Of a DNA stretch of 64,000 bases, positions 1 to 64,000 are shown piece by piece. The DNA lies in the IMG/VR virus record IMGVR_UViG_3300018875_000062, positions 1-64,000 of that record. One strand, 5' to 3'. The translations under genes and the position numbers were made by a program. The notes beneath the pieces were generated by a model. That model saw nothing but the letters and a program-made list of their open reading frames with translations, had not been told where the DNA came from and searched no databases. Numbering within the stretch: position 1 is the first letter of the stretch; the number at the start of each line of letters is the position of its first letter. The stretch is from a virus.

Positions 1-2991
1 ATGAGCGTTGCATTCCGCAGCCATATCCTTCCAGAAGGTGTGCGTCTTGAGGTTGAGCAGCGCAAGCTCCTCTCGCGCAAGAAACTGAGCGTTTCCGAAT
101 GGGGGGCTCTTCCAGGCGAGCACGGCACGGCGGCGCGCGTTTTATTGGCAGCTGCCTTGCGTGAGGACGCTCGTGACTCTAGAGAAGCGATCACGCTCAC
201 GCATGAGGCTGCCGCGGCTCTCCCCGCCTCAATCGCTGCGATTGTTAACCTGCCTGGGCTGGCGCGGCTATCAGCGACGCTTTCGTTTGAAGGTCGCATC
301 GACACGCCTGACGGACGTATCCGCGTGCGCTGGTACGATCCGAACACAAGGCCCGTCCTCGCCACACGCACAGGGGCATTTGTGTCGGTGGGCGAGGAGA
401 CCGGCCGGCTCACGCCAATATTGTTTGCTCTGACTGAAGCAATCGATGCCTACAATGCGAGTGTTGGTCAGCCGATTGAGACACGGATCAGTCTTTGGCA
501 GCCTGTACAGGAGGCCCTGCGTCACGCGACTGGCGTCGAGGCCAAGGCGGACGAGTATCTCTCCAGCCTGACCATCTACCAGGCTGGATCGTTTGCCCTC
601 GATGTTCGTGAAACCAAGAATGGTCCCGACTTCGTTCCGGTTCTTATGAGCCGTGCCAAGGCAATGTCGCTGGAGGACAACGCGCCGGCAGCAGAGGATG
701 AGGGCGATGCTCCGGCGCCCGATCTGCGCGACGAGACGGTCGACGCGCTTCTGCCGCCTGAATTGCAGAAGCGGTTCGTCACCGAGCGCTTCGCGCAGGC
801 TTCCGCAACCCGCGACGCCTATGTTCTTGGGCGCAATGTCTTTGTCGTCCTTGATCCTGATCTGAAGACAGCGCTTGATGTAGTTCGCCGCATGCGCGCG
901 GCCCCTTTGGAGACACGGCGTACCTTTGTTCGCAACCCGCGCCCCGCAATCAGTGAGGCGCTCGGCCGTCAAGAGAGCGCGTCGATTGCCGCAAGCCTGT
1001 TCGTGGAGACACAGCAATATTCTGAGCGGGTTATGGGCTTGGGAATTTGGGAGCGCCCAGCTCTTCCCTGGCTTCAGAAGAAAGCGGGCCAATGGCTCCC
1101 CGAGGGAGTTGCCCTCAAGCTTGGTGATCGGACCGTCGCCTTGAGCAGCGAGGCTGTCGAGGAGCTCGTCACGCGCGTCGAAGCTGCCAAGAGCCAAGGA
1201 GTAGACACGATAACCGTCGAGGGCACCGCGCATCCCTTAGCAGAAATCGAAGCTGCTCTGGCCACCGTAATCCCACCTGCCAATCAAACCTCCCTCACGG
1301 AGCCGGTCGAAGAGGAGGCAACGCACGAGGCCTCTCCTCTCGGCTATACCGCGGTCGACGAACGCCAAGTCCTCATCATCAAGGAGAACCTAGAGGGCGT
1401 TGAGTACGAGGTGACGGCGCCGCAGCGGGTCGCTGCCATCTCCAAGGACATGCCCACCGCCTTGATGGCAGCCACGAAACCTAAGCCGCACCAGCACGAT
1501 GGGTTTACTTGGCTCGTGGATGCCTGGGTGTCAGGGTGGCCTGGCGTACTCCTGGCTGACGATATGGGCCTCGGCAAAACGTTTCAGGCGCTCGCGTTTT
1601 TGGCATGGATCCGAGCCAATAAGCGCAGTCCAGGCAGTGCAGCCCTAACCCCGCTCCAGCGCGGGCCTGTGTTGATTGTTGCCCCGACAGCTCTTCTCAA
1701 CAACTGGGTTGCGGAGGCGGAGCGGCACCTGACTCCTGGGGCGCTCGGGGATCGGGTCGATGCGTTTGGCAGCGGTCTTCGTCGACTCAAGCGTCCTAGG
1801 GACGAGCAATGGTCTCCTGAGGACGCCCTGGACATTGACGTTCTGCGAGATGCGGACTGGATTCTGACGACCTACGAGACGCTCGCCGACAATCACCGCG
1901 CATTCGCGCGGGTTGGGTACTCTCTCGCGGTCTTTGACGAAATGCAGAAGGTCAAGGACCCGCGTACCATCAACACTCATGCCGCGAAAGCGATCAACGC
2001 CGATTTTGTGCTGGGGCTCACCGGAACACCGATCGAGAACCGACTTGAGGATCTTTGGTGCATCATGGATCGGATCGCACCGGGCTATCTTGGCGACTTG
2101 AAGTCGTTCTCTGAGGCGCACAGTGACGAAAACCCTGAGAGCCTGAAGGCTCTCAAATCCAAGCTCGATACGCCCAGCGGGCGTCGGCCAGCCGCGATGC
2201 TGCGCCGTATGAAGGAAAGCCATATCCAGGGCTTGCCGACAAAAACGATCGCCCCCTACCCTACCGATATGCCAGGTCCCCAAGCGGAGGCCTATGCACA
2301 GGCTGTCCGTATAGCCCAGACCGGGGAGCGCACCCATGGCGCGATGCTCAAGGCAATCCATGCGCTACGGGGCATCTCGCTTCACCCTGACGGCGGCGAG
2401 ACTGTCGACCCTTATGACCCCAAAGCAGCCGCAGCCTGGATCAATCGATCGGCGCGTCTGATGCGAGCGACTGAAATCCTTAGAACAATCGAGAAGGCAG
2501 GCGAAAAAGCAATTGTGTTCATCGAGGATCGGGCTGTCCAGCGTGCCTTTGCTGGTATTGCGGCCACCTTATTCAAGCTCCCGATGGAACCCGCGATCAT
2601 CAATGGGGAAGTCCCCGGAGCCAAGCGCCAAGCGATCGTTGATCGTTTCCAAGCAGCTCCACCCGGCTTTGACCTCCTCGTGCTGTCCCCGAAAGCGGCT
2701 GGCATCGGATTGACGATTACCGCGGCCAATCACGTGGTGCACCTCAGCCGCTGGTGGAACCCTGCAGTGGAAGATCAATGCAACGATCGCGTTTATCGGA
2801 TCGGTCAGAACAAGCCGGTGACAATTCATCTGCCCATGGCGATTCACCCCGGCTTCCAGGCCGCGTCCTTTGATCGGACGCTTGATCAATTACTGACCCG
2901 AAAGCGCGAGCTCTCCCGGAATATGTTGGCGCCACCGGTTTCGGACGGCGATGTGGGGGCACTCTTTGGCGCCACAATCCAGGCGAGCTAG
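1..2991 (+). CDS. SNF2-family DNA helicase/translocase
   Basis: This is a 996-residue protein with a SNF2/Swi2 ATPase in its C-terminal half. Visible motifs are motif I (DDMGLGKT, about residue 520), a Walker B of the form DEMQ (about 647) in place of DEAH, motif III (LTGTPIENRLEDLW, about 680), and the helicase-C motifs ITAANHVVHLSRWWNP and DRVYRIGQ (about 900-940). Such enzymes translocate on double-stranded DNA and strip or remodel bound protein. The N-terminal 450 residues match no domain I can name. Large SNF2 proteins with an unassigned N-terminus occur in defence islands, including DISARM (DrmD), but the other DISARM genes are not seen here. The ATG is the first base of the window, so the true start and the upstream partners cannot be checked. 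Confidence 0.85.
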   Translation: MSVAFRSHILPEGVRLEVEQRKLLSRKKLSVSEWGALPGEHGTAARVLLAAALREDARDSREAITLTHEAAAALPASIAAIVNLPGLARLSATLSFEGRIDTPDGRIRVRWYDPNTRPVLATRTGAFVSVGEETGRLTPILFALTEAIDAYNASVGQPIETRISLWQPVQEALRHATGVEAKADEYLSSLTIYQAGSFALDVRETKNGPDFVPVLMSRAKAMSLEDNAPAAEDEGDAPAPDLRDETVDALLPPELQKRFVTERFAQASATRDAYVLGRNVFVVLDPDLKTALDVVRRMRAAPLETRRTFVRNPRPAISEALGRQESASIAASLFVETQQYSERVMGLGIWERPALPWLQKKAGQWLPEGVALKLGDRTVALSSEAVEELVTRVEAAKSQGVDTITVEGTAHPLAEIEAALATVIPPANQTSLTEPVEEEATHEASPLGYTAVDERQVLIIKENLEGVEYEVTAPQRVAAISKDMPTALMAATKPKPHQHDGFTWLVDAWVSGWPGVLLADDMGLGKTFQALAFLAWIRANKRSPGSAALTPLQRGPVLIVAPTALLNNWVAEAERHLTPGALGDRVDAFGSGLRRLKRPRDEQWSPEDALDIDVLRDADWILTTYETLADNHRAFARVGYSLAVFDEMQKVKDPRTINTHAAKAINADFVLGLTGTPIENRLEDLWCIMDRIAPGYLGDLKSFSEAHSDENPESLKALKSKLDTPSGRRPAAMLRRMKESHIQGLPTKTIAPYPTDMPGPQAEAYAQAVRIAQTGERTHGAMLKAIHALRGISLHPDGGETVDPYDPKAAAAWINRSARLMRATEILRTIEKAGEKAIVFIEDRAVQRAFAGIAATLFKLPMEPAIINGEVPGAKRQAIVDRFQAAPPGFDLLVLSPKAAGIGLTITAANHVVHLSRWWNPAVEDQCNDRVYRIGQNKPVTIHLPMAIHPGFQAASFDRTLDQLLTRKRELSRNMLAPPVSDGDVGALFGATIQAS

Positions 2992-3042
2992 CGTCGGCCA
3001 GGTGGGTCGGCACCCAAGAACAAAGAGGCGGAGATTACGATT

Positions 3043-3957
3043 GTGAAGGCGCTAGTCATTCGCGAGCCCTGGATTGATTTGATCCTGGAAGGCAAGAAAA
3101 CCTGGGAGCTCCGAACAAAGCCCACGTCCATTCGTGGACGCATCGCCCTTATTCGCCAGGGATCAGGTGAGATCGAAGGACTTGCCAACCTCGTGGATGT
3201 GCTTCCATCCCTTCGGCCGGAGGATCTTGCCGACTCCATCCCCTTCCACAGCGTCCCTGCCAGCCGGCATCACGAGGTTGCTGCCAATAACTGGTTGACG
3301 CCGTGGGTGTTGGTCGATGCCAAGCGCTTAGCCGCTCCGGTGCCCTATACTCACCCGTCAGGAGCCGTGACATGGGTCGATCTTGAGGCCTCCACCAGTT
3401 CGGCAGTTGAGCGCGGTCTTTTGAATGCCTCCCAGCCTCGAGCGATGCCTCAGTCATCACCTCTTACATCGCCAGGGGACACCGGGCGGACTTCCTCTCG
3501 TACAACTGTCTCCGATGCGACCAAGCCACCGAGAGCCAATGCGCCCAAGATCTCACCTGCACTTGAGACACAGCTCGTCGTAATCGCTGAGGAGCGCAGC
3601 TTCTCCGTCAAACCACTCGTTAGCTCGCAAACCAAAATGCGGGAATTCTCAATTCGGAAGAGCGGCACCCAACGATTTGTGTTCGTCGATCGAATGCCCG
3701 CGTCAGATCCGCAGTTTCGGGTGTTCATCGAGCCGTCGATTGATAAACTTATAGAGCAAAAGGTTGTGAGGATCCCAGGCGTATCGCGGTTCCACAGTCG
3801 GACGCGCGGGGATCATCTCTTTCGGCACAGCGCCTTCCGCGCCTTTGCTCCCCTGGATCCGGTGGAAGGCGAGCCCGCTGCTCATGGTTGGCTTGTTGAG
3901 TCCAGCCATGCCGATACAGCCTTTGCAGCCTTCCTGACCTGCATCCGGTCAGCCTAG
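3043..3957 (+). CDS. ASCH-domain protein with unassigned C-terminal domain
   Basis: This 304-residue protein starts at GTG behind a GAGGCGGAG ribosome site. Residues 1 to about 110 look like an ASCH (PUA-like) domain: the opening KALVIREPWIDLILEGKKTWE carries the typical pattern of a strand followed by I..GKKTWElR, and RIALIRQGSGEIEGLANL follows. ASCH domains bind RNA or modified nucleotides and often sit beside defence or modification genes. A low-complexity linker (about 110-180) leads to a C-terminal block of about 120 residues that I cannot assign. It lies 51 bp after the SNF2 gene on the same strand and is probably co-transcribed with it. A role in reading a modified base is an inference. 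Confidence 0.7.
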   Translation: MKALVIREPWIDLILEGKKTWELRTKPTSIRGRIALIRQGSGEIEGLANLVDVLPSLRPEDLADSIPFHSVPASRHHEVAANNWLTPWVLVDAKRLAAPVPYTHPSGAVTWVDLEASTSSAVERGLLNASQPRAMPQSSPLTSPGDTGRTSSRTTVSDATKPPRANAPKISPALETQLVVIAEERSFSVKPLVSSQTKMREFSIRKSGTQRFVFVDRMPASDPQFRVFIEPSIDKLIEQKVVRIPGVSRFHSRTRGDHLFRHSAFRAFAPLDPVEGEPAAHGWLVESSHADTAFAAFLTCIRSA

Positions 3958-3967
3958 AGCAGGCTGG

Positions 3968-6067
3968 TCAAAGAAGACCGGCCTCTGCAAGGTAGGGTGA
4001 TGGGGAGGCAACCTGATCGCCAATTCGGCCGCTCATGGTAATCATGAGCCGGCGCTTGGCTCGCGTCATCGCTACGTAAAACAACCGTCGCTCACTCTCT
4101 TTCTGTTCGACCGTCTCGGCCCGCCGCAGCGGCCAAATGCCATCGTTCGCGTCGAGAATGATGACCGTGTCGAATTCCTTTCCCTTGGCACGAAGTGCCG
4201 TCATCAGGTGGACCGGTCGCTTCCACACCTCACCGGCGGCTCCTGAGTCGTCGTCCTCGCCCGGCAGTTTCACGAGAGTCTCGCGGGCGCTATCGAGGTC
4301 GTCCAAGAACTGCTGGAAGTCATCCCCATAACGGCCCGCAAATTCCGCGAGGTACAAGAACGGAGGATCAGTGTAGAAGATATCCTCTTGCGATTTCCCA
4401 TAGTCTTGGTTGAGTCCGGCAAAGTGGTCACCAAGCGCGTAGATGGCATCCTTGACGGAAGGGGCTCCAAGCAGCGCGCGTAAGGAAGAGGCAAACGCGC
4501 TGCTGGCGTTCCCATCGTCATTGGTGCCCTTCAGCGATCCGCGGTAACTCACCAGCGCTTGGATCGCATCCTCATAGGTCTTTGGCCTGCTGGAGCGTAA
4601 GTAACTAGCGAGGGGCTCCCGTTCAGCCTTCTTCAACGGAAAGCGCTTGACCAGATCACAGAGTCTGACGACGTCTTCGACGATAGTCGGCGAGCGAAAT
4701 CCGACACGAGCCATTGCGCAGGTTTGGAGGGCATGGCGCAACTTTTCGAACGCACCGCTCATGAAGACTTGGAGATCCTCGGCGGCACAGAAGGGAAGAT
4801 CCTGGCTGGCCATCAGGACTTGGTATGGGATGAGCTGCGCACGCTTTCGAGAGAGGATAGCGATCTTGGCACCTGGCCTCTCGCTAGACAGAAATCCACG
4901 CACCTCGTTCATGACTGCGTCGATCGACTCGACGAATTTCTCTCGTCGGACGATCTCGACCTGTGCATCAACCTCCTGCATGGGAATGACGCGCTTCGCC
5001 TCGCGTCGCTGGTTATTGACGATGAGACGCTGGGAGGCGGCAACTAAGTTGCGTGGGCAGCGGTAGTTCCGCTCCAATATATAGGTCGTGAACGAGCGCC
5101 CGAAGTGTTGCTCCGGAAACAGGATGTAGTGAGGCGTTGCTCCGCGCCATTCGAAGATCGCCTGATCGTCATCACCGACGATCGTGAGTTCGGCCTTATG
5201 CAGGTCGACGATTTGGCGGATGAGCGCGAGGTCTAGAGGATTGATGTCCTGAAACTCGTCGACAAGGACGTGCGTGAAGCGAGAGCCGCCAGTCGGGTGG
5301 CGGGCATCTGCGATTTGGCGGCGTACGTCCAGAAAGGCGACGTACTTCTGATCCTCCAGGGTAAAGAGCGCCTGTTCGATGAGCGATCGACAGCAGTCGA
5401 CCCAGAAGGGAAACATTGTCTCGACAAACGTCTCGATGCGGCGGTCCTTGAGGATCTCGCACTCGACGAGCTTGTCGATCATTTCGTCGATCTGCCACAG
5501 CAAGCCAAGGCGGATCAGATGATCGACCTGATCGTTTGCGGCCCAGATCGTTTTGGCTTCGTGATCGAACCCAAGCGATTTCAGGCGATCGATGAGATTC
5601 ATCAGGATTTTGTCCACCACATAGGGCTGGGCCTTCATCGCCTTCTCGATAGCCGGGTACTTTCGCCATATGGGTTGGAGCGTATTCTGTGCACAGCGGC
5701 TCCGATCGGCTTCAGTCGCAAGAATTCTCGGGCTGTGGTGGTTGGCCCGTATCCGTCTGAAGCCCCAGCCATTCAGCGTGACGACTTCAACGGCATTCGA
5801 CACTCCTACAAAATCACGACTGGCCAGACGGGCTCGTAGTTCGTCCCTCGCTGCACGAGTGAACGTCACGACCAGAAAGCGTCCCTTTCCGTCTGCTCGA
5901 TTATGAAGTTCAGCGCATCGCCAGAGGAGCGATTGGGTTTTGCCGCTTCCTGCTGGCGCCAAGAGGCGAAGGTTTCCAGCTGGAGCTTTACAGAAACGCA
6001 GTTGGTATTCGTCAAGCTGCTGGTGAGAAACCTCGCTCCCCGCCACATTGTAACCAGTACTGCTCAC
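3968..6067 (-). CDS. UvrD/PcrA-like superfamily 1 helicase
   Basis: This 699-residue protein carries the full set of UvrD-like motifs: Walker A APAGSGKT (K43), VTFTRAARDELRARL (Ia), VDEFQDINPLDL (II, about 268), GDDDQAIFEWRGA (III, about 300), NYRCP (IV), TALRAKGKEFDTVII (V) and LFYVAMTRAKRRLMI (VI, about 665). It is predicted to be an ATP-dependent 3'-5' DNA translocase or helicase. At about 700 residues with no C-terminal nuclease it matches the size of standalone UvrD-type enzymes in defence loci. It starts at GTG, and its 3' end lies 10 bp from the convergent ASCH gene. A TATAAT box lies 21 bp upstream of the start. Confidence 0.85.
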   Translation of the reverse strand: MSSTGYNVAGSEVSHQQLDEYQLRFCKAPAGNLRLLAPAGSGKTQSLLWRCAELHNRADGKGRFLVVTFTRAARDELRARLASRDFVGVSNAVEVVTLNGWGFRRIRANHHSPRILATEADRSRCAQNTLQPIWRKYPAIEKAMKAQPYVVDKILMNLIDRLKSLGFDHEAKTIWAANDQVDHLIRLGLLWQIDEMIDKLVECEILKDRRIETFVETMFPFWVDCCRSLIEQALFTLEDQKYVAFLDVRRQIADARHPTGGSRFTHVLVDEFQDINPLDLALIRQIVDLHKAELTIVGDDDQAIFEWRGATPHYILFPEQHFGRSFTTYILERNYRCPRNLVAASQRLIVNNQRREAKRVIPMQEVDAQVEIVRREKFVESIDAVMNEVRGFLSSERPGAKIAILSRKRAQLIPYQVLMASQDLPFCAAEDLQVFMSGAFEKLRHALQTCAMARVGFRSPTIVEDVVRLCDLVKRFPLKKAEREPLASYLRSSRPKTYEDAIQALVSYRGSLKGTNDDGNASSAFASSLRALLGAPSVKDAIYALGDHFAGLNQDYGKSQEDIFYTDPPFLYLAEFAGRYGDDFQQFLDDLDSARETLVKLPGEDDDSGAAGEVWKRPVHLMTALRAKGKEFDTVIILDANDGIWPLRRAETVEQKESERRLFYVAMTRAKRRLMITMSGRIGDQVASPSPYLAEAGLL

Positions 6068-6087
6068 AGCGCCCGCCCCACTTGACC

Positions 6088-6116
6088 ATTATATTAGACG
6101 AAATCTTCTCTAGAAA
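6088..6116 (-). promoter_or_regulatory. Candidate promoter of the UvrD-like gene
   Basis: Read on the minus strand, an exact TATAAT (6093 to 6088) lies about 21 bp before the GTG at 6067, with a weak TTTCTA 17 bp further upstream. The surrounding gap (6068-6244) is AT-rich and otherwise empty. The -10 is convincing and the -35 is poor. Confidence 0.4.
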
Positions 6117-6244
6117 TCCTGATTTGTTTCAGCACCTATCTCAACCACGAAGTTTCACGATCTCCTCGTTCGTGCTGGCTGGCTGGTGCCTCTCACCCGG
6201 AGACGCTTACCCTTGAAAGGCTAACCGCAACGCAATGATCGGTG

Positions 6245-7447
6245 TCACTCTTTGGCGAATCTGACCAACGCCGCCGTTTTGGGGTCATAGATGTACCCCG
6301 TGATCGTACCGTCCTTGATCCGATCGACCGCCTCATCGATCACGAAGAGCGGAACGAGGAACCACTCACGCGGTACCACCGGCTGCCCGAAGCGATCCTT
6401 GATTTCGATGTCGAGCCGCGCTGCGCCGAAGATCCGGTGAATGAGATTCTCAAGCCTGGTGCGGCTGATGTTGTAGAGCTCATAGGTCGCGGCGATCTCC
6501 ACGTCGGCCATGAGGAAGGTCGGGTCGAGCTTGGCGTTCGCCAACCGACGCTCCAAATCGCCTCCCGTCACCCCGATCTTATGAAGAACGTCGCGGTTGG
6601 CTGCGACGACGGGATGGTCGGACTTGCTGCGCAGAACGTAGATCGTGCCGCTCGCTTCGTCACCGTTGCCCGTTTGGTCGGCGAAAAGCGGCCCCGCAGT
6701 CGGGTCTGTGATGCGCCTTCCAGACTCGTCCTTGTAGAGAGCTCTTTGCAATGAACGTAAAAGCAGGTTGCTTTCGGTTCCGTTCGAGTAGATCACTCGA
6801 AGCCGGGCGTCGAACTCGCCATTCGGCGCTTTGAACGTCTCACCAACCTCAGCCACGTAAGCCATCTGACCGCCCAGGATGAAGAGGTTCCCCTGGACGA
6901 TATCCGCCTTGAGGAAGCCTGCGTCCTTGACGAACGGGCGGGTGGCTCGGATACCGGTATCCAGCTCCTTCTGGACCTGCTTGAACAAGGGCTCGAATCG
7001 CTCGAAGTCTTCGCACCTCTGACGATTGGCAACTTCCTCCGCTGCACGCTTTTCGACGCTCGGACGAACATGCTTCAGCTCAGTGATATTCGAGCCGCCC
7101 GCGATATCACTAAGCTCGGCGAGAAGCTCATCCTCGTCCATGGTTTCGGCGCTGGCGGTTGATGCCGCCTCAGCGCCGACAAGCAAACCCTGATGGTCGA
7201 GGGGCTTCAAAAGCGTTCGGCACTCCTCCAGCTCCCGCATGCGGTCAAGGCGCACGGCGTAGAGCCTTTCGAAAATGTCCCCATCTTCGCTGTGCGAGGG
7301 CAGGCGGCCGTGCTGCTCGACAAAGCGCTGCACCTCCTCGAACCCAGCGATGATGCGCTCCTCCCGGGGAGAGCGCCCGCCCTTCTTCGCCGGCTGGGCG
7401 AAATCGTCCAGTTCGGCGCGAAGGTCATCGAGATCGAAATCACTCAT
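6245..7447 (-). CDS. GIY-YIG nuclease (T5orf172/MUG113 type)
   Basis: This 400-residue protein begins at ATG 7447, which sits in an ATGAGTGA overlap with the stop codon of the helicase gene, so translation is probably coupled. The C-terminal third (about 267-390) has a GIY-YIG nuclease pattern of the T5orf172 kind: GTIYVLRSKS, then HKIGVTGGDLERRLANA, then RLENLIHRIFGAARL and REWFLVP, which supply the usual strand, arginine and glutamate positions. The N-terminal 250 residues are charged and helical and match nothing I know. As the last gene of the methyltransferase-helicase operon it is the most likely DNA-cleaving component. The methyltransferase has no nuclease motif that I can see. Confidence 0.8.
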   Translation of the reverse strand: MSDFDLDDLRAELDDFAQPAKKGGRSPREERIIAGFEEVQRFVEQHGRLPSHSEDGDIFERLYAVRLDRMRELEECRTLLKPLDHQGLLVGAEAASTASAETMDEDELLAELSDIAGGSNITELKHVRPSVEKRAAEEVANRQRCEDFERFEPLFKQVQKELDTGIRATRPFVKDAGFLKADIVQGNLFILGGQMAYVAEVGETFKAPNGEFDARLRVIYSNGTESNLLLRSLQRALYKDESGRRITDPTAGPLFADQTGNGDEASGTIYVLRSKSDHPVVAANRDVLHKIGVTGGDLERRLANAKLDPTFLMADVEIAATYELYNISRTRLENLIHRIFGAARLDIEIKDRFGQPVVPREWFLVPLFVIDEAVDRIKDGTITGYIYDPKTAALVRFAKE

Positions 7448-9494
7448 AACGGCCCTCATCCTTGAACCGCACGAAGGCAGCAGCACCCTCGGCCATGCGC
7501 TTCTCCCAGGCATCGGTCGAGGTGATGGACGGCAGCCGCCCCCGCTCCTTCTTGAAACGGACCGCACGCATCGCCAGCTCCTTCGCCTCCTCCGGAGAAA
7601 GGCTCGTCCGCTTGCCGGCGATGATCGCCGCAACCTGCTTGAGGCTGTCCTCGCTCATCGTCTTGGCAAGAATGGCATAAGCCTCGCCGAAGGGATTGAT
7701 CCGGTCGATCAGGTCGATATCGAGTTCGCGCACGCTCAGGGCGAACTGGCGGACGCCATCGATGAGGGCCGTGTTCCCGCCCGTCTCGGGGTCGGTCCTA
7801 CCCAACGCGGTTTCCTTGGCCTTCTGGGTCAGATTGAGGGCGGCGATGGCATGCTGCCTGACTGCCTCTTGGTCCTCGCTGTCCAGTTCGGGGTACTTGT
7901 CCTTGATGATCTTTCCTAACCGCAGCTGAGTCAGCTCCTCGGGCACGAGCTCCGGGTCGAACAGGCCGCGCTCGATGGCGCTCTTTTCCTGCACGAAGGC
8001 GGCGATCACCTCGTTGAGGTCCTCACGGCAGATGCGCGCGGCTTCCGGGCTTTTGGGTTCGGCAAGGCCCTTGATCTCGATCTGGAACTGGCCGCTTGCC
8101 TCGTTGAAGCCGACATTGCACTTGTCCGGGTCATAGCCACCCTCACCATAGTCGAAGCCAGGGGTGGGCCCGCTGTTCGGCTGCTTGGGCTTGAACTCGA
8201 AGCGCGGTGCCAGAACCTGCTCCATGAGAAGGCTCGCCGCGATGGCCTTGAGGGTGTCGTTCACCGCCTCCGTGACGGCCTGTTCGGATGCATCCGGCTC
8301 CGCGATCAAGTTGGTGAAGCGGGCGCGGGTCTTGCCCGGCGCGTCGCGGGTGGCGCGACCGATGATCTGCACGATCTCAGTCAGGCTTGAGCGATAGCCA
8401 ACCGTCAATGCATGCTCGCACCAGATCCAGTCGAAGCCCTCCTTGGCCATGCCAAGCGCGATGATGATGTCGACATGGTCCCGGTTGTTCTTCTGCGCCG
8501 GGTCTTTCAGCGCGGCGGAGACCCGCTCGCGCTTGGCGGGCTCGTCATCGACCAGATCGGCGATCCTGAGCACACGGCCCTCCGGCGTCTTCACCAGCTG
8601 GAAGCCGGTCGCTGGGTCAGTACCCTGCCACTCGCCTAGCGCCTCGATGATGTGCTCGACCTCCCGGATCTTGTCTTTCGTGCTCTCGCGGGAATTGACG
8701 TTAGGGATATGGACGATCGTCTTCTCGGCCGGGTCCAAAACCTTAAGGATGTCGTCGGCGTAGGAGCCGGAGTAGAAGAAATAGCCGATATCGAGCTGCT
8801 TCAGGTGCTCGTAGCCGTTCAGCTGCTCGTAATAGGTGTAGGTGACGGTGTCGAACTTCGCCTCGTCCTGCGGGGCTAGAACCGCCTCGGCATCGCCCCG
8901 GAAGTAGGATCCCGTCATCGCCACGATATGCACGCGGTCGCGGGCGATGAACTGGCCGAGGTGCGTCCCGAGCTTGTTGTCCGGGTTGGCCGAGACATGG
9001 TGGAACTCGTCCACGGCGATCAGCCGGTCGTCGAAAGCCTCGATCCCGAATTTGTCGACCGCGAAGCGGAAGGTGGCGTGGGTGCAGACCAGCACCTTGT
9101 CCTGGCTTTCGAGGAATGCGCCGACCGCATTGACCTTGCCGCCGTTGTCGCCGCCGGGGGCATCGCAGAGGTTCCATTTCGGGGCGACTTTCCAGTCCGC
9201 CCAGAATCCGAACCTGGTCAGCGGCTCGTCGTGGAAGCTGGAGCCGATGGATTTTTCCGGAACCACGATGATCGCCTGCTTGAGCCCCTGGTTGTGGAGC
9301 TTGTCAAGGGCGATGAACATGAGCGCGCGGCTCTTGCCTGAAGCAGGAGGCGACTTGATCAGAAGATACTGCTCTCCGCGCTTCTCATAGGCGCGCTCCT
9401 GCATCGGCCGCATGCCGAGCTCGTTCGCCTTGGCCGAGCGGCCGTTGTGAGCATAAGCGACCGAGACGGAGGGGGCTTTCTTATGATCGGTCAT
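7440..9494 (-). CDS. DEAD/DEAH-box (Res-type) helicase
   Basis: This 684-residue superfamily 2 ATPase has Walker A SPPASGKSRA (K54), Walker B VDEFHHVS (about 160), motif III MTGSYFRGDAE, and a motif VI region IIGRATRDAPGKTRA (about 380). This style resembles the ATPase subunits of type III and other multi-gene restriction systems. The C-terminal 280 residues are a partner-specific extension that I cannot assign. The start ATG overlaps the stop of the 70-residue gene (ATGA), and the stop overlaps the GIY-YIG start, so all sit on one message. It is predicted to translocate or unwind DNA for the nuclease downstream. Confidence 0.85.
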   Translation of the reverse strand: MTDHKKAPSVSVAYAHNGRSAKANELGMRPMQERAYEKRGEQYLLIKSPPASGKSRALMFIALDKLHNQGLKQAIIVVPEKSIGSSFHDEPLTRFGFWADWKVAPKWNLCDAPGGDNGGKVNAVGAFLESQDKVLVCTHATFRFAVDKFGIEAFDDRLIAVDEFHHVSANPDNKLGTHLGQFIARDRVHIVAMTGSYFRGDAEAVLAPQDEAKFDTVTYTYYEQLNGYEHLKQLDIGYFFYSGSYADDILKVLDPAEKTIVHIPNVNSRESTKDKIREVEHIIEALGEWQGTDPATGFQLVKTPEGRVLRIADLVDDEPAKRERVSAALKDPAQKNNRDHVDIIIALGMAKEGFDWIWCEHALTVGYRSSLTEIVQIIGRATRDAPGKTRARFTNLIAEPDASEQAVTEAVNDTLKAIAASLLMEQVLAPRFEFKPKQPNSGPTPGFDYGEGGYDPDKCNVGFNEASGQFQIEIKGLAEPKSPEAARICREDLNEVIAAFVQEKSAIERGLFDPELVPEELTQLRLGKIIKDKYPELDSEDQEAVRQHAIAALNLTQKAKETALGRTDPETGGNTALIDGVRQFALSVRELDIDLIDRINPFGEAYAILAKTMSEDSLKQVAAIIAGKRTSLSPEEAKELAMRAVRFKKERGRLPSITSTDAWEKRMAEGAAAFVRFKDEGRYE

Positions 9495-9703
9495 GCGCGG
9501 CGCTCCTCGGCAAAGTGTTTCTCGAAGGCCTTCACGCTGCCATAGGTCTCGGCTACGCGGGTCTGGACTTTGCGCATCATGTCGGATCCGCGTTCGGGCC
9601 AGCCATGGTGTTCGAACATGGCAGCGAAGCCGCCGAATTTACCCTGAGCGATCTCGGCGATGATCTTTGCATCACCCCCAGGCTTGTATGTGTTTGCTTT
9701 CAC
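9491..9703 (-). CDS. Small unknown protein coupled to methyltransferase and helicase genes
   Basis: This is a 70-residue protein starting at GTG. GTGA overlaps the methyltransferase stop and its own stop overlaps the helicase ATG, so it is translationally coupled on both sides. It is basic, with KIIAEIAQGKFGGFAAMFEHH in its first half and a helical VQTRVAETYGSVKAFEKHF segment at the end. No known domain is recognised. The tight coupling argues that it is a real structural or regulatory subunit of the system and not a chance ORF. Confidence 0.7.
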   Translation of the reverse strand: MKANTYKPGGDAKIIAEIAQGKFGGFAAMFEHHGWPERGSDMMRKVQTRVAETYGSVKAFEKHFAEERRA

Positions 9704-12480
9704 GCGTTTGCCCCCACCTTGCGCTTTCCGGCAGCTCCCTGTCCTGCCCTCATCTTCGTGTAGAGTTCGAATAGCTTCTCCAGCCGCTCCGTATCGTTGC
9801 GGAACCGGCGGCCGATATAGATGCGCTCCAGTACTTCATCGTTGCGCTCATGCGCCTCCCGAAGATCAGCGGGCATGTTGCTGGGATTGTAAAGTTCGGC
9901 GATCGTTGCAGGGAAATGCGCCTCGCGCGCCAAGAGGATGTCCTCAGCGGAGCGAGTCAGATCGGCCTTGTTCTTCTCGGTGAGCGAAGGAACGGGGAAT
10001 GTGTTCCAGCAAAGTGTATTCGTAAACCGATAGTCCGTTCTCATTCGCGCGCAGACAGCAGCGACCCAAGAGTGCATCATACGAGATACGACGATGCCCA
10101 ACACCCATAGTTCGGAGCACGGCATGCCGAATGCTAGGTTTGAAATAGCGGTTCCGGCCTGTAGCAATCCTGCAGGCAGGTAATCGCGATTTTCGGAGCT
10201 AGTAACAGGCACACAGATTAGTGGCACCTTGGGTAGTGGTTTACGCTCGTCGAACCGATACGCCCAGGCGGCTGCTTTCACCGTGGCCGCTTTAGAGCTT
10301 TCTAGCCGAAATTCTTTAACCCGCGCCACTCGGCTAGAGATGCTCGGGACTGCGAGGGCGTCATCGACACTTTGATCCTCTATCCAAAGGCAGTATCTGT
10401 TCGTCCCCCTTATCAACTCTATCGAGCCGACGAACGGACGAATGAATCTTCGGATCTGATCCTCTGTTAGGCCCAATTGCCCTACTTCGCTGCCTTCCAG
10501 CAGAAGGTGGCCGCCATCCGTGGGAGAGTTTCCACGATCAAATTCAGGAAGTCCCGAAATCTGGCTCCGCCGTGGTTCAACAATCGTGTTAGTGCCAGGG
10601 ATCAAATACGCGTTGATTGCAGGCACCTCACGAACGACGCTTAATCCATTGTCATCAATTTCAAATAGCTTCTTGCTTCCATGAAACGCGGCGGCAAAGC
10701 CAACGATCACAACCGTGACACCGGCATTGTGACTCGCGAGGTTCTTCCAGTTAAAGGAAGTATGAGCAAATATTATCTCATACCCGGCTTGAAACAGCAT
10801 CGGCCACAGAATCGCGGCTTGCTGCCCTTGACAGATTGAATTTGTCGCAACGAATGCTGTAGCTGACTTAGTGTGCCGCCCGTAAATAGCTGCTTTCATA
10901 AACCAGCCCGCCACATAGTCTAACGACTTCCAGTTCGCGGTGCTCTGGCTAAATATTGCCTCCAAGTCGGATTTTTGTTCTTGGGTCTGACGTTTACTGC
11001 CTAGGTAGGGCGGATTCCCACAGATGTAGGTCTCGCCACCTTCATTGTCGAAATCGATCTGCGCCTGTTCTAGCGGCGTGCTAAACAGATCATCAGCCTG
11101 GAATTTAACTCCCTTCCCCGTCGGCGGGCAGATGCTCAGCCAGTCGAGGCGCAGGGCGTTACCACAGGTAATCCAGTTCTGAGCATCCAGAGGCAGAAAC
11201 TCGGCTAAAGCCTCCTTCTGACCTCGATAGAGCACATCGCACTGATACTCTGCAATGATGAGGGCCAGGCGCGCGATCTCGGCCGGGAAATCGCGCAGCT
11301 CGATGCCCCTAAAGTTGGTGAGCGGGATTTCTGTGCGCCGGTCTGGCTCGCCGCGTCGCTTGTTGATCTCGGCCTCGATAGCCCGCATCTCCTTGTAGGC
11401 GATAACCAAGAAGTTGCCCGAGCCGCAGGCCGGGTCGAAGACTCTGATCTTCGCCATGCGATTGCGCAGGTTCAGGAGCTTGCGCGGGTTGTCCCCCGCC
11501 TCTTCCAGCTTCTCGCGCAGGTCGTCGAGGAAGAGCGGGTTCAGCACCTTCAGGATGTTCGGCACGCTGGTGTAGTGCATGCCGAGCGCGCCGCGCTCAT
11601 CATCGTCGGCGACCGCCTGGATCATCGAGCCGAAGATGTCCGGGTTGATCTTCCTCCAATCGAGGTTGCCGATGTGCAGCAGGTAGGAACGGGCGATTCG
11701 GCTGAAGCGCGGCACATCCGTACTGCCGGAGAACAAGCCGCCGTTCACATAGGGAAACGCATCGGCCCACCGGGGCATGCTGGCCGCCGCCCGGTCGGCG
11801 ATCTTCATGTTCATGGCGCGGAAGATCGTGCTGATCACCTCATGAGTGTTCGACGAGTCCTTCGCGCTCATTTGCTCGATGGTCGCCGTGAACAGGCGGT
11901 TGCCGACGAAGATGTCGGTATCCTCGGCGAAGAAGCAGAAGATCAGCCGCGCCATGAAGTGGTTCATGTCGGGGCGGCGCTGTGCGGTTCCCCAGTCGGG
12001 GTTGTCCTTCAGCAGTTCGACATAGAGGCGGTTCAGGCGGCCTGTCGCCTTGATGTCGAAGGAGCTTTCCCGGATCTGCCTGACGGTCGTGATCCCGGCC
12101 AGGGGCAGGAAGAAGCCGAAATGGTCCGGAAAGTCCCGATAGGCGCAGGCCACCGTCTCGCCGCTTGTCAGGTCCTCGGCCTCGAAATCCTCGCCATCGG
12201 TCGCCAGGACGAACCGTGCCTTCGCCCTGGCCGTGGCCGGGCTCGCCTTCAGGGCGGCCAGGGTCTTCGTCACCTCCCCGGAGGGGCAGACGGCGATATG
12301 AATGTTGTTCGTCTGGAGGACGCCGCCCAGGTCGGACTTGTTGGATGCGCCGGTGCGCAGCCGCTTGATCGTCGTTTCCTTGTTCCCGAACGCCTGGAGA
12401 AAGGCGAACGGAAATTCAGCGGGGTCGAATGGCTGCTCGGAAAGATCCGAGATGGCTTCTTCGATCTCAACGGCGTTCAT
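9700..12480 (-). CDS. MmeI-like N6-adenine DNA methyltransferase
   Basis: The protein has 926 residues when started at ATG 12480, which follows AAGGGGCTCC; an in-frame start 48 bp further upstream lacks a ribosome site. SAM-binding motif I is FDPACGSGNFLV (about residue 348) and catalytic motif IV is GNPPYLGS (about 487), both of the gamma-class adenine type. The N-terminal 170 residues resemble the MmeI-type N-terminus, but I see no PD-(D/E)xK nuclease motif, so the protein probably only methylates. Residues from about 560 to 800 should hold the target-recognition domain. The DNA for that part is noticeably AT-richer than both ends, as if swapped in. It is the second gene of a five-gene leftward set, 202 bp after the DUF262 gene. 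Confidence 0.85.
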   Translation of the reverse strand: MNAVEIEEAISDLSEQPFDPAEFPFAFLQAFGNKETTIKRLRTGASNKSDLGGVLQTNNIHIAVCPSGEVTKTLAALKASPATARAKARFVLATDGEDFEAEDLTSGETVACAYRDFPDHFGFFLPLAGITTVRQIRESSFDIKATGRLNRLYVELLKDNPDWGTAQRRPDMNHFMARLIFCFFAEDTDIFVGNRLFTATIEQMSAKDSSNTHEVISTIFRAMNMKIADRAAASMPRWADAFPYVNGGLFSGSTDVPRFSRIARSYLLHIGNLDWRKINPDIFGSMIQAVADDDERGALGMHYTSVPNILKVLNPLFLDDLREKLEEAGDNPRKLLNLRNRMAKIRVFDPACGSGNFLVIAYKEMRAIEAEINKRRGEPDRRTEIPLTNFRGIELRDFPAEIARLALIIAEYQCDVLYRGQKEALAEFLPLDAQNWITCGNALRLDWLSICPPTGKGVKFQADDLFSTPLEQAQIDFDNEGGETYICGNPPYLGSKRQTQEQKSDLEAIFSQSTANWKSLDYVAGWFMKAAIYGRHTKSATAFVATNSICQGQQAAILWPMLFQAGYEIIFAHTSFNWKNLASHNAGVTVVIVGFAAAFHGSKKLFEIDDNGLSVVREVPAINAYLIPGTNTIVEPRRSQISGLPEFDRGNSPTDGGHLLLEGSEVGQLGLTEDQIRRFIRPFVGSIELIRGTNRYCLWIEDQSVDDALAVPSISSRVARVKEFRLESSKAATVKAAAWAYRFDERKPLPKVPLICVPVTSSENRDYLPAGLLQAGTAISNLAFGMPCSELWVLGIVVSRMMHSWVAAVCARMRTDYRFTNTLCWNTFPVPSLTEKNKADLTRSAEDILLAREAHFPATIAELYNPSNMPADLREAHERNDEVLERIYIGRRFRNDTERLEKLFELYTKMRAGQGAAGKRKVGANA

Positions 12481-12682
12481 GGAGCCCCTTCCCCAATCCG
12501 TTCCGGATGTTTCTTGCGCCTCCCGCACAGCCGCTCAGGGAGCCGCCGGCTACCCGATGTGCCGCTGGGCGATGCCTGTTCTGTCTCCCGAAGGATGGGC
12601 CCCCGTCAAGAGTGCGACAACCTGTCCATGGCTGGGTAGGCTGGGCCCCGGCTCGCTGCCCCAGCCTCTGGTGGAAACGCCC

Positions 12683-14926
12683 TTACCCGAACCGCGACTT
12701 CACGTAATCCGTCACGGAGTTGCCGGACAGTTCCATGGTTGCATTGGCGCCACGGACAAAGAACCGGTGAACGGATCCGTCCTTGACGAAGGCAGGTTTG
12801 GGGCCCTTCTCGCAGCGCACCACCATAACCCGCTCTCCATCCTCATCCTCGAAGTGAGGATGGACATAGGGCAGGAAGATCTCGCCGACGCGGTCCTTGA
12901 GCAGGTTCACCAGATGCAGGCCCATCTTGTCCTCGTTGGGGAAGCCGTCCGCCGAGAGCCCGAGAACCTTCCCGTCATCCGCCACGCCGATCACCAGCGT
13001 TCCGCCACGTGCATTCAGGAAACCTGTGATGGTCTTGAGCGCGGCCAGATGCATCTTCTCGTCCGGCTGGCCCGTGTGCAGGTTCGTGCGCAAGGTCGAC
13101 TTGAACTCGATGCTCTCGCCCTCCCCCGCGGCAAGGAGATCGGCGACGGAAACGGCGGACGGCGCGGGCGCAGGCGTCTGCCCGCAGAGCTGCCGGTAGG
13201 CCTCCCGCACCAGATGCGCCATGCGCACCCGACGCTCCTTCAAGAACTCCTCATAGGGCAGCTCCCACCAGAGGGGCGGCAGGGCGTGCCATTTGTACAT
13301 GGTCTCCCGCTCCTGGGGCGAAAGGGCAGCGTCCAATGCCGGCGCGTAGTCCATGGGAGCCTTGTCGCTGATCTTCAGGTTGTCAGGCCATTCGACAACC
13401 GCGAAGTTCGCGATCTGGTTGACCTGCCGGTGCTCGGTGATGCCGAGCTTGGACAGGTAGGCGCGTGGAAAGAGATGGTGCTGCTCGAAGGTGGCCTTCG
13501 AGCCGTTGATCGCAGGGTTGACCATGTCCGCGATCTTGAGCGGGCTGTAGAGAGCGCGGGCACCTAGAAGGATCAGCGAAGCCTGATAGGCGAAGCGCGA
13601 GGGGCTTTGGGCCGCGGAGGTCGCAAGGCTCGAAGGCAGCGAGATATCCCAATAGTCCTTCGTCAGAGCCGTCGCGCACATCTGACGCAGTTTCGCCAGA
13701 TACTCATCGCCGCTCTTCAGGTCGCGCAGCTGCGCGATGTCGAACTCGAATGCGGTTTCGGGCGAGCTCGTGTAACGCCGTGTGAGCGAGGTCATGAAGA
13801 AGAATTCGGCGATGGCCTGCCGCATGATCTGCTTGTCGATGCCGTGATCGACAATGCCGATCAAGTAGAGGACATATGAATAAATAATCGCCGTTTCCGA
13901 CGTGATCATGCCCTCGTGGCGGTAGCCCGCCAGTGCCAGCGCGCTCAAGTAGTGGTGCCAATTCGCCAGGTTGACGACGCGGCTTTGCGCCAGCTTCAGG
14001 AGCTCGAACTGCGCATCCCGCTTCTGAGGATCGACCTCGCCCGTCACCGCGTCGCGACCTCTGAGCACGCTGTAGACGTTTTCAAGGCGTGCACGCTTCA
14101 GTCCCAGGCCAACACCCACTCGCAGAAGCTGATCCGGAGACGGCTTGATGAAATGGTTGAAGGGCGAGGGACCGCCCGCACTGGGTCGCGTCGCTTCGCC
14201 CGCGAACCGCTCCAGCTCCGCCCGTCCCTCGTCCCAGAAGACGGACATGAGGGTCATGATGAAGTCGGCTTGGTTGAGCTTCTTGCCCTCGCCGTTGATG
14301 CGCACGAACACGTCGGCGACGGCCTCGGCGTCAAGGGTCGAGCTCAAGGTCAAAGCCGTGAAGGTATATTGCGGAAGGTTATGCAGCTTGCCTATGGCCG
14401 CCTGCGCGCGGCTGATCTCCTCGGGCGTCAGATCCCGAACCTGCTTTAGACCCTCGAGATAGCGCATGGCTACATCGAAGACCGTCACGCCCGGCTGCCA
14501 CAACTCGGAAATGTCGGGGATATAGGCCTTGTCCTTGACGATGGACGCATCGGTCACATCGAAGCGGGCCTGCAGAGGATTGAAGGCTATCCGGATGCGC
14601 TCCTTCTTGAAGTTCGACCGCACCACCTCCTTGCCTTTAAGCACGGCATAGAGCGAGGTCAGCCGCTGCTGGCCATCGACGATCGCCAGCGATGGGGCAC
14701 GCTGGTGCTCCTTGGTGCCGATGGTCTTGTTGCCGGCGTCCGCTCCCGTTTCCCAGAACAGCAGGTAGCCAACAGGATAACCACGATAGAGCGAGTCGAA
14801 GAGGTTGCGGACATTGACGTTAGGCCAGACGAAGGGCCGCTGGATCTCCGGAAGCCCGATTTTGCCTAAGTCGATATCCTCGACGAGCGAGACAAGCGGA
14901 AATGCCGTCGTTGTAAACAGTGCCAC
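12683..14926 (-). CDS. GmrSD-like DUF262/HNH protein with C-terminal AlbA_2 domain
   Basis: This 747-residue protein starts at GTG behind GGGGGGTGAATC. Residues 1 to about 250 are a DUF262 (ParB/Srx-like) domain with the hallmark VDGQQRLTSLYAVLKG near residue 83. A GmrD-type HNH-like motif, EQHHLFPRAYL, lies near residue 470. The C-terminus (about 595-747) is an AlbA_2/Schlafen-type domain: GEGESIEFKSTLR, then TITGFLNARGGTLVIGVADDG. GmrSD enzymes restrict phage DNA with modified cytosines, and the DUF262 part hydrolyses NTP. The AlbA_2 fusion is less usual. It heads the operon of the MmeI-like methyltransferase, so it may be part of that system or an independent type IV enzyme. Confidence 0.8.
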   Translation of the reverse strand: MALFTTTAFPLVSLVEDIDLGKIGLPEIQRPFVWPNVNVRNLFDSLYRGYPVGYLLFWETGADAGNKTIGTKEHQRAPSLAIVDGQQRLTSLYAVLKGKEVVRSNFKKERIRIAFNPLQARFDVTDASIVKDKAYIPDISELWQPGVTVFDVAMRYLEGLKQVRDLTPEEISRAQAAIGKLHNLPQYTFTALTLSSTLDAEAVADVFVRINGEGKKLNQADFIMTLMSVFWDEGRAELERFAGEATRPSAGGPSPFNHFIKPSPDQLLRVGVGLGLKRARLENVYSVLRGRDAVTGEVDPQKRDAQFELLKLAQSRVVNLANWHHYLSALALAGYRHEGMITSETAIIYSYVLYLIGIVDHGIDKQIMRQAIAEFFFMTSLTRRYTSSPETAFEFDIAQLRDLKSGDEYLAKLRQMCATALTKDYWDISLPSSLATSAAQSPSRFAYQASLILLGARALYSPLKIADMVNPAINGSKATFEQHHLFPRAYLSKLGITEHRQVNQIANFAVVEWPDNLKISDKAPMDYAPALDAALSPQERETMYKWHALPPLWWELPYEEFLKERRVRMAHLVREAYRQLCGQTPAPAPSAVSVADLLAAGEGESIEFKSTLRTNLHTGQPDEKMHLAALKTITGFLNARGGTLVIGVADDGKVLGLSADGFPNEDKMGLHLVNLLKDRVGEIFLPYVHPHFEDEDGERVMVVRCEKGPKPAFVKDGSVHRFFVRGANATMELSGNSVTDYVKSRFG

Positions 14927-15196
14927 GATTCACCCCCCGGTTAGGTGGCAATCTGTCCTGTCCCTTTTGATCGCACAAGAACCGCAACCTGCGGCAGATG
15001 AAATTTCCTGCTTAAGTTGCATTCAGGCGACAAGAGCTGGTCGCCTCACCGCCGAACTGGTTACCTCCGCGCAACATAAACAGCATCAATATTTTTCATT
15101 AATTCCATGATTACTTGACGTATTTCTGCAGAAATTACTATATAAACTTATGCAAATGCAACGTAAATGAGCCCATATAGCTATTTCTTATCTGTT
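14927..15196. promoter_or_regulatory. AT-rich gap between defence modules, with promoter-like palindrome
   Basis: This 270-bp gap separates the start of the DUF262 gene from the end of vsr. It must hold the leftward promoter of the DUF262 operon. The most distinct element is on the plus strand: TTGACG (15115-15120), then the perfect palindrome ATTTCTGCAGAAAT (15122-15135), then TATATA (15139-15144). The palindrome inside a promoter-like spacer suggests an operator, but no plus-strand gene follows; it would drive antisense RNA into vsr. No gene is visible in the gap. Confidence 0.35.
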
Positions 15197-15661
15197 TTAT
15201 TTGGCGCTACATTGTATGGCGCTGCCGCCTTTCTCTTCTGACAGAGAGGCGCGAAGGAATTCTTGGAGCTTAATCGCAAGGGCATCGACATCCTTGGTCT
15301 CGCACTCCCAGACAACTAGTACGGACCAACCCTTGGCCTTTAGGGCATTCACGGCCTCCTCGTCTCGCTCGATGTTCCGTTTGAATTTAGCATGCCAATA
15401 CGCCGCTCGGGTCTTCGGTGTGGTTGTCCGGGAGCAGCCGTCATGACGGTGCCAGAAGCAGCCATGCACGAAGACCGCCTTTCGCAGGCGCGGGAAGATC
15501 AGATCCGGCGAGCCCGGCAGATCACGGCGATGCAAACGGAACCGATAGCCGAGGCGGTGAACCAAACTCCTGACAACGAGTTCGGGTTTCGTGTTCTTCC
15601 CACGGACACGCGACATAAGTGCCGAACGTTCAGCACTGGGAGGGGGATCGCGCTCTTTCAT
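15197..15661 (-). CDS. vsr: Very-short-patch mismatch endonuclease Vsr
   Basis: This 154-residue protein is of normal Vsr length. It shows the family motifs SRVRGKNTKPELVVRSL, the catalytic region LPGSPDLIFPRLRKAVFVHG (D53) and zinc or active-site residues in GCFWHRHDGC, ending in WSVLVVWECE. Vsr nicks T:G mismatches that arise by deamination of 5-methylcytosine, so it guards the host against the mutagenic cost of the adjacent C5 methyltransferase. It lies 69 bp after that gene on the same strand. The start could also be the internal ATG of MSRVRGKN. Confidence 0.9.
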   Translation of the reverse strand: MKERDPPPSAERSALMSRVRGKNTKPELVVRSLVHRLGYRFRLHRRDLPGSPDLIFPRLRKAVFVHGCFWHRHDGCSRTTTPKTRAAYWHAKFKRNIERDEEAVNALKAKGWSVLVVWECETKDVDALAIKLQEFLRASLSEEKGGSAIQCSAK

Positions 15662-15730
15662 ACCGATTTTCAGACATAGTAGTTGGCCATGCAGGATGGT
15701 AGAACCTCAAGCAGAGTTAGAGCGGTAGGG

Positions 15731-16876
15731 TCAGAACTTTAAGCGAGTCTCCGCAGCCTCAAGAGCTTCAAGGAAACCGGCTGGATACCGCAACGAAGAT
15801 CCCCGAGCGCGTTTAATAAAGCCGGATAACGCTCTCAGCGATAGTTGATCCCACCCTGTATCTTCAAAATCTAAGAGAGACGGAGCAGGAGTTGCGAGCG
15901 GTCTTTCGGAAACATTGCGGCTCCAGCGCTTTCCGCGCTCCCCGAAACATGCGCTTGGCCAAGGTTCCCCTGCAGCCAGCTCCCTTGTCGAGCCCAAGGC
16001 AGATCCTGGAGATTTGATTCGTTCACCCAGCCACGTCGCTACTGGAGCTGAAACGGCGTTTCCAACCAATCGCCAGCGCATACGTGGCAAGCCCGCGTCT
16101 GCAGCAGGCTTAGTCCAATTAACCGGGAAGCCCTGCAACAGCTCTGCCGTTTCGATGGTCGGGCGTAAAACTCTACCATCTGGAAAAAGGACCGCTGGAG
16201 GGGAGGCAATTCCGATTGCGGATCCAGACTTCAGAGGAGGAATAGCATCCCTTGTCAGGCCATTGCCTGATGAACCCTCTGTCCAATAGAAACCGATTGG
16301 AGCATCAAGGGATGGCGAGAGCTCTTCCGTAGATCCAGCATCATCAGCAAAAAGCACATCGCACGGATTTCCTTCCAACATGGCCAGGAAGAAGATCCTA
16401 CGCCTACGCTGCGGAACCCCAAAGGCCCGGGAGTCCACTATACGATATGCCCAACGATACCCAAGCTTCTCAAGCTTAGTGACCAATTGTTGCATAGCTG
16501 CGCCTCGATCCAGATGCAGCATAAAGTAAACATTCTCAATCAGTACCTTAGGGACCGTAGAATTCGCTAGCAGTGTGAATAAGTGCTCGACGGCAGACGA
16601 TTTCTTGCCCGTCAAACCTGCCTTTGTTCCGGCCATAGATAAGTCCTGACAAGGAAACCCTGCAGTGACAAGATCTACATTGGGGAGTGAAACTAGCTCG
16701 CTAACGTCTCCAACGACCTTCGTTTCAGGGAAGTGGGCTCGTAGAACCGCCTGAGCAGCTGGATCATTGTCGGCAGCTAAAACAGCATGAAACCCTGCCT
16801 GCGCTAGGCCATGCTCTAGGCCTCCAGCTCCAGCAAAGAGGGCCGCTGTGTTCAGACATAAGTCAGAATGAGTCAT
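15731..16876 (-). CDS. DNA (cytosine-5) methyltransferase
   Basis: This 381-residue protein has the ordered C5-methyltransferase motifs: I (AALFAGAGGLEHGLAQAGF), IV with the catalytic Cys76 in AGFPCQDLSMAG, VI (VLIENVYFML), VIII (RRRRIFFLAM) and X (RLVGNAVSAPVATWLGERI). The recognition region between VIII and X is short to moderate. It should make 5-methylcytosine in a site that cannot be predicted from sequence. It is followed by vsr and preceded, 15 bp away, by the unknown 231-residue gene, so it belongs to the five-gene operon headed by the ATPase/kinase protein. Confidence 0.92.
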   Translation of the reverse strand: MTHSDLCLNTAALFAGAGGLEHGLAQAGFHAVLAADNDPAAQAVLRAHFPETKVVGDVSELVSLPNVDLVTAGFPCQDLSMAGTKAGLTGKKSSAVEHLFTLLANSTVPKVLIENVYFMLHLDRGAAMQQLVTKLEKLGYRWAYRIVDSRAFGVPQRRRRIFFLAMLEGNPCDVLFADDAGSTEELSPSLDAPIGFYWTEGSSGNGLTRDAIPPLKSGSAIGIASPPAVLFPDGRVLRPTIETAELLQGFPVNWTKPAADAGLPRMRWRLVGNAVSAPVATWLGERIKSPGSALGSTRELAAGEPWPSACFGERGKRWSRNVSERPLATPAPSLLDFEDTGWDQLSLRALSGFIKRARGSSLRYPAGFLEALEAAETRLKF

Positions 16877-16891
16877 AAGGAATACAAATCA

Positions 16892-17587
16892 TTAGCTCGG
16901 CAAAGCAGAGAGCTTAGAGGTATAGTTCTGCAGCATATTGACACGTGTCGTCGCTTTATCTCCGTCCCAAAGTTGTTTGAGCTCGCTGATGTACGCCAAA
17001 ATTCTACTCTCCTGAGCATTCCTCACCCGGGCGATATGCGTCCGGTTGTTCCCTGCCAACTGTACCGTTTGCCACTCTACTGGGTGTAATTCGGACAGGA
17101 TCAAATCAAGACAGTCCGTTGGGAGGCATACATTTGACAACAACCTCGGTATTGGAAGATCGCACAAATTTTCTGATACTTGGAAATGAATCTGAGGGCC
17201 CCATTGATCAGAATTCTTGTAATCGAAATGAAACGGCAACTCGTATCCATTCTTCTTAAGCCTTAGATGCGTGGATATACGATCTATCTCCCACATTGGA
17301 ACTTTAGGCTTGGTACCCTCCTCCCGGAGAAACACACAATCGAAGGTGACCGACAGCTCTGTTTTAAGGTGCTTCCTGTTTGGCCCATCATAGTATTCTG
17401 AAGAGCGTATAATAATTTCTCTGTCCGTCGACCAGTGAAGTCGCGGAGTTCTCTCATCCACTTTGATTTGAAGATCCCGAAGCACATGAGTGAGTCGAAG
17501 AGTTGATGATTTATCAACGAAGTCTTCAGCAAGTTCGATAAAGGCCGCCATCTCGACGGTATATTTTTCAAGGTCAATTTTAGTCAT
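16892..17587 (-). CDS. Unknown protein in the kinase-methyltransferase operon
   Basis: This 231-residue protein has no domain I recognise. Its start overlaps the stop of the receiver gene (ATGA), and it ends 15 bp before the cytosine methyltransferase, so it is firmly in the operon. It is mixed alpha/beta in appearance, with charged and aromatic segments (TPRLHWSTDREIIIRSSEYY; NGYELPFHFDYKNSDQWGPQ), and has no signal or membrane segment. I see no clear PD-(D/E)xK or HNH motif. By position it could be the missing restriction nuclease or an adaptor, but nothing in the sequence decides this. Confidence 0.65.
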   Translation of the reverse strand: MTKIDLEKYTVEMAAFIELAEDFVDKSSTLRLTHVLRDLQIKVDERTPRLHWSTDREIIIRSSEYYDGPNRKHLKTELSVTFDCVFLREEGTKPKVPMWEIDRISTHLRLKKNGYELPFHFDYKNSDQWGPQIHFQVSENLCDLPIPRLLSNVCLPTDCLDLILSELHPVEWQTVQLAGNNRTHIARVRNAQESRILAYISELKQLWDGDKATTRVNMLQNYTSKLSALPS

Positions 17588-18723
17588 TGTTCACCGAGGA
17601 TTTCAGCTTGATCCTCGAGGCGGACTTTACGTGCGAGAGCCTTATCATTTTTCACAGCAGTGATAAGAACCCACGCTTCAGGGGCCTCTGGCGGGAAATG
17701 CTCGTCTGCAGCTCGAACACATTCCGCTGCATCGGCGATATTATCGGTCTCGACAAGGTCTGCATCTGATGTGACGACAGGGTCAGAGAACTTAAGCATT
17801 CTCAAACTTACAGGCACAACCAGCTCTTTTAGCGCAGCTTCACGCTCAGGTTTAGAACGCGGCAACTTAAGCCCAATCGAATCGATCCCTGCGCTCCACC
17901 ACCTAGGACCTGCGAATTCTGCTAATGCACCCGAATAAGCTACCTTAGTAAGTTCTTCCGCCAGCCTTGTTTTTTCAAGAAGAGCCTCTCTTAAGCATGC
18001 AAGCTCTATTCCAAGCCGAGCTGAGACATGCCGATCATTTATGAGAAAGCTCGGGTAGGGAATGATTTGACGGATCAGCCATCCAATCACTTCTCTTGCA
18101 GCTCGCTCATTAGAGTCGGCAACCCATTGAGGTGGCCGATGATGATTTACATCGCGAACGGCGCTTGTGGCCCAGCTAGCATCATTAGGAACTTTTAGAG
18201 CAGTTTCCGCAAATACCCTAGCATAGTTTTCCCACTCAACATCACGGAGGTGCCCTGCAAGATTCATCAATGTCTTATACCCATCCGCAAGGGCAATCGC
18301 TTCAGGCAGCACGGCAGGGTCAGTTTTCTGTGCTAGCCACTCTACACCAAGTTGCTCAGCGAGTACGTGGCGACGATTAGCATTTACAGCCTGTCCCAAG
18401 GCCGTCTCAAGATGATTGCTGACAACCATGGCAGGAGGCCGAGCATTCCCAATAACTAGTCGAAATTGCTGGAAAACACTTAGTCCGTTTGCAGCAACTC
18501 CACCTGACGAAAGATCAGGAGCAACCCTCTGTGCATCATCATTAAAAAAGTCAAAGATCCATAGGTTCGCATGTTGTGCGCCAGCCTTTGCTTGCTCCTG
18601 TTTGTCCTTGATGTCTGCTGGTGTGAAATCACAGAAGCGATCGCGGAGTCCGAGCTCTTCGGCCGGACCAAGAAGATCATCCGGTTCATCATCAACGAAA
18701 AAAATATCGGGACTGCTCGACAT
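17584..18723 (-). CDS. Receiver-domain protein with unknown C-terminal domain
   Basis: Residues 1 to about 145 of this 379-residue protein read as a response-regulator receiver. The acidic pair is D11/D12 in IFFVDDEPDD, the phospho-acceptor candidate is D58 in LWIFDFFNDD, the switch serine is S102 in PPAMVVSNHLE and the lysine is K133 in GVEWLAQKTD. All key receiver residues are thus in place. The remaining 230 residues have no DNA-binding helix-turn-helix or known output domain that I can see. The gene begins 3 bp after the ATPase/kinase stop and overlaps the next gene, which pairs it with the kinase. It is probably the partner that the kinase phosphorylates. Confidence 0.7.
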   Translation of the reverse strand: MSSSPDIFFVDDEPDDLLGPAEELGLRDRFCDFTPADIKDKQEQAKAGAQHANLWIFDFFNDDAQRVAPDLSSGGVAANGLSVFQQFRLVIGNARPPAMVVSNHLETALGQAVNANRRHVLAEQLGVEWLAQKTDPAVLPEAIALADGYKTLMNLAGHLRDVEWENYARVFAETALKVPNDASWATSAVRDVNHHRPPQWVADSNERAAREVIGWLIRQIIPYPSFLINDRHVSARLGIELACLREALLEKTRLAEELTKVAYSGALAEFAGPRWWSAGIDSIGLKLPRSKPEREAALKELVVPVSLRMLKFSDPVVTSDADLVETDNIADAAECVRAADEHFPPEAPEAWVLITAVKNDKALARKVRLEDQAEILGEQ

Positions 18724-18726
18724 GAC

Positions 18727-21033
18727 TTACCTACGTGGAATTGAAAACTCGATGGCCGTGGCAAAACCATTGGAAGGCACCACAAAATTGATAATCCCCC
18801 CATACTCCTGAACGAAGGCACGTGTGATCGTCAGTCCCATACCCATACCCTGACCGAGGATAGCGTCAGGACGTTCAGTAGTGGATTGGAATGCTTCGAA
18901 CAGCCGCCTCGAACTCCTCAAATCGACCGCTGTTCCAGTATTCTCCATTCTAACAACCATCGACTCTGAGTTCTCTCGCGCATTTACACGAATTCGGCCG
19001 CCCTCATCAGTAAATTTCACTGCATTGGAAAGTAGATTTGTGAAGACGCCAGACAGTTCGGCGGGGAACATAGGCGGTGTTCGCAAGTCGCTTGGTATGG
19101 CATTCTCAAGGGTAATCTTCTTTTGCTCAATCCTTGTTTGGAAGAAGGGCACAACGGTATCGAAGCGCTCATGGAGAGGTTGGCGTGTGCGCCGTCTACG
19201 ACCTTGAAAGCTAGTCGCATCAACTAGGTATGTGGCGTTTCGTTTAATGCGCTCTGCAAGGTCAAGGGCTGTAAGACGAGCCCGACGGATGCTAGCTTTA
19301 GTACTCGTATTGTTTCCAGATAGCGCCTCATCCAGATCAGCAACAATTCTTCCGGCCTGAAGAGCTGTGGCGTTTATCTCATGTACGAAGGCAGCGAGCT
19401 CCGTACCAAGACTCGCCAAAACACGCCACATGACAGCTTCGCTGCCAAATTGATCCGACAGGCTGCGAACATCTTCGAAGTGAGGCTGAGCTTGCGCTAC
19501 CGCTTTTGCAGCCTCTTCGTAGTTATTCTTTTCCAACGCGTTCTGGACGATTTCTAGCTGCCTCTGGGCTGCAAGTGCACTCTCTCGTACTCGAACAGCG
19601 GCAGGTGTCTCGCTAACATCGGCTCTCTGTGCCGCTCTCTTCTGCTTTTCGCGCTCTAGAGCAGTGATTTCGCGCACTTCCTGCCGTGCAGCATATCCAA
19701 GACGTACGATCAAGTCCGTAGCAACCCGGGTCCATTTGATGATAAAATCGAGCCCCTCACCCGGCAGGAAGCCTTCTCGATTAACCAACATACTGAGTTC
19801 TGGTGACGACGTACGATGCAAGAACACGCCACCCATATAAGCGCCGTTACCTTGGACGACTAACTCTTCCCCATCTGCCCCAGGGGGTAAATTTGCATCG
19901 GAGAGGCTACTCAAGCTAGTGAGTTGGCGCTTCGCACGGGATCTATAGGTTCGATCAAGACCAAGCCAATCATCATAGGGATCTCCATATGGTGGAACCC
20001 GGAAACCCTCCATAAATAACCGTATTCCTTGAACAGCAGGATCCCAGACCTTTCCAGATTGTTGAAGAATTCTCGCCCGGAAGGACGGACCAGCAGAAGA
20101 GCCTAAATTGCTCTTATAGCGATACCCTTCGGCTGTCGGTGCGCGCTCACGACCTTTCTTCGTCGGCAAAACGACTATTTGCAGCAGACCGCTGTTTCTG
20201 TCGTACTCTATTTCAGCAATCCAGTTCGCAGCCTGTGCTACATCGGGCGTCATAAGATCCGGAACTGCCAGATCTCCACCAAAGTCGATCCTGAAACCGG
20301 GATCAGACGACATCTGGTCCCTGATTGGAACTGTCTCAAAAAGCAATGGTTCTGAAACGAGCCAATCCGGGAGCTTTTGCCAGAGCACAGGTGTGGGAGA
20401 GAGAGTGACAGCCTCCTTTAAGAAGGCATTCTTCATCCTCTCATTCCATACTTTACGCAGGGGGAATAGTGTAAGCGTAGTGCCGCTCGACGTGCCCTTC
20501 TTTAATGACAGTTCTTGTAAACTGACAGCTCCAGAAGTCGGGATTTGGTCGAAAGTTTCGAGCCGCTCAATTTCTGCCCAGTTGATCGCAGCTTTGAAGG
20601 CAGAGACAGCGGGGGGCAGTTCGCGCGCCCCCCGAGGCGCGTCACCTGCCTTGCGAGATGACACCTCGACTTTCGTTGCCAACTTGTGTGCGGCAAGGCG
20701 GCCAACACCTTTCTCGCCGGTGAAGCGACGTCCAAAAACAGCAGATCGACGGTCTTTCGTCAGTTTTGAGCGTCCGGCTATCCGGAGAAAGCCATTCTCG
20801 AACTCTCCAGCGGACATCCCCAAGCCGTCATCTTTGACAATGATTCGACCTCTCAAGGGATCGTTTAGATATTCGCCAAGAACAACTACTTCCGTTGCGT
20901 CTGCATCGTAAGCATTCTTGATGAGCTCTACTAATGCTGTTGATTCTTTGGCAACCAGAAGCTCACCAAGTTCATGAAATAACTTAGTGTCCACTGTAAA
21001 TGTAGGTGGCTTTGACTTCTTAGGCTGATCCAT
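18727..21033 (-). CDS. Dual GHKL protein: HSP90/MORC-like ATPase fused to a histidine-kinase core
   Basis: The protein has 768 residues from ATG 21033; an in-frame start 57 bp upstream would add an unlikely segment. Residues 1-150 form a GHKL ATPase of the HSP90/MORC kind (VELIKNAYDAD about 40; VKDDGLGMS about 66; TGEKGVGRLAAHKLA about 108). A coiled, Ala/Gln-rich stretch (about 470-530) precedes a DHp-like helix, AFVHEINATALQ, with H551 as candidate phospho-histidine. A second GHKL domain ends the protein: FTNLLSNAVKFTDEGG (about 672) and GMGMGLTITRAFVQ (about 730). Its G1 box reads MENTG rather than the usual DNG/DTG. It heads the operon with receiver, unknown, C5 methyltransferase and vsr. 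MORC/MutL-type ATPases are known in restriction contexts; a full kinase half is unusual. Confidence 0.8.
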   Translation of the reverse strand: MDQPKKSKPPTFTVDTKLFHELGELLVAKESTALVELIKNAYDADATEVVVLGEYLNDPLRGRIIVKDDGLGMSAGEFENGFLRIAGRSKLTKDRRSAVFGRRFTGEKGVGRLAAHKLATKVEVSSRKAGDAPRGARELPPAVSAFKAAINWAEIERLETFDQIPTSGAVSLQELSLKKGTSSGTTLTLFPLRKVWNERMKNAFLKEAVTLSPTPVLWQKLPDWLVSEPLLFETVPIRDQMSSDPGFRIDFGGDLAVPDLMTPDVAQAANWIAEIEYDRNSGLLQIVVLPTKKGRERAPTAEGYRYKSNLGSSAGPSFRARILQQSGKVWDPAVQGIRLFMEGFRVPPYGDPYDDWLGLDRTYRSRAKRQLTSLSSLSDANLPPGADGEELVVQGNGAYMGGVFLHRTSSPELSMLVNREGFLPGEGLDFIIKWTRVATDLIVRLGYAARQEVREITALEREKQKRAAQRADVSETPAAVRVRESALAAQRQLEIVQNALEKNNYEEAAKAVAQAQPHFEDVRSLSDQFGSEAVMWRVLASLGTELAAFVHEINATALQAGRIVADLDEALSGNNTSTKASIRRARLTALDLAERIKRNATYLVDATSFQGRRRRTRQPLHERFDTVVPFFQTRIEQKKITLENAIPSDLRTPPMFPAELSGVFTNLLSNAVKFTDEGGRIRVNARENSESMVVRMENTGTAVDLRSSRRLFEAFQSTTERPDAILGQGMGMGLTITRAFVQEYGGIINFVVPSNGFATAIEFSIPRR

Positions 21034-21295
21034 TTTTCTTATATTAAGGATTCTGGAGAAAATAGGGAGTGGCCAGCATAGGAGGCCCATACAGTTGTGG
21101 CATGGGCGCTCCTACCTAATAATCCTTGCTCACCGCGCTTACGAGGCAGCATTGCGTTAACCTCGAAATCCCTCAATTGAGCCTCATAAGACGTGGACAG
21201 TTGCACCTCGGGAGCACCCAGGGTACGCCCGTGTGCTAACATAGCAGCCATAACAACTACTCCGCGAGTAGGAAATCTGACATAGGTTAACGACG
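21034..21295. promoter_or_regulatory. Divergent promoter region between kinase operon and adenine methyltransferase
   Basis: This 262-bp gap separates the leftward ATPase/kinase gene from the rightward methyltransferase and must carry both promoters. I see no exact consensus box. The leftward start is preceded by an AT-rich CCTTAATATAAGAAAA segment. A 70-codon leftward reading frame (21251-21039) lies inside it but has no ribosome site and no recognisable features, so I do not call it. Confidence 0.4.
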
Positions 21296-22810
21296 GTGCA
21301 TCAGGCTATTGATGAACTTCATGCGAGGTGCTCCGTCTATACGTCAGAGGCCGCATCAAGCCGGCTTCTTGACCTGATTGGTTGGACTGCAAGCCGTGAT
21401 TTGGCTTCGGCTTGCCTCTTAGAACCCTGTGTTGGCGAAGGGGCGATTCTTCTCGAAGCGATACAACGGCTGCTTAAGAGCTTCAAAAAATACGGAACTT
21501 CCCTTTCTAAAAAGAATCTTGAAGGCCGGATCCGAGGTTTCGAGCTCCATTCGAGGACAGCAGAAATTGCACGAGCTAGGGTGGTCGAGGCCCTAGAGAT
21601 AGCGGGAATCAAACCTGCAGTTGCTGCGAAGTTAGGGGAGGCGTGGATCCGAACAGGCGACTTCCTTTTGCACTCTGTAGGCAATGCAACCCACATAGCC
21701 GCTAACCCTCCGTATGTGCGGTGGTCTCGAGTTCCTGCCGCCTTGGCAATGCAGTATCGTCGAAGCCTCGTGCCTGAAGTCACTCGAGGGGATTTGTCCG
21801 TAGCCTTTCTAGACAGGATGCTCGATTGGGCAGGACAAAACGGTGTCGTGTCGGCCCTGGTGAGCGACAGGTGGATGTATGCTCAGTATGGCGATGTTTT
21901 CCGGGAACGTTTGGCGCAACGCGGATGGGAAGTGGAATTAATTGACGAGCGCCCTGCCGACGCATTCGTTCGGAAGGTTGGCGCCTATGCAGCCATTGTC
22001 CGTCTATCAAGATCGAAGCCGAAGAAGCTCGCTAAGACTGCTACCCCAAGCTCCAGAATAGCTTCTCAACATCTGTACGAGAAATTGCTGGAAAGACATG
22101 GCGATCTGGCATCTGCCGGCTGCGTAGTTCGGGTCGGGCCGGCCCTAGGATGCGGCCGGACCTTCATCGTGGATCCTCGAACTGCAGAGGGCATCGAGCC
22201 TGAACTTCTCCGGCCGTACGTTGGTCGGGAAGACGTCGATGGCACTCAGGCTTATCCGGGAGAGTTTCAGGTTGTTGCGCCGTTTGATAAGGACGGGCAA
22301 CTTGTTCGGCTCGAGGACTGGCCGCGCTTCAAGGCTTGGGCGGCAAAGCACAAGCAAAACTTACAGAAGAGACAGTTTGTCCAGGAGGGTGCTCCTTGGT
22401 GGCGAACCATCGATACAATCGGTCCGCAGTGGCTTGAACGTCCCAAGCTGCTGATTCCTGAGCTGTGCAAGGAGCCCATGGCTGCCCTAGACAGAACGCC
22501 AAGCATTCCTGCTCACTCCTTGTACGCAATTTGGTCTAGCGATTGGCCAATCAAACCCTTGCAACGCGTTCTCAATGCAGGGTTGCTAAAGCTGACGGCA
22601 GAGGCGCAGGCTCCAATGCTTCAGAAGGGTTGGTATCGCTTCTACAAGCGCTTCATACTGCGGACACCCCTGCCCTCCTGGCAGAAACTCACCGAAGCTC
22701 AGCGGAGTGGATTATCTAGTAGGTCTAACAGCGAGTTCATCGCTACTTTCGTCGCGCTTTTTGGTGAAGAAGCCCGGACCATGACCTGCCGGGGTCAACA
22801 GCAGGATTAA
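21296..22810 (+). CDS. N6-adenine DNA methyltransferase (Eco57I/TaqI-like)
   Basis: This 504-residue protein starts at GTG. Motif I is LLEPCVGEGAILLEAI (about 42), motif IV is ANPPYVRWSRVP (about 140), and a conserved segment AFLDRMLDWAGQNGVVSALVSDRWM follows in two parts. The C-terminal half should recognise the DNA target. The gamma-class order and the length match standalone TaqI/Eco57I-type enzymes. It is transcribed divergently from the kinase-C5 methyltransferase operon and shares its lower GC content, so both probably belong to one locus with two methylation specificities. No nuclease domain is visible. Confidence 0.85.
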   Translation: MHQAIDELHARCSVYTSEAASSRLLDLIGWTASRDLASACLLEPCVGEGAILLEAIQRLLKSFKKYGTSLSKKNLEGRIRGFELHSRTAEIARARVVEALEIAGIKPAVAAKLGEAWIRTGDFLLHSVGNATHIAANPPYVRWSRVPAALAMQYRRSLVPEVTRGDLSVAFLDRMLDWAGQNGVVSALVSDRWMYAQYGDVFRERLAQRGWEVELIDERPADAFVRKVGAYAAIVRLSRSKPKKLAKTATPSSRIASQHLYEKLLERHGDLASAGCVVRVGPALGCGRTFIVDPRTAEGIEPELLRPYVGREDVDGTQAYPGEFQVVAPFDKDGQLVRLEDWPRFKAWAAKHKQNLQKRQFVQEGAPWWRTIDTIGPQWLERPKLLIPELCKEPMAALDRTPSIPAHSLYAIWSSDWPIKPLQRVLNAGLLKLTAEAQAPMLQKGWYRFYKRFILRTPLPSWQKLTEAQRSGLSSRSNSEFIATFVALFGEEARTMTCRGQQQD

Positions 22811-23019
22811 TCAGGCTCTTGCCAATCCAACGGATGTGTGAACTGGTGCGGCTCTCCCTGCACTAAGGCTACAGCAAGCGGGCACAACTATTAGGACTGC
22901 CTCGATAGGTCGTGCCGAGATCGCCTGCCAGTTTTCTTGACGACAGTCTCCCTCAACGAAATCCGGCTTGGCGAAAGCGCCGCTGTGACAATTGGTAGCT
23001 TGCGAAGGGCACCGAGCTT

Positions 23020-24482
23020 TCAGGCAAGCCGCGTCTCGTCCCGATGGCGCTCGTCCGTCTCGCTGACTCCGCCGTGGCCCATGATGTCCTGGCGCCATTC
23101 GAGCACGACTTTCGCATCGATCAGGGCGTCGTTCCCAAGGTGCCGGATCGAGTGAAACGTCTTCCCTTCCCCGCTCTCGGCCGGAAGTGCCCTTGCCAGG
23201 GCTGGCACCCAATCGTCGTGGAGCTGGTCTCCCAAGGGAGCATTGCCGCTTGCTGGGAGCAGGTCCGGGAATAGGAGGTCGTAACCGAGCTGGTGAACGG
23301 CCCCGACGTATTCGCGCAGGCCAAGGCGCAGCAGCTCGGGATGGATCGGGAGCTTGCGCTTCGACTGAGGATTCTTGAGACGGCGATATTTGTTCGGACG
23401 CACCTCGAAATACGGAATCGCTCCCTCGAAGTGGACGTCCGCGATCATGAGCCCGCAGATCTCCTCCCGGCGCATCAGCAAATAGGCGGCAATCAGGGGA
23501 GCCCAGTACAGGCCATCGTGAACGACCACCGTCCCCGGCTTGAGCCTTGCCCCCTCCCCGCGGCAGCCGCGCCAGACCGGCAGGTCAAAGACCGTCGTTA
23601 GATCCGCCGCCGTGAAGGCGGCCCGGTCGTCACGGTCCCGCCCCTTCTTTCGGGCTCGCAGCGTCGTCAGGTTGAGCGCCTCCGCAGGCCGAAGGCCGCG
23701 CTGGGCTTCGGGCAGCTTCTTCGCCGCCACGAGCACTTCCTTGAGCGGACGGCTCGCGTCACGGGACGATTTTCCGTAGCTCCTCGGCAGGGTGAGAAGG
23801 GTGTCCACATAGGCAGCCACATCGGCCTGCCTGAGCCGGGTCAGGTCGTCGTACCCAACGACCTTCACCAGCAGACCGGCGGTCTGGCGCATCTGGCGGC
23901 AGGTTTTGTCGGTCCACTCTCTGAGCTGGAGCTTGGTCGCACAGCTTCTCGGCCAAGTCAGCGACGCCGGCCTGCACGGCGGCTTCCTGCGCCGGCTTTG
24001 GGGGATGACGCCCTTTCGGCGATAGAATCCAGAATGGTCTGGACCTCACCCGCCTCGGAAGGGTCGAGCCCACAGGAGCGCAGCCAGTCGGGATCGAGGG
24101 GGCCAGCAGCGACCCGTCCGCGCTCGGCGAGAAGGCGATAGACTGCGCCGCTGATCCGGTCCACGTGCTCTCCGCTCATGGGCTCAGGGGTCTTGAGCGT
24201 TCGATCGACCGTGGCGACGAGCTCGAGCATCGCGGCATGGCGGCGGGCAACAGTGATGAGGATCGCCCTCGCCTCGTCCGGGGCTAGGCGGCCGCGCTGC
24301 ATCTCGTCGAATACGACCTCGCTCATCGCGGTCAGCTCCGCTCCGATCCGGCGTGCCTCGGTCCAGTGGGGCAACTGCAGGCTGATCTGCAGAACCCGCC
24401 GTCCGTTCGCGCCACAAGCCGGGAGCCGGCGCCGCCAGCAATATACCGCACCGCGACGCATAAGATGAGAGCCGACCGGCAT
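23020..24482 (-). pseudogene. Tyrosine recombinase (DUF6538-type integrase), frameshifted and lacking its tyrosine
   Basis: The N-terminal part (24482 to about 24000) has the DUF6538 opening (MPVGSHLMRRGAVYCWRRRL). The middle (ADLAEKL, about 23970-23945) is in a second frame, and the catalytic part (about 23940 to 23020) is in a third, so two frameshifts break the gene, one probably at the G5 run near 24000. The catalytic half keeps RREEICGL and the FHSIRH (HxxR) box followed by DIMGHGG. The expected nucleophile is changed: the end reads SETDERHRDE, with codon CAT (plus-strand 23044-23046) where relatives have TAT. An intact gene would encode roughly 485 residues. It sits beside the tRNA-Gln fragment, fitting a dead island integrase. 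Confidence 0.8.
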
Positions 24483-24565
24483 GTGTGACAGGGATGTGCA
24501 GCAGTGCGGAGCGCTTCGCCCAAAATCGCGATAAAAGCTTTCGGTTTCAGGAACTTAGCATGGGA

Positions 24566-24613
24566 TGGCTGGGGCGCCAGGATTTGAACCTGGGAATGGC
24601 GGCACCAAAAACT
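24566..24613 (-). repeat. 3' fragment of tRNA-Gln (attachment-site scar)
   Basis: Read on the minus strand, about 47 bp match the end of an alphaproteobacterial tRNA-Gln(UUG): an anticodon loop containing TTTTGGT, the variable region, the T arm with GGTTCAAATCC, the acceptor strand CGCCCCA and an encoded CCA. The 5' half (D arm and 5' anticodon stem) is absent; the next bases (TATCAG) cannot pair. This is the form left when an element integrates into a tRNA gene with crossover in the anticodon loop. It lies about 80 bp from the integrase pseudogene. Confidence 0.8.
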
Positions 24614-24792
24614 GATAGCGCGATCGATACCATGCAGTACGCGGCCACGGTTTGGGAGGAGTGCACCTCTTTGAGTAGGCAGGGTGCCGTGGTTTTAAAG
24701 CCAAGCCAGCGGTGAAGGTGGGGAACGAGGCAGGGAAGGCCTTGGACGCCAGCAAAATACCTTAACGAATTCAATAGCTTACAGGAAGATGG

Positions 24793-24813
24793 TGGCGGAG
24801 ACGGAGTCCGCCA
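24793..24813. repeat. Hairpin with tRNA-Ser-like 3' end, possible second att core
   Basis: TGGCGGA and TCCGCCA form a perfect 7-bp stem around a 7-base loop. Read on the minus strand, bases 24805 to 24793 give TCCGTCTCCGCCA, which looks like the acceptor end of a tRNA-Ser (CGTCTCC, discriminator G, CCA). It could mark the left end of the prophage. The match is short, so this is only a suggestion. No gene is visible from 24614 to 24916. Confidence 0.3.
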
Positions 24814-24916
24814 AGCGTCTGATTTGCCCTAGCAACTTTCCTTAATTTGCAAGGCTTTCAGAGACATTCGGCGGCGTCCGTGTTGGACGTTACGTTGGAC
24901 GTTTTTGGAGGGGCAT

Positions 24917-25216
24917 ATGAGCGGAGTTCCGAAGCAGGACGTTGCCGAGCTGGCGGCGGCTATCGCCGAGTTTCAAGAGAAGTTACCGGGATGGTGGTGG
25001 TCGGTCGGTACGTGCAGTGTCAGCCGGGACGCATCCTGTGGGCCAGACATCAAAGGGCCGGATGCTCATCTTCTGGCGATCCCGCCATTCCATGAACCGT
25101 TCGACTGTGACGACCGTGAGGGCACGGCAGCCGAAAGCTTGCGCTGGGTGATGAACGAGGCCCTGAAGGCGAAGGCCGCCCTTCCCGCCCCTCTCACGGC
25201 TTGGAGGACGGTATAG
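24917..25216 (+). CDS. Unknown small protein
   Basis: This 99-residue protein starts at ATG 24917, which is preceded by GGAGGGG. It is Trp-rich near the start (KLPGWWWSVG) and ends in a helical segment (TAAESLRWVMNEALKAKAAL). The spacing of an acidic N-terminal helix before the Trp run resembles small phage proteins of unknown role. It abuts the next gene directly, so both share a message. No function can be given. Confidence 0.65.
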   Translation: MSGVPKQDVAELAAAIAEFQEKLPGWWWSVGTCSVSRDASCGPDIKGPDAHLLAIPPFHEPFDCDDREGTAAESLRWVMNEALKAKAALPAPLTAWRTV

Positions 25217-25492
25217 ATGGCTGTCGAGACAATCGAAATCCACCCGACATTTACAACGCAGGTTGAGTCCAATCCTGGCGGGGTCCGCATCATCACGACC
25301 ATGGGCAACCTCATGCAGGATCTTGAGCCTTACGGCTACAAGATTGCTCAGGCGATCTATGCGGGTGGTTCGGTCAAACTTGTGATCGAGGTGCCAGACC
25401 CCACCCCTCTGTCCTCCCTTGCTCTGGGGGGAGGAATGAAAGAAGATAATATGTGCCCTCCGTCCCTTCGTTCCTCGGGAAAGAGCAAATGA
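25217..25492 (+). CDS. Unknown small protein
   Basis: This 91-residue protein begins immediately after the preceding stop codon. It has a beta-rich N-terminal half (TIEIHPTFTTQVE, GGVRIITTMG) and a short Gly/Pro-rich tail. The family is not recognised. Its placement in a short rightward cluster with other small genes at the prophage left end suggests cargo or accessory phage genes. Confidence 0.55.
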   Translation: MAVETIEIHPTFTTQVESNPGGVRIITTMGNLMQDLEPYGYKIAQAIYAGGSVKLVIEVPDPTPLSSLALGGGMKEDNMCPPSLRSSGKSK

Positions 25493-25554
25493 CCGATCAC
25501 GCAACCGCTAAGTGGATGCCGATTGATCTTTCCGGGATTATATACTTGACGTAG
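25489..25554 (+). CDS. Possible 21-residue peptide
   Basis: A 21-codon frame (starting MTDHATAKW, ending IIYLT) begins in an ATGA overlap with the preceding stop. The coupling is the only support for it. Confidence 0.25.
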   Translation: MTDHATAKWMPIDLSGIIYLT

Positions 25555-25565
25555 CAGGAATTGTC

Positions 25566-25763
25566 ATGGAACAGGACCGCAAACAAGGCGACATTCTCAC
25601 TTCGGCGCTCTCAGAGCGCGGCGAGCTTCATTCACTCGCCGTTGCTTGCGTTGCCGATTTGCTTGAGCGCGACGCGTTTCTGGAAGTGTCTCGGGGTATG
25701 GCCGAGGGTATTGCGCGAGACGTGCTGCGCGAGTTGCGCGAACTGCTCGAATTATCGATATGA
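25566..25763 (+). CDS. Unknown small helical protein
   Basis: This 65-residue protein is almost wholly alpha-helical and acidic (ERGELHSLAVACVADLLERD; IARDVLRELRELLEL). No domain is recognised. It precedes the next gene by 7 bp, consistent with one operon. Confidence 0.5.
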   Translation: MEQDRKQGDILTSALSERGELHSLAVACVADLLERDAFLEVSRGMAEGIARDVLRELRELLELSI

Positions 25764-25770
25764 TGGGGCC

Positions 25771-25992
25771 ATGCCCTCCGATCCCGCCTTTGACCCCATC
25801 GAAGCCTTCATCTGGATCTACAGCAAGACCTTGAGGGAGCATGATCCCGAGGGAAGGCTTCAGAAGTCAGAGGCTATAGCGAAGAAAATCTATCTGGCCC
25901 TGTCCTCGGATGACATAAAGTATCTGGATGAAGCCTGCCGCGAAGCCATCATGGACGATCAGCGGCGGTTGATGGGGACGGATCAGCGATGA
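25771..25992 (+). CDS. Unknown small protein
   Basis: This 73-residue protein starts at ATG 25771; the open frame upstream is in another reading of the preceding gene. It has FDPIEAFIWIYSKTLREHD and a helical C-terminus (DDIKYLDEACREAIMDDQRR). It is unassigned. The last 10 bp overlap the 3' end of the convergent DCC-family gene. Confidence 0.5.
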   Translation: MPSDPAFDPIEAFIWIYSKTLREHDPEGRLQKSEAIAKKIYLALSSDDIKYLDEACREAIMDDQRRLMGTDQR

Positions 25993-26414
25993 ATTTTGCC
26001 TGAGCCACGGAGGGCAAGGGCCAACCGTCGTCCAAGCCTCAGAGCTGGGTAGAGCCTCCGGGCCAGCCTCTCTTGCCCCAGAACAAGCGCATTGAGCCGG
26101 TTGAACAGACCGGAGGGCGAACTCAACAGGGCCAGGTGATGCACGGCTGTGTCACCGTGGTAGATTGAGCCGTCCCGAATAAACAGCATGCCCGCGTCAA
26201 GGTCATGGTTCCCACGCAATTCGTCCAGCAGAGCGCCAGGAAGCTCTCGGGCATTGATCAAGCGCACGGGGCCGACTGCCTCGCGCAGGCGCAAAAGGGT
26301 GACATAGCTGGAGCAGAACGGGCACTCACCGTCATAGACAATCGTCGTCGGGCCCTGACGCAGATCGTCCAGTGTCTCGGGCTCAGAGAATCCACTCGGG
26401 GTCTGCAAAGACAT
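25983..26414 (-). CDS. DCC-family thiol-disulfide oxidoreductase-like protein (DUF393)
   Basis: This 143-residue protein has the DUF393 signature: IVYDGECPFCSSYVTLLRL carries the CxxC redox pair just after the DGxC turn, and GDTAVHHLALLS follows. DCC1-like proteins are predicted thioredoxin-fold oxidoreductases. The gene overlaps the end of the upstream HTTM gene by 32 bp. HTTM and DCC proteins are often neighbours or fused, which supports a joint membrane-linked redox role; the substrate is unknown. It is probably cargo and not needed for phage growth. Confidence 0.8.
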   Translation of the reverse strand: MSLQTPSGFSEPETLDDLRQGPTTIVYDGECPFCSSYVTLLRLREAVGPVRLINARELPGALLDELRGNHDLDAGMLFIRDGSIYHGDTAVHHLALLSSPSGLFNRLNALVLGQERLARRLYPALRLGRRLALALRGSGKIHR

Positions 26415-28242
26415 AATCGCGCTCCTCCCCGCGCTCTCGGACTGTGATCGTAACGAAGGCTGGGCGGCGCAGAGAGCCTGTATCTACCACAAAAGACGAT
26501 CCCTCCCAGTGCCCCGGCACGGTATCTTCGGGCTGTAGCCCAGGCTTCTGAACCACGTCCGCTCGATAACGAAGACTGATCTCGGGCTGATTAAACCCTG
26601 TCGTCTCGACCGTAAACACGGTTCTGCCTTTCGCATCCCGGCGTGTGACCTTCCCAATTGCCGAACGAATTGACCCGTCGCTCTTTAGGACAGCCCGAAG
26701 CCCCTCCTGCACCACGATGGGGTCGGGGCTGGCCGGCCACGCCGGATACTGGATGCGCTGGCTATACATGCCGATTTCGTCTGGCACCATTGGCGGCACA
26801 GGCACTGAGTAACGCCAAGGCATGCGGGCGGACGCTGCCACAGGCAAGTGAGCCAGGAGCCTGCGGGCTCCTTCCAGGGCGGCCCTCTGCTCAGCGAAGG
26901 TGCGGGCCCGGGCGCAATAGCCCGCATAAGTGATGTTGAAATAGCGGAACCGCACCTCGCCACTGTGGCAACTCCAATCCTCGCGGCCGAGCGGCACCCC
27001 AAGGCTGGCTGAGCGCGGCCCCCGATCAGGCAGGCCGACGGCCGCGCAGGACGGCACTGTCATGGTGAACTCGCAGCGCGTGCCCGGGAAGTGCCGATGC
27101 TGGTCATAGGGCGGCAGGGCCCGCACGGAGCCGTAGAAGGTCAGAGGCGTAAGCGGGTAGAGCTTCAGCTCGCGCCGCTGATACAGCATGAACATGGCGT
27201 GGATGACGGCAAAATACGCCACGAGGATCACCAACCCAATGGCGCGCAGGCCAGCCCGCATTCCCGGGTCCGCCGCAGGAGCGGCACTTTTGCGCCACCG
27301 CAGCAGCCAGTAATCCCAATCGACGAAGAAAGTGACAAGCAACAGCCAAGGCAGGTGCCACAGCCCCATGATGAGGCCCAGGCCCACGACGCTGCCGGCG
27401 AACAGCGCCCCCTCAATCGCGCGGGCCCATGGGCGGCGCAGTGAAAACACCGCCGCGACCGGGGCAAGTTGCATCACGATATGGGCGGCCGCGAACGCCT
27501 TGTAGAGCCACGGTCGCGACCACAGTTGCTCGATGAACCACGGCACGGACACGCGGTCATAGCCGAGCCAGGTCACGGCCAGCGAAAACCGCATGTTGTC
27601 CGAGTTCCACCAGTTTAGCGGGCCAGAGATCGTCACCTTTGCCCAGAAGGCCCCGTAGTAGAACACGCAGGCGGCGAGCAATCCCGCTACCACCGGCCAC
27701 GCATAGCCGTCCGCCGCCCCTGGGCGCCCCGCCTTCCAGCGCGCGTGGCGCCGCCACAGCAAATGATCGAGGGCCAACGTCGTCCCGGCCGCCCGGGCGA
27801 ACATAAATGGGAAAGCGCAGTAGAAAACGATGTTGTAGCCGTGCGACCAGTACGGGTCGACGCCCTCACGCACACAGACCAGGATCAGCGCCAGCATGGT
27901 GCTGGCGATCATGGCTGGGCGGGTCCACAGCCCGACGATTGCCAGAAGGGCGGCCAGGGGTGCGAGCACCGCGGCGGCATCGATCAACCACAACGGCGGC
28001 CGATCCCCGAACAACTGCAGGATCCCGAAGGGATAAAACTCGACATGGGCCGCGAGATAGTCGCTCGGCCAGCCGAACGGCGAGAACAGCACCAGTTGAT
28101 TGAGGATCGTCCACAGAACGGCTGAGAACAGCAGGATGCGTGCCATGCCGAGTTGAAGCCGGAAGCCGGAGCGGAAAAAATACCCGTGCACCACGCCGAA
28201 CACGCGCCAGGGGGCGGCGGATAGGGTGGTCGAACGCTTCAA
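26383..28242 (-). CDS. HTTM-domain membrane protein
   Basis: This 619-residue protein has an N-terminal half of several long hydrophobic helices (for example RILLFSAVLWTILNQLVLF, AAAVLAPLAALLAIVGLW, STMLALILVCVRE) in the HTTM (vitamin-K-gamma-carboxylase-like) arrangement. Around residue 340 another helix (RAIGLVILVAYFAVIHAM) leads to a soluble C-terminal part rich in Pro and Arg. With the overlapping DCC-family gene it forms a two-gene leftward unit. It lies between the att region and the phage lysis genes and is most simply read as lysogenic cargo, though it could be a host gene if the phage border is further right. Confidence 0.75.
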   Translation of the reverse strand: MKRSTTLSAAPWRVFGVVHGYFFRSGFRLQLGMARILLFSAVLWTILNQLVLFSPFGWPSDYLAAHVEFYPFGILQLFGDRPPLWLIDAAAVLAPLAALLAIVGLWTRPAMIASTMLALILVCVREGVDPYWSHGYNIVFYCAFPFMFARAAGTTLALDHLLWRRHARWKAGRPGAADGYAWPVVAGLLAACVFYYGAFWAKVTISGPLNWWNSDNMRFSLAVTWLGYDRVSVPWFIEQLWSRPWLYKAFAAAHIVMQLAPVAAVFSLRRPWARAIEGALFAGSVVGLGLIMGLWHLPWLLLVTFFVDWDYWLLRWRKSAAPAADPGMRAGLRAIGLVILVAYFAVIHAMFMLYQRRELKLYPLTPLTFYGSVRALPPYDQHRHFPGTRCEFTMTVPSCAAVGLPDRGPRSASLGVPLGREDWSCHSGEVRFRYFNITYAGYCARARTFAEQRAALEGARRLLAHLPVAASARMPWRYSVPVPPMVPDEIGMYSQRIQYPAWPASPDPIVVQEGLRAVLKSDGSIRSAIGKVTRRDAKGRTVFTVETTGFNQPEISLRYRADVVQKPGLQPEDTVPGHWEGSSFVVDTGSLRRPAFVTITVRERGEERDYVFADPEWIL

Positions 28243-28393
28243 AGCCTGTCTCCTGCTGGGACTACACTCCTGCGCCTTCTACCATGACAGTTCCGCTCAC
28301 GTCAGCCCCAAACGCACGCATCTCAACCGAGATGGAGACGAGATCCGAACCACAGACCGGCTCAGACCCCGCTGCTTGCGTAGCCTCTCGGGC

Positions 28394-28714
28394 TCACTCC
28401 CGGACTATCGCGGCAAGATAGTGTTTGATGTCGTTCAGGAGCGCGTTCGTGGTCTCGGCCTCGAACAGCATCTTGCGCTCGAACTCGCTCCGGTCCTTCA
28501 GGAGGATGTTCGTCTGCTGAAGCGTCTTGGACCATTGGGTAATGGCTTCCGTATCCGCGACCGTGAGGGACGGGACGACCACATCCTTCGAGGCTGGCGG
28601 GTCGCTCTCCTTGCGCTTCCCGAACCATTGCCCAAAGGCAGCCAGGACGCCAAGGAGGCCAAGGCCGAGGAACTGGAGGAACGCGACCGTGTTCGGTGAG
28701 GTCAAATCGATCAT
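28394..28714 (-). CDS. Small phage membrane protein (lysis region)
   Basis: This 106-residue protein has one N-terminal membrane helix (VAFLQFLGLGLLGVLAAFG) followed by a charged helical tail (SEFERKMLFEAETTNALLND). Its start overlaps the stop of the upstream membrane gene (ATGA). The topology, one anchor plus a coiled cytoplasmic or periplasmic part, and the position after holin and endolysin resemble i-spanin-like or accessory lysis proteins. The assignment is by context only. Confidence 0.6.
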   Translation of the reverse strand: MIDLTSPNTVAFLQFLGLGLLGVLAAFGQWFGKRKESDPPASKDVVVPSLTVADTEAITQWSKTLQQTNILLKDRSEFERKMLFEAETTNALLNDIKHYLAAIVRE

Positions 28715-29181
28715 GCTGAACGCGCTGCCTTGAGAGCTCCGACATCAACCCATGCCCTGAACAGGTTCCACATCTCGAGAAGCATGAACCCGAGATAGGC
28801 CCAGAAGCCGGTAAAGACGCCACCGTTGCTCACCACGGAAACAAGGATCCCCAGAGTGATCTGACCCCAGAAGATGCAGATCACGAGGGAGGCGAACCCC
28901 CGGAAGTGAGGTGAGTAAGGGAAGCTGGATTTGAAGGTGCCGTTGACGATAAGGGCGGATAGCCGAAGGAATGCCGCCGCAAAGCAGATCCACCCCCATG
29001 TGACCTCATCCGCCCAGCGGGCCATCTCTATGAATGAGGTCGACTTATCGAAGGTGAGAGGGTCCAGGGCGAGGGTGTTGGCCCACCCCAGAAGCGGAAC
29101 GAGCATGATCCATTCGGACACGCGGACGGGGAAATGCTCGGCAATCCCCTGCCCTATGCGAAGAACGATCCGGTGCGGCAT
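28711..29181 (-). CDS. Phage membrane protein (lysis region)
   Basis: This 156-residue protein has four likely membrane helices (SEWIMLVPLLGWANTLAL, WGWICFAAAFLRLSALIV, FASLVICIFWGQITLGIL, GFWAYLGFMLLEMWNLF). Similar proteins lie next to endolysins in many alphaproteobacterial prophages. It sits 3 bp after the holin-like gene and overlaps the next one. It could be an accessory holin; the function is not shown. Confidence 0.65.
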   Translation of the reverse strand: MPHRIVLRIGQGIAEHFPVRVSEWIMLVPLLGWANTLALDPLTFDKSTSFIEMARWADEVTWGWICFAAAFLRLSALIVNGTFKSSFPYSPHFRGFASLVICIFWGQITLGILVSVVSNGGVFTGFWAYLGFMLLEMWNLFRAWVDVGALKAARSA

Positions 29182-29184
29182 GGG

Positions 29185-29736
29185 TCAGGTCCCCGTTTTC
29201 CGATTGAGGGCCTGCGGCAGGAGCGTCTCGGCAATGGCGCGCACGGAGTCGCCGCTGCGCTTGGAGCCCGCCGACGAGCCGAGCCAATACTGAACGACCG
29301 TCCCGAAGGCCGGGATCAGAGCGCCAAAGAGCACGTTCAGGAGCTGAGCCTGAGACGGAGGAAGATCAGCCTCCACCACGAACAGCAAGGACATGACGGC
29401 GAAGAACCCGACGACCACGATCACAGATACCACCGGGGCGCCCCAGGAGATGGCCGAGCCCTGCTTGGCGAGCTCCAAGGTCTGGGCTCGGGCGCTCTGT
29501 ACGTCCTCGACAGCGAGCCGCGCCTCTTCCAGCTGGATCTTGGCCTGTTCAACGAAGGCCTGAGCCAGAGCCGGGTTGGCGTTGATCTGAGCCTGCGCCT
29601 TCTGCGGGTCGTCCGTGCCGAACACGACCTTGGCGGCATCCGCCACCTTCCCGGCCGCCGTGCCAGCCTTCGCGCCGGCGAAGAGTCCGATCAGCTCGGG
29701 CGCGTATTGAATGAGCAGTCCAATGATGGGGTTCAT
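29185..29736 (-). CDS. Holin-like phage protein
   Basis: This 183-residue protein has a short hydrophobic N-terminus (IIGLLIQYAPELIGLFAGA), an amphipathic helical middle (FVEQAKIQLEEARLAVEDV) and two closely spaced membrane helices (APVVSVIVVVGFFAVMSLLF; LLNVLFGALIPAFGTVVQYW) before a basic tail. This fits the 3TM-type phage holin family found beside glycoside-hydrolase endolysins. It overlaps the endolysin gene by 4 bp, so the two are translated together. Confidence 0.7.
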   Translation of the reverse strand: MNPIIGLLIQYAPELIGLFAGAKAGTAAGKVADAAKVVFGTDDPQKAQAQINANPALAQAFVEQAKIQLEEARLAVEDVQSARAQTLELAKQGSAISWGAPVVSVIVVVGFFAVMSLLFVVEADLPPSQAQLLNVLFGALIPAFGTVVQYWLGSSAGSKRSGDSVRAIAETLLPQALNRKTGT

Positions 29737-30413
29737 GCAGACTTCTTTCCGAACATGGTCTCAAGGAGAGACTTCAGGGCACTAAAAAACCCGCTCGGTT
29801 GAGCGGGCTGGGAGACGGGGACTAATGGGGGCTCGATATCGGGAGGTGGCGGTGCCGAAACAGGCGGGAGGGGCGCATTGCCAGCCACTCCCTTGGCCTT
29901 CGTGAGAGCAGCTTCCACAGCCTCTGCACTGATCAATGACTTGTTGAGGCCGTCGCCTGCATAGTAGCTCTGGCCCCGATCGACCGTCCGGTGAGCGCCC
30001 TTCATGCGGTAGGGCACCGGGAACGAGGCCCATTCCTGCGCAAGCTGGATCATGAACTCATGATCGGTCATGCGACCGGCGATCCACCGCTCGTAGCCGC
30101 GGCGCCGGAGCAGATGAAGGCCAAGCCGGTCCTGATAATCAGGTGTGAACCGATCCTCTGCCTTCAGTTCGAGCTCCTCGGCCAGCCCTCGGAGGGTAGC
30201 GTCCATGAACTGATACCGGCCGCACGCCGACGAGCCGAAGGTCTTCGTGCGCCATTTCCCCTGATCGAGGATCTCCTTCATCGTCATCGACGTGAGGGGC
30301 TTTGGCATCCGATTCATGCGGTTGCCGAAGACGGTATCATAGCCTCGTGGGGCTTCCTTGCTGCCAATGAAGTCGAGCAGAAACGCCGCCGGTCTGGGGA
30401 CGGTCTTGTCCAT
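29733..30413 (-). CDS. Phage endolysin (lysozyme-like muramidase)
   Basis: This 226-residue protein has a lysozyme-superfamily domain at residues 10-160: FLLDFIGSKEAPRGYDTVFG places the catalytic Glu after IGSKE, followed by FGSSACGRYQFMDATLRGL and DYQDRLGLHLLRRRG. This is the pattern of the GH104-like or lambda endolysin-like group. A Pro-rich C-terminal tail follows. No signal peptide is visible, so export must depend on the adjacent holin. It degrades host peptidoglycan at the end of infection. Confidence 0.8.
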   Translation of the reverse strand: MDKTVPRPAAFLLDFIGSKEAPRGYDTVFGNRMNRMPKPLTSMTMKEILDQGKWRTKTFGSSACGRYQFMDATLRGLAEELELKAEDRFTPDYQDRLGLHLLRRRGYERWIAGRMTDHEFMIQLAQEWASFPVPYRMKGAHRTVDRGQSYYAGDGLNKSLISAEAVEAALTKAKGVAGNAPLPPVSAPPPPDIEPPLVPVSQPAQPSGFFSALKSLLETMFGKKSA

Positions 30414-30438
30414 GGTGTCCTCGTGGTGTTCGGGGTGA

Positions 30439-31050
30439 TTAGGCCGGCAGTCCGGCGGCCTGTTGCATCAGAGTGTCGAGTTGCTCTTCGCTGATGCCGA
30501 CAATTTTGGCCAATACAGGAACGAACATGCCGTCGCGGTCGAATATGTCGCCGCGCTCAAGGGCCTCTTCGGCGGACGCTTTCTGAAGCGGGTTCGTGAG
30601 TCCTGCAATGGCCTGCTGCACTGCGTCGAACAGCGTCCCCTCGCCCCAAGGCGTGATCTTCATGATTGTCCTGGCTCGCCACATGGCCACCGACCGCGGT
30701 GGCGCTACCGGCGCCACGTAGTCCGCTGGCTGACATTGCGCATGCAGCCATGCCCAGAGTTCAGGCGTGTCGGCCTGTGATATGATGAGCGCGGCCACCT
30801 CCTGCGTATCGAGCTCCACGGAAGTATGGTCGGCGGTCGCATAGTGTGGCACGAACCGGTCGGTCTTGATCGTAAGCGGCGGCACGTAAGCTAGCGGCTG
30901 ACATTGATCATGCAGCCAAGTCCAGAGATCCGGCGTATCGACCAGTGACACAGTGATCGTAGACGCCTCCTGAGTGTCGACAGCCGACTCCGTGTGATCT
31001 TCGTTTACATAGTGCGGTACGAACCTGTCAGTTTTGATCGTATAGGTCAT
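30439..31050 (-). CDS. Phage protein with internal 56-residue duplication (fibre-associated)
   Basis: This 203-residue protein contains two tandem copies of a 56-residue unit: TIKTDRFVPHY begins at residue 4 and again at 60, and both copies continue with DHT, DTQE, DTPxLWxWLHxQCQP and YVxP at matching places. The remaining 90 residues form a helical C-terminal part (LFDAVQQAIAGLTNPLQKAS). The start overlaps the stop of the tail-fibre gene (ATGA). A fibre chaperone or fibre-bound subunit is a reasonable guess from position alone. Confidence 0.65.
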   Translation of the reverse strand: MTYTIKTDRFVPHYVNEDHTESAVDTQEASTITVSLVDTPDLWTWLHDQCQPLAYVPPLTIKTDRFVPHYATADHTSVELDTQEVAALIISQADTPELWAWLHAQCQPADYVAPVAPPRSVAMWRARTIMKITPWGEGTLFDAVQQAIAGLTNPLQKASAEEALERGDIFDRDGMFVPVLAKIVGISEEQLDTLMQQAAGLPA

Positions 31051-32348
31051 GGCACCTTAATTTCCTCTGCTACGAGTGTCGCCTTGGCGGCGCCCCCGAA
31101 GAAGCGGCTCGTGGTCGTGCCGTTGAGGCGGGCCGTGCCGGAAGTCGTCCCCACGCGGACGCTGTAGGTGACGCTATTCGTGGAGGCGGGGGAATGGTCC
31201 ACTTCGATCTCAAGCGAGGCAAAGGCCGTGCCCGAACCCGACGGCGTTACTGCTTTGGCGGCGATGCATGTGGTTCCTGCGAAGATCGCCGCCACAAGGG
31301 CAAAGCCGCCTGATGTAGTGCCGAAGCCCTGGAAGCGCAGGCGCACTTTATTCGTGGGGCTGCTTGTTGCGAAAGGGAGGGAGAGAACCTGAGTTCCCTC
31401 TGTGCTCAAAGGTGTCGTGTCGTCCGCTGGGATCGCGACGCTCAGATCCGCATTCGACGTATATTCGGCATAGGCAGAATTAAGCACAGCGCCGGATGGG
31501 ATGATGAGGTCCCTGGCTTGGGAGACGGTGAGGTCTTTTGGGTCGCCCGTGGCCCCCGTATTGTTCCCCTTCAGGGTATTCGCCGGCATGTCAGCGAGTA
31601 GCGTGTTGTCGACGCTGTTGGCGCTGACGGCGGGGCCCGCTGGTCCTCGTTCATCCGTCGCCTGCGAGATGTCCGTCGTATAGCCGGTTGGCCCGACGTA
31701 GGTGTTCGCCGGGACCGTAGGCTTGGTGCCGGTTCCGCCGACATAATCGACGAGCTGCTTCACGCGGCGAGCCCCGTCAGCCACGATGGCATAAACCGGG
31801 GACCAGCCTTTATCTCCCGGCGGCCCAGGCACAGTGCTGTCCGCGCCTTGAGAACCTCGCACATCCGTCGCCTGGGAGATGTCACTGACGATCCCTGTCG
31901 GGCCAAGATATCCGCCTGTCGCGGGCTTGGTGCCGTAGCCGCCGATCCAATCCGCAATCTGCAGGACTCTCCGCTCGCCATCTGCGACCGGCACAGGGAC
32001 AGGAGCCCAACCGTTCGGGCCGGTCGCCGGCATGTCGCGGATCCTGGTCAGGTATTCCGACACCCTGATCGCATAAAAGCGCGGGTCAATGTGATTGGCC
32101 CAGCGGACCATGTAGTAAGGCACGTCCGTCAGGGTCGGTCCTGCCCATGGCATGGCAAGCCGGATCTGGTTCACCGCCAGCACTTCCGCGATCACCGCCA
32201 TGCCTGCGGTGCCGTTCTGCGGGAACACGAAGTCGAACGGCAACACAGCCGGATCCCATGCCACCATGTTGCCGGTCGCGATGTCCGAGCCATTGGTCAG
32301 CGTGATCGTGCCGTCGCTGTAGAAGAAGTATGAGGGATCGAGAGCCAT
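31047..32348 (-). CDS. Tail fibre / receptor-binding protein with repeated collagen-like spacer
   Basis: The protein has 433 residues from ATG 32348, which follows GGGAGATTTTG. The N-terminus (1-105) probably attaches to the tail. Two similar repeats lie at 113-168 and 181-239, sharing GW.PV, VADG.RRV, GG.GTKP, GPTG and DISQATD.RG, separated by a short collagen-like GPPG stretch. The C-terminus (about 300-433) is a beta-rich, Thr/Ser-rich domain likely to bind the host surface. The neighbours are gpJ and small structural genes. Confidence 0.75.
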   Translation of the reverse strand: MALDPSYFFYSDGTITLTNGSDIATGNMVAWDPAVLPFDFVFPQNGTAGMAVIAEVLAVNQIRLAMPWAGPTLTDVPYYMVRWANHIDPRFYAIRVSEYLTRIRDMPATGPNGWAPVPVPVADGERRVLQIADWIGGYGTKPATGGYLGPTGIVSDISQATDVRGSQGADSTVPGPPGDKGWSPVYAIVADGARRVKQLVDYVGGTGTKPTVPANTYVGPTGYTTDISQATDERGPAGPAVSANSVDNTLLADMPANTLKGNNTGATGDPKDLTVSQARDLIIPSGAVLNSAYAEYTSNADLSVAIPADDTTPLSTEGTQVLSLPFATSSPTNKVRLRFQGFGTTSGGFALVAAIFAGTTCIAAKAVTPSGSGTAFASLEIEVDHSPASTNSVTYSVRVGTTSGTARLNGTTTSRFFGGAAKATLVAEEIKVP

Positions 32349-32409
32349 GCAAAATCTCCCGGCCAAGTGGGCTTGGCCGATGGCGGTGGGCTTGAATTGT
32401 GAGGAGGAG

Positions 32410-32757
32410 TTAACGGTTCAGACTGATACCATTGTCGGCAAGGATCTGACGGATCTTCGGAGCCGTCAGGGCTTTGCGCACCTTCGCCTTGAGCGCCACA
32501 CGCTGCGGCTCCGTCGCCTCATCGGCTTCCGCGAGCGCAATCACCTGGCGGGCGATCTCATCAGCTTTGATATGCCGGATCTGGGCTTCGCGGTTGAGCA
32601 TGTCGGACGGCTGCCCAGCAAGATGACGACGCGCTTCCGTGACCTTGCGGTTATAGAGTGCCATGCGCTGCCGTGCCGGTTCGAAGTGCTTGTCGATAGC
32701 CTTCTCTGCCAACGAGCGGAGCTGCTCCAGATCGGGGCCAATTTCGAGGCGCGCCAT
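32410..32757 (-). CDS. Small helical phage protein
   Basis: The protein has 115 residues when started at ATG 32757, directly after the preceding stop. It is nearly all helical and charged (LEQLRSLAEKAIDKHFEPAR; EATEPQRVALKAKVRKAL). The family is not recognised. Gene order places it among minor virion or fibre-assembly proteins. Confidence 0.6.
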   Translation of the reverse strand: MARLEIGPDLEQLRSLAEKAIDKHFEPARQRMALYNRKVTEARRHLAGQPSDMLNREAQIRHIKADEIARQVIALAEADEATEPQRVALKAKVRKALTAPKIRQILADNGISLNR

Positions 32758-32758
32758 G

Positions 32759-33175
32759 TCAGGCCTCCGCCGCCGTAACCTGGAGGAAGATCGAGACAGG
32801 CTGATAGGGGAACGCATCGAAAGAGATCGTGTAATCGCCCGGGGTGCGCAGGACGAGCTCAAGATCGTCGCCATCCGTCTCGATCGATTGCCCGTATTCG
32901 GGGCCCTGAACATTGACCGTTGTCCCGGCCGGGATACCGCTGATGACAGTCACCTTGTCATCCCCCTCCTGGCGCTCGCTGATCGTGTAGTCGAGGCGCG
33001 GGCGGATGGTCGGAACACCATCGGGGAAGAACCAGAACTCATGCGAGAACGGCGGGACATCGACAGCTCCAAGGTTGGTGTCCTGCCTTACCTTTTCGAG
33101 AACATCAGGCCGGGCCGGATAGCCGTCCTCGAGATGCGCGATGTACCGCCCCTCAGCATCGTATTGAACGATCAT
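32759..33175 (-). CDS. Beta-rich phage structural protein
   Basis: This 138-residue protein is mostly beta-strand in appearance (YTISERQEGDDKVTVISGIP; LELVLRTPGDYTISFDAFPY), suggesting an Ig-like or surface domain. It lies between the triple paralogues and the fibre gene on the same strand. No family name can be given. Confidence 0.6.
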   Translation of the reverse strand: MIVQYDAEGRYIAHLEDGYPARPDVLEKVRQDTNLGAVDVPPFSHEFWFFPDGVPTIRPRLDYTISERQEGDDKVTVISGIPAGTTVNVQGPEYGQSIETDGDDLELVLRTPGDYTISFDAFPYQPVSIFLQVTAAEA

Positions 33176-33197
33176 GAGTTATTGCTCCGATGTGATT

Positions 33198-33728
33198 TTA
33201 GATTTTGATCGCGAGCCAGCGCACGCGGATGGGATAGGGCGAATTATTCGTGATGGTGATGGTTGAACTGTTCCAGACCAGTTTCCAGCCGCCTCGCAAC
33301 TGCTGCAAACTGTCGCCGTTATCGTAATCAGATGTCAGCCAGTGTGGAGAACAGTAGTTGTCGTTCATATGGCTGAACTGATACGGGTGATAATGCGTGT
33401 CGCCCGTGCCCGAAACATGGTCAACCGTCGCGTGGACAGTATACCATCGGTTGTTGGATGACAAAGGATAGGCCAGCCCCATGATGACGGACGGGGTTGA
33501 GCCATGAGAGACCGTAACCGTGCCCGGATACCAGAGATCCACTTCGCCGCTGACAGGCCCGCGCCCGCCGGGGCATGTGACCGTTCCCTCATTCTCCCAG
33601 CGTGCCGGAATATGGTCGGCATCGAAGAGCAGCCCATCGAGATCGGCTGTTGCCGCGTCATAGCCAGCGCGGGAGACCCGGAACACATAGTTTGAGCCGA
33701 CATCCCCGAGAACAATGCGCCGCGCCAT
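33198..33728 (-). CDS. Phage surface protein, paralogue 1 of 3
   Basis: This 176-residue protein opens with MARRIVLGDVGSNYVFRVSR and shares that N-terminal block with the two following upstream genes. The rest is a diverged beta-rich domain with many His, Tyr and Asn residues (DTHYHPYQFSHMNDNYCSPH). The shared head and variable body suggest alternative decorations of one attachment point, probably on the tail tip next to gpJ. Confidence 0.65.
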   Translation of the reverse strand: MARRIVLGDVGSNYVFRVSRAGYDAATADLDGLLFDADHIPARWENEGTVTCPGGRGPVSGEVDLWYPGTVTVSHGSTPSVIMGLAYPLSSNNRWYTVHATVDHVSGTGDTHYHPYQFSHMNDNYCSPHWLTSDYDNGDSLQQLRGGWKLVWNSSTITITNNSPYPIRVRWLAIKI

Positions 33729-33732
33729 AGGC

Positions 33733-34116
33733 CTATCCCTGGTTCTTCATGAAGGCGAACCAGCGAATGGTCTTCCCCGCCGCAGGATATGTTCCGGGGT
33801 TTTCGGACGACTCCCCGGCCCTGGCGTAAAATCCGGATTGATCGACATCGCTGTAGACGGTGGAGAATGTGGGGAACTCCACCAAGCGGCCACAGAACAG
33901 GAATGGCACTACAGGGAAAGTCTTTCCAAAACTCACTCTAATAGAACTGCCCCCGGCAGGGCAGACGAAACTCCCTGAAGCAAGGGCCATGAGATGCTTC
34001 GTGCTCATCGAAAACAGAGCGGCGGCATCGCTGACCGTCTCGGCATCCACTCCAGCCGGAGAGACCCAGAGGCCATACTGCGACCCGCGGCGTCCAAGGA
34101 TGATCCGCCGCGTCAT
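33733..34116 (-). CDS. Phage surface protein, paralogue 2 of 3
   Basis: The protein has 127 residues from ATG 34116, which overlaps the stop of paralogue 3 (ATGA). The N-terminus MTRRIILGRRGSQYGLWVSP matches the paralogues; the body (SGSFVCPAGGSSIRVSFGKT) is short and beta-rich. It is the shortest of the three. Confidence 0.65.
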   Translation of the reverse strand: MTRRIILGRRGSQYGLWVSPAGVDAETVSDAAALFSMSTKHLMALASGSFVCPAGGSSIRVSFGKTFPVVPFLFCGRLVEFPTFSTVYSDVDQSGFYARAGESSENPGTYPAAGKTIRWFAFMKNQG

Positions 34117-34538
34117 GGCCGCACCGTCATGAAGATGAACTTGTCGCTGGCCGAGAACGGCACCTGTTGCGGGAAGGGAACGCCGACCATGACGGCGGTT
34201 TCCGAGACGACCAGCGCATAGGGCGTGCCGTCCCACCAGCCCAGATCGAAGTCGCCTGTAAAGTACTGCCTTTGGATCTGATCGATCACCATCTCTCCGT
34301 TTCGCTTGAGCGAGAAGATGCATGGCGGCGGCAGGGTGTAGGATGCCCCCAAGCTGACCCACTGGAACAAACCTGTGATCTGGCCAACGGAAACGGCCTT
34401 CGCATTGGCGTCCCTCAAGGCCGAGAACGAGATGACGCGGTTGTTGTTGACGTCCCCTGTGGCGGCATCAAAGCCCTGCCTTGAGATGCGAAGGTCATAG
34501 GCTGTGCCGATCTTCCCCATCACGATGCGTCGGGTCAT
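34113..34538 (-). CDS. Phage surface protein, paralogue 3 of 3
   Basis: This 141-residue protein with N-terminus MTRRIVMGKIGTAYDLRISR is clearly related to the two genes downstream. The body carries CIFSLKRNGEMVIDQIQRQY and a Trp-rich segment (GDFDLGWWDGTPYAL). It starts 3 bp after the gpJ-like gene, so the cluster is translated with the tail tip protein. Confidence 0.65.
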   Translation of the reverse strand: MTRRIVMGKIGTAYDLRISRQGFDAATGDVNNNRVISFSALRDANAKAVSVGQITGLFQWVSLGASYTLPPPCIFSLKRNGEMVIDQIQRQYFTGDFDLGWWDGTPYALVVSETAVMVGVPFPQQVPFSASDKFIFMTVRP

Positions 34539-34541
34539 AGC

Positions 34542-37500
34542 CTAGTCCCAGACCTCAATACGACGGTTCGGGCCATCGAGCCGGAACCCTCCGACGGTTG
34601 TCACGTCGCTGGACGAGGAGACCGTTCCGATGACGGCCGAGACGGCTCCAAGCGATGCAACGTTGATCTGATTAGCGCTGATCGATCCATCCGCGATGAA
34701 ATCGCCGCGCATGGTCACACGGGCCACGCCGTTGCGGGTGCTGATGGCGAACACCGCTTCCTCGCCAAACCCTGAGCCTGGAGCGCCGACGAGGAACTTG
34801 TCGACGGCGATCTTGAGCTCACTCTGAAGCCCGCCCGGCCCGTTGGTGCCGACGAGCTGCAACCCGCCAAAGAAGCCGTTGGAGTCGAGCGTGACCTTCC
34901 AGGCGCCGATGAGCTGCCCGGTGACATCGGCAACGGCGGTGAAGCGCTCGCCCACAGTGACGCCGGTCTGCTCGAATTCCGCCGTGACATCGGTGCCGAA
35001 GATGGCCAGCGCCTTGTCGGCAGTGACCTTGACCTGTGCGACCTGGGTGATGGCCGCCCTGCCCCTCTCATCCGCTTTCTCGGCAACGACGCGGGCTTCG
35101 CCTACAAGGTCCGCCGTCTGCAGCAGGATATCGAGGCTGTCCATGCGCCGGGCGAGAGCCGGGATCAGGTCGTCCGGCTGCACCTTCATGATCAGATGGT
35201 CGCCACTCAGCACCAGAGGCGGTGCATTCCTCTCCACGATGCTGAACCCGCCGATCACGTTCGATGCGGTAACGCCAGCTACCCGCAGCCGGATCGTCTG
35301 GGCCGGAGCAACGATAGCCTCAAAAGTCGTCTTATCGCCGCTATAGGCCCGAAGCCATGTCTCGCCGCCGTCATAGGACACGTCCGCGATGTAGCTGATG
35401 GCGCCCTTTGCCGGTCGCCAGCCGGCTTGCAGGATCAGATTGGTTCCGCGCTGGTAGACATTGGCGGCAAGCGTCGTCACCACCGGGATCGACGGCGAGA
35501 AGACATCCGGCACATCCGGCAAGGGCTCGAAGCCGGTTTCGGTCACATCATACACGGCGGGGTCATCGACCACGCCGGTCAAAGCGATGTGTTCGCCGTC
35601 CGTGTCTGGGGTACCCTCGGTGATCAGAACGCGGAAGGTGCGCGGCTGGCCGGGAGAGAAGGCAGCAGTTGGACGGTCGGCCAGATCGGAGCGGGCAATC
35701 GCATCGGCCAGGGTCATGCCCTGGCGTGTTGCCTCTGCCGCCATGTCGCCCGCATTGACGATGGCAATCTGATCGGATGCGCCGCGCGTGACACGCACCG
35801 GCCCCCAGGGCTGTCCGTCCCGGCGCCGGACCTCCACATAGTGGTTGCCGGTCTCCTCCCATTCGAGATCATGGTCGAAGGTCAGGGTTCGGGTGGCGTC
35901 GTTGTAAGCCACGACCTCGGCAGACTGCCCCCACGTCTCAGGCTCCTCGCACGAGAGCACGACTAGATCGCCGCGCTTGAGCAACCGGCCTTCGGCTCGC
36001 GCCGTCCATGAGACGGTGACACGCCGGAGGGCGTTCTCGGCTGCCATGAACCGGACGAGCCCAGCCGCCTGCGCGCGCTTCTGAACGCCCTGAAGCTGCA
36101 CCCGTGCGGGCTTGGCGAGCGTCGTCCCTGCAGGGGCGCTCGATACCTCGGCCAGCCGGAAGGTCGTCTCATCGAGATATTCTCCCACAATGCCGTCAGC
36201 GATATCGTCGTCCGCCAGTGTGTAATCGATGGTGAGCGAGTCCTTCACGATGTCGTAGTCCGTGAACATCATGCGCGGGATGCCGCGGGGCTCGTCGCGG
36301 ACGATGGTCAGGCGGTCGCCCACTGGCGCGGGCATGGCGCGGCCTGCCTTCAGGATGGTCTCAAGCGCATCATCGAGCGTCTGCGGCTCCTTGAAGACGT
36401 GATCGAAGGTGTGGCCGAGGGATGTCCAAAGCTGGTCGTAGGCGTAGAAGCTCTGGAAGTCGACCTGATCGATCGACAGCCCTGCCCCATAATCCGCATT
36501 GCGCCAGATATCGAGCGCGGCCCAGGCAATCGAGCGGGACGGCTGGGTGACAAAGCCAGAGCCGTTCCAGACCGGGATCTTCCGGGTAGCGATGACGCCA
36601 ATCTGACCGTTCGTGATGCCCTGGAGCCCCTCGCCTGCTCGGGCGCGCACGGCAATGGTGGTCACGCGCGGGAAGGCGTTGGGGCCATCGATCTGAGCCC
36701 GCAGGGCAGACCAGATGATGTTGTCAACCGTCGTCACCTTGCCGTTGTTGCTGGTGGTGCCCTCCATCTTTGGGTCAGTGCGGCGGACGCGCACCTCGTA
36801 GCGCCCGGGAGGAACCGTGACGCGCTCGGTGATCCGGATCTGGCTAGTCTTGGCGTAGGTATAGGTCTTGTCGAAAACCGTTTCCCAGCTTCCGATCGGG
36901 GCCCCTGCATCGTTGACAAGGCGAGCCTGCGCCACGACGTGAACCGCGTTGGGGTGGAGCTCGCCCTTGTAGGTATCCGCAAGGCCACCAGGGAACACGA
37001 AGTCGAACAGCAGCTGGGTTGCCTTCGTGCCGGCAGCATTGGCGGTGTAGCCCGGTGTATAGGTCGTGGACAGTTCGATCCCGGAGACTTCCGTCGCCGA
37101 GACCACGTTGACCGGGAAGAGCGTGACTTTCTCGCCGGGGTCGCAGATCTGGATCCTGATGCCGGGGAAGGACGGGTTATAGCCGCCGCTCTTGGTCCAG
37201 ATGCGGGTGTCCGCTATCCGCAGCTCTTCGATGTCATAGCTGCCGCAGCCCAGGCACAGCAGGGCATATTCCGTCATGTTGTCGCCGTCGAACTCCGAGT
37301 ACTTCGGGGCGGCGAAATCGGGGAAGGAAAGCGTGCGTCCATACAGGACCGGGATCGGCTGCAGCGGACGGGCCTGGTTGCCGCCGAAGCCGAAGGAATA
37401 GAGCTCCTCCTTGGCTTCGGTTTTGCCTCCAGCCTTGGGCTTGAGGAAGTGGCTGATCGCCATCGCGCCGCCTGCGATCATCACGGACGAGGCGATGCCT

Positions 37501-37886
37501 GCCGCTGTCGTGCCGACACCGAAGATCAGGCCTGCCGCGTAGGGTGCGAGAGCCGTGAGCGCGACCATGGCAACGATGGCACCGATGCTCTTGGCCGTGG
37601 AGTTGCCGCCACCGCTGCCCGAGTTGCCGGGGCGCGAGACGAATTCTACATTGTCGTTTGCGCCGAAAACCTTGGTCGCCCATTCATCGCGGCCATAATA
37701 CTCGCCGTTGATGATGCAGACGGTCTGAAGGTCGAAACGCCACTCGACTCGGGCAAGGAAGCTCTCGACCGTCTCACCCATAGCGGCTTCTGCCTCCGCG
37801 ATGCAGAGAACAAGAGCCTCCTCCGGGCGAGCGAAGTCTTCCTCCGAGGCGAAGACCTGGAGCTTATGCTGGATTGCGAGCTTCAT
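34542..37886 (-). CDS. Tail tip / host specificity protein (gpJ-like)
   Basis: This 1114-residue protein is of typical gpJ length. The N-terminus has a ubiquitin-like start and a hydrophobic pair of helices (AIVAMVALTALAPYAAGLIF, ASSVMIAGGAMAISHFL, about 100-150), common in gpJ-type tip proteins. The central part (about 180-760) is the baseplate hub-like region (PLQPIPVLYGRTLSFPDFAA), followed by fibronectin-like and helical segments and a C-terminal domain (SANQINVASLGAV) resembling a stalk. It determines adsorption and closes the tail end. Confidence 0.85.
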   Translation of the reverse strand: MKLAIQHKLQVFASEEDFARPEEALVLCIAEAEAAMGETVESFLARVEWRFDLQTVCIINGEYYGRDEWATKVFGANDNVEFVSRPGNSGSGGGNSTAKSIGAIVAMVALTALAPYAAGLIFGVGTTAAGIASSVMIAGGAMAISHFLKPKAGGKTEAKEELYSFGFGGNQARPLQPIPVLYGRTLSFPDFAAPKYSEFDGDNMTEYALLCLGCGSYDIEELRIADTRIWTKSGGYNPSFPGIRIQICDPGEKVTLFPVNVVSATEVSGIELSTTYTPGYTANAAGTKATQLLFDFVFPGGLADTYKGELHPNAVHVVAQARLVNDAGAPIGSWETVFDKTYTYAKTSQIRITERVTVPPGRYEVRVRRTDPKMEGTTSNNGKVTTVDNIIWSALRAQIDGPNAFPRVTTIAVRARAGEGLQGITNGQIGVIATRKIPVWNGSGFVTQPSRSIAWAALDIWRNADYGAGLSIDQVDFQSFYAYDQLWTSLGHTFDHVFKEPQTLDDALETILKAGRAMPAPVGDRLTIVRDEPRGIPRMMFTDYDIVKDSLTIDYTLADDDIADGIVGEYLDETTFRLAEVSSAPAGTTLAKPARVQLQGVQKRAQAAGLVRFMAAENALRRVTVSWTARAEGRLLKRGDLVVLSCEEPETWGQSAEVVAYNDATRTLTFDHDLEWEETGNHYVEVRRRDGQPWGPVRVTRGASDQIAIVNAGDMAAEATRQGMTLADAIARSDLADRPTAAFSPGQPRTFRVLITEGTPDTDGEHIALTGVVDDPAVYDVTETGFEPLPDVPDVFSPSIPVVTTLAANVYQRGTNLILQAGWRPAKGAISYIADVSYDGGETWLRAYSGDKTTFEAIVAPAQTIRLRVAGVTASNVIGGFSIVERNAPPLVLSGDHLIMKVQPDDLIPALARRMDSLDILLQTADLVGEARVVAEKADERGRAAITQVAQVKVTADKALAIFGTDVTAEFEQTGVTVGERFTAVADVTGQLIGAWKVTLDSNGFFGGLQLVGTNGPGGLQSELKIAVDKFLVGAPGSGFGEEAVFAISTRNGVARVTMRGDFIADGSISANQINVASLGAVSAVIGTVSSSSDVTTVGGFRLDGPNRRIEVWD

Positions 37887-37888
37887 GC

Positions 37889-38311
37889 TTACGATTTGCG
37901 TCGATAAAATTTGAGATAGTTGAAGCCGGAGGCCTTTAGCGCAGGGATGTCATCAACAACGACACCAGCAACCCGGTCGATGTGGAGGACAGCGCCGGTT
38001 GTGGCAGGCACGATGTAGGTGCCGAGGTGGAAGTCCCGCTTGGCAACGTTACCCATGAGAACGAGATCGAGTTCCCGTGCCTCGGCTTCCGTCACCTCGT
38101 CCCAAGCCTGCCGCTCCGGATGCGAGAGCATGGCCTCGGCCTGGGCCCGGGTCGTCGGCTCGGCAAAGGGCACATCCGGCATGGCGATCCCAGCAAGCTC
38201 GTTCTGAATATGACGGGCGAGGCCATAACAGTCGAACTCATGAGGGCCTCGTGCCCCGATCCTGTAGGGCTTGCCGATCAGGCTCTCATAGAATGCGAGA
38301 TGATCCATCAC
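37889..38311 (-). CDS. NlpC/P60-type tail assembly peptidase (gpK-like)
   Basis: This 140-residue protein has the NlpC/P60 pattern: the catalytic Cys lies in GPHEFDCYGLARHIQ, and a His in LHIDRVAGVVV comes after the expected spacing. In lambda-like phages this protein (gpK) works with the tail tip and may cut peptidoglycan during DNA entry. It lies between gpJ and the DUF1833 gene, the usual order. MMDH offers two possible starts. Confidence 0.8.
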   Translation of the reverse strand: MMDHLAFYESLIGKPYRIGARGPHEFDCYGLARHIQNELAGIAMPDVPFAEPTTRAQAEAMLSHPERQAWDEVTEAEARELDLVLMGNVAKRDFHLGTYIVPATTGAVLHIDRVAGVVVDDIPALKASGFNYLKFYRRKS

Positions 38312-38844
38312 GACACCGCCAACAAGCTCGGGAACCGAACCATGTCATAGACCTCGCGCATGACGCGCATGTTCTGCGGACGGGCAATGGCAAGCTGCCC
38401 TTCAAGCTGCCTCGCCGTGCGCTTCACATTGCGAAGAATCAGCTTGTAAGGCCCCTGCCCGACCGTGTTGGGATCGGACGCCAGATAGCCGCGGAAGATC
38501 GCCTGAATGGGCGTGTTGAGCTTCACGGCTTCCTCGAGATAGCGGGAGGCCTCCCGGTTCACGTTGTCGAGACGGATGGTGGCCTCTGCCCCGAGGTTGC
38601 CAATGCGGGGATAGTCGATCTCGAAGGGGATGGCCTTGAAGAGCACTGTCTCACCGCCGCCTACCGGAGCCCCCGCTTCCAGCTTGAAGTTCATGTCGAC
38701 TGTGTTGCGGACGGCTCGGATCGGGGCGGGTTGGCCGTTCTCGACAAAGACCGGATGGATCAGCTCAATGGTGATGAGCATGACCTCATCCTTGGGCGCG
38801 GAAGCGGCTGCCTCTGCCCAGGCTTGCGTTGCTGAAATCGGCAT
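38308..38844 (-). CDS. DUF1833-type minor tail protein (gpL-like position)
   Basis: This 178-residue protein matches DUF1833 in length and pattern (MLITIELIHPVF, IRAVRNTVDMNF, FEIDYPRIGNLG, IQAIFRGYLASD). Its place before gpK corresponds to lambda gpL, a distal tail protein. It overlaps the next start by 4 bp and its own start overlaps the stop of the preceding gene. Confidence 0.75.
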   Translation of the reverse strand: MPISATQAWAEAAASAPKDEVMLITIELIHPVFVENGQPAPIRAVRNTVDMNFKLEAGAPVGGGETVLFKAIPFEIDYPRIGNLGAEATIRLDNVNREASRYLEEAVKLNTPIQAIFRGYLASDPNTVGQGPYKLILRNVKRTARQLEGQLAIARPQNMRVMREVYDMVRFPSLLAVS

Positions 38845-39221
38845 TAAAGCCCCTGTACCTTGAGAACCATGGTGACGAGCGTGCGGCCGACGCCCGCCTC
38901 GCTCTCGCTGATGCCCGCCATGGCGTCATCAATCTGCACCGTGCGGTTCACATAGCTCTGTGTGGGAGCGTTCCAGACAGGCATCGTGAACTCTGCCGTC
39001 CCTGCCCCCAAGTCGTTCAGCACGAACGAGCGGAAGACCCCGAGCTGTTCCGCCGTGAAGTCGCGAGACCAGTTCATGGTTGTAATGTTGACCGTGAACT
39101 GCCGACGCATCCGGATCTTACCCGACTGCATCTCGGACTTGATCGGGGCAGAACCCATCTGCGGGATCTGGTAGCCATCCCGCAGGGATTGATAAGGGAG
39201 ACCGGCTGGCCACGTCGGCAT
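38844..39221 (-). CDS. Minor tail protein (gpM-like position)
   Basis: This 125-residue protein has a beta-rich fold (MRRQFTVNITTMNWSRDFTA; RTLVTMVLKVQGL) typical of tail-tip adaptor proteins between the tape measure and gpL. It shares single-base junctions with both neighbours. The family is inferred from order and size. Confidence 0.65.
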   Translation of the reverse strand: MPTWPAGLPYQSLRDGYQIPQMGSAPIKSEMQSGKIRMRRQFTVNITTMNWSRDFTAEQLGVFRSFVLNDLGAGTAEFTMPVWNAPTQSYVNRTVQIDDAMAGISESEAGVGRTLVTMVLKVQGL

Positions 39222-41539
39222 CAGCGGCCTCCCATCCGGTTACGCTGGAGGTGCTTCAGGGCACCGCCCGTCTTGCTGCCGTTCAACAGAGCATTGGCGA
39301 CCAGATCATCGATCTGGACCTGAAGGCTGGGTCCGTTCGGGCCATCCTGCTTGGTTGCAGTCACCTGAGCCGTGCTGTTGTTGTTGATGATCACCTGCAT
39401 CGGCGTGTTGCTGTTCGCGGCCGGGCCGCCCTGCATGGTGACAGGAATTGAGCGACCATCCGGCAGCGGCACATAGGCTTCCGGCATGCGGCCCTCCCCG
39501 AAGATGGAAAGCTGAGGTGATCTCGCGATGCCACCGTTGGCATAGGTATTTAGCGACAATGGCCCCCTACTCGTCATGATGTTGCCATTGGCGCTCCACG
39601 TCGTTGGATACTCGAACTGCCCTGTGCCCGCTGCGCCTCCTCCGAATCCCCCTGAGATGCCCTTGAACAGCGCCCCAATGAGCCCACCGGCAGCGCCGTT
39701 CTGCCCCTGCAGGCCGAAGAGACCGGCAAGCGGCCCCTGCCCCATCAACGCCGCCTGCAAGGCCGCATTCGCGATGCTCTTGGCGATGTTGTTGAACACG
39801 TCCTCGACGCTCTTCCCCTCGATCAGAAGGTCCGACAGCGCATCTGTCGCGAGATCGCCAAAGTATTGCTGGGCGTCGTTGAGAGCCTCCTGCTGGTTGC
39901 GCACCGCTTCAAGCTGCTCGACAGAGGCCCTGCGTGCTTCGACTTCAGCGTCGATGGCCCGCTGCATATCGTCCGAGATATCGAGCCCACGCTTCTTAGC
40001 CGCCGTTTCCAGTTCGATCCGGAGCCGCGCAGCCTCAAGCTCGCCGCCATATTGCCCATAGAGGCGGGTTTCCTCCTGGATCTGCTGGGTGCGGCCCTGA
40101 GCGGTGGTGAGAGCCCGCTGGAAAGCGTCCTCATCGGCCTGTGCCCCGCGAGCGGCACGGCGGGCCTCGGCTTCCGCCTTGCGTCGGGCCTCCTCTGCCT
40201 TTTTCTCGGCTTCCCGCTGCTTGATACGATCCTGCGCCGCCCGGAATGCCTCCTCAGCCATTCGACGGCCGGTATCGGTGTCCGTGTTGGACAGCATCCT
40301 CTCATACGCGGCTCTGGCCTTTTCCAGATCGGTCAAGTTCGGGAGACCAATCTTCGACAGATCGCTCAGGGCGTTTTGGAATTCCCGCACGTTCCCGAGG
40401 TTGCTCGAGATCGTGTCGCCCAGAATGCCGACAGCGCGGGCATCCCGCTCAAGGGCCTCCTGAGCTTGGAGAGCTGCATTCGCCTTGTTGATCAACTCCC
40501 CGGCCATCGCCTTGATCTGAGCGCTATCGGACTCCTGCGAGATGCGGGCGACCTCTTCCACATAGGCACGAATGTTCGGCAGCCCGTCAGCCGTCATCTG
40601 GTTGAGCTTCTCGAACGCTGATGCGAAGTCCCGATATTTCGGATCGAGTTCCAGATTGACCCCGCCGAACCCTGCGCCGGTCGCCGGATCGGTGAATGCC
40701 GCCCCTGTGGCCCGCATCACGCTGTTGGCGAGTTCAAACGACAGCCGCTGAACGTCGCCCTTCAGGCGCTCCATTTGGGCTCGCAGCTGGGTTTCGAGCA
40801 CCGCTGCGCTCTTCGTGGCATAATCCTCCAGCCCCTTAGCTGCATCGCCATAAGCATCCTTTACCGAGCGGATCAGATCCGCGTGCGCTTTGAGCCGATC
40901 GTCAAGGGACTCGACCTTTTCGCCGGCACTCGTGAAATATTGGATGAGCGCGCCGCCCGCCGCGATAGCGCCGATGGTGACGAGGTTGACCGGGCTGAGA
41001 AGGGACATGAATGCCCCGCCTAAAGCCGTCACAACGCCTCTGAGGCCACCAGGCCCGCTCCCTAGAACCTGACCGATCTGTGTGCCCTGCTGGAGGGCGA
41101 CGGTCAGCGGGCTCGTGCCAGAGGCCAACTGCACGGCGATGTCATTGAACTGCGCGGCAAGGTTGCCGGTCTGGCTGAGCAGGTTGCTATTGGCAGCCGC
41201 CACCGTGCCGAAGCGAGCCCGCAGTTTCTCCAGAGACGCCGCATACTGGTCGGCATCAATCTTGCCCTGATTGAAGGCCCGATCGAGGATTGCCTGGCCG
41301 CGCGCCATCTGCTGCTGAGCGCGGAAGGCAGGATCGATCTGTGCAGCAAGGCGCTCGAAGGCCCTGCCGATATCCAGCTGCCGCTTGGTGGCCGTATCCG
41401 TGACCCGCGCAGCTTCCTCGCTCGCCTGCCCGACCCGCGTCTGAGCGTCAGAGACCTTGTTGAGGTCAGTGGCGAGCTTATCCAGCCCCTCCGAGACCCC
41501 GCGGACGGTCACGGTATCAATGGTGTTCGTTGCTGCCAT
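39221..41539 (-). CDS. Tail tape measure protein
   Basis: This 772-residue protein has a coiled N-terminus (GLDKLATDLNKVSDAQTRVG), Gln-rich helices (RAQQQMARGQAILDRAFNQG), a hydrophobic segment around 165-200 (GGAFMSLLSPVNLVTIGAIA) and a long charged helical run (KQREAEKKAEEARRKAEAEA). The C-terminus is a lambda gpH-like region ending in YVPLPDGRSIPVTMQGG. Using the usual 0.15 nm per residue, tail length would be about 115 nm. It follows the G/GT chaperone pair as in lambda. Confidence 0.9.
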   Translation of the reverse strand: MAATNTIDTVTVRGVSEGLDKLATDLNKVSDAQTRVGQASEEAARVTDTATKRQLDIGRAFERLAAQIDPAFRAQQQMARGQAILDRAFNQGKIDADQYAASLEKLRARFGTVAAANSNLLSQTGNLAAQFNDIAVQLASGTSPLTVALQQGTQIGQVLGSGPGGLRGVVTALGGAFMSLLSPVNLVTIGAIAAGGALIQYFTSAGEKVESLDDRLKAHADLIRSVKDAYGDAAKGLEDYATKSAAVLETQLRAQMERLKGDVQRLSFELANSVMRATGAAFTDPATGAGFGGVNLELDPKYRDFASAFEKLNQMTADGLPNIRAYVEEVARISQESDSAQIKAMAGELINKANAALQAQEALERDARAVGILGDTISSNLGNVREFQNALSDLSKIGLPNLTDLEKARAAYERMLSNTDTDTGRRMAEEAFRAAQDRIKQREAEKKAEEARRKAEAEARRAARGAQADEDAFQRALTTAQGRTQQIQEETRLYGQYGGELEAARLRIELETAAKKRGLDISDDMQRAIDAEVEARRASVEQLEAVRNQQEALNDAQQYFGDLATDALSDLLIEGKSVEDVFNNIAKSIANAALQAALMGQGPLAGLFGLQGQNGAAGGLIGALFKGISGGFGGGAAGTGQFEYPTTWSANGNIMTSRGPLSLNTYANGGIARSPQLSIFGEGRMPEAYVPLPDGRSIPVTMQGGPAANSNTPMQVIINNNSTAQVTATKQDGPNGPSLQVQIDDLVANALLNGSKTGGALKHLQRNRMGGR

Positions 41540-41546
41540 GTGAAAC

Positions 41547-41825
41547 CTATGTGCGGGGTTTGCGCTTCGCCATCTCGGTCATGTACGTACCGTCCATGCT
41601 GCGGATGAGGAAGAAGAACCGCTCGAACTCGTCAGGATCGATGATCCCGTAGCGGCGGGCGTAACAATCAACGGCGGTGAAGGGGATCGGGCCAGCGGCC
41701 CCGAAACCGAGCGGGCGATCGTTGTTCAAATCCCAGAACGCCCGCCAGACGAAGAGGAGGTGAGGCGCGACTTCGGGCCGTTCAGCGACCGATTGCGCCA
41801 GGTCTTCGCCCCGCTCGGCAGCCAC
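41547..41825 (-). CDS. Tail chaperone T part, made as a GT frameshift fusion
   Basis: The frame continues open upstream of GTG 41825 back to the slippery site at 41891-41897, so the real product is probably a fusion: ribosomes start at ATG 42298, slip -1, and read KKLTDALLWRLSWGQSGISE into this frame, giving about 250 residues in all. The T part holds a compact helical domain (EFERFFFLIRSMDGTYMTE). In lambda, GT recruits the major tail protein onto the tape measure. Independent translation from GTG is possible but has no clear ribosome site. Confidence 0.75.
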   Translation of the reverse strand: MAAERGEDLAQSVAERPEVAPHLLFVWRAFWDLNNDRPLGFGAAGPIPFTAVDCYARRYGIIDPDEFERFFFLIRSMDGTYMTEMAKRKPRT

Positions 41826-41887
41826 TTCCTGAAGCCATTCGGATATTCCGCTCTGCCCCCAGGAAAGCCGCCACAGCAGGGCGTCTG

Positions 41888-42298
41888 TCAGTTTTTTGCG
41901 TCTTCCTCGACGCCGAGAGCGCCTTCATCCGCCACGATGCTCGCGGCCCAGGCCACAGCATCACGAAACCGGCGCCATTTCGGGTTGAGCAGGAGTTCCT
42001 TTGCCTGCTCCTTGGAGTATGGCGCGGGCTTGCCGTTGATCATGACGCCATCCCAATCGAGGAGAACCGTCTCGAGGAGGCAGGTCGCGGTGATGCGGTC
42101 GAGTTCCTCCGGGTCGATCTTGCCGCCCTGCTTCTTGGCGCGCGGCAGGGCGTCGATGAGACGGGCCTGCAGCTTGCGATAATCGGCATTGCCGACGCCG
42201 CGCACCTTCAGGCGCAGATCGCCCATCTCTGGAATGTGGTCGACCCAGGCACCCTGTTCAAAGCGGGTGGCATCAATCGCGATATCATTCAGCTCCAT
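41888..42298 (-). CDS. Tail assembly chaperone G
   Basis: The protein has 136 residues from ATG 42298. It shows MELNDIAIDATRFEQGAWVD, a beta-rich opening, then helical segments (KLQARLIDALPRAKKQGGKI; LETVLLDWDGVM) in the style of gpG-family chaperones. It lies between tail tube and tape measure and ends in the slippery sequence that creates GT. It starts 14 bp inside the preceding gene. Confidence 0.8.
   Translation of the reverse strand: MELNDIAIDATRFEQGAWVDHIPEMGDLRLKVRGVGNADYRKLQARLIDALPRAKKQGGKIDPEELDRITATCLLETVLLDWDGVMINGKPAPYSKEQAKELLLNPKWRRFRDAVAWAASIVADEGALGVEEDAKN
41891..41897 (-). promoter_or_regulatory. Programmed -1 frameshift site (A AAA AAC)
   Basis: Read on the minus strand, the end of the G gene is GAC GCA AAA AAC TGA. 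This puts the canonical slippery heptamer A AAA AAC in the correct phase directly before the stop. A -1 slip enters the open T frame. It matches the G/GT arrangement of lambda-like phages and explains the lack of a good start for the T part. Confidence 0.85.
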
Positions 42299-42479
42299 TC
42301 TGAGCGTCCTTCTTTGCCGTGGCCTTGGGCCCGTTCTTGCTGGTTTCCTTGGCGAGGCCCTTGCTGACGAGGATGTCGGCATAGGCATCCGACACCTCGA
42401 CAACCTCGCCCTTGGCGAATGAGACCTTCTTCGAGGCCGGGTAGCCGTCGAAGTTCTCGGTGATCTCTACGGACTTCAT
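42285..42479 (-). CDS. Small phage protein between tail tube and chaperone
   Basis: The protein has 64 residues from ATG 42479, which follows TAAGGAGAGCGTC, a strong ribosome site. It is short, with VSFAKGEVVEVSDAYADILV and a Lys-rich end (KETSKNGPKATAKKDAQ). The pattern GEVVEVSDAYADILVSKG recurs in phage DUF7210-like small head-tail proteins; the name is uncertain. It overlaps the G gene by 14 bp. Confidence 0.6.
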   Translation of the reverse strand: MKSVEITENFDGYPASKKVSFAKGEVVEVSDAYADILVSKGLAKETSKNGPKATAKKDAQNGAE

Positions 42480-42489
42480 GACGCTCTCC

Positions 42490-43419
42490 TTATGCGACGG
42501 CGCGGTCAATGCGGATGGAGCACTGCTCGGTCGGGTCGTAGACGGCGCGGATCGGCATGCTCACGATCACGTCGTCGCTCTGGCCGCCGGCGCGCACCTC
42601 GCCATTGCCGAAGATGACCTTGGGCAGCATGAAGGCGTATTTTTGGCCGGAGGCGAGGCCGAGCGTGAAGGAAATCGAGCCCGAACCGTGGTCGAGAACC
42701 TTCTGGTAGAGGTCGTTCGACTGGAAATAGGTCTCGATGGTGCCCGTCACGTCGCACATGCCCTCCCCGAGCTCGTCGGAGTAGACATTGCCGACCAGAG
42801 GCCGGTTGCGCAGGTTGTTGGCAATCTGCAGGTTGAGCGTCCGTGTCGGAGGATTGGCTCCCAGGCCGGTCACGTTCAGGTTCGCCACGCTGGCGGACGA
42901 GGACATGACCGGGGTGGAGGCCGGGGCGGCATAAGTCGCACCCGTCACCGCAGCGTCGTCCAGTTCTTCCCGAACGCCCATCAGGTCCATGGTGCCGGTC
43001 ACGATCTGGCGCGAAGCGATGTCGAAGCTGATGGAGTTGACCATCACGCCCATGAAGCGGCGGTAGTTCTCGACGCCGCCGACCGTCAGCGTCTCCTCGA
43101 AGGTGAGGCTCTGCCGGGTCGTGCCGTTCTTGAGCACGTTCGTGGTCCAATTGTTGAAAAGGGCCGCCGCCAGGATGTCATCGAAGCTGCCGTAGGAGAA
43201 CTCGAACGGATAAGAGCCCGTCACGTCCATGCCGGTGAGGATCTCGTCGCGGATGTTGCGATCGGCCTGGACCTCCTGAGAGGTCGCGGTCGACTTGTTC
43301 GTCCGCAGGCCGCCGCCCGTGGTGCGCAGCGTCTTGAACGAGGGGGTTGCGGGCGTCTGCCCGTAGGCGGTCTCCGCGACATAAGCGACGCGGCGGCTGG
43401 CGCCAGTAGCGTAGGCCAT
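42490..43419 (-). CDS. Major tail tube protein
   Basis: This 309-residue protein has a beta-rich fold typical of tail tube subunits (VTGSYPFEFSYGSFDDILAA; RRFMGVMVNSISFDIASRQI; FTLGLASGQKYAFMLPKVIF). It has the size and position of the gpV equivalent, between the tail terminator and the G chaperone. It polymerises around the tape measure. The Ig-like C-terminal extension of lambda gpV is not evident. Confidence 0.85.
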   Translation of the reverse strand: MAYATGASRRVAYVAETAYGQTPATPSFKTLRTTGGGLRTNKSTATSQEVQADRNIRDEILTGMDVTGSYPFEFSYGSFDDILAAALFNNWTTNVLKNGTTRQSLTFEETLTVGGVENYRRFMGVMVNSISFDIASRQIVTGTMDLMGVREELDDAAVTGATYAAPASTPVMSSSASVANLNVTGLGANPPTRTLNLQIANNLRNRPLVGNVYSDELGEGMCDVTGTIETYFQSNDLYQKVLDHGSGSISFTLGLASGQKYAFMLPKVIFGNGEVRAGGQSDDVIVSMPIRAVYDPTEQCSIRIDRAVA

Positions 43420-43450
43420 TGGTCAGGTCTCCTGCGATGGAAGGGTAAGG

Positions 43451-43861
43451 TCAGCCGATGCGGTCGAACTGATACGGAACGGCGATCGAAAGCCGGTAGA
43501 AGTTGCCTTCGTCGTTGTTGTCGTCGATGGCAGGCGGGGACGGCGCGAAGGTCTCAACACCGTCGAAATGCTTTCCGCGATAGAGGGCGCGCAGTTCATC
43601 GGCCCACTGAAGCATCGTAGAGCGGTCCTCGCCCCGGTTCATGAGCAGCACGAGACGGGCGACACCCTCTTCACGCCAGACATTGGCGCCCGGCGCTCCG
43701 ACCGAAATCTGCTCCTCATTGGCGACGGGGTATTGGAACTGGAGAAAGGAGGCGCTCTCGTCAGCGCGCTCGGTCTTGTGGAGGAGCCCATTGATGGGGC
43801 AGCGACTCCAATTCTCGACAGCCCGTGTCTCAAAAGCATTCACGACAGCTTCACTAGCCAT
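43451..43861 (-). CDS. Tail terminator protein (gpU-like)
   Basis: This 136-residue protein opens with a helix (VVNAFETRAVENWSRCPING) and continues with alternating strands (VARLVLLMNRGEDRS; FYRLSIAVPYQFDRIG). This matches phage tail terminators (DUF4128/gpU-like) in size and place, directly upstream of the tail tube gene. It caps the tail tube and joins it to the head. Confidence 0.7.
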   Translation of the reverse strand: MASEAVVNAFETRAVENWSRCPINGLLHKTERADESASFLQFQYPVANEEQISVGAPGANVWREEGVARLVLLMNRGEDRSTMLQWADELRALYRGKHFDGVETFAPSPPAIDDNNDEGNFYRLSIAVPYQFDRIG

Positions 43862-43868
43862 GGTCGTC

Positions 43869-44492
43869 CTAGATTGTGATCACGATGGCCGGCGTGCGGT
43901 TCTCACGATCCGTCTCACGGCGCTGCTTTGGCGTGCCTTCGCTCGAGGCCAAGGGCGTGCGATAAGTGAAGCGGATGTTGGCCATATTGCCGAAGCGCTT
44001 CTTGGCAAGCGTGGCGACCGCCTGAAACACGCCATCAGGGGCTTGGTCGGATAGGCCGCGCTCAATCTTGCGGCTGTACGGTTGAGTATTGAGGTAAACC
44101 GCCTCCTTGAAGGGCGGAACCGGCTGGCCGGGGTCAAGTTCAACGCCATCAACGAAGAAGGCAAAGGACCGTTGATACTCGCCGGTCAGAACCGGGGCAT
44201 GAATGACGAGCTGCTCTCCGATCCAGGCAAACAGGTCGTCCAGAAGCTCGAAGTCGAAGACGATCACGCCATCCGGCTTGACCGACTCCAGCGGTGCGCC
44301 CTCGCGGCGGTCGACGAAGGTCTGATGCGGCGGCACGCGGCCAAGAGCCTGCCGGTTGACCTCCTGGGCCTCGGCAAGGCGCTCCCGCGCATAAGCCGCG
44401 AGACGGGCGCTCTGCGCCTGGGGCGAGAGCGTGCGCTGCATGATCAACTCGATGTTCCGGTTGATCGGGGTGATCTTGGTGCGAACGGCCAT
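43869..44492 (-). CDS. Tail completion protein (HK97 gp10-like position)
   Basis: The protein has 207 residues from ATG 44492. The N-terminus is helical (LAAYARERLAEAQEVNRQAL); the middle has VIVFDFELLDDLFAWIGEQL and APVLTGEYQRSFAFFVDG, a pattern seen in gp10-like and HK97 head-tail proteins (aPvlTGxyrxS). It lies between the head closure and tail terminator genes. The role is inferred from position plus that motif. Confidence 0.65.
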   Translation of the reverse strand: MAVRTKITPINRNIELIMQRTLSPQAQSARLAAYARERLAEAQEVNRQALGRVPPHQTFVDRREGAPLESVKPDGVIVFDFELLDDLFAWIGEQLVIHAPVLTGEYQRSFAFFVDGVELDPGQPVPPFKEAVYLNTQPYSRKIERGLSDQAPDGVFQAVATLAKKRFGNMANIRFTYRTPLASSEGTPKQRRETDRENRTPAIVITI

Positions 44493-44827
44493 CAGCCCTT
44501 CACCTGAAGTTCGATCCGGACCAGAACGTCGTTCATCTTCACGGGCACGGCCGCCACGATGGAGCGCACGCGCCCGTCGATGGTGATCCAATCGCCCTCC
44601 TGCAGCATGCCACCGGGCCAAGTCTTCAGGCTGGACGGCGACAGGATGACCTTGCTGTCCTTCTGCGTGATGCCGCCGATGAGTTCTTCGGGGTCGTAGC
44701 CGCGGACATGCGCCTTTACGGTCGCTGTTGCCACCGGCGCCGATGACGTACCGCGGCGAAGGGCTACGGTCTGCCCGTATTTGGCGATAGCACGGTCCAG
44801 AGCGTTGATGGCTTGGCGCGGGGTCAT
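44492..44827 (-). CDS. Head closure protein
   Basis: This 111-residue protein is mostly beta (VALRRGTSSAPVATATVKAH; DWITIDGRVRSIVAAVPVKM), the style of head-tail stopper proteins (gpFII/SPP1 gp16-like). Its start touches the adaptor gene end and its stop overlaps the next start by one base. The assignment rests on order and fold style. Confidence 0.65.
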   Translation of the reverse strand: MTPRQAINALDRAIAKYGQTVALRRGTSSAPVATATVKAHVRGYDPEELIGGITQKDSKVILSPSSLKTWPGGMLQEGDWITIDGRVRSIVAAVPVKMNDVLVRIELQVKG

Positions 44828-45442
44828 TCAGAAGGTTCTCGCCATCACGAAGGGCCGCAGAAGCCCCTCAGCCTCGGGATGGGGCAGCGTCGAGACCTGT
44901 CCCGGCACCCAATAATCGGTTCGCCCAACGCCCTCGACCGTCTCGCTCTTGGTGAGCGGGTCGCGCTGGCGGCCGGCAATGATTGCGGAGATGATCAGAA
45001 CGGTGGCCCGTTCGACCATGACGGGCAGATCCCGTCCCTCCTCTCCAGGGAGGATAAAGCCCGCCGTGTAGGTGACATCCGTTGCCCCGTGGCGCCACGC
45101 GATGACGCCGCGACCCGAGATCCGTGACAGCAGTCCGGAACGGGCATCGAGGCGATAATCCGGCGAGGTCAGGGCGATCCCGCCCGAGGTCACGCCCGTG
45201 ATGGCAACAACGGGCGTTCGGCTTAGGATGAGCGGCCCCGCAGCAGACCCGAAGAAACTCTCGGTGACCGTCTCGCGTGCGAAGACGCGGTTGCAGTATT
45301 CCGCCACGAGTCCCGACGCTTGGTCGATCAGGGCCTCAACAGCAGCATCGTTCATCTCAGCCGCCGTGACGCCGGTTTCGGCACGGACGGCCGCGACGGT
45401 CGTCAGCCGGGCGCTTTCCGCCGGCGTCACAACGGTGATCAT
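44828..45442 (-). CDS. Head-tail connector (adaptor, HK97 gp6-like)
   Basis: This 204-residue protein has a helical N-terminus (AEMNDAAVEALIDQASGLVA) typical of the gp6-like adaptor family and a beta middle (SFFGSAAGPLILSRTPVVAI). The adaptor binds the portal ring and starts neck assembly. The gene sits just after the capsid block, as expected. Confidence 0.75.
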   Translation of the reverse strand: MITVVTPAESARLTTVAAVRAETGVTAAEMNDAAVEALIDQASGLVAEYCNRVFARETVTESFFGSAAGPLILSRTPVVAITGVTSGGIALTSPDYRLDARSGLLSRISGRGVIAWRHGATDVTYTAGFILPGEEGRDLPVMVERATVLIISAIIAGRQRDPLTKSETVEGVGRTDYWVPGQVSTLPHPEAEGLLRPFVMARTF

Positions 45443-45444
45443 GC

Positions 45445-45690
45445 TTACTTCTCGCCCTTGAGGTTGCGCTCGACGGCTTCGGAGCCGCTCAGCGTCGGGT
45501 CGTTGAAGTCGATGCGGTTCTGATCCTCAGTCGTGTCGGCGCGCGGGTTGTCATCGACAGCGGGATGGGACGGGTCCACATCCGCCACGGTCTGACGGGG
45601 CGCGCCCGAAGGGTCGAACTCGGTCGCGGGTGCGACATTCGCCTTCTTCTGTTCGGTCTCCGTGGTAACGGAGGTCTTTTTGGTAGCCAT
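45445..45690 (-). CDS. Small disordered phage protein
   Basis: The protein has 81 residues from ATG 45690, which follows GAAGGAGAAAGACC. It is polar and probably disordered (TKKTSVTTETEQKKANVAPA; HPAVDDNPRADTTEDQNRID). Similar short acidic proteins lie between capsid and connector genes in other phages. No function is known. Confidence 0.55.
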   Translation of the reverse strand: MATKKTSVTTETEQKKANVAPATEFDPSGAPRQTVADVDPSHPAVDDNPRADTTEDQNRIDFNDPTLSGSEAVERNLKGEK

Positions 45691-45730
45691 GGTCTTTCTC
45701 CTTCGCGAAAGGGGTGAGAAGCTCACCTAC

Positions 45731-45754
45731 AAAAAGGGCCCCAAGAAGGGGCCC
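45731..45754 (-). terminator. Rho-independent terminator after the capsid gene
   Basis: On the minus strand GGGCCCC and GGGGCCC form a perfect 7-bp GC stem with a 5-base loop, followed by TTTTT. It lies 25 bp past the capsid stop. It would reduce transcription into the downstream head-tail genes, giving more capsid than tail transcript, unless an antiterminator acts. Confidence 0.85.
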
Positions 45755-45778
45755 TGATTGTCGTTATCGTGAGATCGC

Positions 45779-47143
45779 TTAGGCCGCGACCACCAGGGCC
45801 CGCATGGGCTCCGGATTGTAGACGCCACCACCAACGCGCTTCGTGGTGTAGAAGTGCACGAAGGGCTTGTTGGTGAAGGGGTCGCGCAGGACGCGGATCC
45901 CGATGCGGTCCACGACCAGATAGGTCGCGTCCATATCGCCGTAGAGGGCCGCAATGTTCCCCGCAGCCACCGCCGGCATGTCCGGGATGTCCACGATCTG
46001 CTCGCCTGCCAGAGTGGCCGGCTGACCGGCCGCATAGGAGGGCTGCCAGAGGTAGTTGCCCTGACCGTCCTTCAGCTTGCGCATGGCGGCCTGCGACTGC
46101 CGGTTCGTGTAGAGCTTCGCGTTGGCGCGGAACTCGCCCGGCAGGCTGTAGAACAGGTCGATAAAGCCGTCGGACGTGAATGCGGCGGCGGCGCCACTCT
46201 TCACGACTGGGATTGCGCCCCACGGATGGCGGGCTGCATTGGCCGCACCGGTGACATAGGTCAGGATGCCGTGCGGCTTGTTCACGCCGTCGCCGGACAG
46301 GAAGGCGATGCCCTCCTGGCGAGCGAACTCGGTGTCCACCTCGTCGGCGAGCCACTGCTCGAGATCGATGGCAGCATCGTCCAAGAGCTGCTGCGAGATC
46401 GCCGGGTTGGCGTAAATCTCGCCCAGCGGGAAGTCGAGCTGGCCGATCTGCGGCGTGGAGGTGGCCGGACGAGACGCCGTTTCACCCACCCAGCCGGAGC
46501 CGACCGCGCGATCCGTGAACAGCTTCTTGAAGCCTGCCGTGGTGATCGAGATCACGCGGGCGTTCGCTCGGATCGGGGAGACCTGCTTGAGCTTGCCGGT
46601 GATGGTGCGGTCCCATTCCACCGGAGCCAGGAAGCCACCGTCCGGGTCGGAGCCCTTGGTCATGGCGGCCTGCACGTCGCCCTTCCGCATGTGAGCCTTG
46701 AAGGCCTTCACATATTCAGGATCGGCCGGGATATCGCCAATGCCGCTGCCGCCGAGATTGGCTGCGGCGATCTTGGCGTTGATCTCATCGATCGCTGCCT
46801 GGAAGTTGCCGACAGCGCTGTTGATGCGCTCGACCTTCTCATCGAGAACCACATCAGCCTTGCTGTTCAGCTTTTCTTCGTGGCTCTTCTTGAACTCCTC
46901 GAAGGCGTTCTGAAGAGCGGCGATCATGGCTTTAGGGTCGGTCGTGTCGGCGCGGACGCCGAGCGCCGACACGGCACGCGGGAAGCTGACTGCACCAGCC
47001 GCCACAAGGGCGAATGGAGCAACGGCAGAAACAGAGGAAGCAGCCTGCACGACATCGCCCATGGCGAATGCCGCGTCAGAGATGGAGAACATGGCGGCGG
47101 CAGCCAGTGCCGCGACCATGAAGAGGCGAGCAAAGCGAGACAT
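45779..47143 (-). CDS. Major capsid protein (HK97 fold) with signal-peptide-like N-terminus
   Basis: This 454-residue protein has a scaffold-like delta domain (FEEFKKSHEEKLNSKADVVL, about 83-150) and HK97-fold body (GSDPDGGFLAPVEWDRTITG; GWVGETASRPATSTPQIGQL; GVNKPHGIL). Odd is the first 70 residues: a basic start, a hydrophobic stretch (FARLFMVAALAAAAMFSI) and an AFA cleavage-like site, then another apolar region before the usual start of such proteins near MIAALQNAF (codon at 46927). The start is supported by AAAGGACGGACTTAA before ATG 47143. The extension may be cut off with the delta domain by the prohead protease. Confidence 0.9.
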   Translation of the reverse strand: MSRFARLFMVAALAAAAMFSISDAAFAMGDVVQAASSVSAVAPFALVAAGAVSFPRAVSALGVRADTTDPKAMIAALQNAFEEFKKSHEEKLNSKADVVLDEKVERINSAVGNFQAAIDEINAKIAAANLGGSGIGDIPADPEYVKAFKAHMRKGDVQAAMTKGSDPDGGFLAPVEWDRTITGKLKQVSPIRANARVISITTAGFKKLFTDRAVGSGWVGETASRPATSTPQIGQLDFPLGEIYANPAISQQLLDDAAIDLEQWLADEVDTEFARQEGIAFLSGDGVNKPHGILTYVTGAANAARHPWGAIPVVKSGAAAAFTSDGFIDLFYSLPGEFRANAKLYTNRQSQAAMRKLKDGQGNYLWQPSYAAGQPATLAGEQIVDIPDMPAVAAGNIAALYGDMDATYLVVDRIGIRVLRDPFTNKPFVHFYTTKRVGGGVYNPEPMRALVVAA

Positions 47144-47156
47144 TTAAGTCCGTCCT

Positions 47157-48035
47157 TTACGATTTCAGGGTTGCAAGAAGCCCGGCCAGGCCGGAGTAGA
47201 TTTCGCCGTCAGCGCCTGGCGTGACAGCAAGGTCAATGGCAGCGCCGGGCGTGCCCTTGATCTTGTTGATGCGAGCCCGCGCCTCAGAGCGCGACAGACC
47301 CGCAGAAACGAGTTGCAGTTCCATGGCCCGCAGATCGTTGACCTGCCGGTCCTTGGCCTTGGCGTCCTCATCCGTCGTGATAGCGTCGGCCGGGAGCAAG
47401 GCGTCCGCGAAGCCGCGATCAATCGCTTGGGAACCGGACATGAACGTCTCGGCATCCATCCACTTCGCGATATCCTCGGGCTTCTGTCCGGAGCGGGCTG
47501 CGTAGAGGTCGACCATGGCCTGATCGAACGGCGCCAGCCATTCGGCGGTCTCGGCCATGTCGTGGCGGTTGCCGATGGCCAGCACCCAACAATTGTGGAT
47601 CATGATGAAGGATGCGGCACCAATCTCGATAGTGTCGCCGGCCATGGCGATGATAGACGCTGCCGACGCAGCCATGCCCATGACCTTGACCGTGATCGGC
47701 TGAGGGTGTTCGCGCAGGACGTTGTAGATCGCGATACCCTCGAACATGTCGCCACCGGGCGAATTGATCTGGATCTCGACGGGACGGTCGCCGATGGCTC
47801 GGAGTTGCGAAGCGACCTTCTTGGCGGTGACACCGCCGCCAGTCCAGTAGTCCTCGCCTATGGTATCGAACATGGTGATAACGTTGTCACCCATGCTCAC
47901 GGCGCGTACACCGGCAGCATCTTCGGCCCAGCGGTCGAACACCTGCGGCTTTGTGAACGCATGAACGTCCTGGCGCACGGGCAATGGCATCGCGCTTGGC
48001 CGTGCCATGGCAAAAACCTTCAGGTTACGCGGCAT
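47157..48035 (-). CDS. ClpP-type prohead protease
   Basis: The protein has 292 residues from ATG 48035, which follows GGAGGTGGTAGCA. It has the ClpP-like fold: INSPGGDMFEGIAIYNVLRE (oxyanion region), catalytic Ser in VMGMAASAASIIAMAG and His in ASFIMIHNCW. A C-terminal tail of about 80 residues is helical and may act as internal scaffold. It lies between portal and capsid as in HK97-like phages and overlaps the portal gene by 11 bp. It processes the capsid delta domain during maturation. Confidence 0.88.
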   Translation of the reverse strand: MPRNLKVFAMARPSAMPLPVRQDVHAFTKPQVFDRWAEDAAGVRAVSMGDNVITMFDTIGEDYWTGGGVTAKKVASQLRAIGDRPVEIQINSPGGDMFEGIAIYNVLREHPQPITVKVMGMAASAASIIAMAGDTIEIGAASFIMIHNCWVLAIGNRHDMAETAEWLAPFDQAMVDLYAARSGQKPEDIAKWMDAETFMSGSQAIDRGFADALLPADAITTDEDAKAKDRQVNDLRAMELQLVSAGLSRSEARARINKIKGTPGAAIDLAVTPGADGEIYSGLAGLLATLKS

Positions 48036-49326
48036 TGCTACCACCTCCATCAGCAGGCACCGTCTGGCCCGCTTTCTGTGTCATGGGATTCAGGAGTCCT
48101 TTGCCGTCCGGATGCTCGGGCATGTCGAGCATGTCGCGGACCTCGTTCGCTTCCATCCATGGCTTGTGGCCGCCGGCGCCGAGCGCCTTGGCGAAGAACT
48201 CGCCCTGATCCTTCATCGACCCGCGCAGAAGCGCGCCAGCATTGAACTTGGCCTCGTATTCGTCCTTCTCTTTACCCACGAGAAGAGACCGCTCGATGGC
48301 CTGCTGCCAGGCCTCGAACCATGGATTGAGCGCATAACGGACGAAAAACTGCCCCAGAACGTCGATGCCGGATCCCCATGAGGTCTCATCGACCATCAAC
48401 AGGGGCCGCGGGATGCCGAACACGCGGGCGATCTCCTCGACCTGGCGGGCTCGCGTCTCGTTCGACTGCGCATCCTTCGGACTCGGACCTATCGGCTTGT
48501 ATTCAAGGCCTTCTTCAAGGATGGGCGTCTGTCCGGCATTCGCCGCGCCGCCATACCGCGCCTGCCATGAGGCCAGAAGCCGCTCATAGGCGGTATCGCT
48601 CAAGGACTTTTCGGTCCGGAGCGTGCCGTCCACGAAACTGCCGTTCTTGAACACCCGGCCGAGCGCGAGGTCGGCAGCCAAGGCGAGCCCAATGGCGTCA
48701 CGAGCCATCTGCACGAGCGAAATTCCGTTCAATCCGTCAATGGACAGACCACGCAGATGAAAGACCTCTTCCGGCTTCAGGATGCGCTTGCCGCCCTTCG
48801 GCGGCTGATATTCATAATGGATCGACCAATCATCGTTCTGGACGATCTTCACCCAATCCGGGTTGAGCGGCACGAGCCGAGCAATTTTGTCGGTCCCGGC
48901 CCTGATGTCACGCGACCGGACGATAAGGGCATAGCCATTACCCTTCACCAAAGCCCGGAACTGCATCAGGCTCCGGAAATCGAAGGCCGTCTGCCAGTTG
49001 TTCGGCTCCCGGTGCAGAAGCCGGAACAGCCGGTGATCGGCGGCCTTTTCCTTGGTCTCGCTCCGAATGAGGTGCAGCGGCAGCATGCCGATGGCATTCG
49101 AGATCAGGCTTACCGAGCGGAAGACGGCGGGGTTCTCAAGTGCCCGCTTGACGTTGACCGTCACACCGGAGGACGACTCCGGTCCATCTCGCAGAAAATC
49201 CAGGAGCCCCGGGTCATCAAGGGAATAGTATTCAATCGCCGCACGAGGTTGCCCGCTCGGCTGCGCAACCGATGCCGCGGCGCTCTGGCGAGGCCTGAAG
49301 AAATCGAGGAAGCCCATCAGCCTCAT
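48025..49326 (-). CDS. Portal protein (HK97 family)
   Basis: This 433-residue protein shows the HK97 portal pattern: GVTVNVKRALENPAVFRSVS near the start, HRLFRLLHREPNNWQTAFDF, MQFRALVKGNGYALIVRSRD, and the C-terminal WGSGIDVLGQFFVRYALNPW. It forms the ring through which DNA enters. The first ATG overlaps the terminase stop (ATGA); a second in-frame ATG 9 bp later (MGFLDFF) is a common portal start and equally possible. Confidence 0.9.
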   Translation of the reverse strand: MRLMGFLDFFRPRQSAAASVAQPSGQPRAAIEYYSLDDPGLLDFLRDGPESSSGVTVNVKRALENPAVFRSVSLISNAIGMLPLHLIRSETKEKAADHRLFRLLHREPNNWQTAFDFRSLMQFRALVKGNGYALIVRSRDIRAGTDKIARLVPLNPDWVKIVQNDDWSIHYEYQPPKGGKRILKPEEVFHLRGLSIDGLNGISLVQMARDAIGLALAADLALGRVFKNGSFVDGTLRTEKSLSDTAYERLLASWQARYGGAANAGQTPILEEGLEYKPIGPSPKDAQSNETRARQVEEIARVFGIPRPLLMVDETSWGSGIDVLGQFFVRYALNPWFEAWQQAIERSLLVGKEKDEYEAKFNAGALLRGSMKDQGEFFAKALGAGGHKPWMEANEVRDMLDMPEHPDGKGLLNPMTQKAGQTVPADGGGSNAA

Positions 49327-50999
49327 ACCATCCGGATGCCGCGGCTCTCATAGACGCTAGGGCCTTGAGCCGCTGGGTTCTTGCTCATCAGAGCCACCGC
49401 GTTGAAAGTCGCCATCAGCGGGTCGATCTTGGCCGAGCCCGCCACCTGCTTCGTGATCGTGATGGCGTTGCCCTTGGGCTCCACCTTTGCATTTCCGACC
49501 GCCCAGGCCATGAGACGCTGACCGCAATGGGTCAGATCCCCGCTTGCCAGCTTCACCTCGGTCGTCTTGATGGCGCCCTGGAGCTGGTAGCCCTGCGAGA
49601 CGCCGACAACCCGGTCCTGTCCCTCGATGCCCTCGGCCGCCATCGCGTCCACGATCATGCCGACGCCCATAGGGTCCAAGCCCACCGTCGCGAGCTTGCC
49701 GGTCTCGTTGATCGCGGCCACCCGGCTCGCCACATCGGCGAACGCATCGCGCATGTCGTCAACGACCGTCAGATCCTTGTCATTCTCGAAGTCCCGCAGG
49801 AGCGGCGCAGTGTCCTTCCGGCGCTCCAGAACGAGCTCGTGTGCCCAGGCGTGGGACCAGTGCAGCCATTCCCGTGTCACGGCATCCCGCCCGATCACGG
49901 ACATGGCCAGAAGGTCGTCCAGGCCGCCACCGTCGATGCCGACCGTCACCACTTCAGACCGTTCAAGCAGGGCATCTAGCGTCAGGTCCGGATTCCCCTG
50001 CCCTTCCCAATAATCCGCCCCGATCCACCGGTCTGAGCGGAGCGAAAGCCCGATCTCGACATTCAGATGTTTGGACAGGAAGCCCCGCAGGGACTCCTCG
50101 CCGGTCTGCGCGGCCTTGTCGAACTCCCGTTCCAGGAACTCCACGTCGACCGAAGCCCCAAGGTTGGGGTTCGTGACGTAGAAGTTCGCCTTCTCCTTGT
50201 GCGCGCCAGCGTCGAGCATCCCCTTGGGGAACTCATACAGGACCGGCAGGAACCGCTTGTCCTTGATCAGCCCGTCGCGCACGCCGCGCGCATAGTTCAA
50301 TTTCTGCCGGAATACGCCCGCCGGCGGGTCGTCCGATTGCGTCGTAGCATAGATCACGAAGCCTTCAGGGCGTGACGCCAGACCGCCGATGGCCTCCCGC
50401 AGCATGTTCTCCGCATTCGCGCGCTTGCCGAAGAGCCAGAGCTCGTCAATCAGCGTGCCGATGGCCTTCTTGCCCGACACCGTGTCGCTGTCGGCAGCGA
50501 CCACCTTCAAGGTCGCCTTCGTCTGCCGGTGGGTGATCGTCCGGATGTGCTCCTGAACGTGCAGGAGGTCGTTCAACTCGTCGTCGGCCCGGATCATGTC
50601 CCGCGCCGGGAAGAAGCTGTTGTTCGCCACCTCGATCGTCGGCGCGATGATCTGGAACTCACCGCTCGAGCGCCAATTGCGGAGCAGCGCTGTCATCATG
50701 ATGCCCGAAGCGCCGGTCGACTTGGCATTCTTCTTGCTGATCAGCAGGAAGTATTCCGTGATCAGCCGGCGGCCAGTCTCCGCGTCGTAGGATCCGAAGA
50801 TCGCCGCCACGAAGTCCTTGAGCCAAGGCATCGCCGCCTTGCCCATTGTCGGGCTACCAGGCGCGTCCACGATCCGAAGCTGGTTGAAGACGCTGAGAGC
50901 CGCCTCGGCCTCCGCAGGGAACAACGGAGCGAATGGGATCAGGCTCTCACGATTGACGATCCTCCTCTCCCAATCCGGGCAGGCTGTTGTCCACTCCAT
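49323..50999 (-). CDS. Terminase large subunit
   Basis: This 558-residue protein has a Walker A-like SKKNAKSTGASG (about 89), Walker B GTLIDELWLFGKR (about 185), coupling motif YATTQSDDPP and, in the C-terminal nuclease half, VTVGIDGGGLDDLLAMSVI and ATVGLDPMGVGMIVDAMA, supplying acidic metal ligands. This is the Terminase_1/YmfN type seen with HK97-like portals. It packages and cuts concatemeric DNA. Confidence 0.92.
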   Translation of the reverse strand: MEWTTACPDWERRIVNRESLIPFAPLFPAEAEAALSVFNQLRIVDAPGSPTMGKAAMPWLKDFVAAIFGSYDAETGRRLITEYFLLISKKNAKSTGASGIMMTALLRNWRSSGEFQIIAPTIEVANNSFFPARDMIRADDELNDLLHVQEHIRTITHRQTKATLKVVAADSDTVSGKKAIGTLIDELWLFGKRANAENMLREAIGGLASRPEGFVIYATTQSDDPPAGVFRQKLNYARGVRDGLIKDKRFLPVLYEFPKGMLDAGAHKEKANFYVTNPNLGASVDVEFLEREFDKAAQTGEESLRGFLSKHLNVEIGLSLRSDRWIGADYWEGQGNPDLTLDALLERSEVVTVGIDGGGLDDLLAMSVIGRDAVTREWLHWSHAWAHELVLERRKDTAPLLRDFENDKDLTVVDDMRDAFADVASRVAAINETGKLATVGLDPMGVGMIVDAMAAEGIEGQDRVVGVSQGYQLQGAIKTTEVKLASGDLTHCGQRLMAWAVGNAKVEPKGNAITITKQVAGSAKIDPLMATFNAVALMSKNPAAQGPSVYESRGIRMV

Positions 51000-51002
51000 G
51001 GG

Positions 51003-51551
51003 TTACTTGTTGTCCACGACGAGCTTCGGGGGAGCCGGCGGGGCAAACTTGCCCCTCGCTGCCTCTCTGGCGGCGTCCTCACGCTGCTCTTTCTTGCCCT
51101 TCTCGCCCTCGACATCCTTCAGAGCACCCAAAGCCTGAGCAATCGTCTTGAGCGTCATGGATCGAGCCGGAAGGCTGACCGCCCTCATCATCGCGGTGCG
51201 ACGGCGCGTGTTCGCGTCCTCATGCGTCTCGTCTTCGATGAGATCCTCGATCTCCCCGATATGCGATGTGGTCGCGTCCAGCTCATCCAGGAGCCGAAGA
51301 GCCAAATCCCGCCCGATCTTGAGAGGGTCTGTCTGACGCCCCTCTCCGATCGCCCGAAACTCTCGAATTGGCGGGAGGATCGTTGCTACTGGACGGTGCG
51401 CAGTAGGCTTCTCGGTGCGCACCCATCCTTCAGCCGCAGCCTTCTTTCGAATAGCCGACTCCGACACACCGTATTTCTTCGCAATCTGGCGATTTGAAAG
51501 GGATCCAGCGCGATAGGCGCTCTCGATCTCCTGCCAGTTTTTCTTGCTCAT
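51003..51551 (-). CDS. Terminase small subunit
   Basis: The protein has 182 residues from ATG 51551. The N-terminal helix-turn-helix (YRAGSLSNRQIAKKYGVSES) is the DNA-binding part; a central helical oligomerisation region (LALRLLDELDATTSHIGEIE) and a charged tail follow. It precedes the large subunit by 3 bp. A GTG 15 bp upstream is an alternative start. Confidence 0.8.
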   Translation of the reverse strand: MSKKNWQEIESAYRAGSLSNRQIAKKYGVSESAIRKKAAAEGWVRTEKPTAHRPVATILPPIREFRAIGEGRQTDPLKIGRDLALRLLDELDATTSHIGEIEDLIEDETHEDANTRRRTAMMRAVSLPARSMTLKTIAQALGALKDVEGEKGKKEQREDAAREAARGKFAPPAPPKLVVDNK

Positions 51552-51672
51552 TATCCTGTCGCGCACCTGAAAGTGCGCACCTCAAACGCTCCAGAGGGGA
51601 AATTTTCCGCGCGTGCGCCCCCGGCCGGTTGTCGCCCCCAGGGATGTTACAGACTTTCGATGCCCCCGCCCC

Positions 51673-52038
51673 TCATCGTGCGAGGCGTCTGGCCTTCTCG
51701 TCTGCCGTCTTCCTGTTGTGGCAGGGCAAGCACATCAGCTTGATGTTCGCCCTATCGAGGGGAGCGCCGCCGTCCTTCAGTTCCTTGATGTGATCGCCAA
51801 TGATGCGGAGCGGTTTGCCCTTGTGATCGTGGGATCGTCCGCACTCCTCACAGGCGTTGCCTCTCTCTCGCTTGATGGCTGCGACCAGACCCCGCCATGC
51901 GGGGGACAGGTAGAACTCATCTGCTGTCTTAGGTGGGAGTTTGGCCACCCTCATGTCGAGGGGAGTGAGAGACGGACCAATGGTCTTGAGCGGAGCTCGC
52001 TCACGTGGCCTGTGCTTGAGGTCTAGGGGCTTGGGCAT
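51673..52038 (-). CDS. HNH endonuclease (packaging-associated)
   Basis: This 121-residue protein has a complete HNH core: CEECGRSHD (first zinc pair), IIGDHIKELKDGG (catalytic His), NIKLMCLPCHNRKT (second zinc pair and Asn/His). In HK97-like phages a small HNH protein next to terminase is needed for cos cleavage. The position just before terminase small subunit fits this role. Confidence 0.88.
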   Translation of the reverse strand: MPKPLDLKHRPRERAPLKTIGPSLTPLDMRVAKLPPKTADEFYLSPAWRGLVAAIKRERGNACEECGRSHDHKGKPLRIIGDHIKELKDGGAPLDRANIKLMCLPCHNRKTADEKARRLAR

Positions 52039-52134
52039 TCAGTTTGAGGTGGGTTTCCACAGTTGACGTATGGCGAACGCGTTGCAGCCCACTCAAGCGA
52101 CGCGCATGCTTCTGATCTCGGTAGGGAGAAGAGC

Positions 52135-52404
52135 ATGGAACAGAGAACGTTCGGGATCCAACGTTACAAATATTGCAGGCACGATGGGGTCTTGGAAAGA
52201 GCGGAAGCACAGACCCACATTCAAGCGCTAGACAGATACCATCTGGGCGGGGTCACAGAGTACACGTCATACCAGCCTAAGCTGCGCAATGATCTTCGCG
52301 CCAAAGTATGGGATGGTTCCGACATACGCTGGTACTACTCTAAGCGTTCGGAACGACTCCCTAAGCAGCGGATACTCAGGCCAAGTGAATGTCTCGGGCG
52401 ATGA
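52135..52404 (+). CDS. Unknown small protein
   Basis: The protein has 89 residues from ATG 52135, which follows GGGAGAAGAGC. It is basic, with many Tyr and Arg residues (FGIQRYKYCRHDGVLERAEA; IRWYYSKRSERLPKQRILRP). The family is not known. It is the first of a set of rightward accessory genes that interrupt the leftward phage transcription. Confidence 0.55.
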   Translation: MEQRTFGIQRYKYCRHDGVLERAEAQTHIQALDRYHLGGVTEYTSYQPKLRNDLRAKVWDGSDIRWYYSKRSERLPKQRILRPSECLGR

Positions 52405-52495
52405 TCCGAAGCTGATCCCGCAGCATCTCGGATAGCTGCAATTCCGTCTGGTTTTCCCTGAGTGTCAGGGTGAGGAAGCGGTAGAGAATGTCCAT
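52376..52495 (-). CDS. Possible 39-residue protein
   Basis: A 39-codon leftward frame (starting MDILYRFLTLTLRENQ) overlaps the end of the convergent gene. It is helical and charged but has no ribosome site, so the support is weak. Confidence 0.3.
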   Translation of the reverse strand: MDILYRFLTLTLRENQTELQLSEMLRDQLRIIARDIHLA

Positions 52496-52620
52496 AGGGC
52501 TACGTTATTACGCATAAGGAGGCTGGCTCGGCTCCATCGAGTGCTGGTTCCCCGCGACCCTGCTGGATATTGTCCAGCTTGTCCGAAAGGGGTAAGGCAC
52601 TGGCGGAGTCGGGCAAGTTC

Positions 52621-52839
52621 ATGATCCAGAAACTTCCTTCAATCGACCATTCGGTCTCGTTGCACGCTTATCGTGCCTACCTGCTCAATGAGCAGGGTCG
52701 CTTTATGAACGTGATTGAGCTCTTCTGCCGGGATGACGAGGATGCGATTGAGCAGGCCCGTCGTCTTGCCAATGATCATGCCGTGGAAATCTGGGAGCGG
52801 GATCGGAAGGTAGCGCTCATCCCAGCATCTAACTCCTGA
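52621..52839 (+). CDS. Unknown small protein
   Basis: The protein has 72 residues from ATG 52621 (an in-frame TTG lies 51 bp upstream). It has a beta start (SVSLHAYRAYLLNEQGRFMN) and a helical acidic end (DEDAIEQARRLANDHAVEIW), a pattern known from small alphaproteobacterial proteins of unknown role. The segment from 52496 to 52620 holds no gene. Confidence 0.55.
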   Translation: MIQKLPSIDHSVSLHAYRAYLLNEQGRFMNVIELFCRDDEDAIEQARRLANDHAVEIWERDRKVALIPASNS

Positions 52840-52891
52840 ACAGCCCCAGCCTCTCGGTCATGCTCTCTTCCACGTAGAGGTTCGGGGTCAC
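52829..52891 (-). pseudogene. Remnant related to the 38-residue ORF at 53246-53362
   Basis: A 20-codon leftward frame, VTPNLYVEESMTERLGLFRS, matches the end of the ORF 400 bp to the right (YVEEDIAERLRLLR). A stop lies just upstream in frame, so only the C-terminal part remains. It looks like a decayed duplicate. Confidence 0.35.
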
Positions 52892-53007
52892 CCCTTGTTA
52901 ACCCAGGCAGGATAGCTTTTCCGCTACCGAGGGTTGCCTTCATCCTTCATAACCGCTAGCTAGGCGGCCATTCGACCAGATAATTCATCCACTTCGGAGG
53001 AGCCGGA

Positions 53008-53238
53008 ATGCCCCACGAAGCGTATTGCGTTAGGTATCGTAACCGTCGCTGGTTTGTTTTCCAAGGTGGCCGGGAAATTGGTGCCTTCCATTTCCGGATC
53101 AGAGCCCTTGAGTTCGCTGTTACCACAGCCTGCCACCCCAATAAGACCGACCTACAGAACGTTTATGTGCTCGATCAGGATGGCTCTTTCTATACAGCCT
53201 GGAACTGCGCCCGAGATCTGATCACTCTCCAAGCCTAG
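53008..53238 (+). CDS. Unknown small protein
   Basis: This 76-residue protein has a good ribosome site (GGAGGAGCCGGA) before ATG 53008. It is rich in aromatic residues (YCVRYRNRRWFVFQGGREIG; QDGSFYTAWNCARDLITL), suggesting a small beta-sandwich. It sits in the rightward accessory strip. No function is known. Confidence 0.6.
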   Translation: MPHEAYCVRYRNRRWFVFQGGREIGAFHFRIRALEFAVTTACHPNKTDLQNVYVLDQDGSFYTAWNCARDLITLQA

Positions 53239-53245
53239 CAGTTAC

Positions 53246-53362
53246 TTACCGCAGCAGCCTCAGCCTCTCGGCAATGTCCTCTTCCACATACTGGTGAGGA
53301 GCGATCTCTACCATGGTCGCTCCATCATCGGAGCGGATGTAGGTCTTGCGGGTTTTGGGCAT
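53246..53362 (-). CDS. Possible 38-residue protein
   Basis: A leftward frame encodes 38 residues (MPKTRKTYIRSDDG at the start, YVEEDIAERLRLLR at the end). A second, truncated copy of its C-terminal motif lies at 52829-52891, which favours a real gene. There is no clear ribosome site. Confidence 0.4.
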   Translation of the reverse strand: MPKTRKTYIRSDDGATMVEIAPHQYVEEDIAERLRLLR

Positions 53363-53392
53363 CTATTTCGGAACTAGTCGGGAAGTACGCAA

Positions 53393-53421
53393 TTGACGCA
53401 CTGTAGCTTATACGCTACAAA
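53393..53421 (+). promoter_or_regulatory. Toxin-antitoxin promoter with palindromic operator
   Basis: TTGACG (53393-53398) and TACAAA (53416-53421) are 17 bp apart. The perfect inverted repeat TGTAGC-N6-GCTACA (53402-53419) fills the spacer. This is where an antitoxin dimer would bind to repress its own operon. The toxin ATG is 27 bp downstream. Confidence 0.65.
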
Positions 53422-53447
53422 CGTACTTAGTTACGACGTAAGCAAAT

Positions 53448-53738
53448 ATGATCGAGATCAGAGAAACAGCCGAGTTCACGAAGTGGATGAAATCCCTTCG
53501 TGACACTGTGGCAAAGGCGAAGATCGCCTCTCGTATTCGCCGCTTAGCCTACGGCAACCCCGGCGATGTTAAGCCTGTAGGTCAAGGCGTTAGCGAGATG
53601 CGGATCGACCACGGGCCCGGATACCGGGTCTATTTCGTGGGTCGCGGCGATACTTTGATCGTGATCCTTTGCGGGGGCGATAAGTCAACCCAACAGGCTG
53701 ATATCGATCGGGCTATTGGGTTGGCGGGAGAGCTTTAG
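53448..53738 (+). CDS. RelE/ParE-superfamily toxin (HigB/Gp49-like)
   Basis: This 96-residue protein has the pattern of the addiction-module killer family: FTKWMKSLRDTVAKAKIASR at the N-terminus, GNPGDVKPVGQGVSEMRIDH in the middle and GYRVYFVGRGDTLIVILCGG near the end. Members are mostly ribosome-dependent mRNA nucleases. It is encoded first, 11 bp before the antitoxin, the HigBA order. It may stabilise the prophage in its host. Confidence 0.85.
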   Translation: MIEIRETAEFTKWMKSLRDTVAKAKIASRIRRLAYGNPGDVKPVGQGVSEMRIDHGPGYRVYFVGRGDTLIVILCGGDKSTQQADIDRAIGLAGEL

Positions 53739-53749
53739 AGGGATAGCTG

Positions 53750-54061
53750 ATGGCCTTAGAAACGCGTCCATTTGATCCAGCAGAATACCTAGACGACAAA
53801 GAAGCCCTGGCTGCCTACCTGACCGAAGCCTTCGAAACCGGAGATCCTGCTTTCATCAGTGACTCTCTCGGGGTGGTTGCGCGCGCCATCGGCATGTCGA
53901 GTATCGCTAGGAACACAGGGCTTTCACGAGAGAGCCTCTATCGAGCGCTAAGCCCGGAAGGGAATCCTGAGTTCAGTACCGTTCTCAAGGTGATGGAAGC
54001 TCTTGGCATGGAGATCAAAGCAGTTCCTGCTCACGAGAAGCACCATCCAGAAGCGGCCTAA
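53750..54061 (+). CDS. HTH antitoxin (HigA-like)
   Basis: This 103-residue protein has an N-terminal segment FDPAEYLDDKEALAAYLTEA and an Xre-like helix-turn-helix (SSIARNTGLSRESLYRALSP), then STVLKVMEALGMEIKAVP. This is the standard partner of Gp49-like toxins. It has a ribosome site (AGAGGGATAGCTG). It should neutralise the toxin and bind the palindrome in front of the operon. Confidence 0.85.
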   Translation: MALETRPFDPAEYLDDKEALAAYLTEAFETGDPAFISDSLGVVARAIGMSSIARNTGLSRESLYRALSPEGNPEFSTVLKVMEALGMEIKAVPAHEKHHPEAA

Positions 54062-54066
54062 CTACT

Positions 54067-54097
54067 AAAAAGCCCCGCGCGATTATCTCGCCGGGGC
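54067..54097 (-). terminator. Terminator of the leftward membrane-protein gene
   Basis: On the minus strand a GC stem (GCCCCG with CGGGGC, extended by GCGA/TCGC) closes a short loop and is followed by TTTTT. It lies about 145 bp beyond the end of the 54242-54808 gene and just after the convergent antitoxin stop. The segment 54098-54241 has no gene. Confidence 0.65.
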
Positions 54098-54241
54098 ACC
54101 TGCCTAAAGCTAACGCACTCCGGGTGAAAGTCACCAAGAGTGCGTCTGTGCTTGTATAACTATATTAAGAGGCCTGCGGTTTCAAGAGTCTAGCAGGGTT
54201 ATCCACGGCGCTCGGAGCCCGCAAATTCACCTCCCGGGAAC

Positions 54242-54808
54242 TCAAAGTAATGAGGCAGCTGTTTGCTCCCGTGCCGCTTTACGAAACAGCAACGCCGATC
54301 CAAGCCATAGGGCGACAAAGCCAGCCGTGAGAACCCAGGTGAAGTGTCCAGCGACCTGAGCAATGACAGCGACCAATATCTGAGCGAGCGCCACCGCTAC
54401 CATCGTAACTGCCATTCCGTACGGCTGGGAACGTGCGATAGCTGCCCCGGCTATGCCAACCGCGAGCACTCCGACATACATCAGGTTGAGGGGGTTATCC
54501 TCCGACCCAATTATCCCGACGGCAAGGTTCATCCACACAAGGACGAACGCTGCCGCTGTCGCTATTCCTACAGCAGCACGATACGCGCTGCTGCCGGTCG
54601 CCCTAGCCGCAAGCTCGTAGAGACCGCATGCGACAGCCAACATAGATCCGAAGACGATGAAATCCGTCTCATCCCAATTTACTTCCGCAGTAACCTGCAT
54701 CGCGATCAGGGGCAGCAGGAGCAGGAACGCCGCGGCACACCAGACCGCTATCCTCCAGCGGCTGCCTCGCCATCCGCTCCCAATATCTGGTTTTCCTGCC
54801 ATAGCCAT
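54242..54808 (-). CDS. Polytopic membrane protein of unknown function
   Basis: This 188-residue protein has five or six membrane helices (WCAAAFLLLLPLIAMQV, FIVFGSMLAVACGLYELAA, VGIATAAAFVLVWMNLAVGI, LMYVGVLAVGIAGAAIA, MAVTMVAVALAQILVAVIA, WVLTAGFVALWLGSALLF). Related proteins are scattered in Proteobacteria without a known role. Its own terminator and the lack of coupling to phage genes suggest an independent cargo (moron) gene expressed in the lysogen. Confidence 0.75.
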   Translation of the reverse strand: MAMAGKPDIGSGWRGSRWRIAVWCAAAFLLLLPLIAMQVTAEVNWDETDFIVFGSMLAVACGLYELAARATGSSAYRAAVGIATAAAFVLVWMNLAVGIIGSEDNPLNLMYVGVLAVGIAGAAIARSQPYGMAVTMVAVALAQILVAVIAQVAGHFTWVLTAGFVALWLGSALLFRKAAREQTAASLL

Positions 54809-54850
54809 GCTCCGTCCATAATCTAGGATCTCACCCGGCTCCCGTCATAT

Positions 54851-55507
54851 TTACTCCGCAGCCTCCAATCGCTGCAACTCCGTCGCCTTCATCTGAACCT
54901 TCGTCCCTCGGCCCATGAAGTCGAGCAGCACTTCCACTCTGCCCTTTGAAAGCATGGAGACGACTTGTGCCTGAAGGTCCGCGAAGGCTCCCACGGTGAG
55001 ACGGACGACCTCTCCCGGTTGGTACTGCGGCCCAAGGTCCGGCAGACGGGTGAAGTCGAACTCTCCAGCCATCTCCCGCTCAAGCAGCCTCGCCAGCGGA
55101 TGGATAGGCGTTTCCTGCCCGTCTCGTGGCTCAGGAGCGGGAATACGAGCTGGGGAGCCGTTGCCGTCGCGGACAAGGCCCTCAACGCCGTCCACACCTC
55201 TCATCCGGTAAAAGTCCTGATCCGGGCGCAGGCCGATGAACAGGTACCGGGGGAAGAGCGGAGACTCGCGGGCTTCCTTCTTCCTGGCGTGGACGACCCA
55301 GCGCTTTGTCTGAGGCAGATACGTCTGATACCCGGCGCGACGGAGGCCGAGCTGCGCCCTCCGCTCGCACTTGGGATTGCAGACGACCACGAACCAGGTG
55401 AAGCCTTCAAAGGTGTCCGGAGGCTCGTGGTTGATGATGCGGCCGATCTTGGCGAAGTGCGCAGGACCGTAGTGGGCAGACAGGACATAGCGGGGGGTGG
55501 TACTCAT
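54851..55507 (-). CDS. Phage NusG paralogue (transcription antiterminator)
   Basis: The protein has 218 residues from ATG 55507, which overlaps the preceding stop (TAATG). The NGN domain is visible: FTWFVVVCNPKCERRAQLGL, then SPLFPRYLFIGLRPDQDFYR and GVDGVEGLVR. A KOW domain follows: QYQPGEVVRLTVGAFADLQA. Specialised NusG paralogues such as RfaH bind RNA polymerase and suppress pausing or termination in selected operons. As the last gene of the leftward early operon, next to the late region, it probably acts as the late antiterminator. Confidence 0.85.
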   Translation of the reverse strand: MSTTPRYVLSAHYGPAHFAKIGRIINHEPPDTFEGFTWFVVVCNPKCERRAQLGLRRAGYQTYLPQTKRWVVHARKKEARESPLFPRYLFIGLRPDQDFYRMRGVDGVEGLVRDGNGSPARIPAPEPRDGQETPIHPLARLLEREMAGEFDFTRLPDLGPQYQPGEVVRLTVGAFADLQAQVVSMLSKGRVEVLLDFMGRGTKVQMKATELQRLEAAE

Positions 55508-55635
55508 TACGCTGCTGCCTTCCATTCCATGCGGGCGGGTTCTGTAGCCTGCTGTTGCATCTGGTCTTCGTAGAGAGCCCGTCTCATGGCTCGCCAGAAG
55601 AGGGCCTGCATGAGGGCTTTCTTGCCGACCTTCAT
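55507..55635 (-). CDS. Small protein coupled to the NusG paralogue
   Basis: This 42-residue protein (MKVGKKALMQALFWRAMRRA at the start) lies between the HTH gene and the NusG paralogue, overlapping both (ATGA and TAATG). A ribosome site AGAGG is present. It is basic and helical. The function is unknown, but the double coupling supports a real gene. Confidence 0.6.
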   Translation of the reverse strand: MKVGKKALMQALFWRAMRRALYEDQMQQQATEPARMEWKAAA

Positions 55636-55805
55636 GACGCCAACCTCTTCAGCGACTTCGTGATCGCGGAACGGTCAACGCCGAAGCGGCGGGCAATCTC
55701 CGCGCGCCTCATGCCCTGATCGAGCAGACGAAGAACCTCACGCTGGTCGAGGATAACCTTGCCGGTGTTGGCGTAGCGCCTCTTTTCGGTCTGCTGGGTG
55801 TTCAT
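55632..55805 (-). CDS. Small helix-turn-helix protein
   Basis: This 57-residue protein consists of a short basic arm and one resolvase/Mga-like helix-turn-helix: QREVLRLLDQGMRRAEIARR, then FGVDRSAITKSLKRLAS. It overlaps both neighbours by ATGA. It is probably a DNA-binding regulator of the early operon or its late switch; the target is unknown. Confidence 0.75.
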   Translation of the reverse strand: MNTQQTEKRRYANTGKVILDQREVLRLLDQGMRRAEIARRFGVDRSAITKSLKRLAS

Positions 55806-56527
55806 GCTGCCTCCCCCTTCTTCATGTCCGTGAGGATCTTGGCGAGGCCTGCGCCGATGGTGATGGGCTGTGATGCCGTGGCCTGGAGGCGCTCAAGGGT
55901 CTGCTCCGGCGTTTCCTTCGGCTTCTTCGCGTCGTCCTTGGCCGCCATCTGGGGGCGGAGCTCTGTCTGCCAGCGAAGGACATCAGCGGCGCGCTTCTGC
56001 ATGTCTGGATCGATCGGCGGCAAAATTTCCGCGTCGAGAACCGCCTCGATCTTCGCCCGCTCGTCCACGAACTTGTTGACCTCTTCCCGGCAGGCGCGGG
56101 CCATCTCGGGGGCTGTCGGGGCAAAGGTGCCCGTGCCGCGTCGGCCCTCCAGGAACTGCCGGCAGACCTCATTCACCGCCCACTCGGGATAGGGTGCCAA
56201 AGCCCGCACATAGAGGCTGATCGCGAGTTTCGCGTTCTCCTCGCCGTCATTGGTTGCCGGGAAAGCGGCCCGCAGAGTGGCTACCGAGCGCACCAGGGCG
56301 GTCTCTGAGGCCGGGGCTAAGGCATGGTCCAAATCTGCCTTGCGAGCCGCCAGCGCCCGCCTTTCGTCATCCGAAGGCGCGGACTCTGCCGGGATAACCT
56401 TCTTCGTCGCGGTCCCAGGCTTCGCTTCCAGGGCGTTCGTAAACCGCGAGGTGAGCACGTCGAGTTGTCGGCTGGGGAGCGTCGGGGCCGAGGATCTCAC
56501 CGTCGAGATTGTCGAAAGGGCGGTCAT
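55802..56527 (-). CDS. Phage early protein, possibly replication-linked
   Basis: The protein has 241 residues from ATG 56527, preceded by GGAG at 9 bp. The middle part (KLAISLYVRALAPYPEWAVN; GTGTFAPTAPEMARACREEV) resembles helicase-loader or replisome-organiser-like proteins of Rhizobiales phages. The C-terminus is charged. Its first 160 bp overlap the end of the DUF1376 gene in another frame, and both readings look protein-like. Confidence 0.6.
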   Translation of the reverse strand: MTALSTISTVRSSAPTLPSRQLDVLTSRFTNALEAKPGTATKKVIPAESAPSDDERRALAARKADLDHALAPASETALVRSVATLRAAFPATNDGEENAKLAISLYVRALAPYPEWAVNEVCRQFLEGRRGTGTFAPTAPEMARACREEVNKFVDERAKIEAVLDAEILPPIDPDMQKRAADVLRWQTELRPQMAAKDDAKKPKETPEQTLERLQATASQPITIGAGLAKILTDMKKGEAA

Positions 56528-57302
56528 GGGGTTCACTCCGGGCGTTGAGTTCTTCGAGGTGGGCTTCGCGGGCGATGTTGAAGAAAGTGGCTTGGGCGGA
56601 CTGTCGGGTTGCGGGACGGCCTGTCGGCGGCCCTTCGGAGGTTTTTCGGTAGGGCGAGCTGCACCACGTCCGCCAAGCGGCCTTCCAGTCGCGGTACTTC
56701 TGGCCCTTAGCGACGTTACGGTTCACGAACCGCTCCCACTCCTCCATGACGAGGCTGCGCGAGATGCCCTTGGACACGGCATAGGCGATGTCCACCTCGT
56801 CGGGCTGAAGGTTCGGATCGATCTCGGTTTCAGGCTTGCGTGCCTTCTTGGGCGCACCCTCTCCTGAACGTAGTGAAGGAGAGTTATTGATAGGGTTAGG
56901 GTTAGGTGCTTTCGTTTTGCTTTCTTCAGAAAAACCATTTGCTTTATTCGCATCGTGATTTTCCAAGGACTTAGGCCTGCCGCCCATGCGTCCGGCAGCG
57001 GCCCTTTTCTCCGAGCGTTCAGCGACCCAACGACGTTCTTTTGTGAGCCGCGACTGCCTCCAGAACCCGTCCTCATCCAAGGACCAGAACGCCATAATGG
57101 TCGGCTTAATGGCCTGCCAACGCTTCGCGCTGAGGCCGATCATGCGAGCGATCTTCGCGTCATCGTTCGGGATGCCGCATCCGGGGGACCGCCAAGCGAT
57201 CATGAGGAGCTGCAAGTAAGCGCCATGTTCCTCGCAGGTCAGGTGCTTGGTGTCGCCAAAGTAGGCATCGGTAAAAAGCGGCAGGCTGGGGAATTGGCTC
57301 AT
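56367..57302 (-). CDS. DUF1376 phage replication protein
   Basis: The protein has 311 residues from ATG 57302 (ribosome site AAGAAGG). The N-terminal 100 residues are DUF1376: FPSLPLFTDAYFGDTKHLTC, LLMIAWRSPGCGIPNDDAKI, RWQAIKPTIMAFW. A polar linker and a helical C-terminal domain (SLVMEEWERFVNRNVAKGQK) follow, the design of phage replication initiators or organisers. The gene overlaps the upstream nuclease gene (ATGA) and the downstream gene by 161 bp. Any replication origin would be expected inside its linker region but no iterons were seen. Confidence 0.75.
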   Translation of the reverse strand: MSQFPSLPLFTDAYFGDTKHLTCEEHGAYLQLLMIAWRSPGCGIPNDDAKIARMIGLSAKRWQAIKPTIMAFWSLDEDGFWRQSRLTKERRWVAERSEKRAAAGRMGGRPKSLENHDANKANGFSEESKTKAPNPNPINNSPSLRSGEGAPKKARKPETEIDPNLQPDEVDIAYAVSKGISRSLVMEEWERFVNRNVAKGQKYRDWKAAWRTWCSSPYRKTSEGPPTGRPATRQSAQATFFNIAREAHLEELNARSEPHDRPFDNLDGEILGPDAPQPTTRRAHLAVYERPGSEAWDRDEEGYPGRVRAFG

Positions 57303-57808
57303 GACTGCACCTTCTTGGCCCATGCAATGACCTGATCGACGCAGCCAAGCGGATCGCGCCAGAGTTCCGACCCGGTGAACCGGAAGATCTCAACCCCTGC
57401 CAGTTGGGCCTCACGGTCACGAGAGCGGTCCCTCGCGGCTTGTCCCTGTGTACGCTCATGGAAGTTGTGCCCGTCGCATTCCACGATGAGCGACTTCCAT
57501 CCTTGTTCGCGGCTATATGCGTGGATGACGAAATCCGCACGCCAGCTAAGAAAATTGCTCTGCGGCTCGATGAGCAGATAACGGCGGAAGAATGGCTCCG
57601 TCGTCAGCAGCTCGCGGCGCTCATCGGTCAGAGGAACCACGTCCCGGATATCGTGGACGCCGGTTCTGATGGAGAACACCAGAGCGAACCAAAACAACTG
57701 CTCGATCTTGGACTCGCAGATGTTCTCCTCCTTGAGCCAAGACATGTCTTCGCGGAATCGATCACAGATCTGCTCCGCCAAAAGATCGAATCCGAAGAGT
57801 TTGCTCAT
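57299..57808 (-). CDS. Phage restriction-fold nuclease (DUF559-like)
   Basis: The protein has 169 residues from ATG 57808 (ribosome site AAGG). The core reads SWRADFVIHAY, then SLIVECDGHNFHERTQ, the D...ExD arrangement of Vsr/DUF559 PD-(D/E)xK enzymes; the end FRFTGSELWRDP also matches DUF559. The N-terminal half has two helical segments (LFGFDLLAEQICDRFREDMS). The role in the phage cycle, such as host DNA cutting or exclusion, is unknown. Confidence 0.7.
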   Translation of the reverse strand: MSKLFGFDLLAEQICDRFREDMSWLKEENICESKIEQLFWFALVFSIRTGVHDIRDVVPLTDERRELLTTEPFFRRYLLIEPQSNFLSWRADFVIHAYSREQGWKSLIVECDGHNFHERTQGQAARDRSRDREAQLAGVEIFRFTGSELWRDPLGCVDQVIAWAKKVQS

Positions 57809-58011
57809 GCGACCTTGCCTTCTGTTTCGGTCTCCATCCGATGCGAGAAGCACCGCCAGCAGCCGGGGATGTTGCGGAGGTAGCTGACGCCATAGCCAAA
57901 CGACGCGCGGGCTCCGCAGAGCTCGCAGACGTGCTCACCGATGATCTCGCGAGCGGGCTTGGCTTCCGGCTTGGGCATGCTGGGGAAGTTGAACTGGAGG
58001 GCTTTGCTCAT
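57805..58011 (-). CDS. Small zinc-ribbon protein
   Basis: This 68-residue protein has two CxxC knuckles, HVCELCGARASFGYG and GCWRCFSHRM, which form a zinc ribbon. It overlaps both neighbours (ATGA). It is likely a DNA- or protein-binding early phage protein. Confidence 0.65.
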   Translation of the reverse strand: MSKALQFNFPSMPKPEAKPAREIIGEHVCELCGARASFGYGVSYLRNIPGCWRCFSHRMETETEGKVA

Positions 58012-58274
58012 TCGGCGCCCCCACCATCTGGAAGCGACGTCTCAAAGCCGCGATGCGCCCTGCCGTGGATAGGCTTGATGCCCAACTTGCCGAGGCGCCA
58101 CAGCACAGTGCGGTACGGCATCTCGGGGAAAAGGGCCTGCCACACGTCGCGCGACGTGCCGCCGTCGCGGATGATCTTGCGAGCGCGGCTGATGTCGTTT
58201 GATGACCACTCGGTAGGCTTGCGGTGGCGGGCCGCAGCTGCCAGTTTTACGCCCTTGTCGTGCCAATACGCCAT
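58008..58274 (-). CDS. Small DNA-binding-like phage protein
   Basis: The protein has 88 residues from ATG 58274 (GGAGGTGCGGTG before it). It has an HTH-like pair of helices (DISRARKIIRDGGTSRDVWQ; YRTVLWRLGKLGIKP). It overlaps the zinc-ribbon gene. The target is unknown. Confidence 0.6.
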   Translation of the reverse strand: MAYWHDKGVKLAAAARHRKPTEWSSNDISRARKIIRDGGTSRDVWQALFPEMPYRTVLWRLGKLGIKPIHGRAHRGFETSLPDGGGAE

Positions 58275-58711
58275 CACCGCACCTCCGTGAACTTCACGCG
58301 GAGGCAGCCCCATCCGTTCAGGGTCTCGACGGCATCCTTGAAGGTGTCCACGACAGCATGAGGGATGCCGTTCTTGTGGCAGAAGGCGGCGAAGGCCTCC
58401 TGATTGTCGTTCAAGCTCTCGCCTACCCGCTTGAGCTCCAGGGCGTGGAAGAGTCCCTGCGGGGATACGATCTGGAAATCAGGCCAGCCCGCCTTCAGTC
58501 CCATCCTCTTGAGTTTGGCGCCCGTCTTGTCGTCACGCAGCTCGCCGGCCGGGAAGTGCGTGTAGCGCCAATCCGGATGGCAGAAGTCCTTGAGCAGCTT
58601 TGCGACGGAAAACTGCAGCTTCAGTTCCTTCGGGCTGGGCAGCTGTTCACGCGTGATCACCTGACCAGTGAACAGCGGAAGACGAGGGCGGGGTTTGCGG
58701 GCGGCGCGCAT
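58274..58711 (-). CDS. VRR-NUC-type nuclease
   Basis: This 145-residue protein carries the VRR-NUC core: KAGWPDFQIVSPQGLFHALE, with PD and ExK (ELKR) ligands, then NDNQEAFAAFCHKNGIPHAV. VRR-NUC domains are PD-(D/E)xK junction or structure-specific nucleases common in phage replication modules. It shares a TGATG junction with the gene downstream. Confidence 0.8.
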   Translation of the reverse strand: MRAARKPRPRLPLFTGQVITREQLPSPKELKLQFSVAKLLKDFCHPDWRYTHFPAGELRDDKTGAKLKRMGLKAGWPDFQIVSPQGLFHALELKRVGESLNDNQEAFAAFCHKNGIPHAVVDTFKDAVETLNGWGCLRVKFTEVR

Positions 58712-58713
58712 GA

Positions 58714-58989
58714 TCAGCCCTCACGCGTATGCGTATGCGCGTGAGGCGCGTTCTGATAGGCGTCGAGGTACAGATCGAACAGCGACGACCGCTCGGCCTG
58801 CTTCTCAGGGTCTTTTGCCTGCTTGCGGAGATGCGTGACCAGATCGCCCAAGGCAGTCTTGTCCAGGCCATTGCTCTTGGCCTCGGCATAGATGTCCTTG
58901 ATGTCGGCTTTCAGGGCGTCCTCTTCGCCCTTGATGCGGAGGATGCGGTCGACGTAGGAACGGATGAGATCAGGGGCCATGTCGCTCAT
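58714..58989 (-). CDS. Phage GapR (DUF2312) homologue
   Basis: This 91-residue protein matches the GapR family: IRSYVDRILRIKGEEDALKA, DIKDIYAEAKSNGLDKTALG, then TLHLRK-like THLRKQAKDP. Chromosomal GapR binds overtwisted AT-rich DNA and aids replication in Alphaproteobacteria. A phage copy may help its own replication or interfere with host GapR. The tail rich in His (PHAHTHTREG) is unusual. Confidence 0.85.
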   Translation of the reverse strand: MSDMAPDLIRSYVDRILRIKGEEDALKADIKDIYAEAKSNGLDKTALGDLVTHLRKQAKDPEKQAERSSLFDLYLDAYQNAPHAHTHTREG

Positions 58990-59288
58990 GCTGCAGCCTT
59001 TCCGGTCTTGAGGGTGCGATAGACGGCTGAATGGGCGCAGCCGAGACGCGCAGCGATCTGGCGATAGTTGAGGCCCTGGTCCTGAAGCGCCTTGCAGACG
59101 TTGAAGGCGATCTTCTTTCGAGGCCCGCGCTTAAGAGGGCCGAAGGGAAGCTGAATGCCCTTGATGCGCTCGTGGACAGCTCCCCTGCCCTTCACCTTCG
59201 CGAGCGCTTGGATCTCGCTGATGCTGTGGCCCTTGGCGCGAAGTGCCTTGATGGTGGTAATGGTGTCTTCAGGAAGGCGGCGGCTCAT
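58986..59288 (-). CDS. Protein with two helix-turn-helix segments
   Basis: This 100-residue protein has two HTH-like parts: IKALRAKGHSISEIQALAKV and CKALQDQGLNYRQIAARLGC with HSAVYRTLKTG. Both resemble resolvase-type HTH. It overlaps both neighbours by 4 bp. It is an early DNA-binding regulator or terminase-like adaptor; the function is unknown. Confidence 0.65.
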   Translation of the reverse strand: MSRRLPEDTITTIKALRAKGHSISEIQALAKVKGRGAVHERIKGIQLPFGPLKRGPRKKIAFNVCKALQDQGLNYRQIAARLGCAHSAVYRTLKTGKAAA

Positions 59289-59788
59289 GCGGCACCTCCA
59301 TTCCGGCGCATTGGCACCGGAGCGCTGAGGTCGCGCTTGGCATCCCGCCTGAACTCGGCAATCTCGATCTGCAGCTGCGCGGCAAGTGACTCCAGCTGCA
59401 CCAGCTCCACGGCATCGATGCCGTCCCGACGAGCCTCCTGCAGCTTCACCATCAGAGCGCAGGCAGCGCGGGTCAGATCGGTGGCATGCTCGTCGTAATC
59501 CGCCTCCTGTTTGAGGGAGCGATCACGCGGAACGAGGTCGCAATCGTGCAGGTCTGCCAGGATGCGAGTGACGATGGGCGCGTTAGCCTTGGCTTCCAGA
59601 TCGGCAATGACATCGACTGGAGCGTTGGTCGTTTCGTGCGGGCTGCCATAGCGGGACAGACGGGCCGGATCCACGCGGGTGACTTCAGCGGCCGCCTTCG
59701 GACCGCCGACCTCCGGATGCTTGATCAGCTCGTCTTGTGCCTTCTTCAGGCGGTCGTAATCGATGCGGGCGAGATAACGAGAGTTCAT
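59285..59788 (-). CDS. CII-like phage regulatory protein (Phage_CP76 type)
   Basis: This 167-residue protein starts with DRLKKAQDELIKHPEVGGPK and VDPARLSRYGSPHE, an HTH-like region, then VDVIADLEAKANAPIVTRIL, as in the CP76/CII-like family of Alphaproteobacterial phages. The C-terminal helix (LESLAAQLQIEIAEFRRDAK) probably oligomerises. It is third in the leftward early operon, where CII-type regulators belong. Confidence 0.65.
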   Translation of the reverse strand: MNSRYLARIDYDRLKKAQDELIKHPEVGGPKAAAEVTRVDPARLSRYGSPHETTNAPVDVIADLEAKANAPIVTRILADLHDCDLVPRDRSLKQEADYDEHATDLTRAACALMVKLQEARRDGIDAVELVQLESLAAQLQIEIAEFRRDAKRDLSAPVPMRRNGGAA

Positions 59789-60081
59789 GCCACGTTCTCA
59801 GGAATATTTGCGATGACGATGGACAGGAGGGGTGCGAAAACAGCAGCCGTAGCGAGGGGGCTCGAACGATGGGCGACGGTAAAGACAGCAAGGCGAAGGG
59901 AGCCAGCGACAGACAGGTGCGCGCTCACATTCGCCGCGTGCTGAAGCAGCTGCTGCCGAAGGGTGGTGAGAAGAAGAAAGGCGCGGGCGACCAGAGGGAA
60001 CGGTTGCACGAGGTCGCCCGCGCAGGTGCCATCAGCCAGGGAGGAAGAGCTGATGGAGGCAAGGAGAATGAGGGGCATCAT
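59785..60081 (-). CDS. Small early protein of unknown function
   Basis: This 98-residue protein overlaps the Cro-like gene and the CII-like gene by ATGA on both sides. It is rich in Ala, Leu and Ser with an apolar start (MMPLILLASISSSS) that could be a signal sequence or a membrane segment. The coupling is the main support. Confidence 0.5.
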   Translation of the reverse strand: MMPLILLASISSSSLADGTCAGDLVQPFPLVARAFLLLTTLRQQLLQHAANVSAHLSVAGSLRLAVFTVAHRSSPLATAAVFAPLLSIVIANIPENVA

Positions 60082-60356
60082 GCGGCTTCACCCGTTTTCG
60101 CCGTGGCCCCATGTTCGTTTGCAGGGGTACTCTTGGCTCGTACGGAGGGACGAGCATGGGCAGCTACAAGCACCTCGTAGGTGACCCCCTTGATGCGCCG
60201 CTTTTTGGCAGCCTCAACCAGGGCGGGCCAGTAACTCACCGGGATGGAGCCTCTGAGCTTCATCAGCGTGGCATGGCTCTCACGCTTCAATCCGATATCT
60301 CTGGCCAATTCCGAGGCGGATGGCCACAAGGCGAATATGTCGTGAACTGTGCTCAT
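60078..60356 (-). CDS. Cro-like repressor
   Basis: This 92-residue protein is the first gene of the leftward early operon, facing the CI-like gene. An HTH is visible: ASELARDIGLKRESHATLMK, then GSIPVSYWPALVEAAKKR, a pattern common in Alphaproteobacterial Cro-like proteins. It should bind the same operator that separates it from the repressor gene and favour lytic growth. Confidence 0.7.
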   Translation of the reverse strand: MSTVHDIFALWPSASELARDIGLKRESHATLMKLRGSIPVSYWPALVEAAKKRRIKGVTYEVLVAAHARPSVRAKSTPANEHGATAKTGEAA

Positions 60357-60362
60357 GAAGAA

Positions 60363-60391
60363 CTAATACAATTTGTATTAGCTCCGGTCAA
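60363..60391 (-). promoter_or_regulatory. Leftward early promoter with 19-bp operator (O1)
   Basis: On the minus strand TTGACC (60391-60386) and TATTAG (60368-60363) are 17 bp apart. CTAATACAATTTGTATTAG (60363-60381) is a perfect 9+1+9 palindrome covering the spacer and -10 box. Repressor bound here would block the Cro-like operon. The CI-like gene reads away in the other direction. Confidence 0.8.
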
Positions 60392-60428
60392 CACCAAAAG
60401 TATGATCAACTTCGATACAACCGGTGTC

Positions 60429-61163
60429 ATGAAGACACGCGGGGAACGCCTTCGATGGGCGAGAGAGCAAGCAGGCTACCGGTCAGCCATGGCTGTATCG
60501 AAGGAGCTCGGCATTCCCTACTCGACCTACAACACCCACGAACGAGCAGGTGAGCCAGGTGGGCGCGACTTCACGCCGGAGCAGGCCGAGACATATGCGC
60601 GGAAATTTCGTGTTGCGCACGGGTGGCTCCTAACTGGCAAAGGCGATCCAAAGGCCGGAGGCGACCATGTGCCACCTCAAATCCGGCCGATCGACGTGTC
60701 ATTGGCGCAATATGTTGTAGCCGGCTCGGTCGCCGCGGGGACTTATCGCGAGGTAAGCGAGTTCTTCGACGAGGAGCCGCCAAAGATTACTGCCCCCGTC
60801 GATATGAAGTACCCTGACGCCCGCCATATGGCCTTCGCCATCGAAGGTGATAGCATGAACAAGGCCAAGCCGCCGATGTTCGAGGGTGGCTATGTCCTCT
60901 GCGTCGATTATGAGGACTTGGATAACCGTGTCCCGCTCCGTGACGGCATGAAAGTCGTTGTGGAGCGCACCAAAGACGGCGGGCAACTGCGCGAATGGTC
61001 GGTCAAAGAGGTAGAGCTCTATGAGGACCGCGTAGAGTTTCATCCCCGATCCGACAACCCGAAGCACAAGGCCATTGTTGTGCCTCGGAACTTTCAGCCG
61101 GATGACGGGACTGAGGTGAAAATCCTCGCTCTGGTGCGCAGCGTCCACTATCCGGCTGATTAA
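60429..61163 (+). CDS. CI-like repressor with S24 peptidase domain
   Basis: The protein has 244 residues from ATG 60429 (MKTRGERLRWAREQAG); an ATG 27 bp earlier is also possible, and neither has a strong ribosome site, as is common for cI genes. The N-terminal HTH runs through AMAVSKELGIPYSTYNTHER. The C-terminal LexA/CI-type domain has a cleavage-like VVAGSVAAGTYREV, the catalytic Ser in IEGDSMN and a Lys in DGMKVVVERT. RecA-stimulated self-cleavage would induce the phage. Confidence 0.88.
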   Translation: MKTRGERLRWAREQAGYRSAMAVSKELGIPYSTYNTHERAGEPGGRDFTPEQAETYARKFRVAHGWLLTGKGDPKAGGDHVPPQIRPIDVSLAQYVVAGSVAAGTYREVSEFFDEEPPKITAPVDMKYPDARHMAFAIEGDSMNKAKPPMFEGGYVLCVDYEDLDNRVPLRDGMKVVVERTKDGGQLREWSVKEVELYEDRVEFHPRSDNPKHKAIVVPRNFQPDDGTEVKILALVRSVHYPAD

Positions 61164-61420
61164 TAGGGAACGTTGATCCATTCGACCTTCACCCCCGTGA
61201 TGGTACCAATCGGGCATTCGCACTTGCCGCAGACAAAAGTCTGCTTCGCAAGCAAGCCGCTCTCAATCAGCTCATCCTCTGTCGTGATCTCGGGCGGGAC
61301 GGCCTGCAGATATCGTGAAGAAGGTCGCTGGCAGTTGTAGCAGGTCAGAAAGATCTGGAAGCGGGGCATCTCGTTCCGGTAATCGTCCCCATAGCTCTCC
61401 TGAATCATCTGGCTCGACAT
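61160..61420 (-). CDS. Small zinc-ribbon protein
   Basis: This 86-residue protein has zinc-ribbon pairs LTCYNCQRPS and FVCGKCECPIG. It is convergent with the repressor gene, overlapping its last 4 bp. It lies alone on the minus strand, so it may be a moron or a lysogeny-linked gene. The region to its right (61421-61538) has no gene. Confidence 0.6.
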   Translation of the reverse strand: MSSQMIQESYGDDYRNEMPRFQIFLTCYNCQRPSSRYLQAVPPEITTEDELIESGLLAKQTFVCGKCECPIGTITGVKVEWINVPY

Positions 61421-61538
61421 ACGCTTCTCCTGTTGAGGCTGCGTCAGCCTGACTCAGAAACGAGAACAGAACAAGAACATATGGCTGTGGATATCGGGGA
61501 TCGAAACGATTCAAGTCCTAAGCCACTGATCCGCCAAG

Positions 61539-61592
61539 CTAATACTTTTTGTAAAAGTTTTGCTTGACCTGGCTAATACATTTTGTATGAAT
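61539..61592 (+). promoter_or_regulatory. Rightward early promoter with two operators (O2, O3)
   Basis: CTAATACTTTTTGTAAAAG (61539-61557) and CTAATACATTTTGTATGAA (61573-61591) are diverged copies of O1, 34 bp apart centre to centre. O3 sits between TTGACC (61564-61569) and the TATGAA box (61586-61591), the same layout as at the leftward promoter. Repression by the CI-like protein is the simplest reading, with possible cooperative binding at O2 and O3. Confidence 0.78.
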
Positions 61593-61621
61593 ACCTCATC
61601 ACCTCACCGGAGATGAGCCCC

Positions 61622-61732
61622 ATGCAGACCCTCCCCACCTTCACTCTTGAAGCTCTCCGCGATGGCTTTGCCGTCGTGTTCCTGATCGGCGTAGTTGCGC
61701 TCGGCTGTGTGGCTCTCGGTGGGGGTTACTGA
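61622..61732 (+). CDS. Small membrane peptide
   Basis: This 36-residue peptide is the first reading frame after the rightward early promoter. It has one apolar helix (AVVFLIGVVALGCVALGG). It precedes the next gene by 1 bp. It may be a superinfection-exclusion or regulatory peptide, but nothing proves this. Confidence 0.5.
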   Translation: MQTLPTFTLEALRDGFAVVFLIGVVALGCVALGGGY

Positions 61733-61733
61733 G

Positions 61734-61973
61734 ATGGCGGAGACGCTCAACCAAGCACTGGCGTCATTGGGACTTACGACCCGCCCGAGCCGCTACTACG
61801 GCAAGAAGATCATCGTCGACGCCAGCGGTCTAGAACTCGGCCACTTCGATGCGTCCGAGGGATGGGAGCTTGTTAGCCGCCTCCGTACTGAGCGGCGAGC
61901 CGAATACCAGCGTCAAGCAGAAGTCTACGCGATGCAGGAGCTGGGATACCTCCGCAATTCGGAGGCCGCCTGA
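61734..61973 (+). CDS. Small unknown early protein
   Basis: The protein has 79 residues from ATG 61734. It has GLTTRPSRYYGKKIIVDASG and a helical end (EYQRQAEVYAMQELGYLRN). It overlaps the next start by one base (TGATG). The function is unknown. Confidence 0.6.
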   Translation: MAETLNQALASLGLTTRPSRYYGKKIIVDASGLELGHFDASEGWELVSRLRTERRAEYQRQAEVYAMQELGYLRNSEAA

Positions 61974-62212
61974 TGCGCCAGCGCACCATCAACTGGAACG
62001 GCCACATGCGCGACATGCGCCGCTACCGCTCCCCTGAGCAGATGCTCATCCGCGAGATGCTGGCTGCGCTGAAGGCTGCCCAACCAGTCTTGGCAGAGGA
62101 AGCCGAACTGCGGGAGTCCGCCTGCATCCCCGAATACCTCGACCAGGCACAGAAGGCCCTCAGGGCTGTCGATGCCGCTATCACCAAAGCAGAGAGGCAC
62201 ACCAATGGGTGA
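61973..62212 (+). CDS. Small unknown early protein
   Basis: This 79-residue protein has a basic N-terminus (MRQRTINWNGHMRDMRRYRS) and a helical acidic body (AEEAELRESACIPEYLDQAQ). It is coupled to both neighbours. No family is recognised. Confidence 0.6.
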   Translation: MRQRTINWNGHMRDMRRYRSPEQMLIREMLAALKAAQPVLAEEAELRESACIPEYLDQAQKALRAVDAAITKAERHTNG

Positions 62213-62438
62213 GATCGTCCGCTTCCCTACTCGCCTTCGCCCCATTCAGCCGATCACCGCAGAGCAGGTTGAGATCCGAGACGCTCTGATCGTGACGATG
62301 GGCCCTCATTGCCGTCAGTGCGGCGACCATGGGGTGATCTTCTTCGATACGGCCTACGGTCCGAGCTATCGCCCCTGCCCCTGCGGCGGAACGGGTGAGG
62401 ATCGGATCGACCTGAACGACTTCGACGGAGCAGCGTGA
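62205..62438 (+). CDS. Small zinc-finger protein
   Basis: The protein has 77 residues from ATG 62205. Two Cys pairs (GPHCRQCGDHG and YRPCPCGGTG) give a DnaJ-like or rubredoxin-like zinc knuckle. It overlaps the preceding gene by 8 bp. The role is unknown. Confidence 0.65.
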   Translation: MGEIVRFPTRLRPIQPITAEQVEIRDALIVTMGPHCRQCGDHGVIFFDTAYGPSYRPCPCGGTGEDRIDLNDFDGAA

Positions 62439-62554
62439 TGGGCACCTACAACACCATCATGGGCAGCGTCTTCGCTGTCATCCTGCTTGGCTCTGCCGCT
62501 TACGCTCTCGTGGTCTGCATGTGGCCTGTGAAGGCTGATCGGGAGGCGCGGTGA
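62438..62554 (+). CDS. Small membrane peptide
   Basis: This 38-residue peptide has one membrane helix (GSVFAVILLGSAAYALVVCM) and a charged end. TGATG overlaps link it to the genes on both sides. The function is unknown. Confidence 0.55.
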   Translation: MGTYNTIMGSVFAVILLGSAAYALVVCMWPVKADREAR

Positions 62555-62745
62555 TGCCCCGGTTCAGCAACGAAGAGCGTGGGCTCCTGATCGAGATTGC
62601 CGAGACGTTCGCCCGGACGAGCGACGACAAGAAGGTCCGAGGCCACCTGATCAGCGCGGCTCGCAAACTGCGTCAGTCCGACGAGGCCATGACCCGTCGT
62701 CATGCAGAAAAGCGGAGGATCAGCCATGTCATTCAGCAAGCCTGA
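62554..62745 (+). CDS. Small helical early protein
   Basis: The protein has 63 residues from ATG 62554, coupled to the previous stop. It is helical and basic (ERGLLIEIAETFARTSDDKK; AMTRRHAEKRRISHV). It overlaps the next gene by 20 bp. The function is unknown. Confidence 0.6.
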   Translation: MPRFSNEERGLLIEIAETFARTSDDKKVRGHLISAARKLRQSDEAMTRRHAEKRRISHVIQQA

Positions 62746-62857
62746 CTGCCGCGCCTTCTCTCGCAAGGCTCAAAACCTTGCGCTGTTCTTCGTGGCGGCC
62801 GTGACCCTCGCTGCCCTTGGCGTCCTGTTTCATTCCATCTGGGTTCTGCGTCCATGA
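62726..62857 (+). CDS. Small membrane peptide
   Basis: This 43-residue peptide has a ribosome site GCGGAGGATCAGCC and one membrane helix (LALFFVAAVTLAALGVLFH). It overlaps the next start (ATGA). It is the third one-helix peptide in this operon. Confidence 0.55.
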   Translation: MSFSKPDCRAFSRKAQNLALFFVAAVTLAALGVLFHSIWVLRP

Positions 62858-63000
62858 AGCAGGTCGTCATCACTCCCCGCTGGCGAGGCCCTGAAACCAA
62901 ACGGATCGCCCGCCGCAAGATCGAAACAACCTCCCGGCTCTGCAAGGAGCTGGGGCTGCCTAAACCGATCCTGAAATTCCCGAAGGACAAGCACCAATGA
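62854..63000 (+). CDS. Small basic early protein
   Basis: This 48-residue basic protein (KQVVITPRWRGPETKRIARR; LCKELGLPKPILKFPKD) is coupled by ATGA at both ends, just before the recombinase gene. It could bind nucleic acid. No family is recognised. Confidence 0.55.
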   Translation: MKQVVITPRWRGPETKRIARRKIETTSRLCKELGLPKPILKFPKDKHQ

Positions 63001-63755
63001 GCAACAAGAACACCGCCGTAGCAGTCTCCGGGGCAGAGATCATTGATAACGTGCCTGCGCCTGTGGCCTCCGAAAGCGCCGCAATCATCCAGGTGATCGA
63101 ACGTGCGGCAATGAACCCCGCCGTCGACATCGACAAGATGGAACGCTTGCTCGAGATGCAGGAGCGCATCATGCAGCGCAACGCACGAGCTGCCTATGCG
63201 GCCGACCTTGCCCGGATGCAGCCGGAGCTCCCCGTCATTGCCGAGCGCGGCGGCATCAAGGACCGCAGCGGCAACATCCAGAGCACCTATGCCCTCTGGG
63301 AGGATATCAATGAGGCCATCAAGCCGGTGCTTGCCAAGCACGGCTTCGCACTCAGCTTCCGTACCGGACAGGAAGAGGGCCGCATCACGGTCACGGGCGT
63401 CCTGTCCCACTGCGAAGGCCATAGCGAAGAGACGACTATGCACCTGCCGATCGATACCAGCGGCAGCAAGAATTCCGTGCAGGCGGTCGGCTCGTCCATC
63501 TCCTACGGCAAGCGCTACACCGCTGGCGCCCTGCTGAACATCACCAGCCGAGGCGAGGACGACGACGGCAAGGCGGCCGGTGGAGCCGCAACCATCTCGG
63601 GAGAGCAAGTTGAGGCTCTGCAGGATCTCATCATTGAGGTCGGTGCCGACCCCAAGAAGTTCCTCGCATACCTGAAGGTCGAGAACCTCGCAGCTCTGCC
63701 GGCCAATCAGTACCAGCGTGCGGTCGATGCCCTCAACGCCAAGAGGGCCAAGTAA
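62997..63755 (+). CDS. erf: ERF-family single-strand annealing protein
   Basis: The protein has 252 residues. The ERF core is clear: KMERLLEMQERIMQRNARAA, DLARMQPELPVIAERG, STYALWEDINEAIKPVLAKH, HGFALSFRT, MHLPIDTSGSKNSVQAVGSS and YGKRYTAGALLNI. A C-terminal helical domain (SGEQVEALQDLIIEVGADPK) follows. It anneals single strands produced by the partner exonuclease for phage recombination and circularisation. It overlaps the next gene by one base (TAATG). Confidence 0.88.
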   Translation: MSNKNTAVAVSGAEIIDNVPAPVASESAAIIQVIERAAMNPAVDIDKMERLLEMQERIMQRNARAAYAADLARMQPELPVIAERGGIKDRSGNIQSTYALWEDINEAIKPVLAKHGFALSFRTGQEEGRITVTGVLSHCEGHSEETTMHLPIDTSGSKNSVQAVGSSISYGKRYTAGALLNITSRGEDDDGKAAGGAATISGEQVEALQDLIIEVGADPKKFLAYLKVENLAALPANQYQRAVDALNAKRAK

Positions 63756-64000
63756 TGACAGAGATCGTTCAAGGCTCTGAGGAATGGCTGGCAATCCGGG
63801 TCGGCAAGGTCACGGCCTCCCGCGTGGCTGACGTGATTGCTCGTACCAAGACCGGCTGGGGCGCTTCCCGTGCGAACTACATGGCCGAACTGATTGCGGA
63901 GCGCCTCACCGGCGAGCCCGCAGAGAAGTTCACCAACGGGGCCATGAAGTGGGGAACGGAGAACGAGCCCGACGCCCGGATTGCCTACGAGTTCCGAACG
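63755..64000 (+). CDS. YqaJ/lambda-exonuclease-type recombinase nuclease (partial)
   Basis: The first 82 codons are in the window and the gene runs off the edge. The start matches YqaJ-type alkaline exonucleases: VQGSEEWLAIRVGKVTASRV, then NYMAELIAERLTGEPAEKF and the metal-binding helix MKWGTENEPDARIAYEF. It resects double-stranded ends for the adjacent ERF protein. Confidence 0.85.
   Translation, partial: MTEIVQGSEEWLAIRVGKVTASRVADVIARTKTGWGASRANYMAELIAERLTGEPAEKFTNGAMKWGTENEPDARIAYEFRT

Follow-up and report, generated by a model that had tools for sequence, protein, structure and literature searches.

A DnmA-YeeB-YeeC-type operon in a viral contig with a predicted exchangeable slot between its methyltransferase and helicase genes

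Introduction

Within a defence island that adjoins a prophage, five adjacent minus-strand genes raise the question of whether they form one functional system, and a new one. The window (the whole stretch of DNA analysed, 64,000 nucleotides long) comes from a 69.7 kb IMG/VR contig; a search for prophage att repeats returned 13–15-bp matches only, which are not convincing. A sequence-only reading had described the five genes as an uncatalogued set, with a split restriction system in the last four. A related cluster has been described in which a nuclease-motif-less MmeI-like methylase, DnmA (YeeA), accompanies an SF2 helicase, YeeB, and a T5orf172/GIY-YIG protein, YeeC, and which was earlier proposed to be a type I-like restriction-modification (RM) system (PMC7261158, PMC9973331). 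DnmA of B. subtilis, itself devoid of a nuclease motif, clusters with YeeB/YeeC and makes m6A in GACGAG, a motif that phages do not avoid. Plasmid transformation and three phages were tested there with no restriction seen, and the authors regarded the cluster as an RM relic. Deletions of dnmA and yeeB in V. crassostreae alter phage sensitivity.

Results

Organisation of the locus

ORF calls and Pfam agree with the sequence-only reading on the five genes, their domains, their common strand and the overlaps of 4, 4 and 8 bp. The operon begins with a DnmA/YeeA-like (MmeI-family) N6-adenine DNA methyltransferase (MTase) with a target-recognition domain (926 aa; 9700..12480), the start of which is placed at the ATG behind GGGGAAGGGG, a longer GTG ORF beginning at 12528. 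Its gene overlaps by 4 bp (GTGA) that of a predicted four-helix protein of 70 aa with a GTG start (9491..9703), which in turn overlaps by 4 bp (ATGA) the gene of a 684-aa YeeB-like SF2 (DEAD/ResIII) helicase (7440..9494; Pfam DEAD 9e-7, ResIII). An 8-bp overlap leads into the gene of a YeeC-like protein (6245..7447; Pfam MUG113 2.9e-13, T5orf172 1.7e-11), which is 400 aa long when counted from its ATG, the 462-aa TTG ORF being over-extended. This last protein comprises an N-terminal helical region, a middle beta domain and a C-terminal GIY-YIG/T5orf172 nuclease domain. Upstream of the operon lies the gene for a DUF262(GmrSD_N)-(HNH-like)-AlbA_2 protein (747 aa; 12683..14926; GmrSD_N 3e-29, SLFN_AlbA_2 3e-15).

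The core operon is of the DnmA-YeeB-YeeC type

Judged by protein families, gene order and the published description, the genes for MTase, helicase and GIY-YIG protein correspond to the already published DnmA(YeeA)-YeeB-YeeC cluster. A plasmid homologue of the window helicase, 69% identical, is annotated YeeB, and the same arrangement is also present in Bacilli loci. The MTase-helicase-GIY order is constant across 143 non-redundant loci and, where the contig extends far enough, the MTase (134/134) and GIY (140/140) genes are always in place; since every other testable locus has this order, the grouping is not due to chance. Systems of this type occur in about 2–4% of sampled species of Alpha- and Gammaproteobacteria and Bacilli. 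Plasmids and chromosomes alike carry the three genes as a group. The window operon has the same three families in the same order as the B. subtilis and V. crassostreae clusters, and an MTase likewise free of a nuclease motif, but differs from them in the 70-aa gene that fills its slot and in the DUF262-AlbA_2 gene that adjoins it. The idea of an uncatalogued five-gene set is not supported: the three core genes had been catalogued already, which for the core is the outcome that the sequence-only reading itself had named as its refutation, the 70-aa gene sits in a variable slot and the DUF262 gene is a neighbour.

Five MmeI Pfam domains run along the whole MTase (MTase 7e-119, TRD 4e-71), which also matches the MmeI structure 5hr4 (8e-144). 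The window protein keeps the motifs DPACGSGNFL and NPPY, the latter present in 115 of 120 family members, whereas a VEAK-type nuclease motif was found in the N-terminus of none of the 120, and a loose D-ExK pattern in three. All 139 helicase relatives have Walker A and DEFHH, all 137 GIY-YIG relatives have the GIY motif, and residues G267, Y270, K290, G292, R301 and E333 are invariant among 32 sequences of the GIY-YIG protein. The retention of catalytic motifs throughout the family, in an MTase that has lost the MmeI nuclease motif as well as in its partners, supports the interpretation as a split restriction system. Profile comparison of the whole GIY-YIG protein with the PDB gave no match; AF2 models it with modest confidence (pTM 0.37), and the only Foldseek match, to the middle domain, is EF-P/eIF5A-like.

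Other classes of system fit less well. Like the type IIL enzyme MmeI in its domains and structure, the window MTase nevertheless has no PD-ExK motif and would need a separate helicase and nuclease; a type IIL/IIG assignment was rejected, as nuclease and MTase are not in one chain. There is no HsdR or HsdS, target recognition being placed in the MTase, which excludes a classical type I system. A scan of ten genes in and near the operon detected neither the PglZ phosphatase/nuclease nor the BrxC ATPase of BREX, and no DrmA, DrmB (DUF1998) or DrmC of DISARM was found in the genes scanned; the MTase matches DrmMI weakly (1.3e-26) compared with the type IIG model (1e-283). The earlier view, which placed the locus outside BREX, DISARM and the classical type I and type III systems, stands.

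A dedicated accessory slot at the MTase|helicase junction

The MTase|helicase junction contains additional genes in 71/134 loci, as opposed to 3/140 for the helicase|GIY junction (Fisher p 4e-24), and is filled in 17/33 loci of the genome-sampled subset. Occupants are unrelated to one another, including RhuM, YhcG/DUF1016 nuclease, AlbA_2 ATPase, PLD, T5orf172, CoiA-like proteins, toxins and unknowns. At least 20 gains or losses are forced by the starred branches of the helicase tree, and the slot is empty in almost all distant or Gram-positive relatives seen. From this directly observed variability, we conclude by comparative analysis that the junction serves as a dedicated accessory slot with frequent turnover of its contents. 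An open-access literature search found no paper describing it, an absence there that is not proof of novelty. Accessory genes with short overlaps are likewise embedded in type I RM operons (e.g. PrrC, TgvAB, RloF, RhuM, PDDEXK), and the cargo families YhcG and RhuM are common to both; unlike type I operons, those studied here have no HsdR/M/S and a single preferred slot, after the MTase gene.

In five loci (L071, L081, L082, L087 and L159) the occupant is a BrnT toxin, lying directly upstream (5/5) of a helicase with a fused BrnA-antitoxin-like N-terminus. A profile of this helicase extension matches BrnA-type ORFs (L208, 1.1e-11; L207, 1.4e-6). The Pfam BrnA model, which covers the C-terminal part, has no match in the four fused helicases scanned, the helicase following at that point. 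These relatives of the window locus therefore resemble BrnT-BrnA in pairing a toxin gene with an antitoxin N-terminal part through the same kind of overlap, but a YeeB-like helicase replaces BrnA's own C-terminal part. Other apparent helicase extensions (e.g. L059, L068, L179) were rejected as over-called starts, having a Met near the usual start, and at L218 an extension match occurs with no helicase and no clear gene. The fusions suggest restriction machinery that guards a toxin, and the BrnA-like extension would bind it. A broader and tentative proposal, to which we give somewhat less than even weight, is that the whole slot is a guard slot whose occupants, be they toxins, nucleases, ATPases or small partners like the 70-aa protein, are silenced by the restriction complex and freed when a phage disables it; the helicase of the BrnT loci would itself be the antitoxin, by way of its BrnA-like N-terminus.

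The 70-aa slot occupant

The 70-aa gene is, from its position, an occupant of this slot and lies outside the core. Its product has no hit in Pfam, PADLOC or PHROGs, no match among plasmids and nothing below E 1 with Foldseek against the PDB; an AF2 model (pLDDT 76) has four helices. The few homologues comprise residues 1–62 of a 392-aa slot protein at L092, a T5orf172 fusion, and standalone proteins of 68 to about 104 aa in phage contigs (L115, L190, L191 and L193), one of which (L115) shares 16 consecutive identical residues (WPERGSDMMRKVQTRV). As the match to the L092 protein is confined to its first 62 residues, the ORF might be what is left, without function, of a longer slot gene like the one at L092 that has decayed. 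Against this, the frame is intact and overlaps each of its two neighbours by exactly 4 bp, and standalone phage-contig homologues exist; we consider a remnant unlikely. Most likely, the protein is a phage-type small helical domain that acts as a partner or sensor subunit co-translated with the complex.

Does the core restrict DNA?

Recognition, translocation and cleavage are roles that we infer from the homologies of the core proteins. The MmeI-like protein would recognise an asymmetric site and methylate a single adenine. When it meets foreign DNA that lacks the methylation, it would recruit or license the YeeB motor, and cleavage would fall to the YeeC GIY-YIG protein, as in type I systems. 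If the cluster were instead an RM relic, the MTase alone would matter, as an orphan epigenetic regulator, and the helicase and GIY-YIG protein would be non-functional passengers. Such a view accords with the B. subtilis deletions, which had no plasmid or phage phenotype, and with a DnmA motif not shunned by phages. It sits poorly with helicase and GIY motifs that are essentially invariant across phyla, with the joint travel of three genes on plasmids and chromosomes, unexpected of relics, and with the phage phenotype of the V. crassostreae deletions; we regard it as improbable. Less probable again is a BREX-like action in which the complex stops phage DNA replication without cutting and the GIY domain only binds: the absence of motif avoidance would suit this too, as would a weak MTase match to PglX models (1.5e-6), but the operon has neither PglZ nor BrxC and the catalytic Arg and Glu of the GIY domain are invariant.

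The DUF262-AlbA_2 gene is probably an independent neighbour

The DUF262-AlbA_2 protein matches PADLOC HEC-05 (1.8e-33) and PDB 7p9k, a DUF262 protein (4e-9). It shares the DUF262 domain, with its NTPase feature and DGQQR, with type IV BrxU/GmrSD (HEC-05), but differs from these in an added C-terminal AlbA_2 domain and in being encoded outside the operon. The DUF1524 His-Me nuclease gave no Pfam hit, and the translation contains an EQHHLFP motif. The gene is uncoupled from the operon: a gap of 202 bp (12481..12682, no strand assigned) lies between its end and the start codon of the MTase, with no overlap; a promoter scan of this gap, itself uninformative, gave no sigma-70-like site. Among the core loci of the initial set, which were screened for it, a close relative lies beside only one other (L105; 51% identical, full-length, right behind the GIY-YIG gene), with a distant one (24%) near L052. 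The protein is rare (0/385 alphaproteobacterial genomes at 1e-60), and its viral relatives L199 and L200 are without the core. Of the claim that a GmrSD-like protein with AlbA_2 leads the set, the domains, strand and adjacency were confirmed, and membership is not supported, given the gap and the rarity beside cores; the gene probably encodes a type IV-like restriction enzyme that is independent of the operon. A single functional system of all five, with this protein as obligate sensor or effector, is very unlikely: shared strand, adjacency and the L105 relative, found next to a core despite the protein's rarity, speak for it, but the gap has no overlap, the position differs in L105, the other screened loci have no close relative, the viral relatives are coreless, and DUF262 genes are generic defence genes, one of which, BrxU, works independently of the BREX system beside it.

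Discussion

A split-RM core with an exchangeable slot, a 70-aa occupant and an independent DUF262 neighbour is probably the best overall account of this locus, and one we hold with reasonable confidence from comparative evidence. The three-gene core was already known; the modular cargo slot is new. The only DnmA-YeeB-YeeC-type system that has been examined closely may have no activity; loci with a conserved core and a fast-changing slot offer better models than B. subtilis. New defence genes can also be sought in the slot. The BrnT/BrnA-helicase fusions provide a direct genetic route to whether a restriction machine acts as a self-guarding antitoxin: if the guard reading is true, BrnT would be set free once the restriction motor is lost or inhibited, and the infection would be aborted.

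The operon core matches the DnmA-YeeB-YeeC cluster

The five minus-strand open reading frames at 6245–14926 were all confirmed by sequence and domain search to have the positions and domains given by the sequence-only reading, namely a DUF262-AlbA_2 protein, an MmeI-like methyltransferase, a 70-residue protein, a helicase and a GIY-YIG protein. The predicted gene overlaps also held (methyltransferase/70-residue gene, 4 bp; 70-residue gene/helicase, 4 bp; helicase/GIY-YIG, 8 bp), and two starts were corrected: to the ATG at 7447 for the GIY-YIG protein and to the ATG at 12480, preceded by GGGGAAGGGG, for the methyltransferase. The latter contains all five MmeI domains, matches the MmeI structure 5hr4 (8e-144) and is followed downstream by the helicase and then the T5orf172/GIY-YIG protein. 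The proposal that this core is a split restriction system is correct, and the system is a known one, the DnmA(YeeA)-YeeB-YeeC cluster found in Bacillus subtilis, among others, with which it shares an MmeI-type methyltransferase lacking the MmeI nuclease motif, a helicase and a T5orf172/GIY-YIG protein. This assignment is based upon family descriptions, the YeeB annotation of a plasmid homologue of the window helicase and loci of Bacilli in which the genes are arranged in the same way. DnmA is an m6A methyltransferase targeting GACGAG and a relative of MmeI without the nuclease motif; a type I-like restriction-modification (RM) system has been suggested for its cluster, with no restriction seen in B. 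subtilis and with phage sensitivity altered by dnmA and yeeB deletions in V. crassostreae (PMC7261158, PMC9973331). The middle domain of the GIY-YIG protein (6245–7447; residues ~185–245) resembles EF-P/eIF5A domain I in a Foldseek comparison (5wxk, 49 residues, rmsd 1.8, E 0.02), a weak lead.

With the core already known and the DUF262-AlbA_2 gene treated as a separate defence gene, the idea of a new five-gene system was not upheld. The DUF262-AlbA_2 gene ends 202 bp upstream of the methyltransferase start and stands outside the overlapping chain. HEC-05 models and the DUF262 structure 7p9k are the best matches of its product, which carries DGQQR and an HNH-like EQHHLFP motif and is probably type IV-like. 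Among 114 loci screened, a 51% identical relative lies directly behind the core in locus L105 and a 24% identical one near locus L052; viral relatives occur without the core, and 385 alphaproteobacterial genomes yielded none at 1e-60 in a search run without a positive control.

The operon lies in a defence island of a prophage-containing contig

The record holds portal, terminase, protease and tail genes at ~31–51 kb, flanked by a shorter integrase-like pair at 23.0–24.5 kb (window 23020–24482) and, on the other side, by an integrase-like ORF at 68.4–69.7 kb (record 68422–69729, L205) named from its sequence alone. The operon sits within a defence island at 1–22.8 kb, outside the prophage. Because the island lies beyond the integrase-like ORFs, the IMG/VR record seems to extend into host DNA, and the island is probably host rather than phage DNA. 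Another stretch (15197–21090), apparently an additional defence cluster of restriction type, encodes on one strand a Vsr nicking enzyme, a C5 methyltransferase, two ORFs of no known family (231 and 379 residues, overlapping by 4 bp) and a 787-residue protein with two GHKL (HATPase) domains. The rest of the island (1–6067 and 21296–22810) contains an SNF2 helicase, an ASCH-domain protein, a GajB-like UvrD helicase and an Eco57I-type methyltransferase fragment.

Gene order and motifs are conserved across the family

Helicase relatives were collected from viral contigs, plasmids, GTDB genomes and even samples of three classes, leaving 143 loci once near-duplicates were removed. With seed genomes excluded, the core helicase was present in 16/384 genomes of Alphaproteobacteria (the class of the Rhodovulum seed), 11/368 of Gammaproteobacteria in GTDB (Cupriavidus) and 7/398 of Bacilli (Tumebacillus). 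The methyltransferase is upstream of the helicase in all 134 loci with enough contig. The GIY-YIG gene follows the helicase in 140 of 143; of the remaining three loci, two stop at a contig end and one (L023) has a broken helicase. Walker A and DEFHH are retained in 139/139 helicases, the GIY motif in 137/137 nucleases and NPPY in 115/120 methyltransferases, and no VEAK-type motif was found in 120 methyltransferase N-termini. Across 32 aligned sequences, GIY residues G267, Y270, K290, G292, R301 and E333 never vary. A related repeat (hhalign probability 93%) occurs in both a C-terminal segment of the helicase and the N-terminus of the GIY protein, which hints that the two proteins have a docking or DNA-contact module in common. 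Four Bacilli loci (L058, L072, L077, L098), all with empty slots between methyltransferase and helicase, encode YeeB-type helicases 82–84% identical to that of the window, an apparent recent transfer between phyla.

A fixed cargo slot lies between the methyltransferase and helicase genes

Methyltransferase and helicase are separated by ≤25 bp in 63 loci; in the other 71 the gap measures 90 to 4264 bp, with no ORF in three gaps of ~100 bp. The helicase/GIY-YIG junction, by contrast, holds an insert in only 3/140 loci (Fisher p 4e-24). In the class-sampled genomes taken alone, 17/33 slots are filled. The methyltransferase stop codon usually contains the start of the next gene, whether cargo or helicase, with RTGA endings in 53 filled and 48 empty loci of 134 compared. 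Slot occupancy needs 29 changes on the helicase tree, at least 20 of them forced by starred branches, and most cargo families sit at several unconnected places; these counts are approximate because the tree was built quickly and its distant members sit on long branches. The slot was not found described in the literature searched, and together with the BrnA-helicase fusions presented below it is the new part of an otherwise known system.

Cargo comprises RhuM (10 loci), YhcG/DUF1016 PDDEXK (9), C2 and C3 (7 each) and C4 (6), all three of no known family, AlbA_2-ATPase and BrnT (5 each), PLD-like, T5orf172-related and C10 (3 each, the second in addition to the 70-residue domain of the window) and CoiA-like proteins (2), with PDDEXK_4, a Zeta-type kinase, AAA_15, RelB/YafQ and a Gp49/antidote pair in one locus each. 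Besides the core GIY-YIG gene, three loci have a second T5orf172-related protein in the slot (L099:9005–9979, L169:7208–8191, L092:8823–10001). In an A. rubi plasmid, a HigA-type antitoxin gene upstream of the operon (L034:4934–5227) overlaps the methyltransferase start by 4 bp, with no toxin annotated beside it.

Embedded accessory genes are already known from type I RM systems (PrrC, TgvAB, RloF) and are a feature common to both operon types. Genes closely related to the YhcG and RhuM cargo lie with similarly short overlaps in type I operons of Aeromonas media and Roseicitreum, and thus the two operon types share a cargo pool. In the type I operons at L219:4445–12522 and L220:3491–11020, PDDEXK (YhcG), RhuM, Shedu and DUF3800 genes are embedded with short overlaps.

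We read the 70-residue gene as the slot occupant of the window. Its product aligns to residues 1–62 of the 392-residue T5orf172 protein in the Rhodovulum slot L092 (2e-19) and to standalone proteins of phage contigs (L115, L190, L191, L193); in its AF2 model (pLDDT 76) the chain forms four helices, and no PDB match was obtained. The protein is likely a partner subunit of the complex, although the gene may conceivably be a remnant.

BrnT cargo is accompanied by BrnA-helicase fusions

In five loci a BrnT toxin gene occupies the slot and is followed by the helicase ORF (L071:4582–7033, L081:9601–12043, L082:9577–12052, L087:9113–11597 and, on the reverse strand of L159, BrnT at 4681–4965 and the helicase at 2529–4727). 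All five helicases carry an N-terminal extension of ~45 residues (ISKKRLAELAALP..IDTSDIPE.DEAFF). Among 22,860 ORFs, a profile built from the real extension sequences matches BrnA-type ORFs adjoining standalone BrnT genes (Endozoicomonas L208, 1.1e-11; L207, annotated BrnA, 1.4e-6; L004, 2.5e-12); another extension query was a 40-residue consensus of two loci. Extension and slot BrnT are confined to the same five of 143 loci, a perfect association, and the fusions need a similarly approximate four changes on the helicase tree. Annotated standalone BrnT/BrnA pairs overlap by 14–38 bp, and this overlap is kept between BrnT and the fused helicase (about 26–29 bp counted from the conserved Met). 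In L071 and L159 the extension runs into the helicase core with no intervening start codon.

From these sequence features we infer that the fused helicase may work as an antitoxin, and a restriction complex containing such a BrnA-like helicase would therefore guard the BrnT toxin. For the window itself this guard model is only an analogy. The slot and the BrnA-helicase fusions make a guard model testable.

What the first reader, a model, noticed from the sequence alone, without database searches (positions are those of the whole stretch)
15197..22810. Candidate phosphorelay-controlled restriction-modification locus
A dual GHKL protein with a complete histidine-kinase half, a receiver protein with all active-site residues, an unknown protein, a C5 methyltransferase and Vsr form one tight leftward operon, and an adenine methyltransferase diverges from it. 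MORC/MutL-like ATPases are known beside methyltransferases and Vsr, and two-component logic is known in anti-phage systems (Detocs), but I cannot name a system joining both. Two methylation types plus a signalling pair suggest that infection sensing switches a restriction or abortive response.
Basis: partly seen in the sequence, partly recalled or inferred. Interest (0 to 1): 0.85.

Follow-up and report, generated by a model that had tools for sequence, protein, structure and literature searches.

The report
Phosphorelay cassette paired with DNA modification
The window carries a bacterial defence-type gene set in which a DNA-modifying enzyme is paired with a kinase, its phosphate receiver and a small probable effector; the same set recurs in dozens of distant microbes, and relatives sit where the DNA-attacking part of another modification-based immune system belongs, so it may be a phosphate-operated switch for restricting foreign DNA.

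Summary
Loci picked on kinase similarity alone show that the conserved unit is four genes: an Eco57I-type (predicted adenine) methyltransferase, a dual-GHKL histidine kinase, a receiver protein and a third small gene. It occurs in 78 loci; the methyltransferase is present in 57 of the 65 with full flanks. The phospho-His is conserved in 109/109 kinases, and the receiver Asp58 and acidic Asp12 in 77/77. Dcm and Vsr are accessories of the window's sub-clade. The third gene (231 aa, 'X') is a remote relative of DUF2290, part of a tested anti-phage system; PIN or HNH nuclease-like proteins hold its place in other lineages. In Bacteroidota the same kinase-receiver-X set follows SspBCD or SspABCD (DNA phosphorothioation). 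Related kinase-receiver pairs also flank SspBCD in Methylorubrum, Ensifer and Acinetobacter baumannii, where a cognate nuclease was reported missing. Prior art: HEF_HK/Response_reg_2 (2021) is a related C5-MTase-linked pair; neither Pfam model detects this clade. Most likely a modification-guided defence module whose effector is gated by phosphotransfer. No activity was tested.

The parts
18727..21090 (-). Dual-GHKL histidine kinase (787 aa; an internal Met20 start would give 768 aa): N-terminal HATPase_c_3 (MORC/MutL-like) module, DHp-like helix with phospho-His H570 in FVHEI, C-terminal HATPase_c
   Evidence: Pfam; H570 conserved in 109/109 homologues; full-length profile match to HEF_HK-type kinases, 706 columns, E 3e-51
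17584..18723 (-). Receiver protein (379 aa): REC domain with D11/D12, phospho-acceptor D58, S102, K133, followed by a C-terminal domain (about residues 140-379) with no detected relative
   Evidence: Profile matches solved CheY-like receivers at E 7e-6; predicted fold pLDDT 92.5 with REC matches at probability 1.00; D12 and D58 100% conserved
16892..17587 (-). X, third gene (231 aa), probable effector: motif HxD..(H/G)P..HxQ..PR; DUF2290-like domain
   Evidence: Predicted fold pLDDT 88, no PDB match; hhalign to DUF2290 94.6%, E 7e-8 against controls of 0.2-0.3%; slot filled by PIN or HNH proteins in other lineages
21296..22810 (+). Adenine-type DNA methyltransferase of the Eco57I/N6 type (504 aa, NPPY motif), divergent from the operon; core component
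   Evidence: Pfam Eco57I, PADLOC MTase_II 2.8e-91; homologue adjacent in 57 of 65 loci with full flanks
15731..16876 (-). C5 cytosine methyltransferase (Dcm type, 381 aa, C76); accessory to the core
   Evidence: Pfam DNA_methylase 1.4e-45, PADLOC MTase_II 3.2e-116; near few other core loci
15197..15661 (-). Vsr very-short-patch-repair endonuclease (154 aa); accessory, travels with Dcm
   Evidence: Pfam Vsr 4.5e-26, TIGR00632 140 bits over cut-off; also present in L020
21091..21295 (.). Divergent intergenic region between kinase operon and methyltransferase; expected site of promoters (not tested)
   Evidence: ORF coordinates

Best explanation
It is a modification-guided defence module whose attack is gated by a phosphorelay. 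The adenine-type methyltransferase marks host DNA. The kinase's N-terminal MORC/MutL-like ATPase clamp senses DNA or a DNA-processing state that lacks the mark. Its C-terminal kinase half then phosphorylates His570 and passes the phosphate to Asp58 of the receiver protein. The receiver's C-terminal domain then licenses the third protein X to act as the effector, probably on nucleic acid. Dcm and Vsr are an accessory methylation-plus-repair pair acquired by this sub-clade. Shown by sequence: the genes, their conserved association, the conserved His/Asp chemistry, the REC fold, X's DUF2290-like domain, exchange of X for PIN or HNH proteins, and pairing of the same cassette with SspBCD. Inferred: what is sensed, the direction of signalling, that X is the effector, that it attacks nucleic acid, and that the outcome is phage defence.
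For: Loci collected on kinase similarity carry the receiver and third gene in 78 cases and the methyltransferase in 57 of 65 with full flanks. H570 109/109; D12 and D58 77/77. REC assignment by sequence profile and fold. Pairwise distances of kinase, receiver and X track each other (r 0.86-0.94), and less tightly the MTase (0.54-0.60), as expected of a tight cassette with a more exchangeable modification gene. The third slot holds X, a PIN protein (PDC-S70, described as a PIN nuclease in PMC12988326) in Actinobacteria, or an HNH protein (PF01844 in L087; L091, L107, L110 by C/H motif) with a short receiver. X's DUF2290-like domain links to the helicase+DUF2290 anti-phage system (PMC9122126). 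In Bacteroidota the m6A gene is replaced by SspABCD (L055) or SspBCD (L047, L048, L051) directly upstream of kinase-receiver-X. Related kinase-receiver pairs lie beside SspBCD without SspE in L149, L152, L159 and L161.
Against: No activity was measured. X has no PDB match and its domain link covers only 58 columns; the window's X has Gly where 71% of relatives have His130. The receiver's C-terminal domain matches nothing known, so transcriptional output cannot be excluded. Two Ssp loci (L160, L162) have the kinase-receiver pair in addition to an SspFGH-like set, so there it is not the sole restriction part. The receiver class at most Ssp loci (637-673 aa) has no separate X.
Confidence: 0.58

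Rival explanations
1. The kinase-receiver pair is a regulator of gene expression: phosphorylated receiver switches transcription of the methyltransferase and nearby restriction genes, and is not itself part of the attack.
For: This is how earlier authors read related pairs (PMC8011034; PMC7464106). L160 and L162 carry the pair plus a full SspFGH-like set. Divergent promoters are possible at 21091-21295.
Against: No DNA-binding domain was detected in the window's receiver protein by Pfam or by fold search. Receiver and X are inherited together (r 0.90), and X's slot is filled by nuclease-type proteins. Several loci have no other recognised restriction gene beside the pair (L055, L149, L152, L159).
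Confidence: 0.22
2. The six genes are one system with two methylation marks: m6A and m5C both protect, and Vsr is part of the response.
For: All six families co-occur in L020 (Dcm, m6A MTase, kinase, receiver, X, Vsr); Dcm lies beside the core in L003, L005, L006; the low-GC block spans all six genes.
Against: Dcm and Vsr are absent from most of the 78 core loci. Vsr has a standard role of repairing T:G mismatches left by m5C deamination.
Confidence: 0.1
3. X is a conventional type II restriction enzyme and the kinase and receiver are only structural MORC-like partners without phosphotransfer.
For: MORC and paraMORC ATPases are known partners of R-M genes (PMC2292703); the N-terminal half resembles BbrUII/HgiDII-type restriction ATPases (79 bits).
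Against: Absolute conservation of the phospho-His, and of the receiver Asp and an acidic-pair residue, over several phyla including archaea.
Confidence: 0.06

Closest known systems
HEF_HK / Response_reg_2 two-component-like pair (Bellieny-Rabelo et al. 2021, PMC8011034; PF19191, PF19192)
   Same: HATPase_c_3 + DHp + HATPase_c kinase next to a receiver protein, beside C5 methyltransferases and often Vsr; kinases align full length.
   Different: The published type, recovered here as L119-L122, is Dcm + about 995-aa kinase + about 600-aa receiver. The window clade has a 770-aa kinase, 370-aa receiver, a third gene and an adenine-type MTase; neither Pfam model detects it.
MORC/paraMORC-linked restriction-modification operons (Iyer et al. 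2008, PMC2292703)
   Same: MutL-like GHKL ATPase with methyltransferases and Vsr.
   Different: The 2008 text does not mention a receiver or phosphorelay; typical partners there are SFII helicases.
Ssp phosphorothioation systems (SspABCD with SspE or SspFGH)
   Same: Kinase-receiver pairs, with X in Bacteroidota, occupy the place next to SspD where a restriction component normally sits.
   Different: The window has a methyltransferase rather than Ssp modification genes; no SspE-like role has been shown.
Helicase + DUF2290 anti-phage system (Rousset et al. 2022, PMC9122126)
   Same: X contains a DUF2290-like domain.
   Different: X does not reach the Pfam DUF2290 model, and its partner is a phosphorelay, not a helicase.
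Detocs (two-component anti-phage system; from general knowledge)
   Same: Histidine kinase and receiver logic in defence.
   Different: Detocs has no DNA methyltransferase in my understanding; no homology test to Detocs proteins was made here.
BbrUII/HgiDII-type restriction enzymes
   Same: N-terminal GHKL ATPase module (79 bits over residues 31-216).
   Different: Far below that model's cut-off (550); the window protein continues into a histidine kinase instead.

Membership tests
HEF_HK / Response_reg_2 pair | Receiver protein matches PF19192 | tested here: not met
   0 of 77 receivers at E <= 0.01; none in the window's record at E <= 10; hhalign to four true members only 6%
HEF_HK / Response_reg_2 pair | Kinase matches PF19191 (HEF_HK) | tested here: not met
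   0 of 28 window-clade kinases at E <= 0.1; positive controls L122 and L152 do match
HEF_HK / Response_reg_2 pair | Kinase with N-terminal HATPase_c_3 and C-terminal HATPase_c, homologous over full length | tested here: met
   28/28 have both domains; hhalign 100%, 706 columns, E 3e-51
HEF_HK / Response_reg_2 pair | Adjacent kinase and receiver genes beside C5 MTase and Vsr | tested here: met
   Window gene order; but not typical of the wider clade
Classical two-component system | Conserved phospho-His in kinase | tested here: met
   H570 109/109
Classical two-component system | REC fold with acidic pair, Asp, Ser/Thr, Lys | tested here: met
   D12 and D58 100%, K133 76%, S102 74%; REC by profile and fold
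Classical two-component system | Phosphotransfer from kinase to receiver | not testable with these tools
   Needs biochemistry
Type II restriction-modification system | DNA methyltransferase | tested here: met
   Two, by Pfam and PADLOC
Type II restriction-modification system | Cognate restriction endonuclease | tested here: inconclusive
   None recognised; X has no known nuclease match, although PIN and HNH proteins fill its slot elsewhere
Helicase + DUF2290 system | DUF2290 protein | tested here: inconclusive
   Remote profile similarity only, 58 columns; below Pfam detection
Helicase + DUF2290 system | Partner helicase gene next to the DUF2290 gene | tested here: not met
   Neighbours of X are Dcm and the receiver gene
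Ssp system | SspABCD modification genes | tested here: not met
   None among the eight window proteins scanned with PADLOC; the rest of the window was not scanned; met in relatives L055 and others
Detocs | Homology to Detocs kinase, receiver and effector | not tested
   No Detocs sequence was compared; PADLOC 2.0.0 gave no such hit but its coverage of Detocs is unknown

The most novel reading that the evidence does not exclude
The kinase-receiver cassette is a general, exchangeable restriction switch that has been paired independently with chemically different DNA marks (m6A, m5C and phosphorothioate) and with different effectors (X, PIN, HNH or a long receiver). It would then be the restriction half that Ssp loci such as that of A. 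baumannii appear to lack, making phosphotransfer the trigger of self/non-self DNA discrimination.
Probability: 0.42. Interest if true: 0.88.

Novelty: new variant of a known kind. Interest (0 to 1): 0.74.

Why it matters
Restriction enzymes usually decide alone, at their site, whether to cut. A phosphorelay between the sensing ATPase and the effector would add a tunable, reversible step, and would explain why a complete histidine kinase and receiver have been kept with DNA-modification genes in bacteria and archaea. It also turns a stated open question, the absent nuclease of the A. baumannii global clone 2 Ssp system (PMC12421847), into a simple genetic test. The paired gene set gives a search profile for many further candidate defence loci that current Pfam, NCBIfam and PADLOC models do not name.

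Tried and rejected
1) Direct family search for the receiver protein and X in Pfam, NCBIfam and PADLOC: no convincing hit. 2) Single-sequence scan of viral contigs with the receiver protein: no relatives; a kinase alignment was needed. 3) Filing as a plain HEF_HK/Response_reg_2 member: rejected, both Pfam models fail while controls succeed. 4) Naming X by fold: no PDB or viral match better than E 0.07. 5) A nuclease domain in the receiver's C-terminal half: none found. 6) Six genes as a fixed unit: rejected by neighbourhood counts. 7) The 1072-aa and 367-aa neighbours in four Bacteroidota loci first looked unrelated; PADLOC on L055 and L051 showed SspC and SspD. 8) A kinase profile search in nine Ssp-bearing genomes returned nothing at the strict limit of 1e-60, although the script found the pair in L152; the empty result is not evidence of absence. 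9) Near-identical DNA of the locus in plasmids: none.
Full report
Observation. All six genes are present and intact at the given coordinates, with the domains described. The leftward genes are tightly spaced: 3-bp gap, 4-bp overlap, 15 bp and 69 bp, and the methyltransferase diverges across 205 bp. The block has GC 0.47-0.56 against about 0.60-0.65 in most of its flanks. The window belongs to an IMG/VR record of 69,729 bases.

Conservation. Loci were collected on the kinase from 84,980 species genomes and from viral contigs, plus two plasmid loci found with the receiver, so the neighbours of the former are independent evidence. The kinase is followed by a receiver of about 370 aa and a third gene in 78 loci. 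An Eco57I-type methyltransferase is adjacent in 57 of the 65 loci with sufficient flanks: upstream on the same strand 31, downstream on the same strand 31, divergent 2, convergent 5, over all loci. Hosts span Proteobacteria, Bacteroidota, Acidobacteria, Actinobacteria, Planctomycetes, Myxococcota, Chloroflexi and a halophilic archaeon. The window's closest kinase relatives (L001-L021, 33-65% identity) form one sub-clade. Dcm is found near the core only in a few of these (L003, L004, L005, L006, L020) and Vsr only in L020. Dcm and Vsr are therefore accessories.

Phosphorelay residues. The phospho-His is conserved in 109 of 109 kinases; receiver D12 and D58 in 77 of 77. The receiver profile matches solved CheY-like receivers at 7e-6, and the predicted fold (pLDDT 92.5) matches REC domains with probability 1.00. 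The C-terminal domain, with invariant G265 and a conserved RWW motif, matches nothing known.

Third gene. X folds confidently (pLDDT 88) but has no counterpart in PDB or BFVD. Its core motif, HxD..HP..HxQ..PR, resembles DUF2290, and a profile comparison supports this (94.6%, E 7e-8; controls 0.2% and 0.3%). The E-value is for one comparison and covers 58 columns. DUF2290 is one half of a helicase+DUF2290 system that inhibits phage T7 (PMC9122126). In Actinobacteria the slot holds a PIN protein (PDC-S70 is described as a PIN nuclease in PMC12988326). In a class with a 210-aa receiver it holds an HNH protein (Pfam in L087; motif in L091, L107, L110). A slot filled by three unrelated proteins, two of them nuclease types, suggests an effector position. 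That is inference. The window's X has Gly at the position of the commonest His130.

Modification gene is exchangeable. In L055 the core follows SspA, SspB, SspC and SspD. L047, L048 and L051 have the same upstream order, with SspD confirmed by PADLOC in L051 and the others recognised by matching size, order and start sequence; none of the four has the m6A gene. In nine gammaproteobacterial SspD loci and three plasmids, the place next to SspD holds a DUF262 protein (SspE type: L148, L156, L158), an SspFGH-like trio (L150, L151, L153, L157), a helicase/GHKL/phospholipase-D set (L147, L155), or a kinase-receiver pair (L149, L152) (trio and set named by size and plasmid annotation, not by profile); L154 is rearranged. 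The L152 kinase passes the PF19191 cut-off, so the published HEF_HK family is part of this. A. baumannii VB1190 (L159) has SspBCD convergent with a 779-aa kinase and 637-aa receiver and no SspE nearby, as does Ensifer adhaerens (L161). PMC12421847 states that the A. baumannii global clone 2 Ssp system lacks a cognate nuclease and notes a two-component system in the region. I did not establish that VB1190 belongs to that clone. Counter-example: Sinorhizobium terangae and Polaromonas carry the pair together with an SspFGH-like set.

Co-inheritance. Across 62 loci with all four genes, protein distances correlate at 0.94 (kinase-receiver), 0.86 (kinase-X), 0.90 (receiver-X), but 0.54-0.60 with the methyltransferase. 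None of 2000 permutations reached the observed value, though shared ancestry contributes. This fits a tight cassette paired with a more replaceable modification gene.

Prior art. [quoted passage not shown] The kinases are homologous over full length to ours. Their receivers (about 600 aa) share with ours only a marginal profile similarity, and both Pfam models miss the window clade. I found no paper in the searched library that describes the four-gene set, its third gene or its place in Ssp loci; most subscription journals are not in that library.

Mechanism and confidence. Existence of the conserved module: about 0.97. Link to modification-based defence: about 0.85. Functional phosphotransfer: about 0.85. 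X as effector: about 0.6, as a nuclease about 0.5. The whole chain as stated: 0.58 at best, given as the working explanation. The main rival is transcriptional control (0.22).

Noticed in passing
window 12683-14926 (-): A single ORF fuses a GmrSD_N (DUF262) domain to a C-terminal SLFN/AlbA_2 domain; PADLOC finds HEC-05 and weak SspE similarity.
   Followed up: no
window 9700-12528 (-): Complete MmeI-type IIG restriction enzyme-methyltransferase directly beside the above, so the locus sits in a wider defence island.
   Followed up: no
window 23020-23892 (-): Phage-integrase-type recombinase next to the methyltransferase, at the right edge of the low-GC block.
   Followed up: no
window 46044-46096: Short 92% match to the major capsid protein gene of Rhizobium phages RHph_Y3_1 and Y3_56: the right part of the window may be a prophage.
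   Followed up: partly
L051:7811-8896: A PDC-S02 (PD-(D/E)xK-type candidate) gene is inserted between SspC and SspD upstream of the kinase-receiver-X set.
   Followed up: no
L147:12241-16449 and L155:9230-13637: A helicase, GHKL ATPase and phospholipase-D-like trio occupies the restriction position next to SspD, possibly another undescribed Ssp partner.
   Followed up: no
L047:11845-16527, L040:4859-9500: PbeA- and PbeC-like genes lie beside the kinase-receiver-X set in Bacteroidota (PADLOC for L047 PbeA/PbeC and L040 PbeC; L040 PbeA-like by its start sequence only).
   Followed up: partly
L067:8447-9736: A DruA-domain gene lies beside a kinase-receiver-X set that lacks a methyltransferase.
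   Followed up: no
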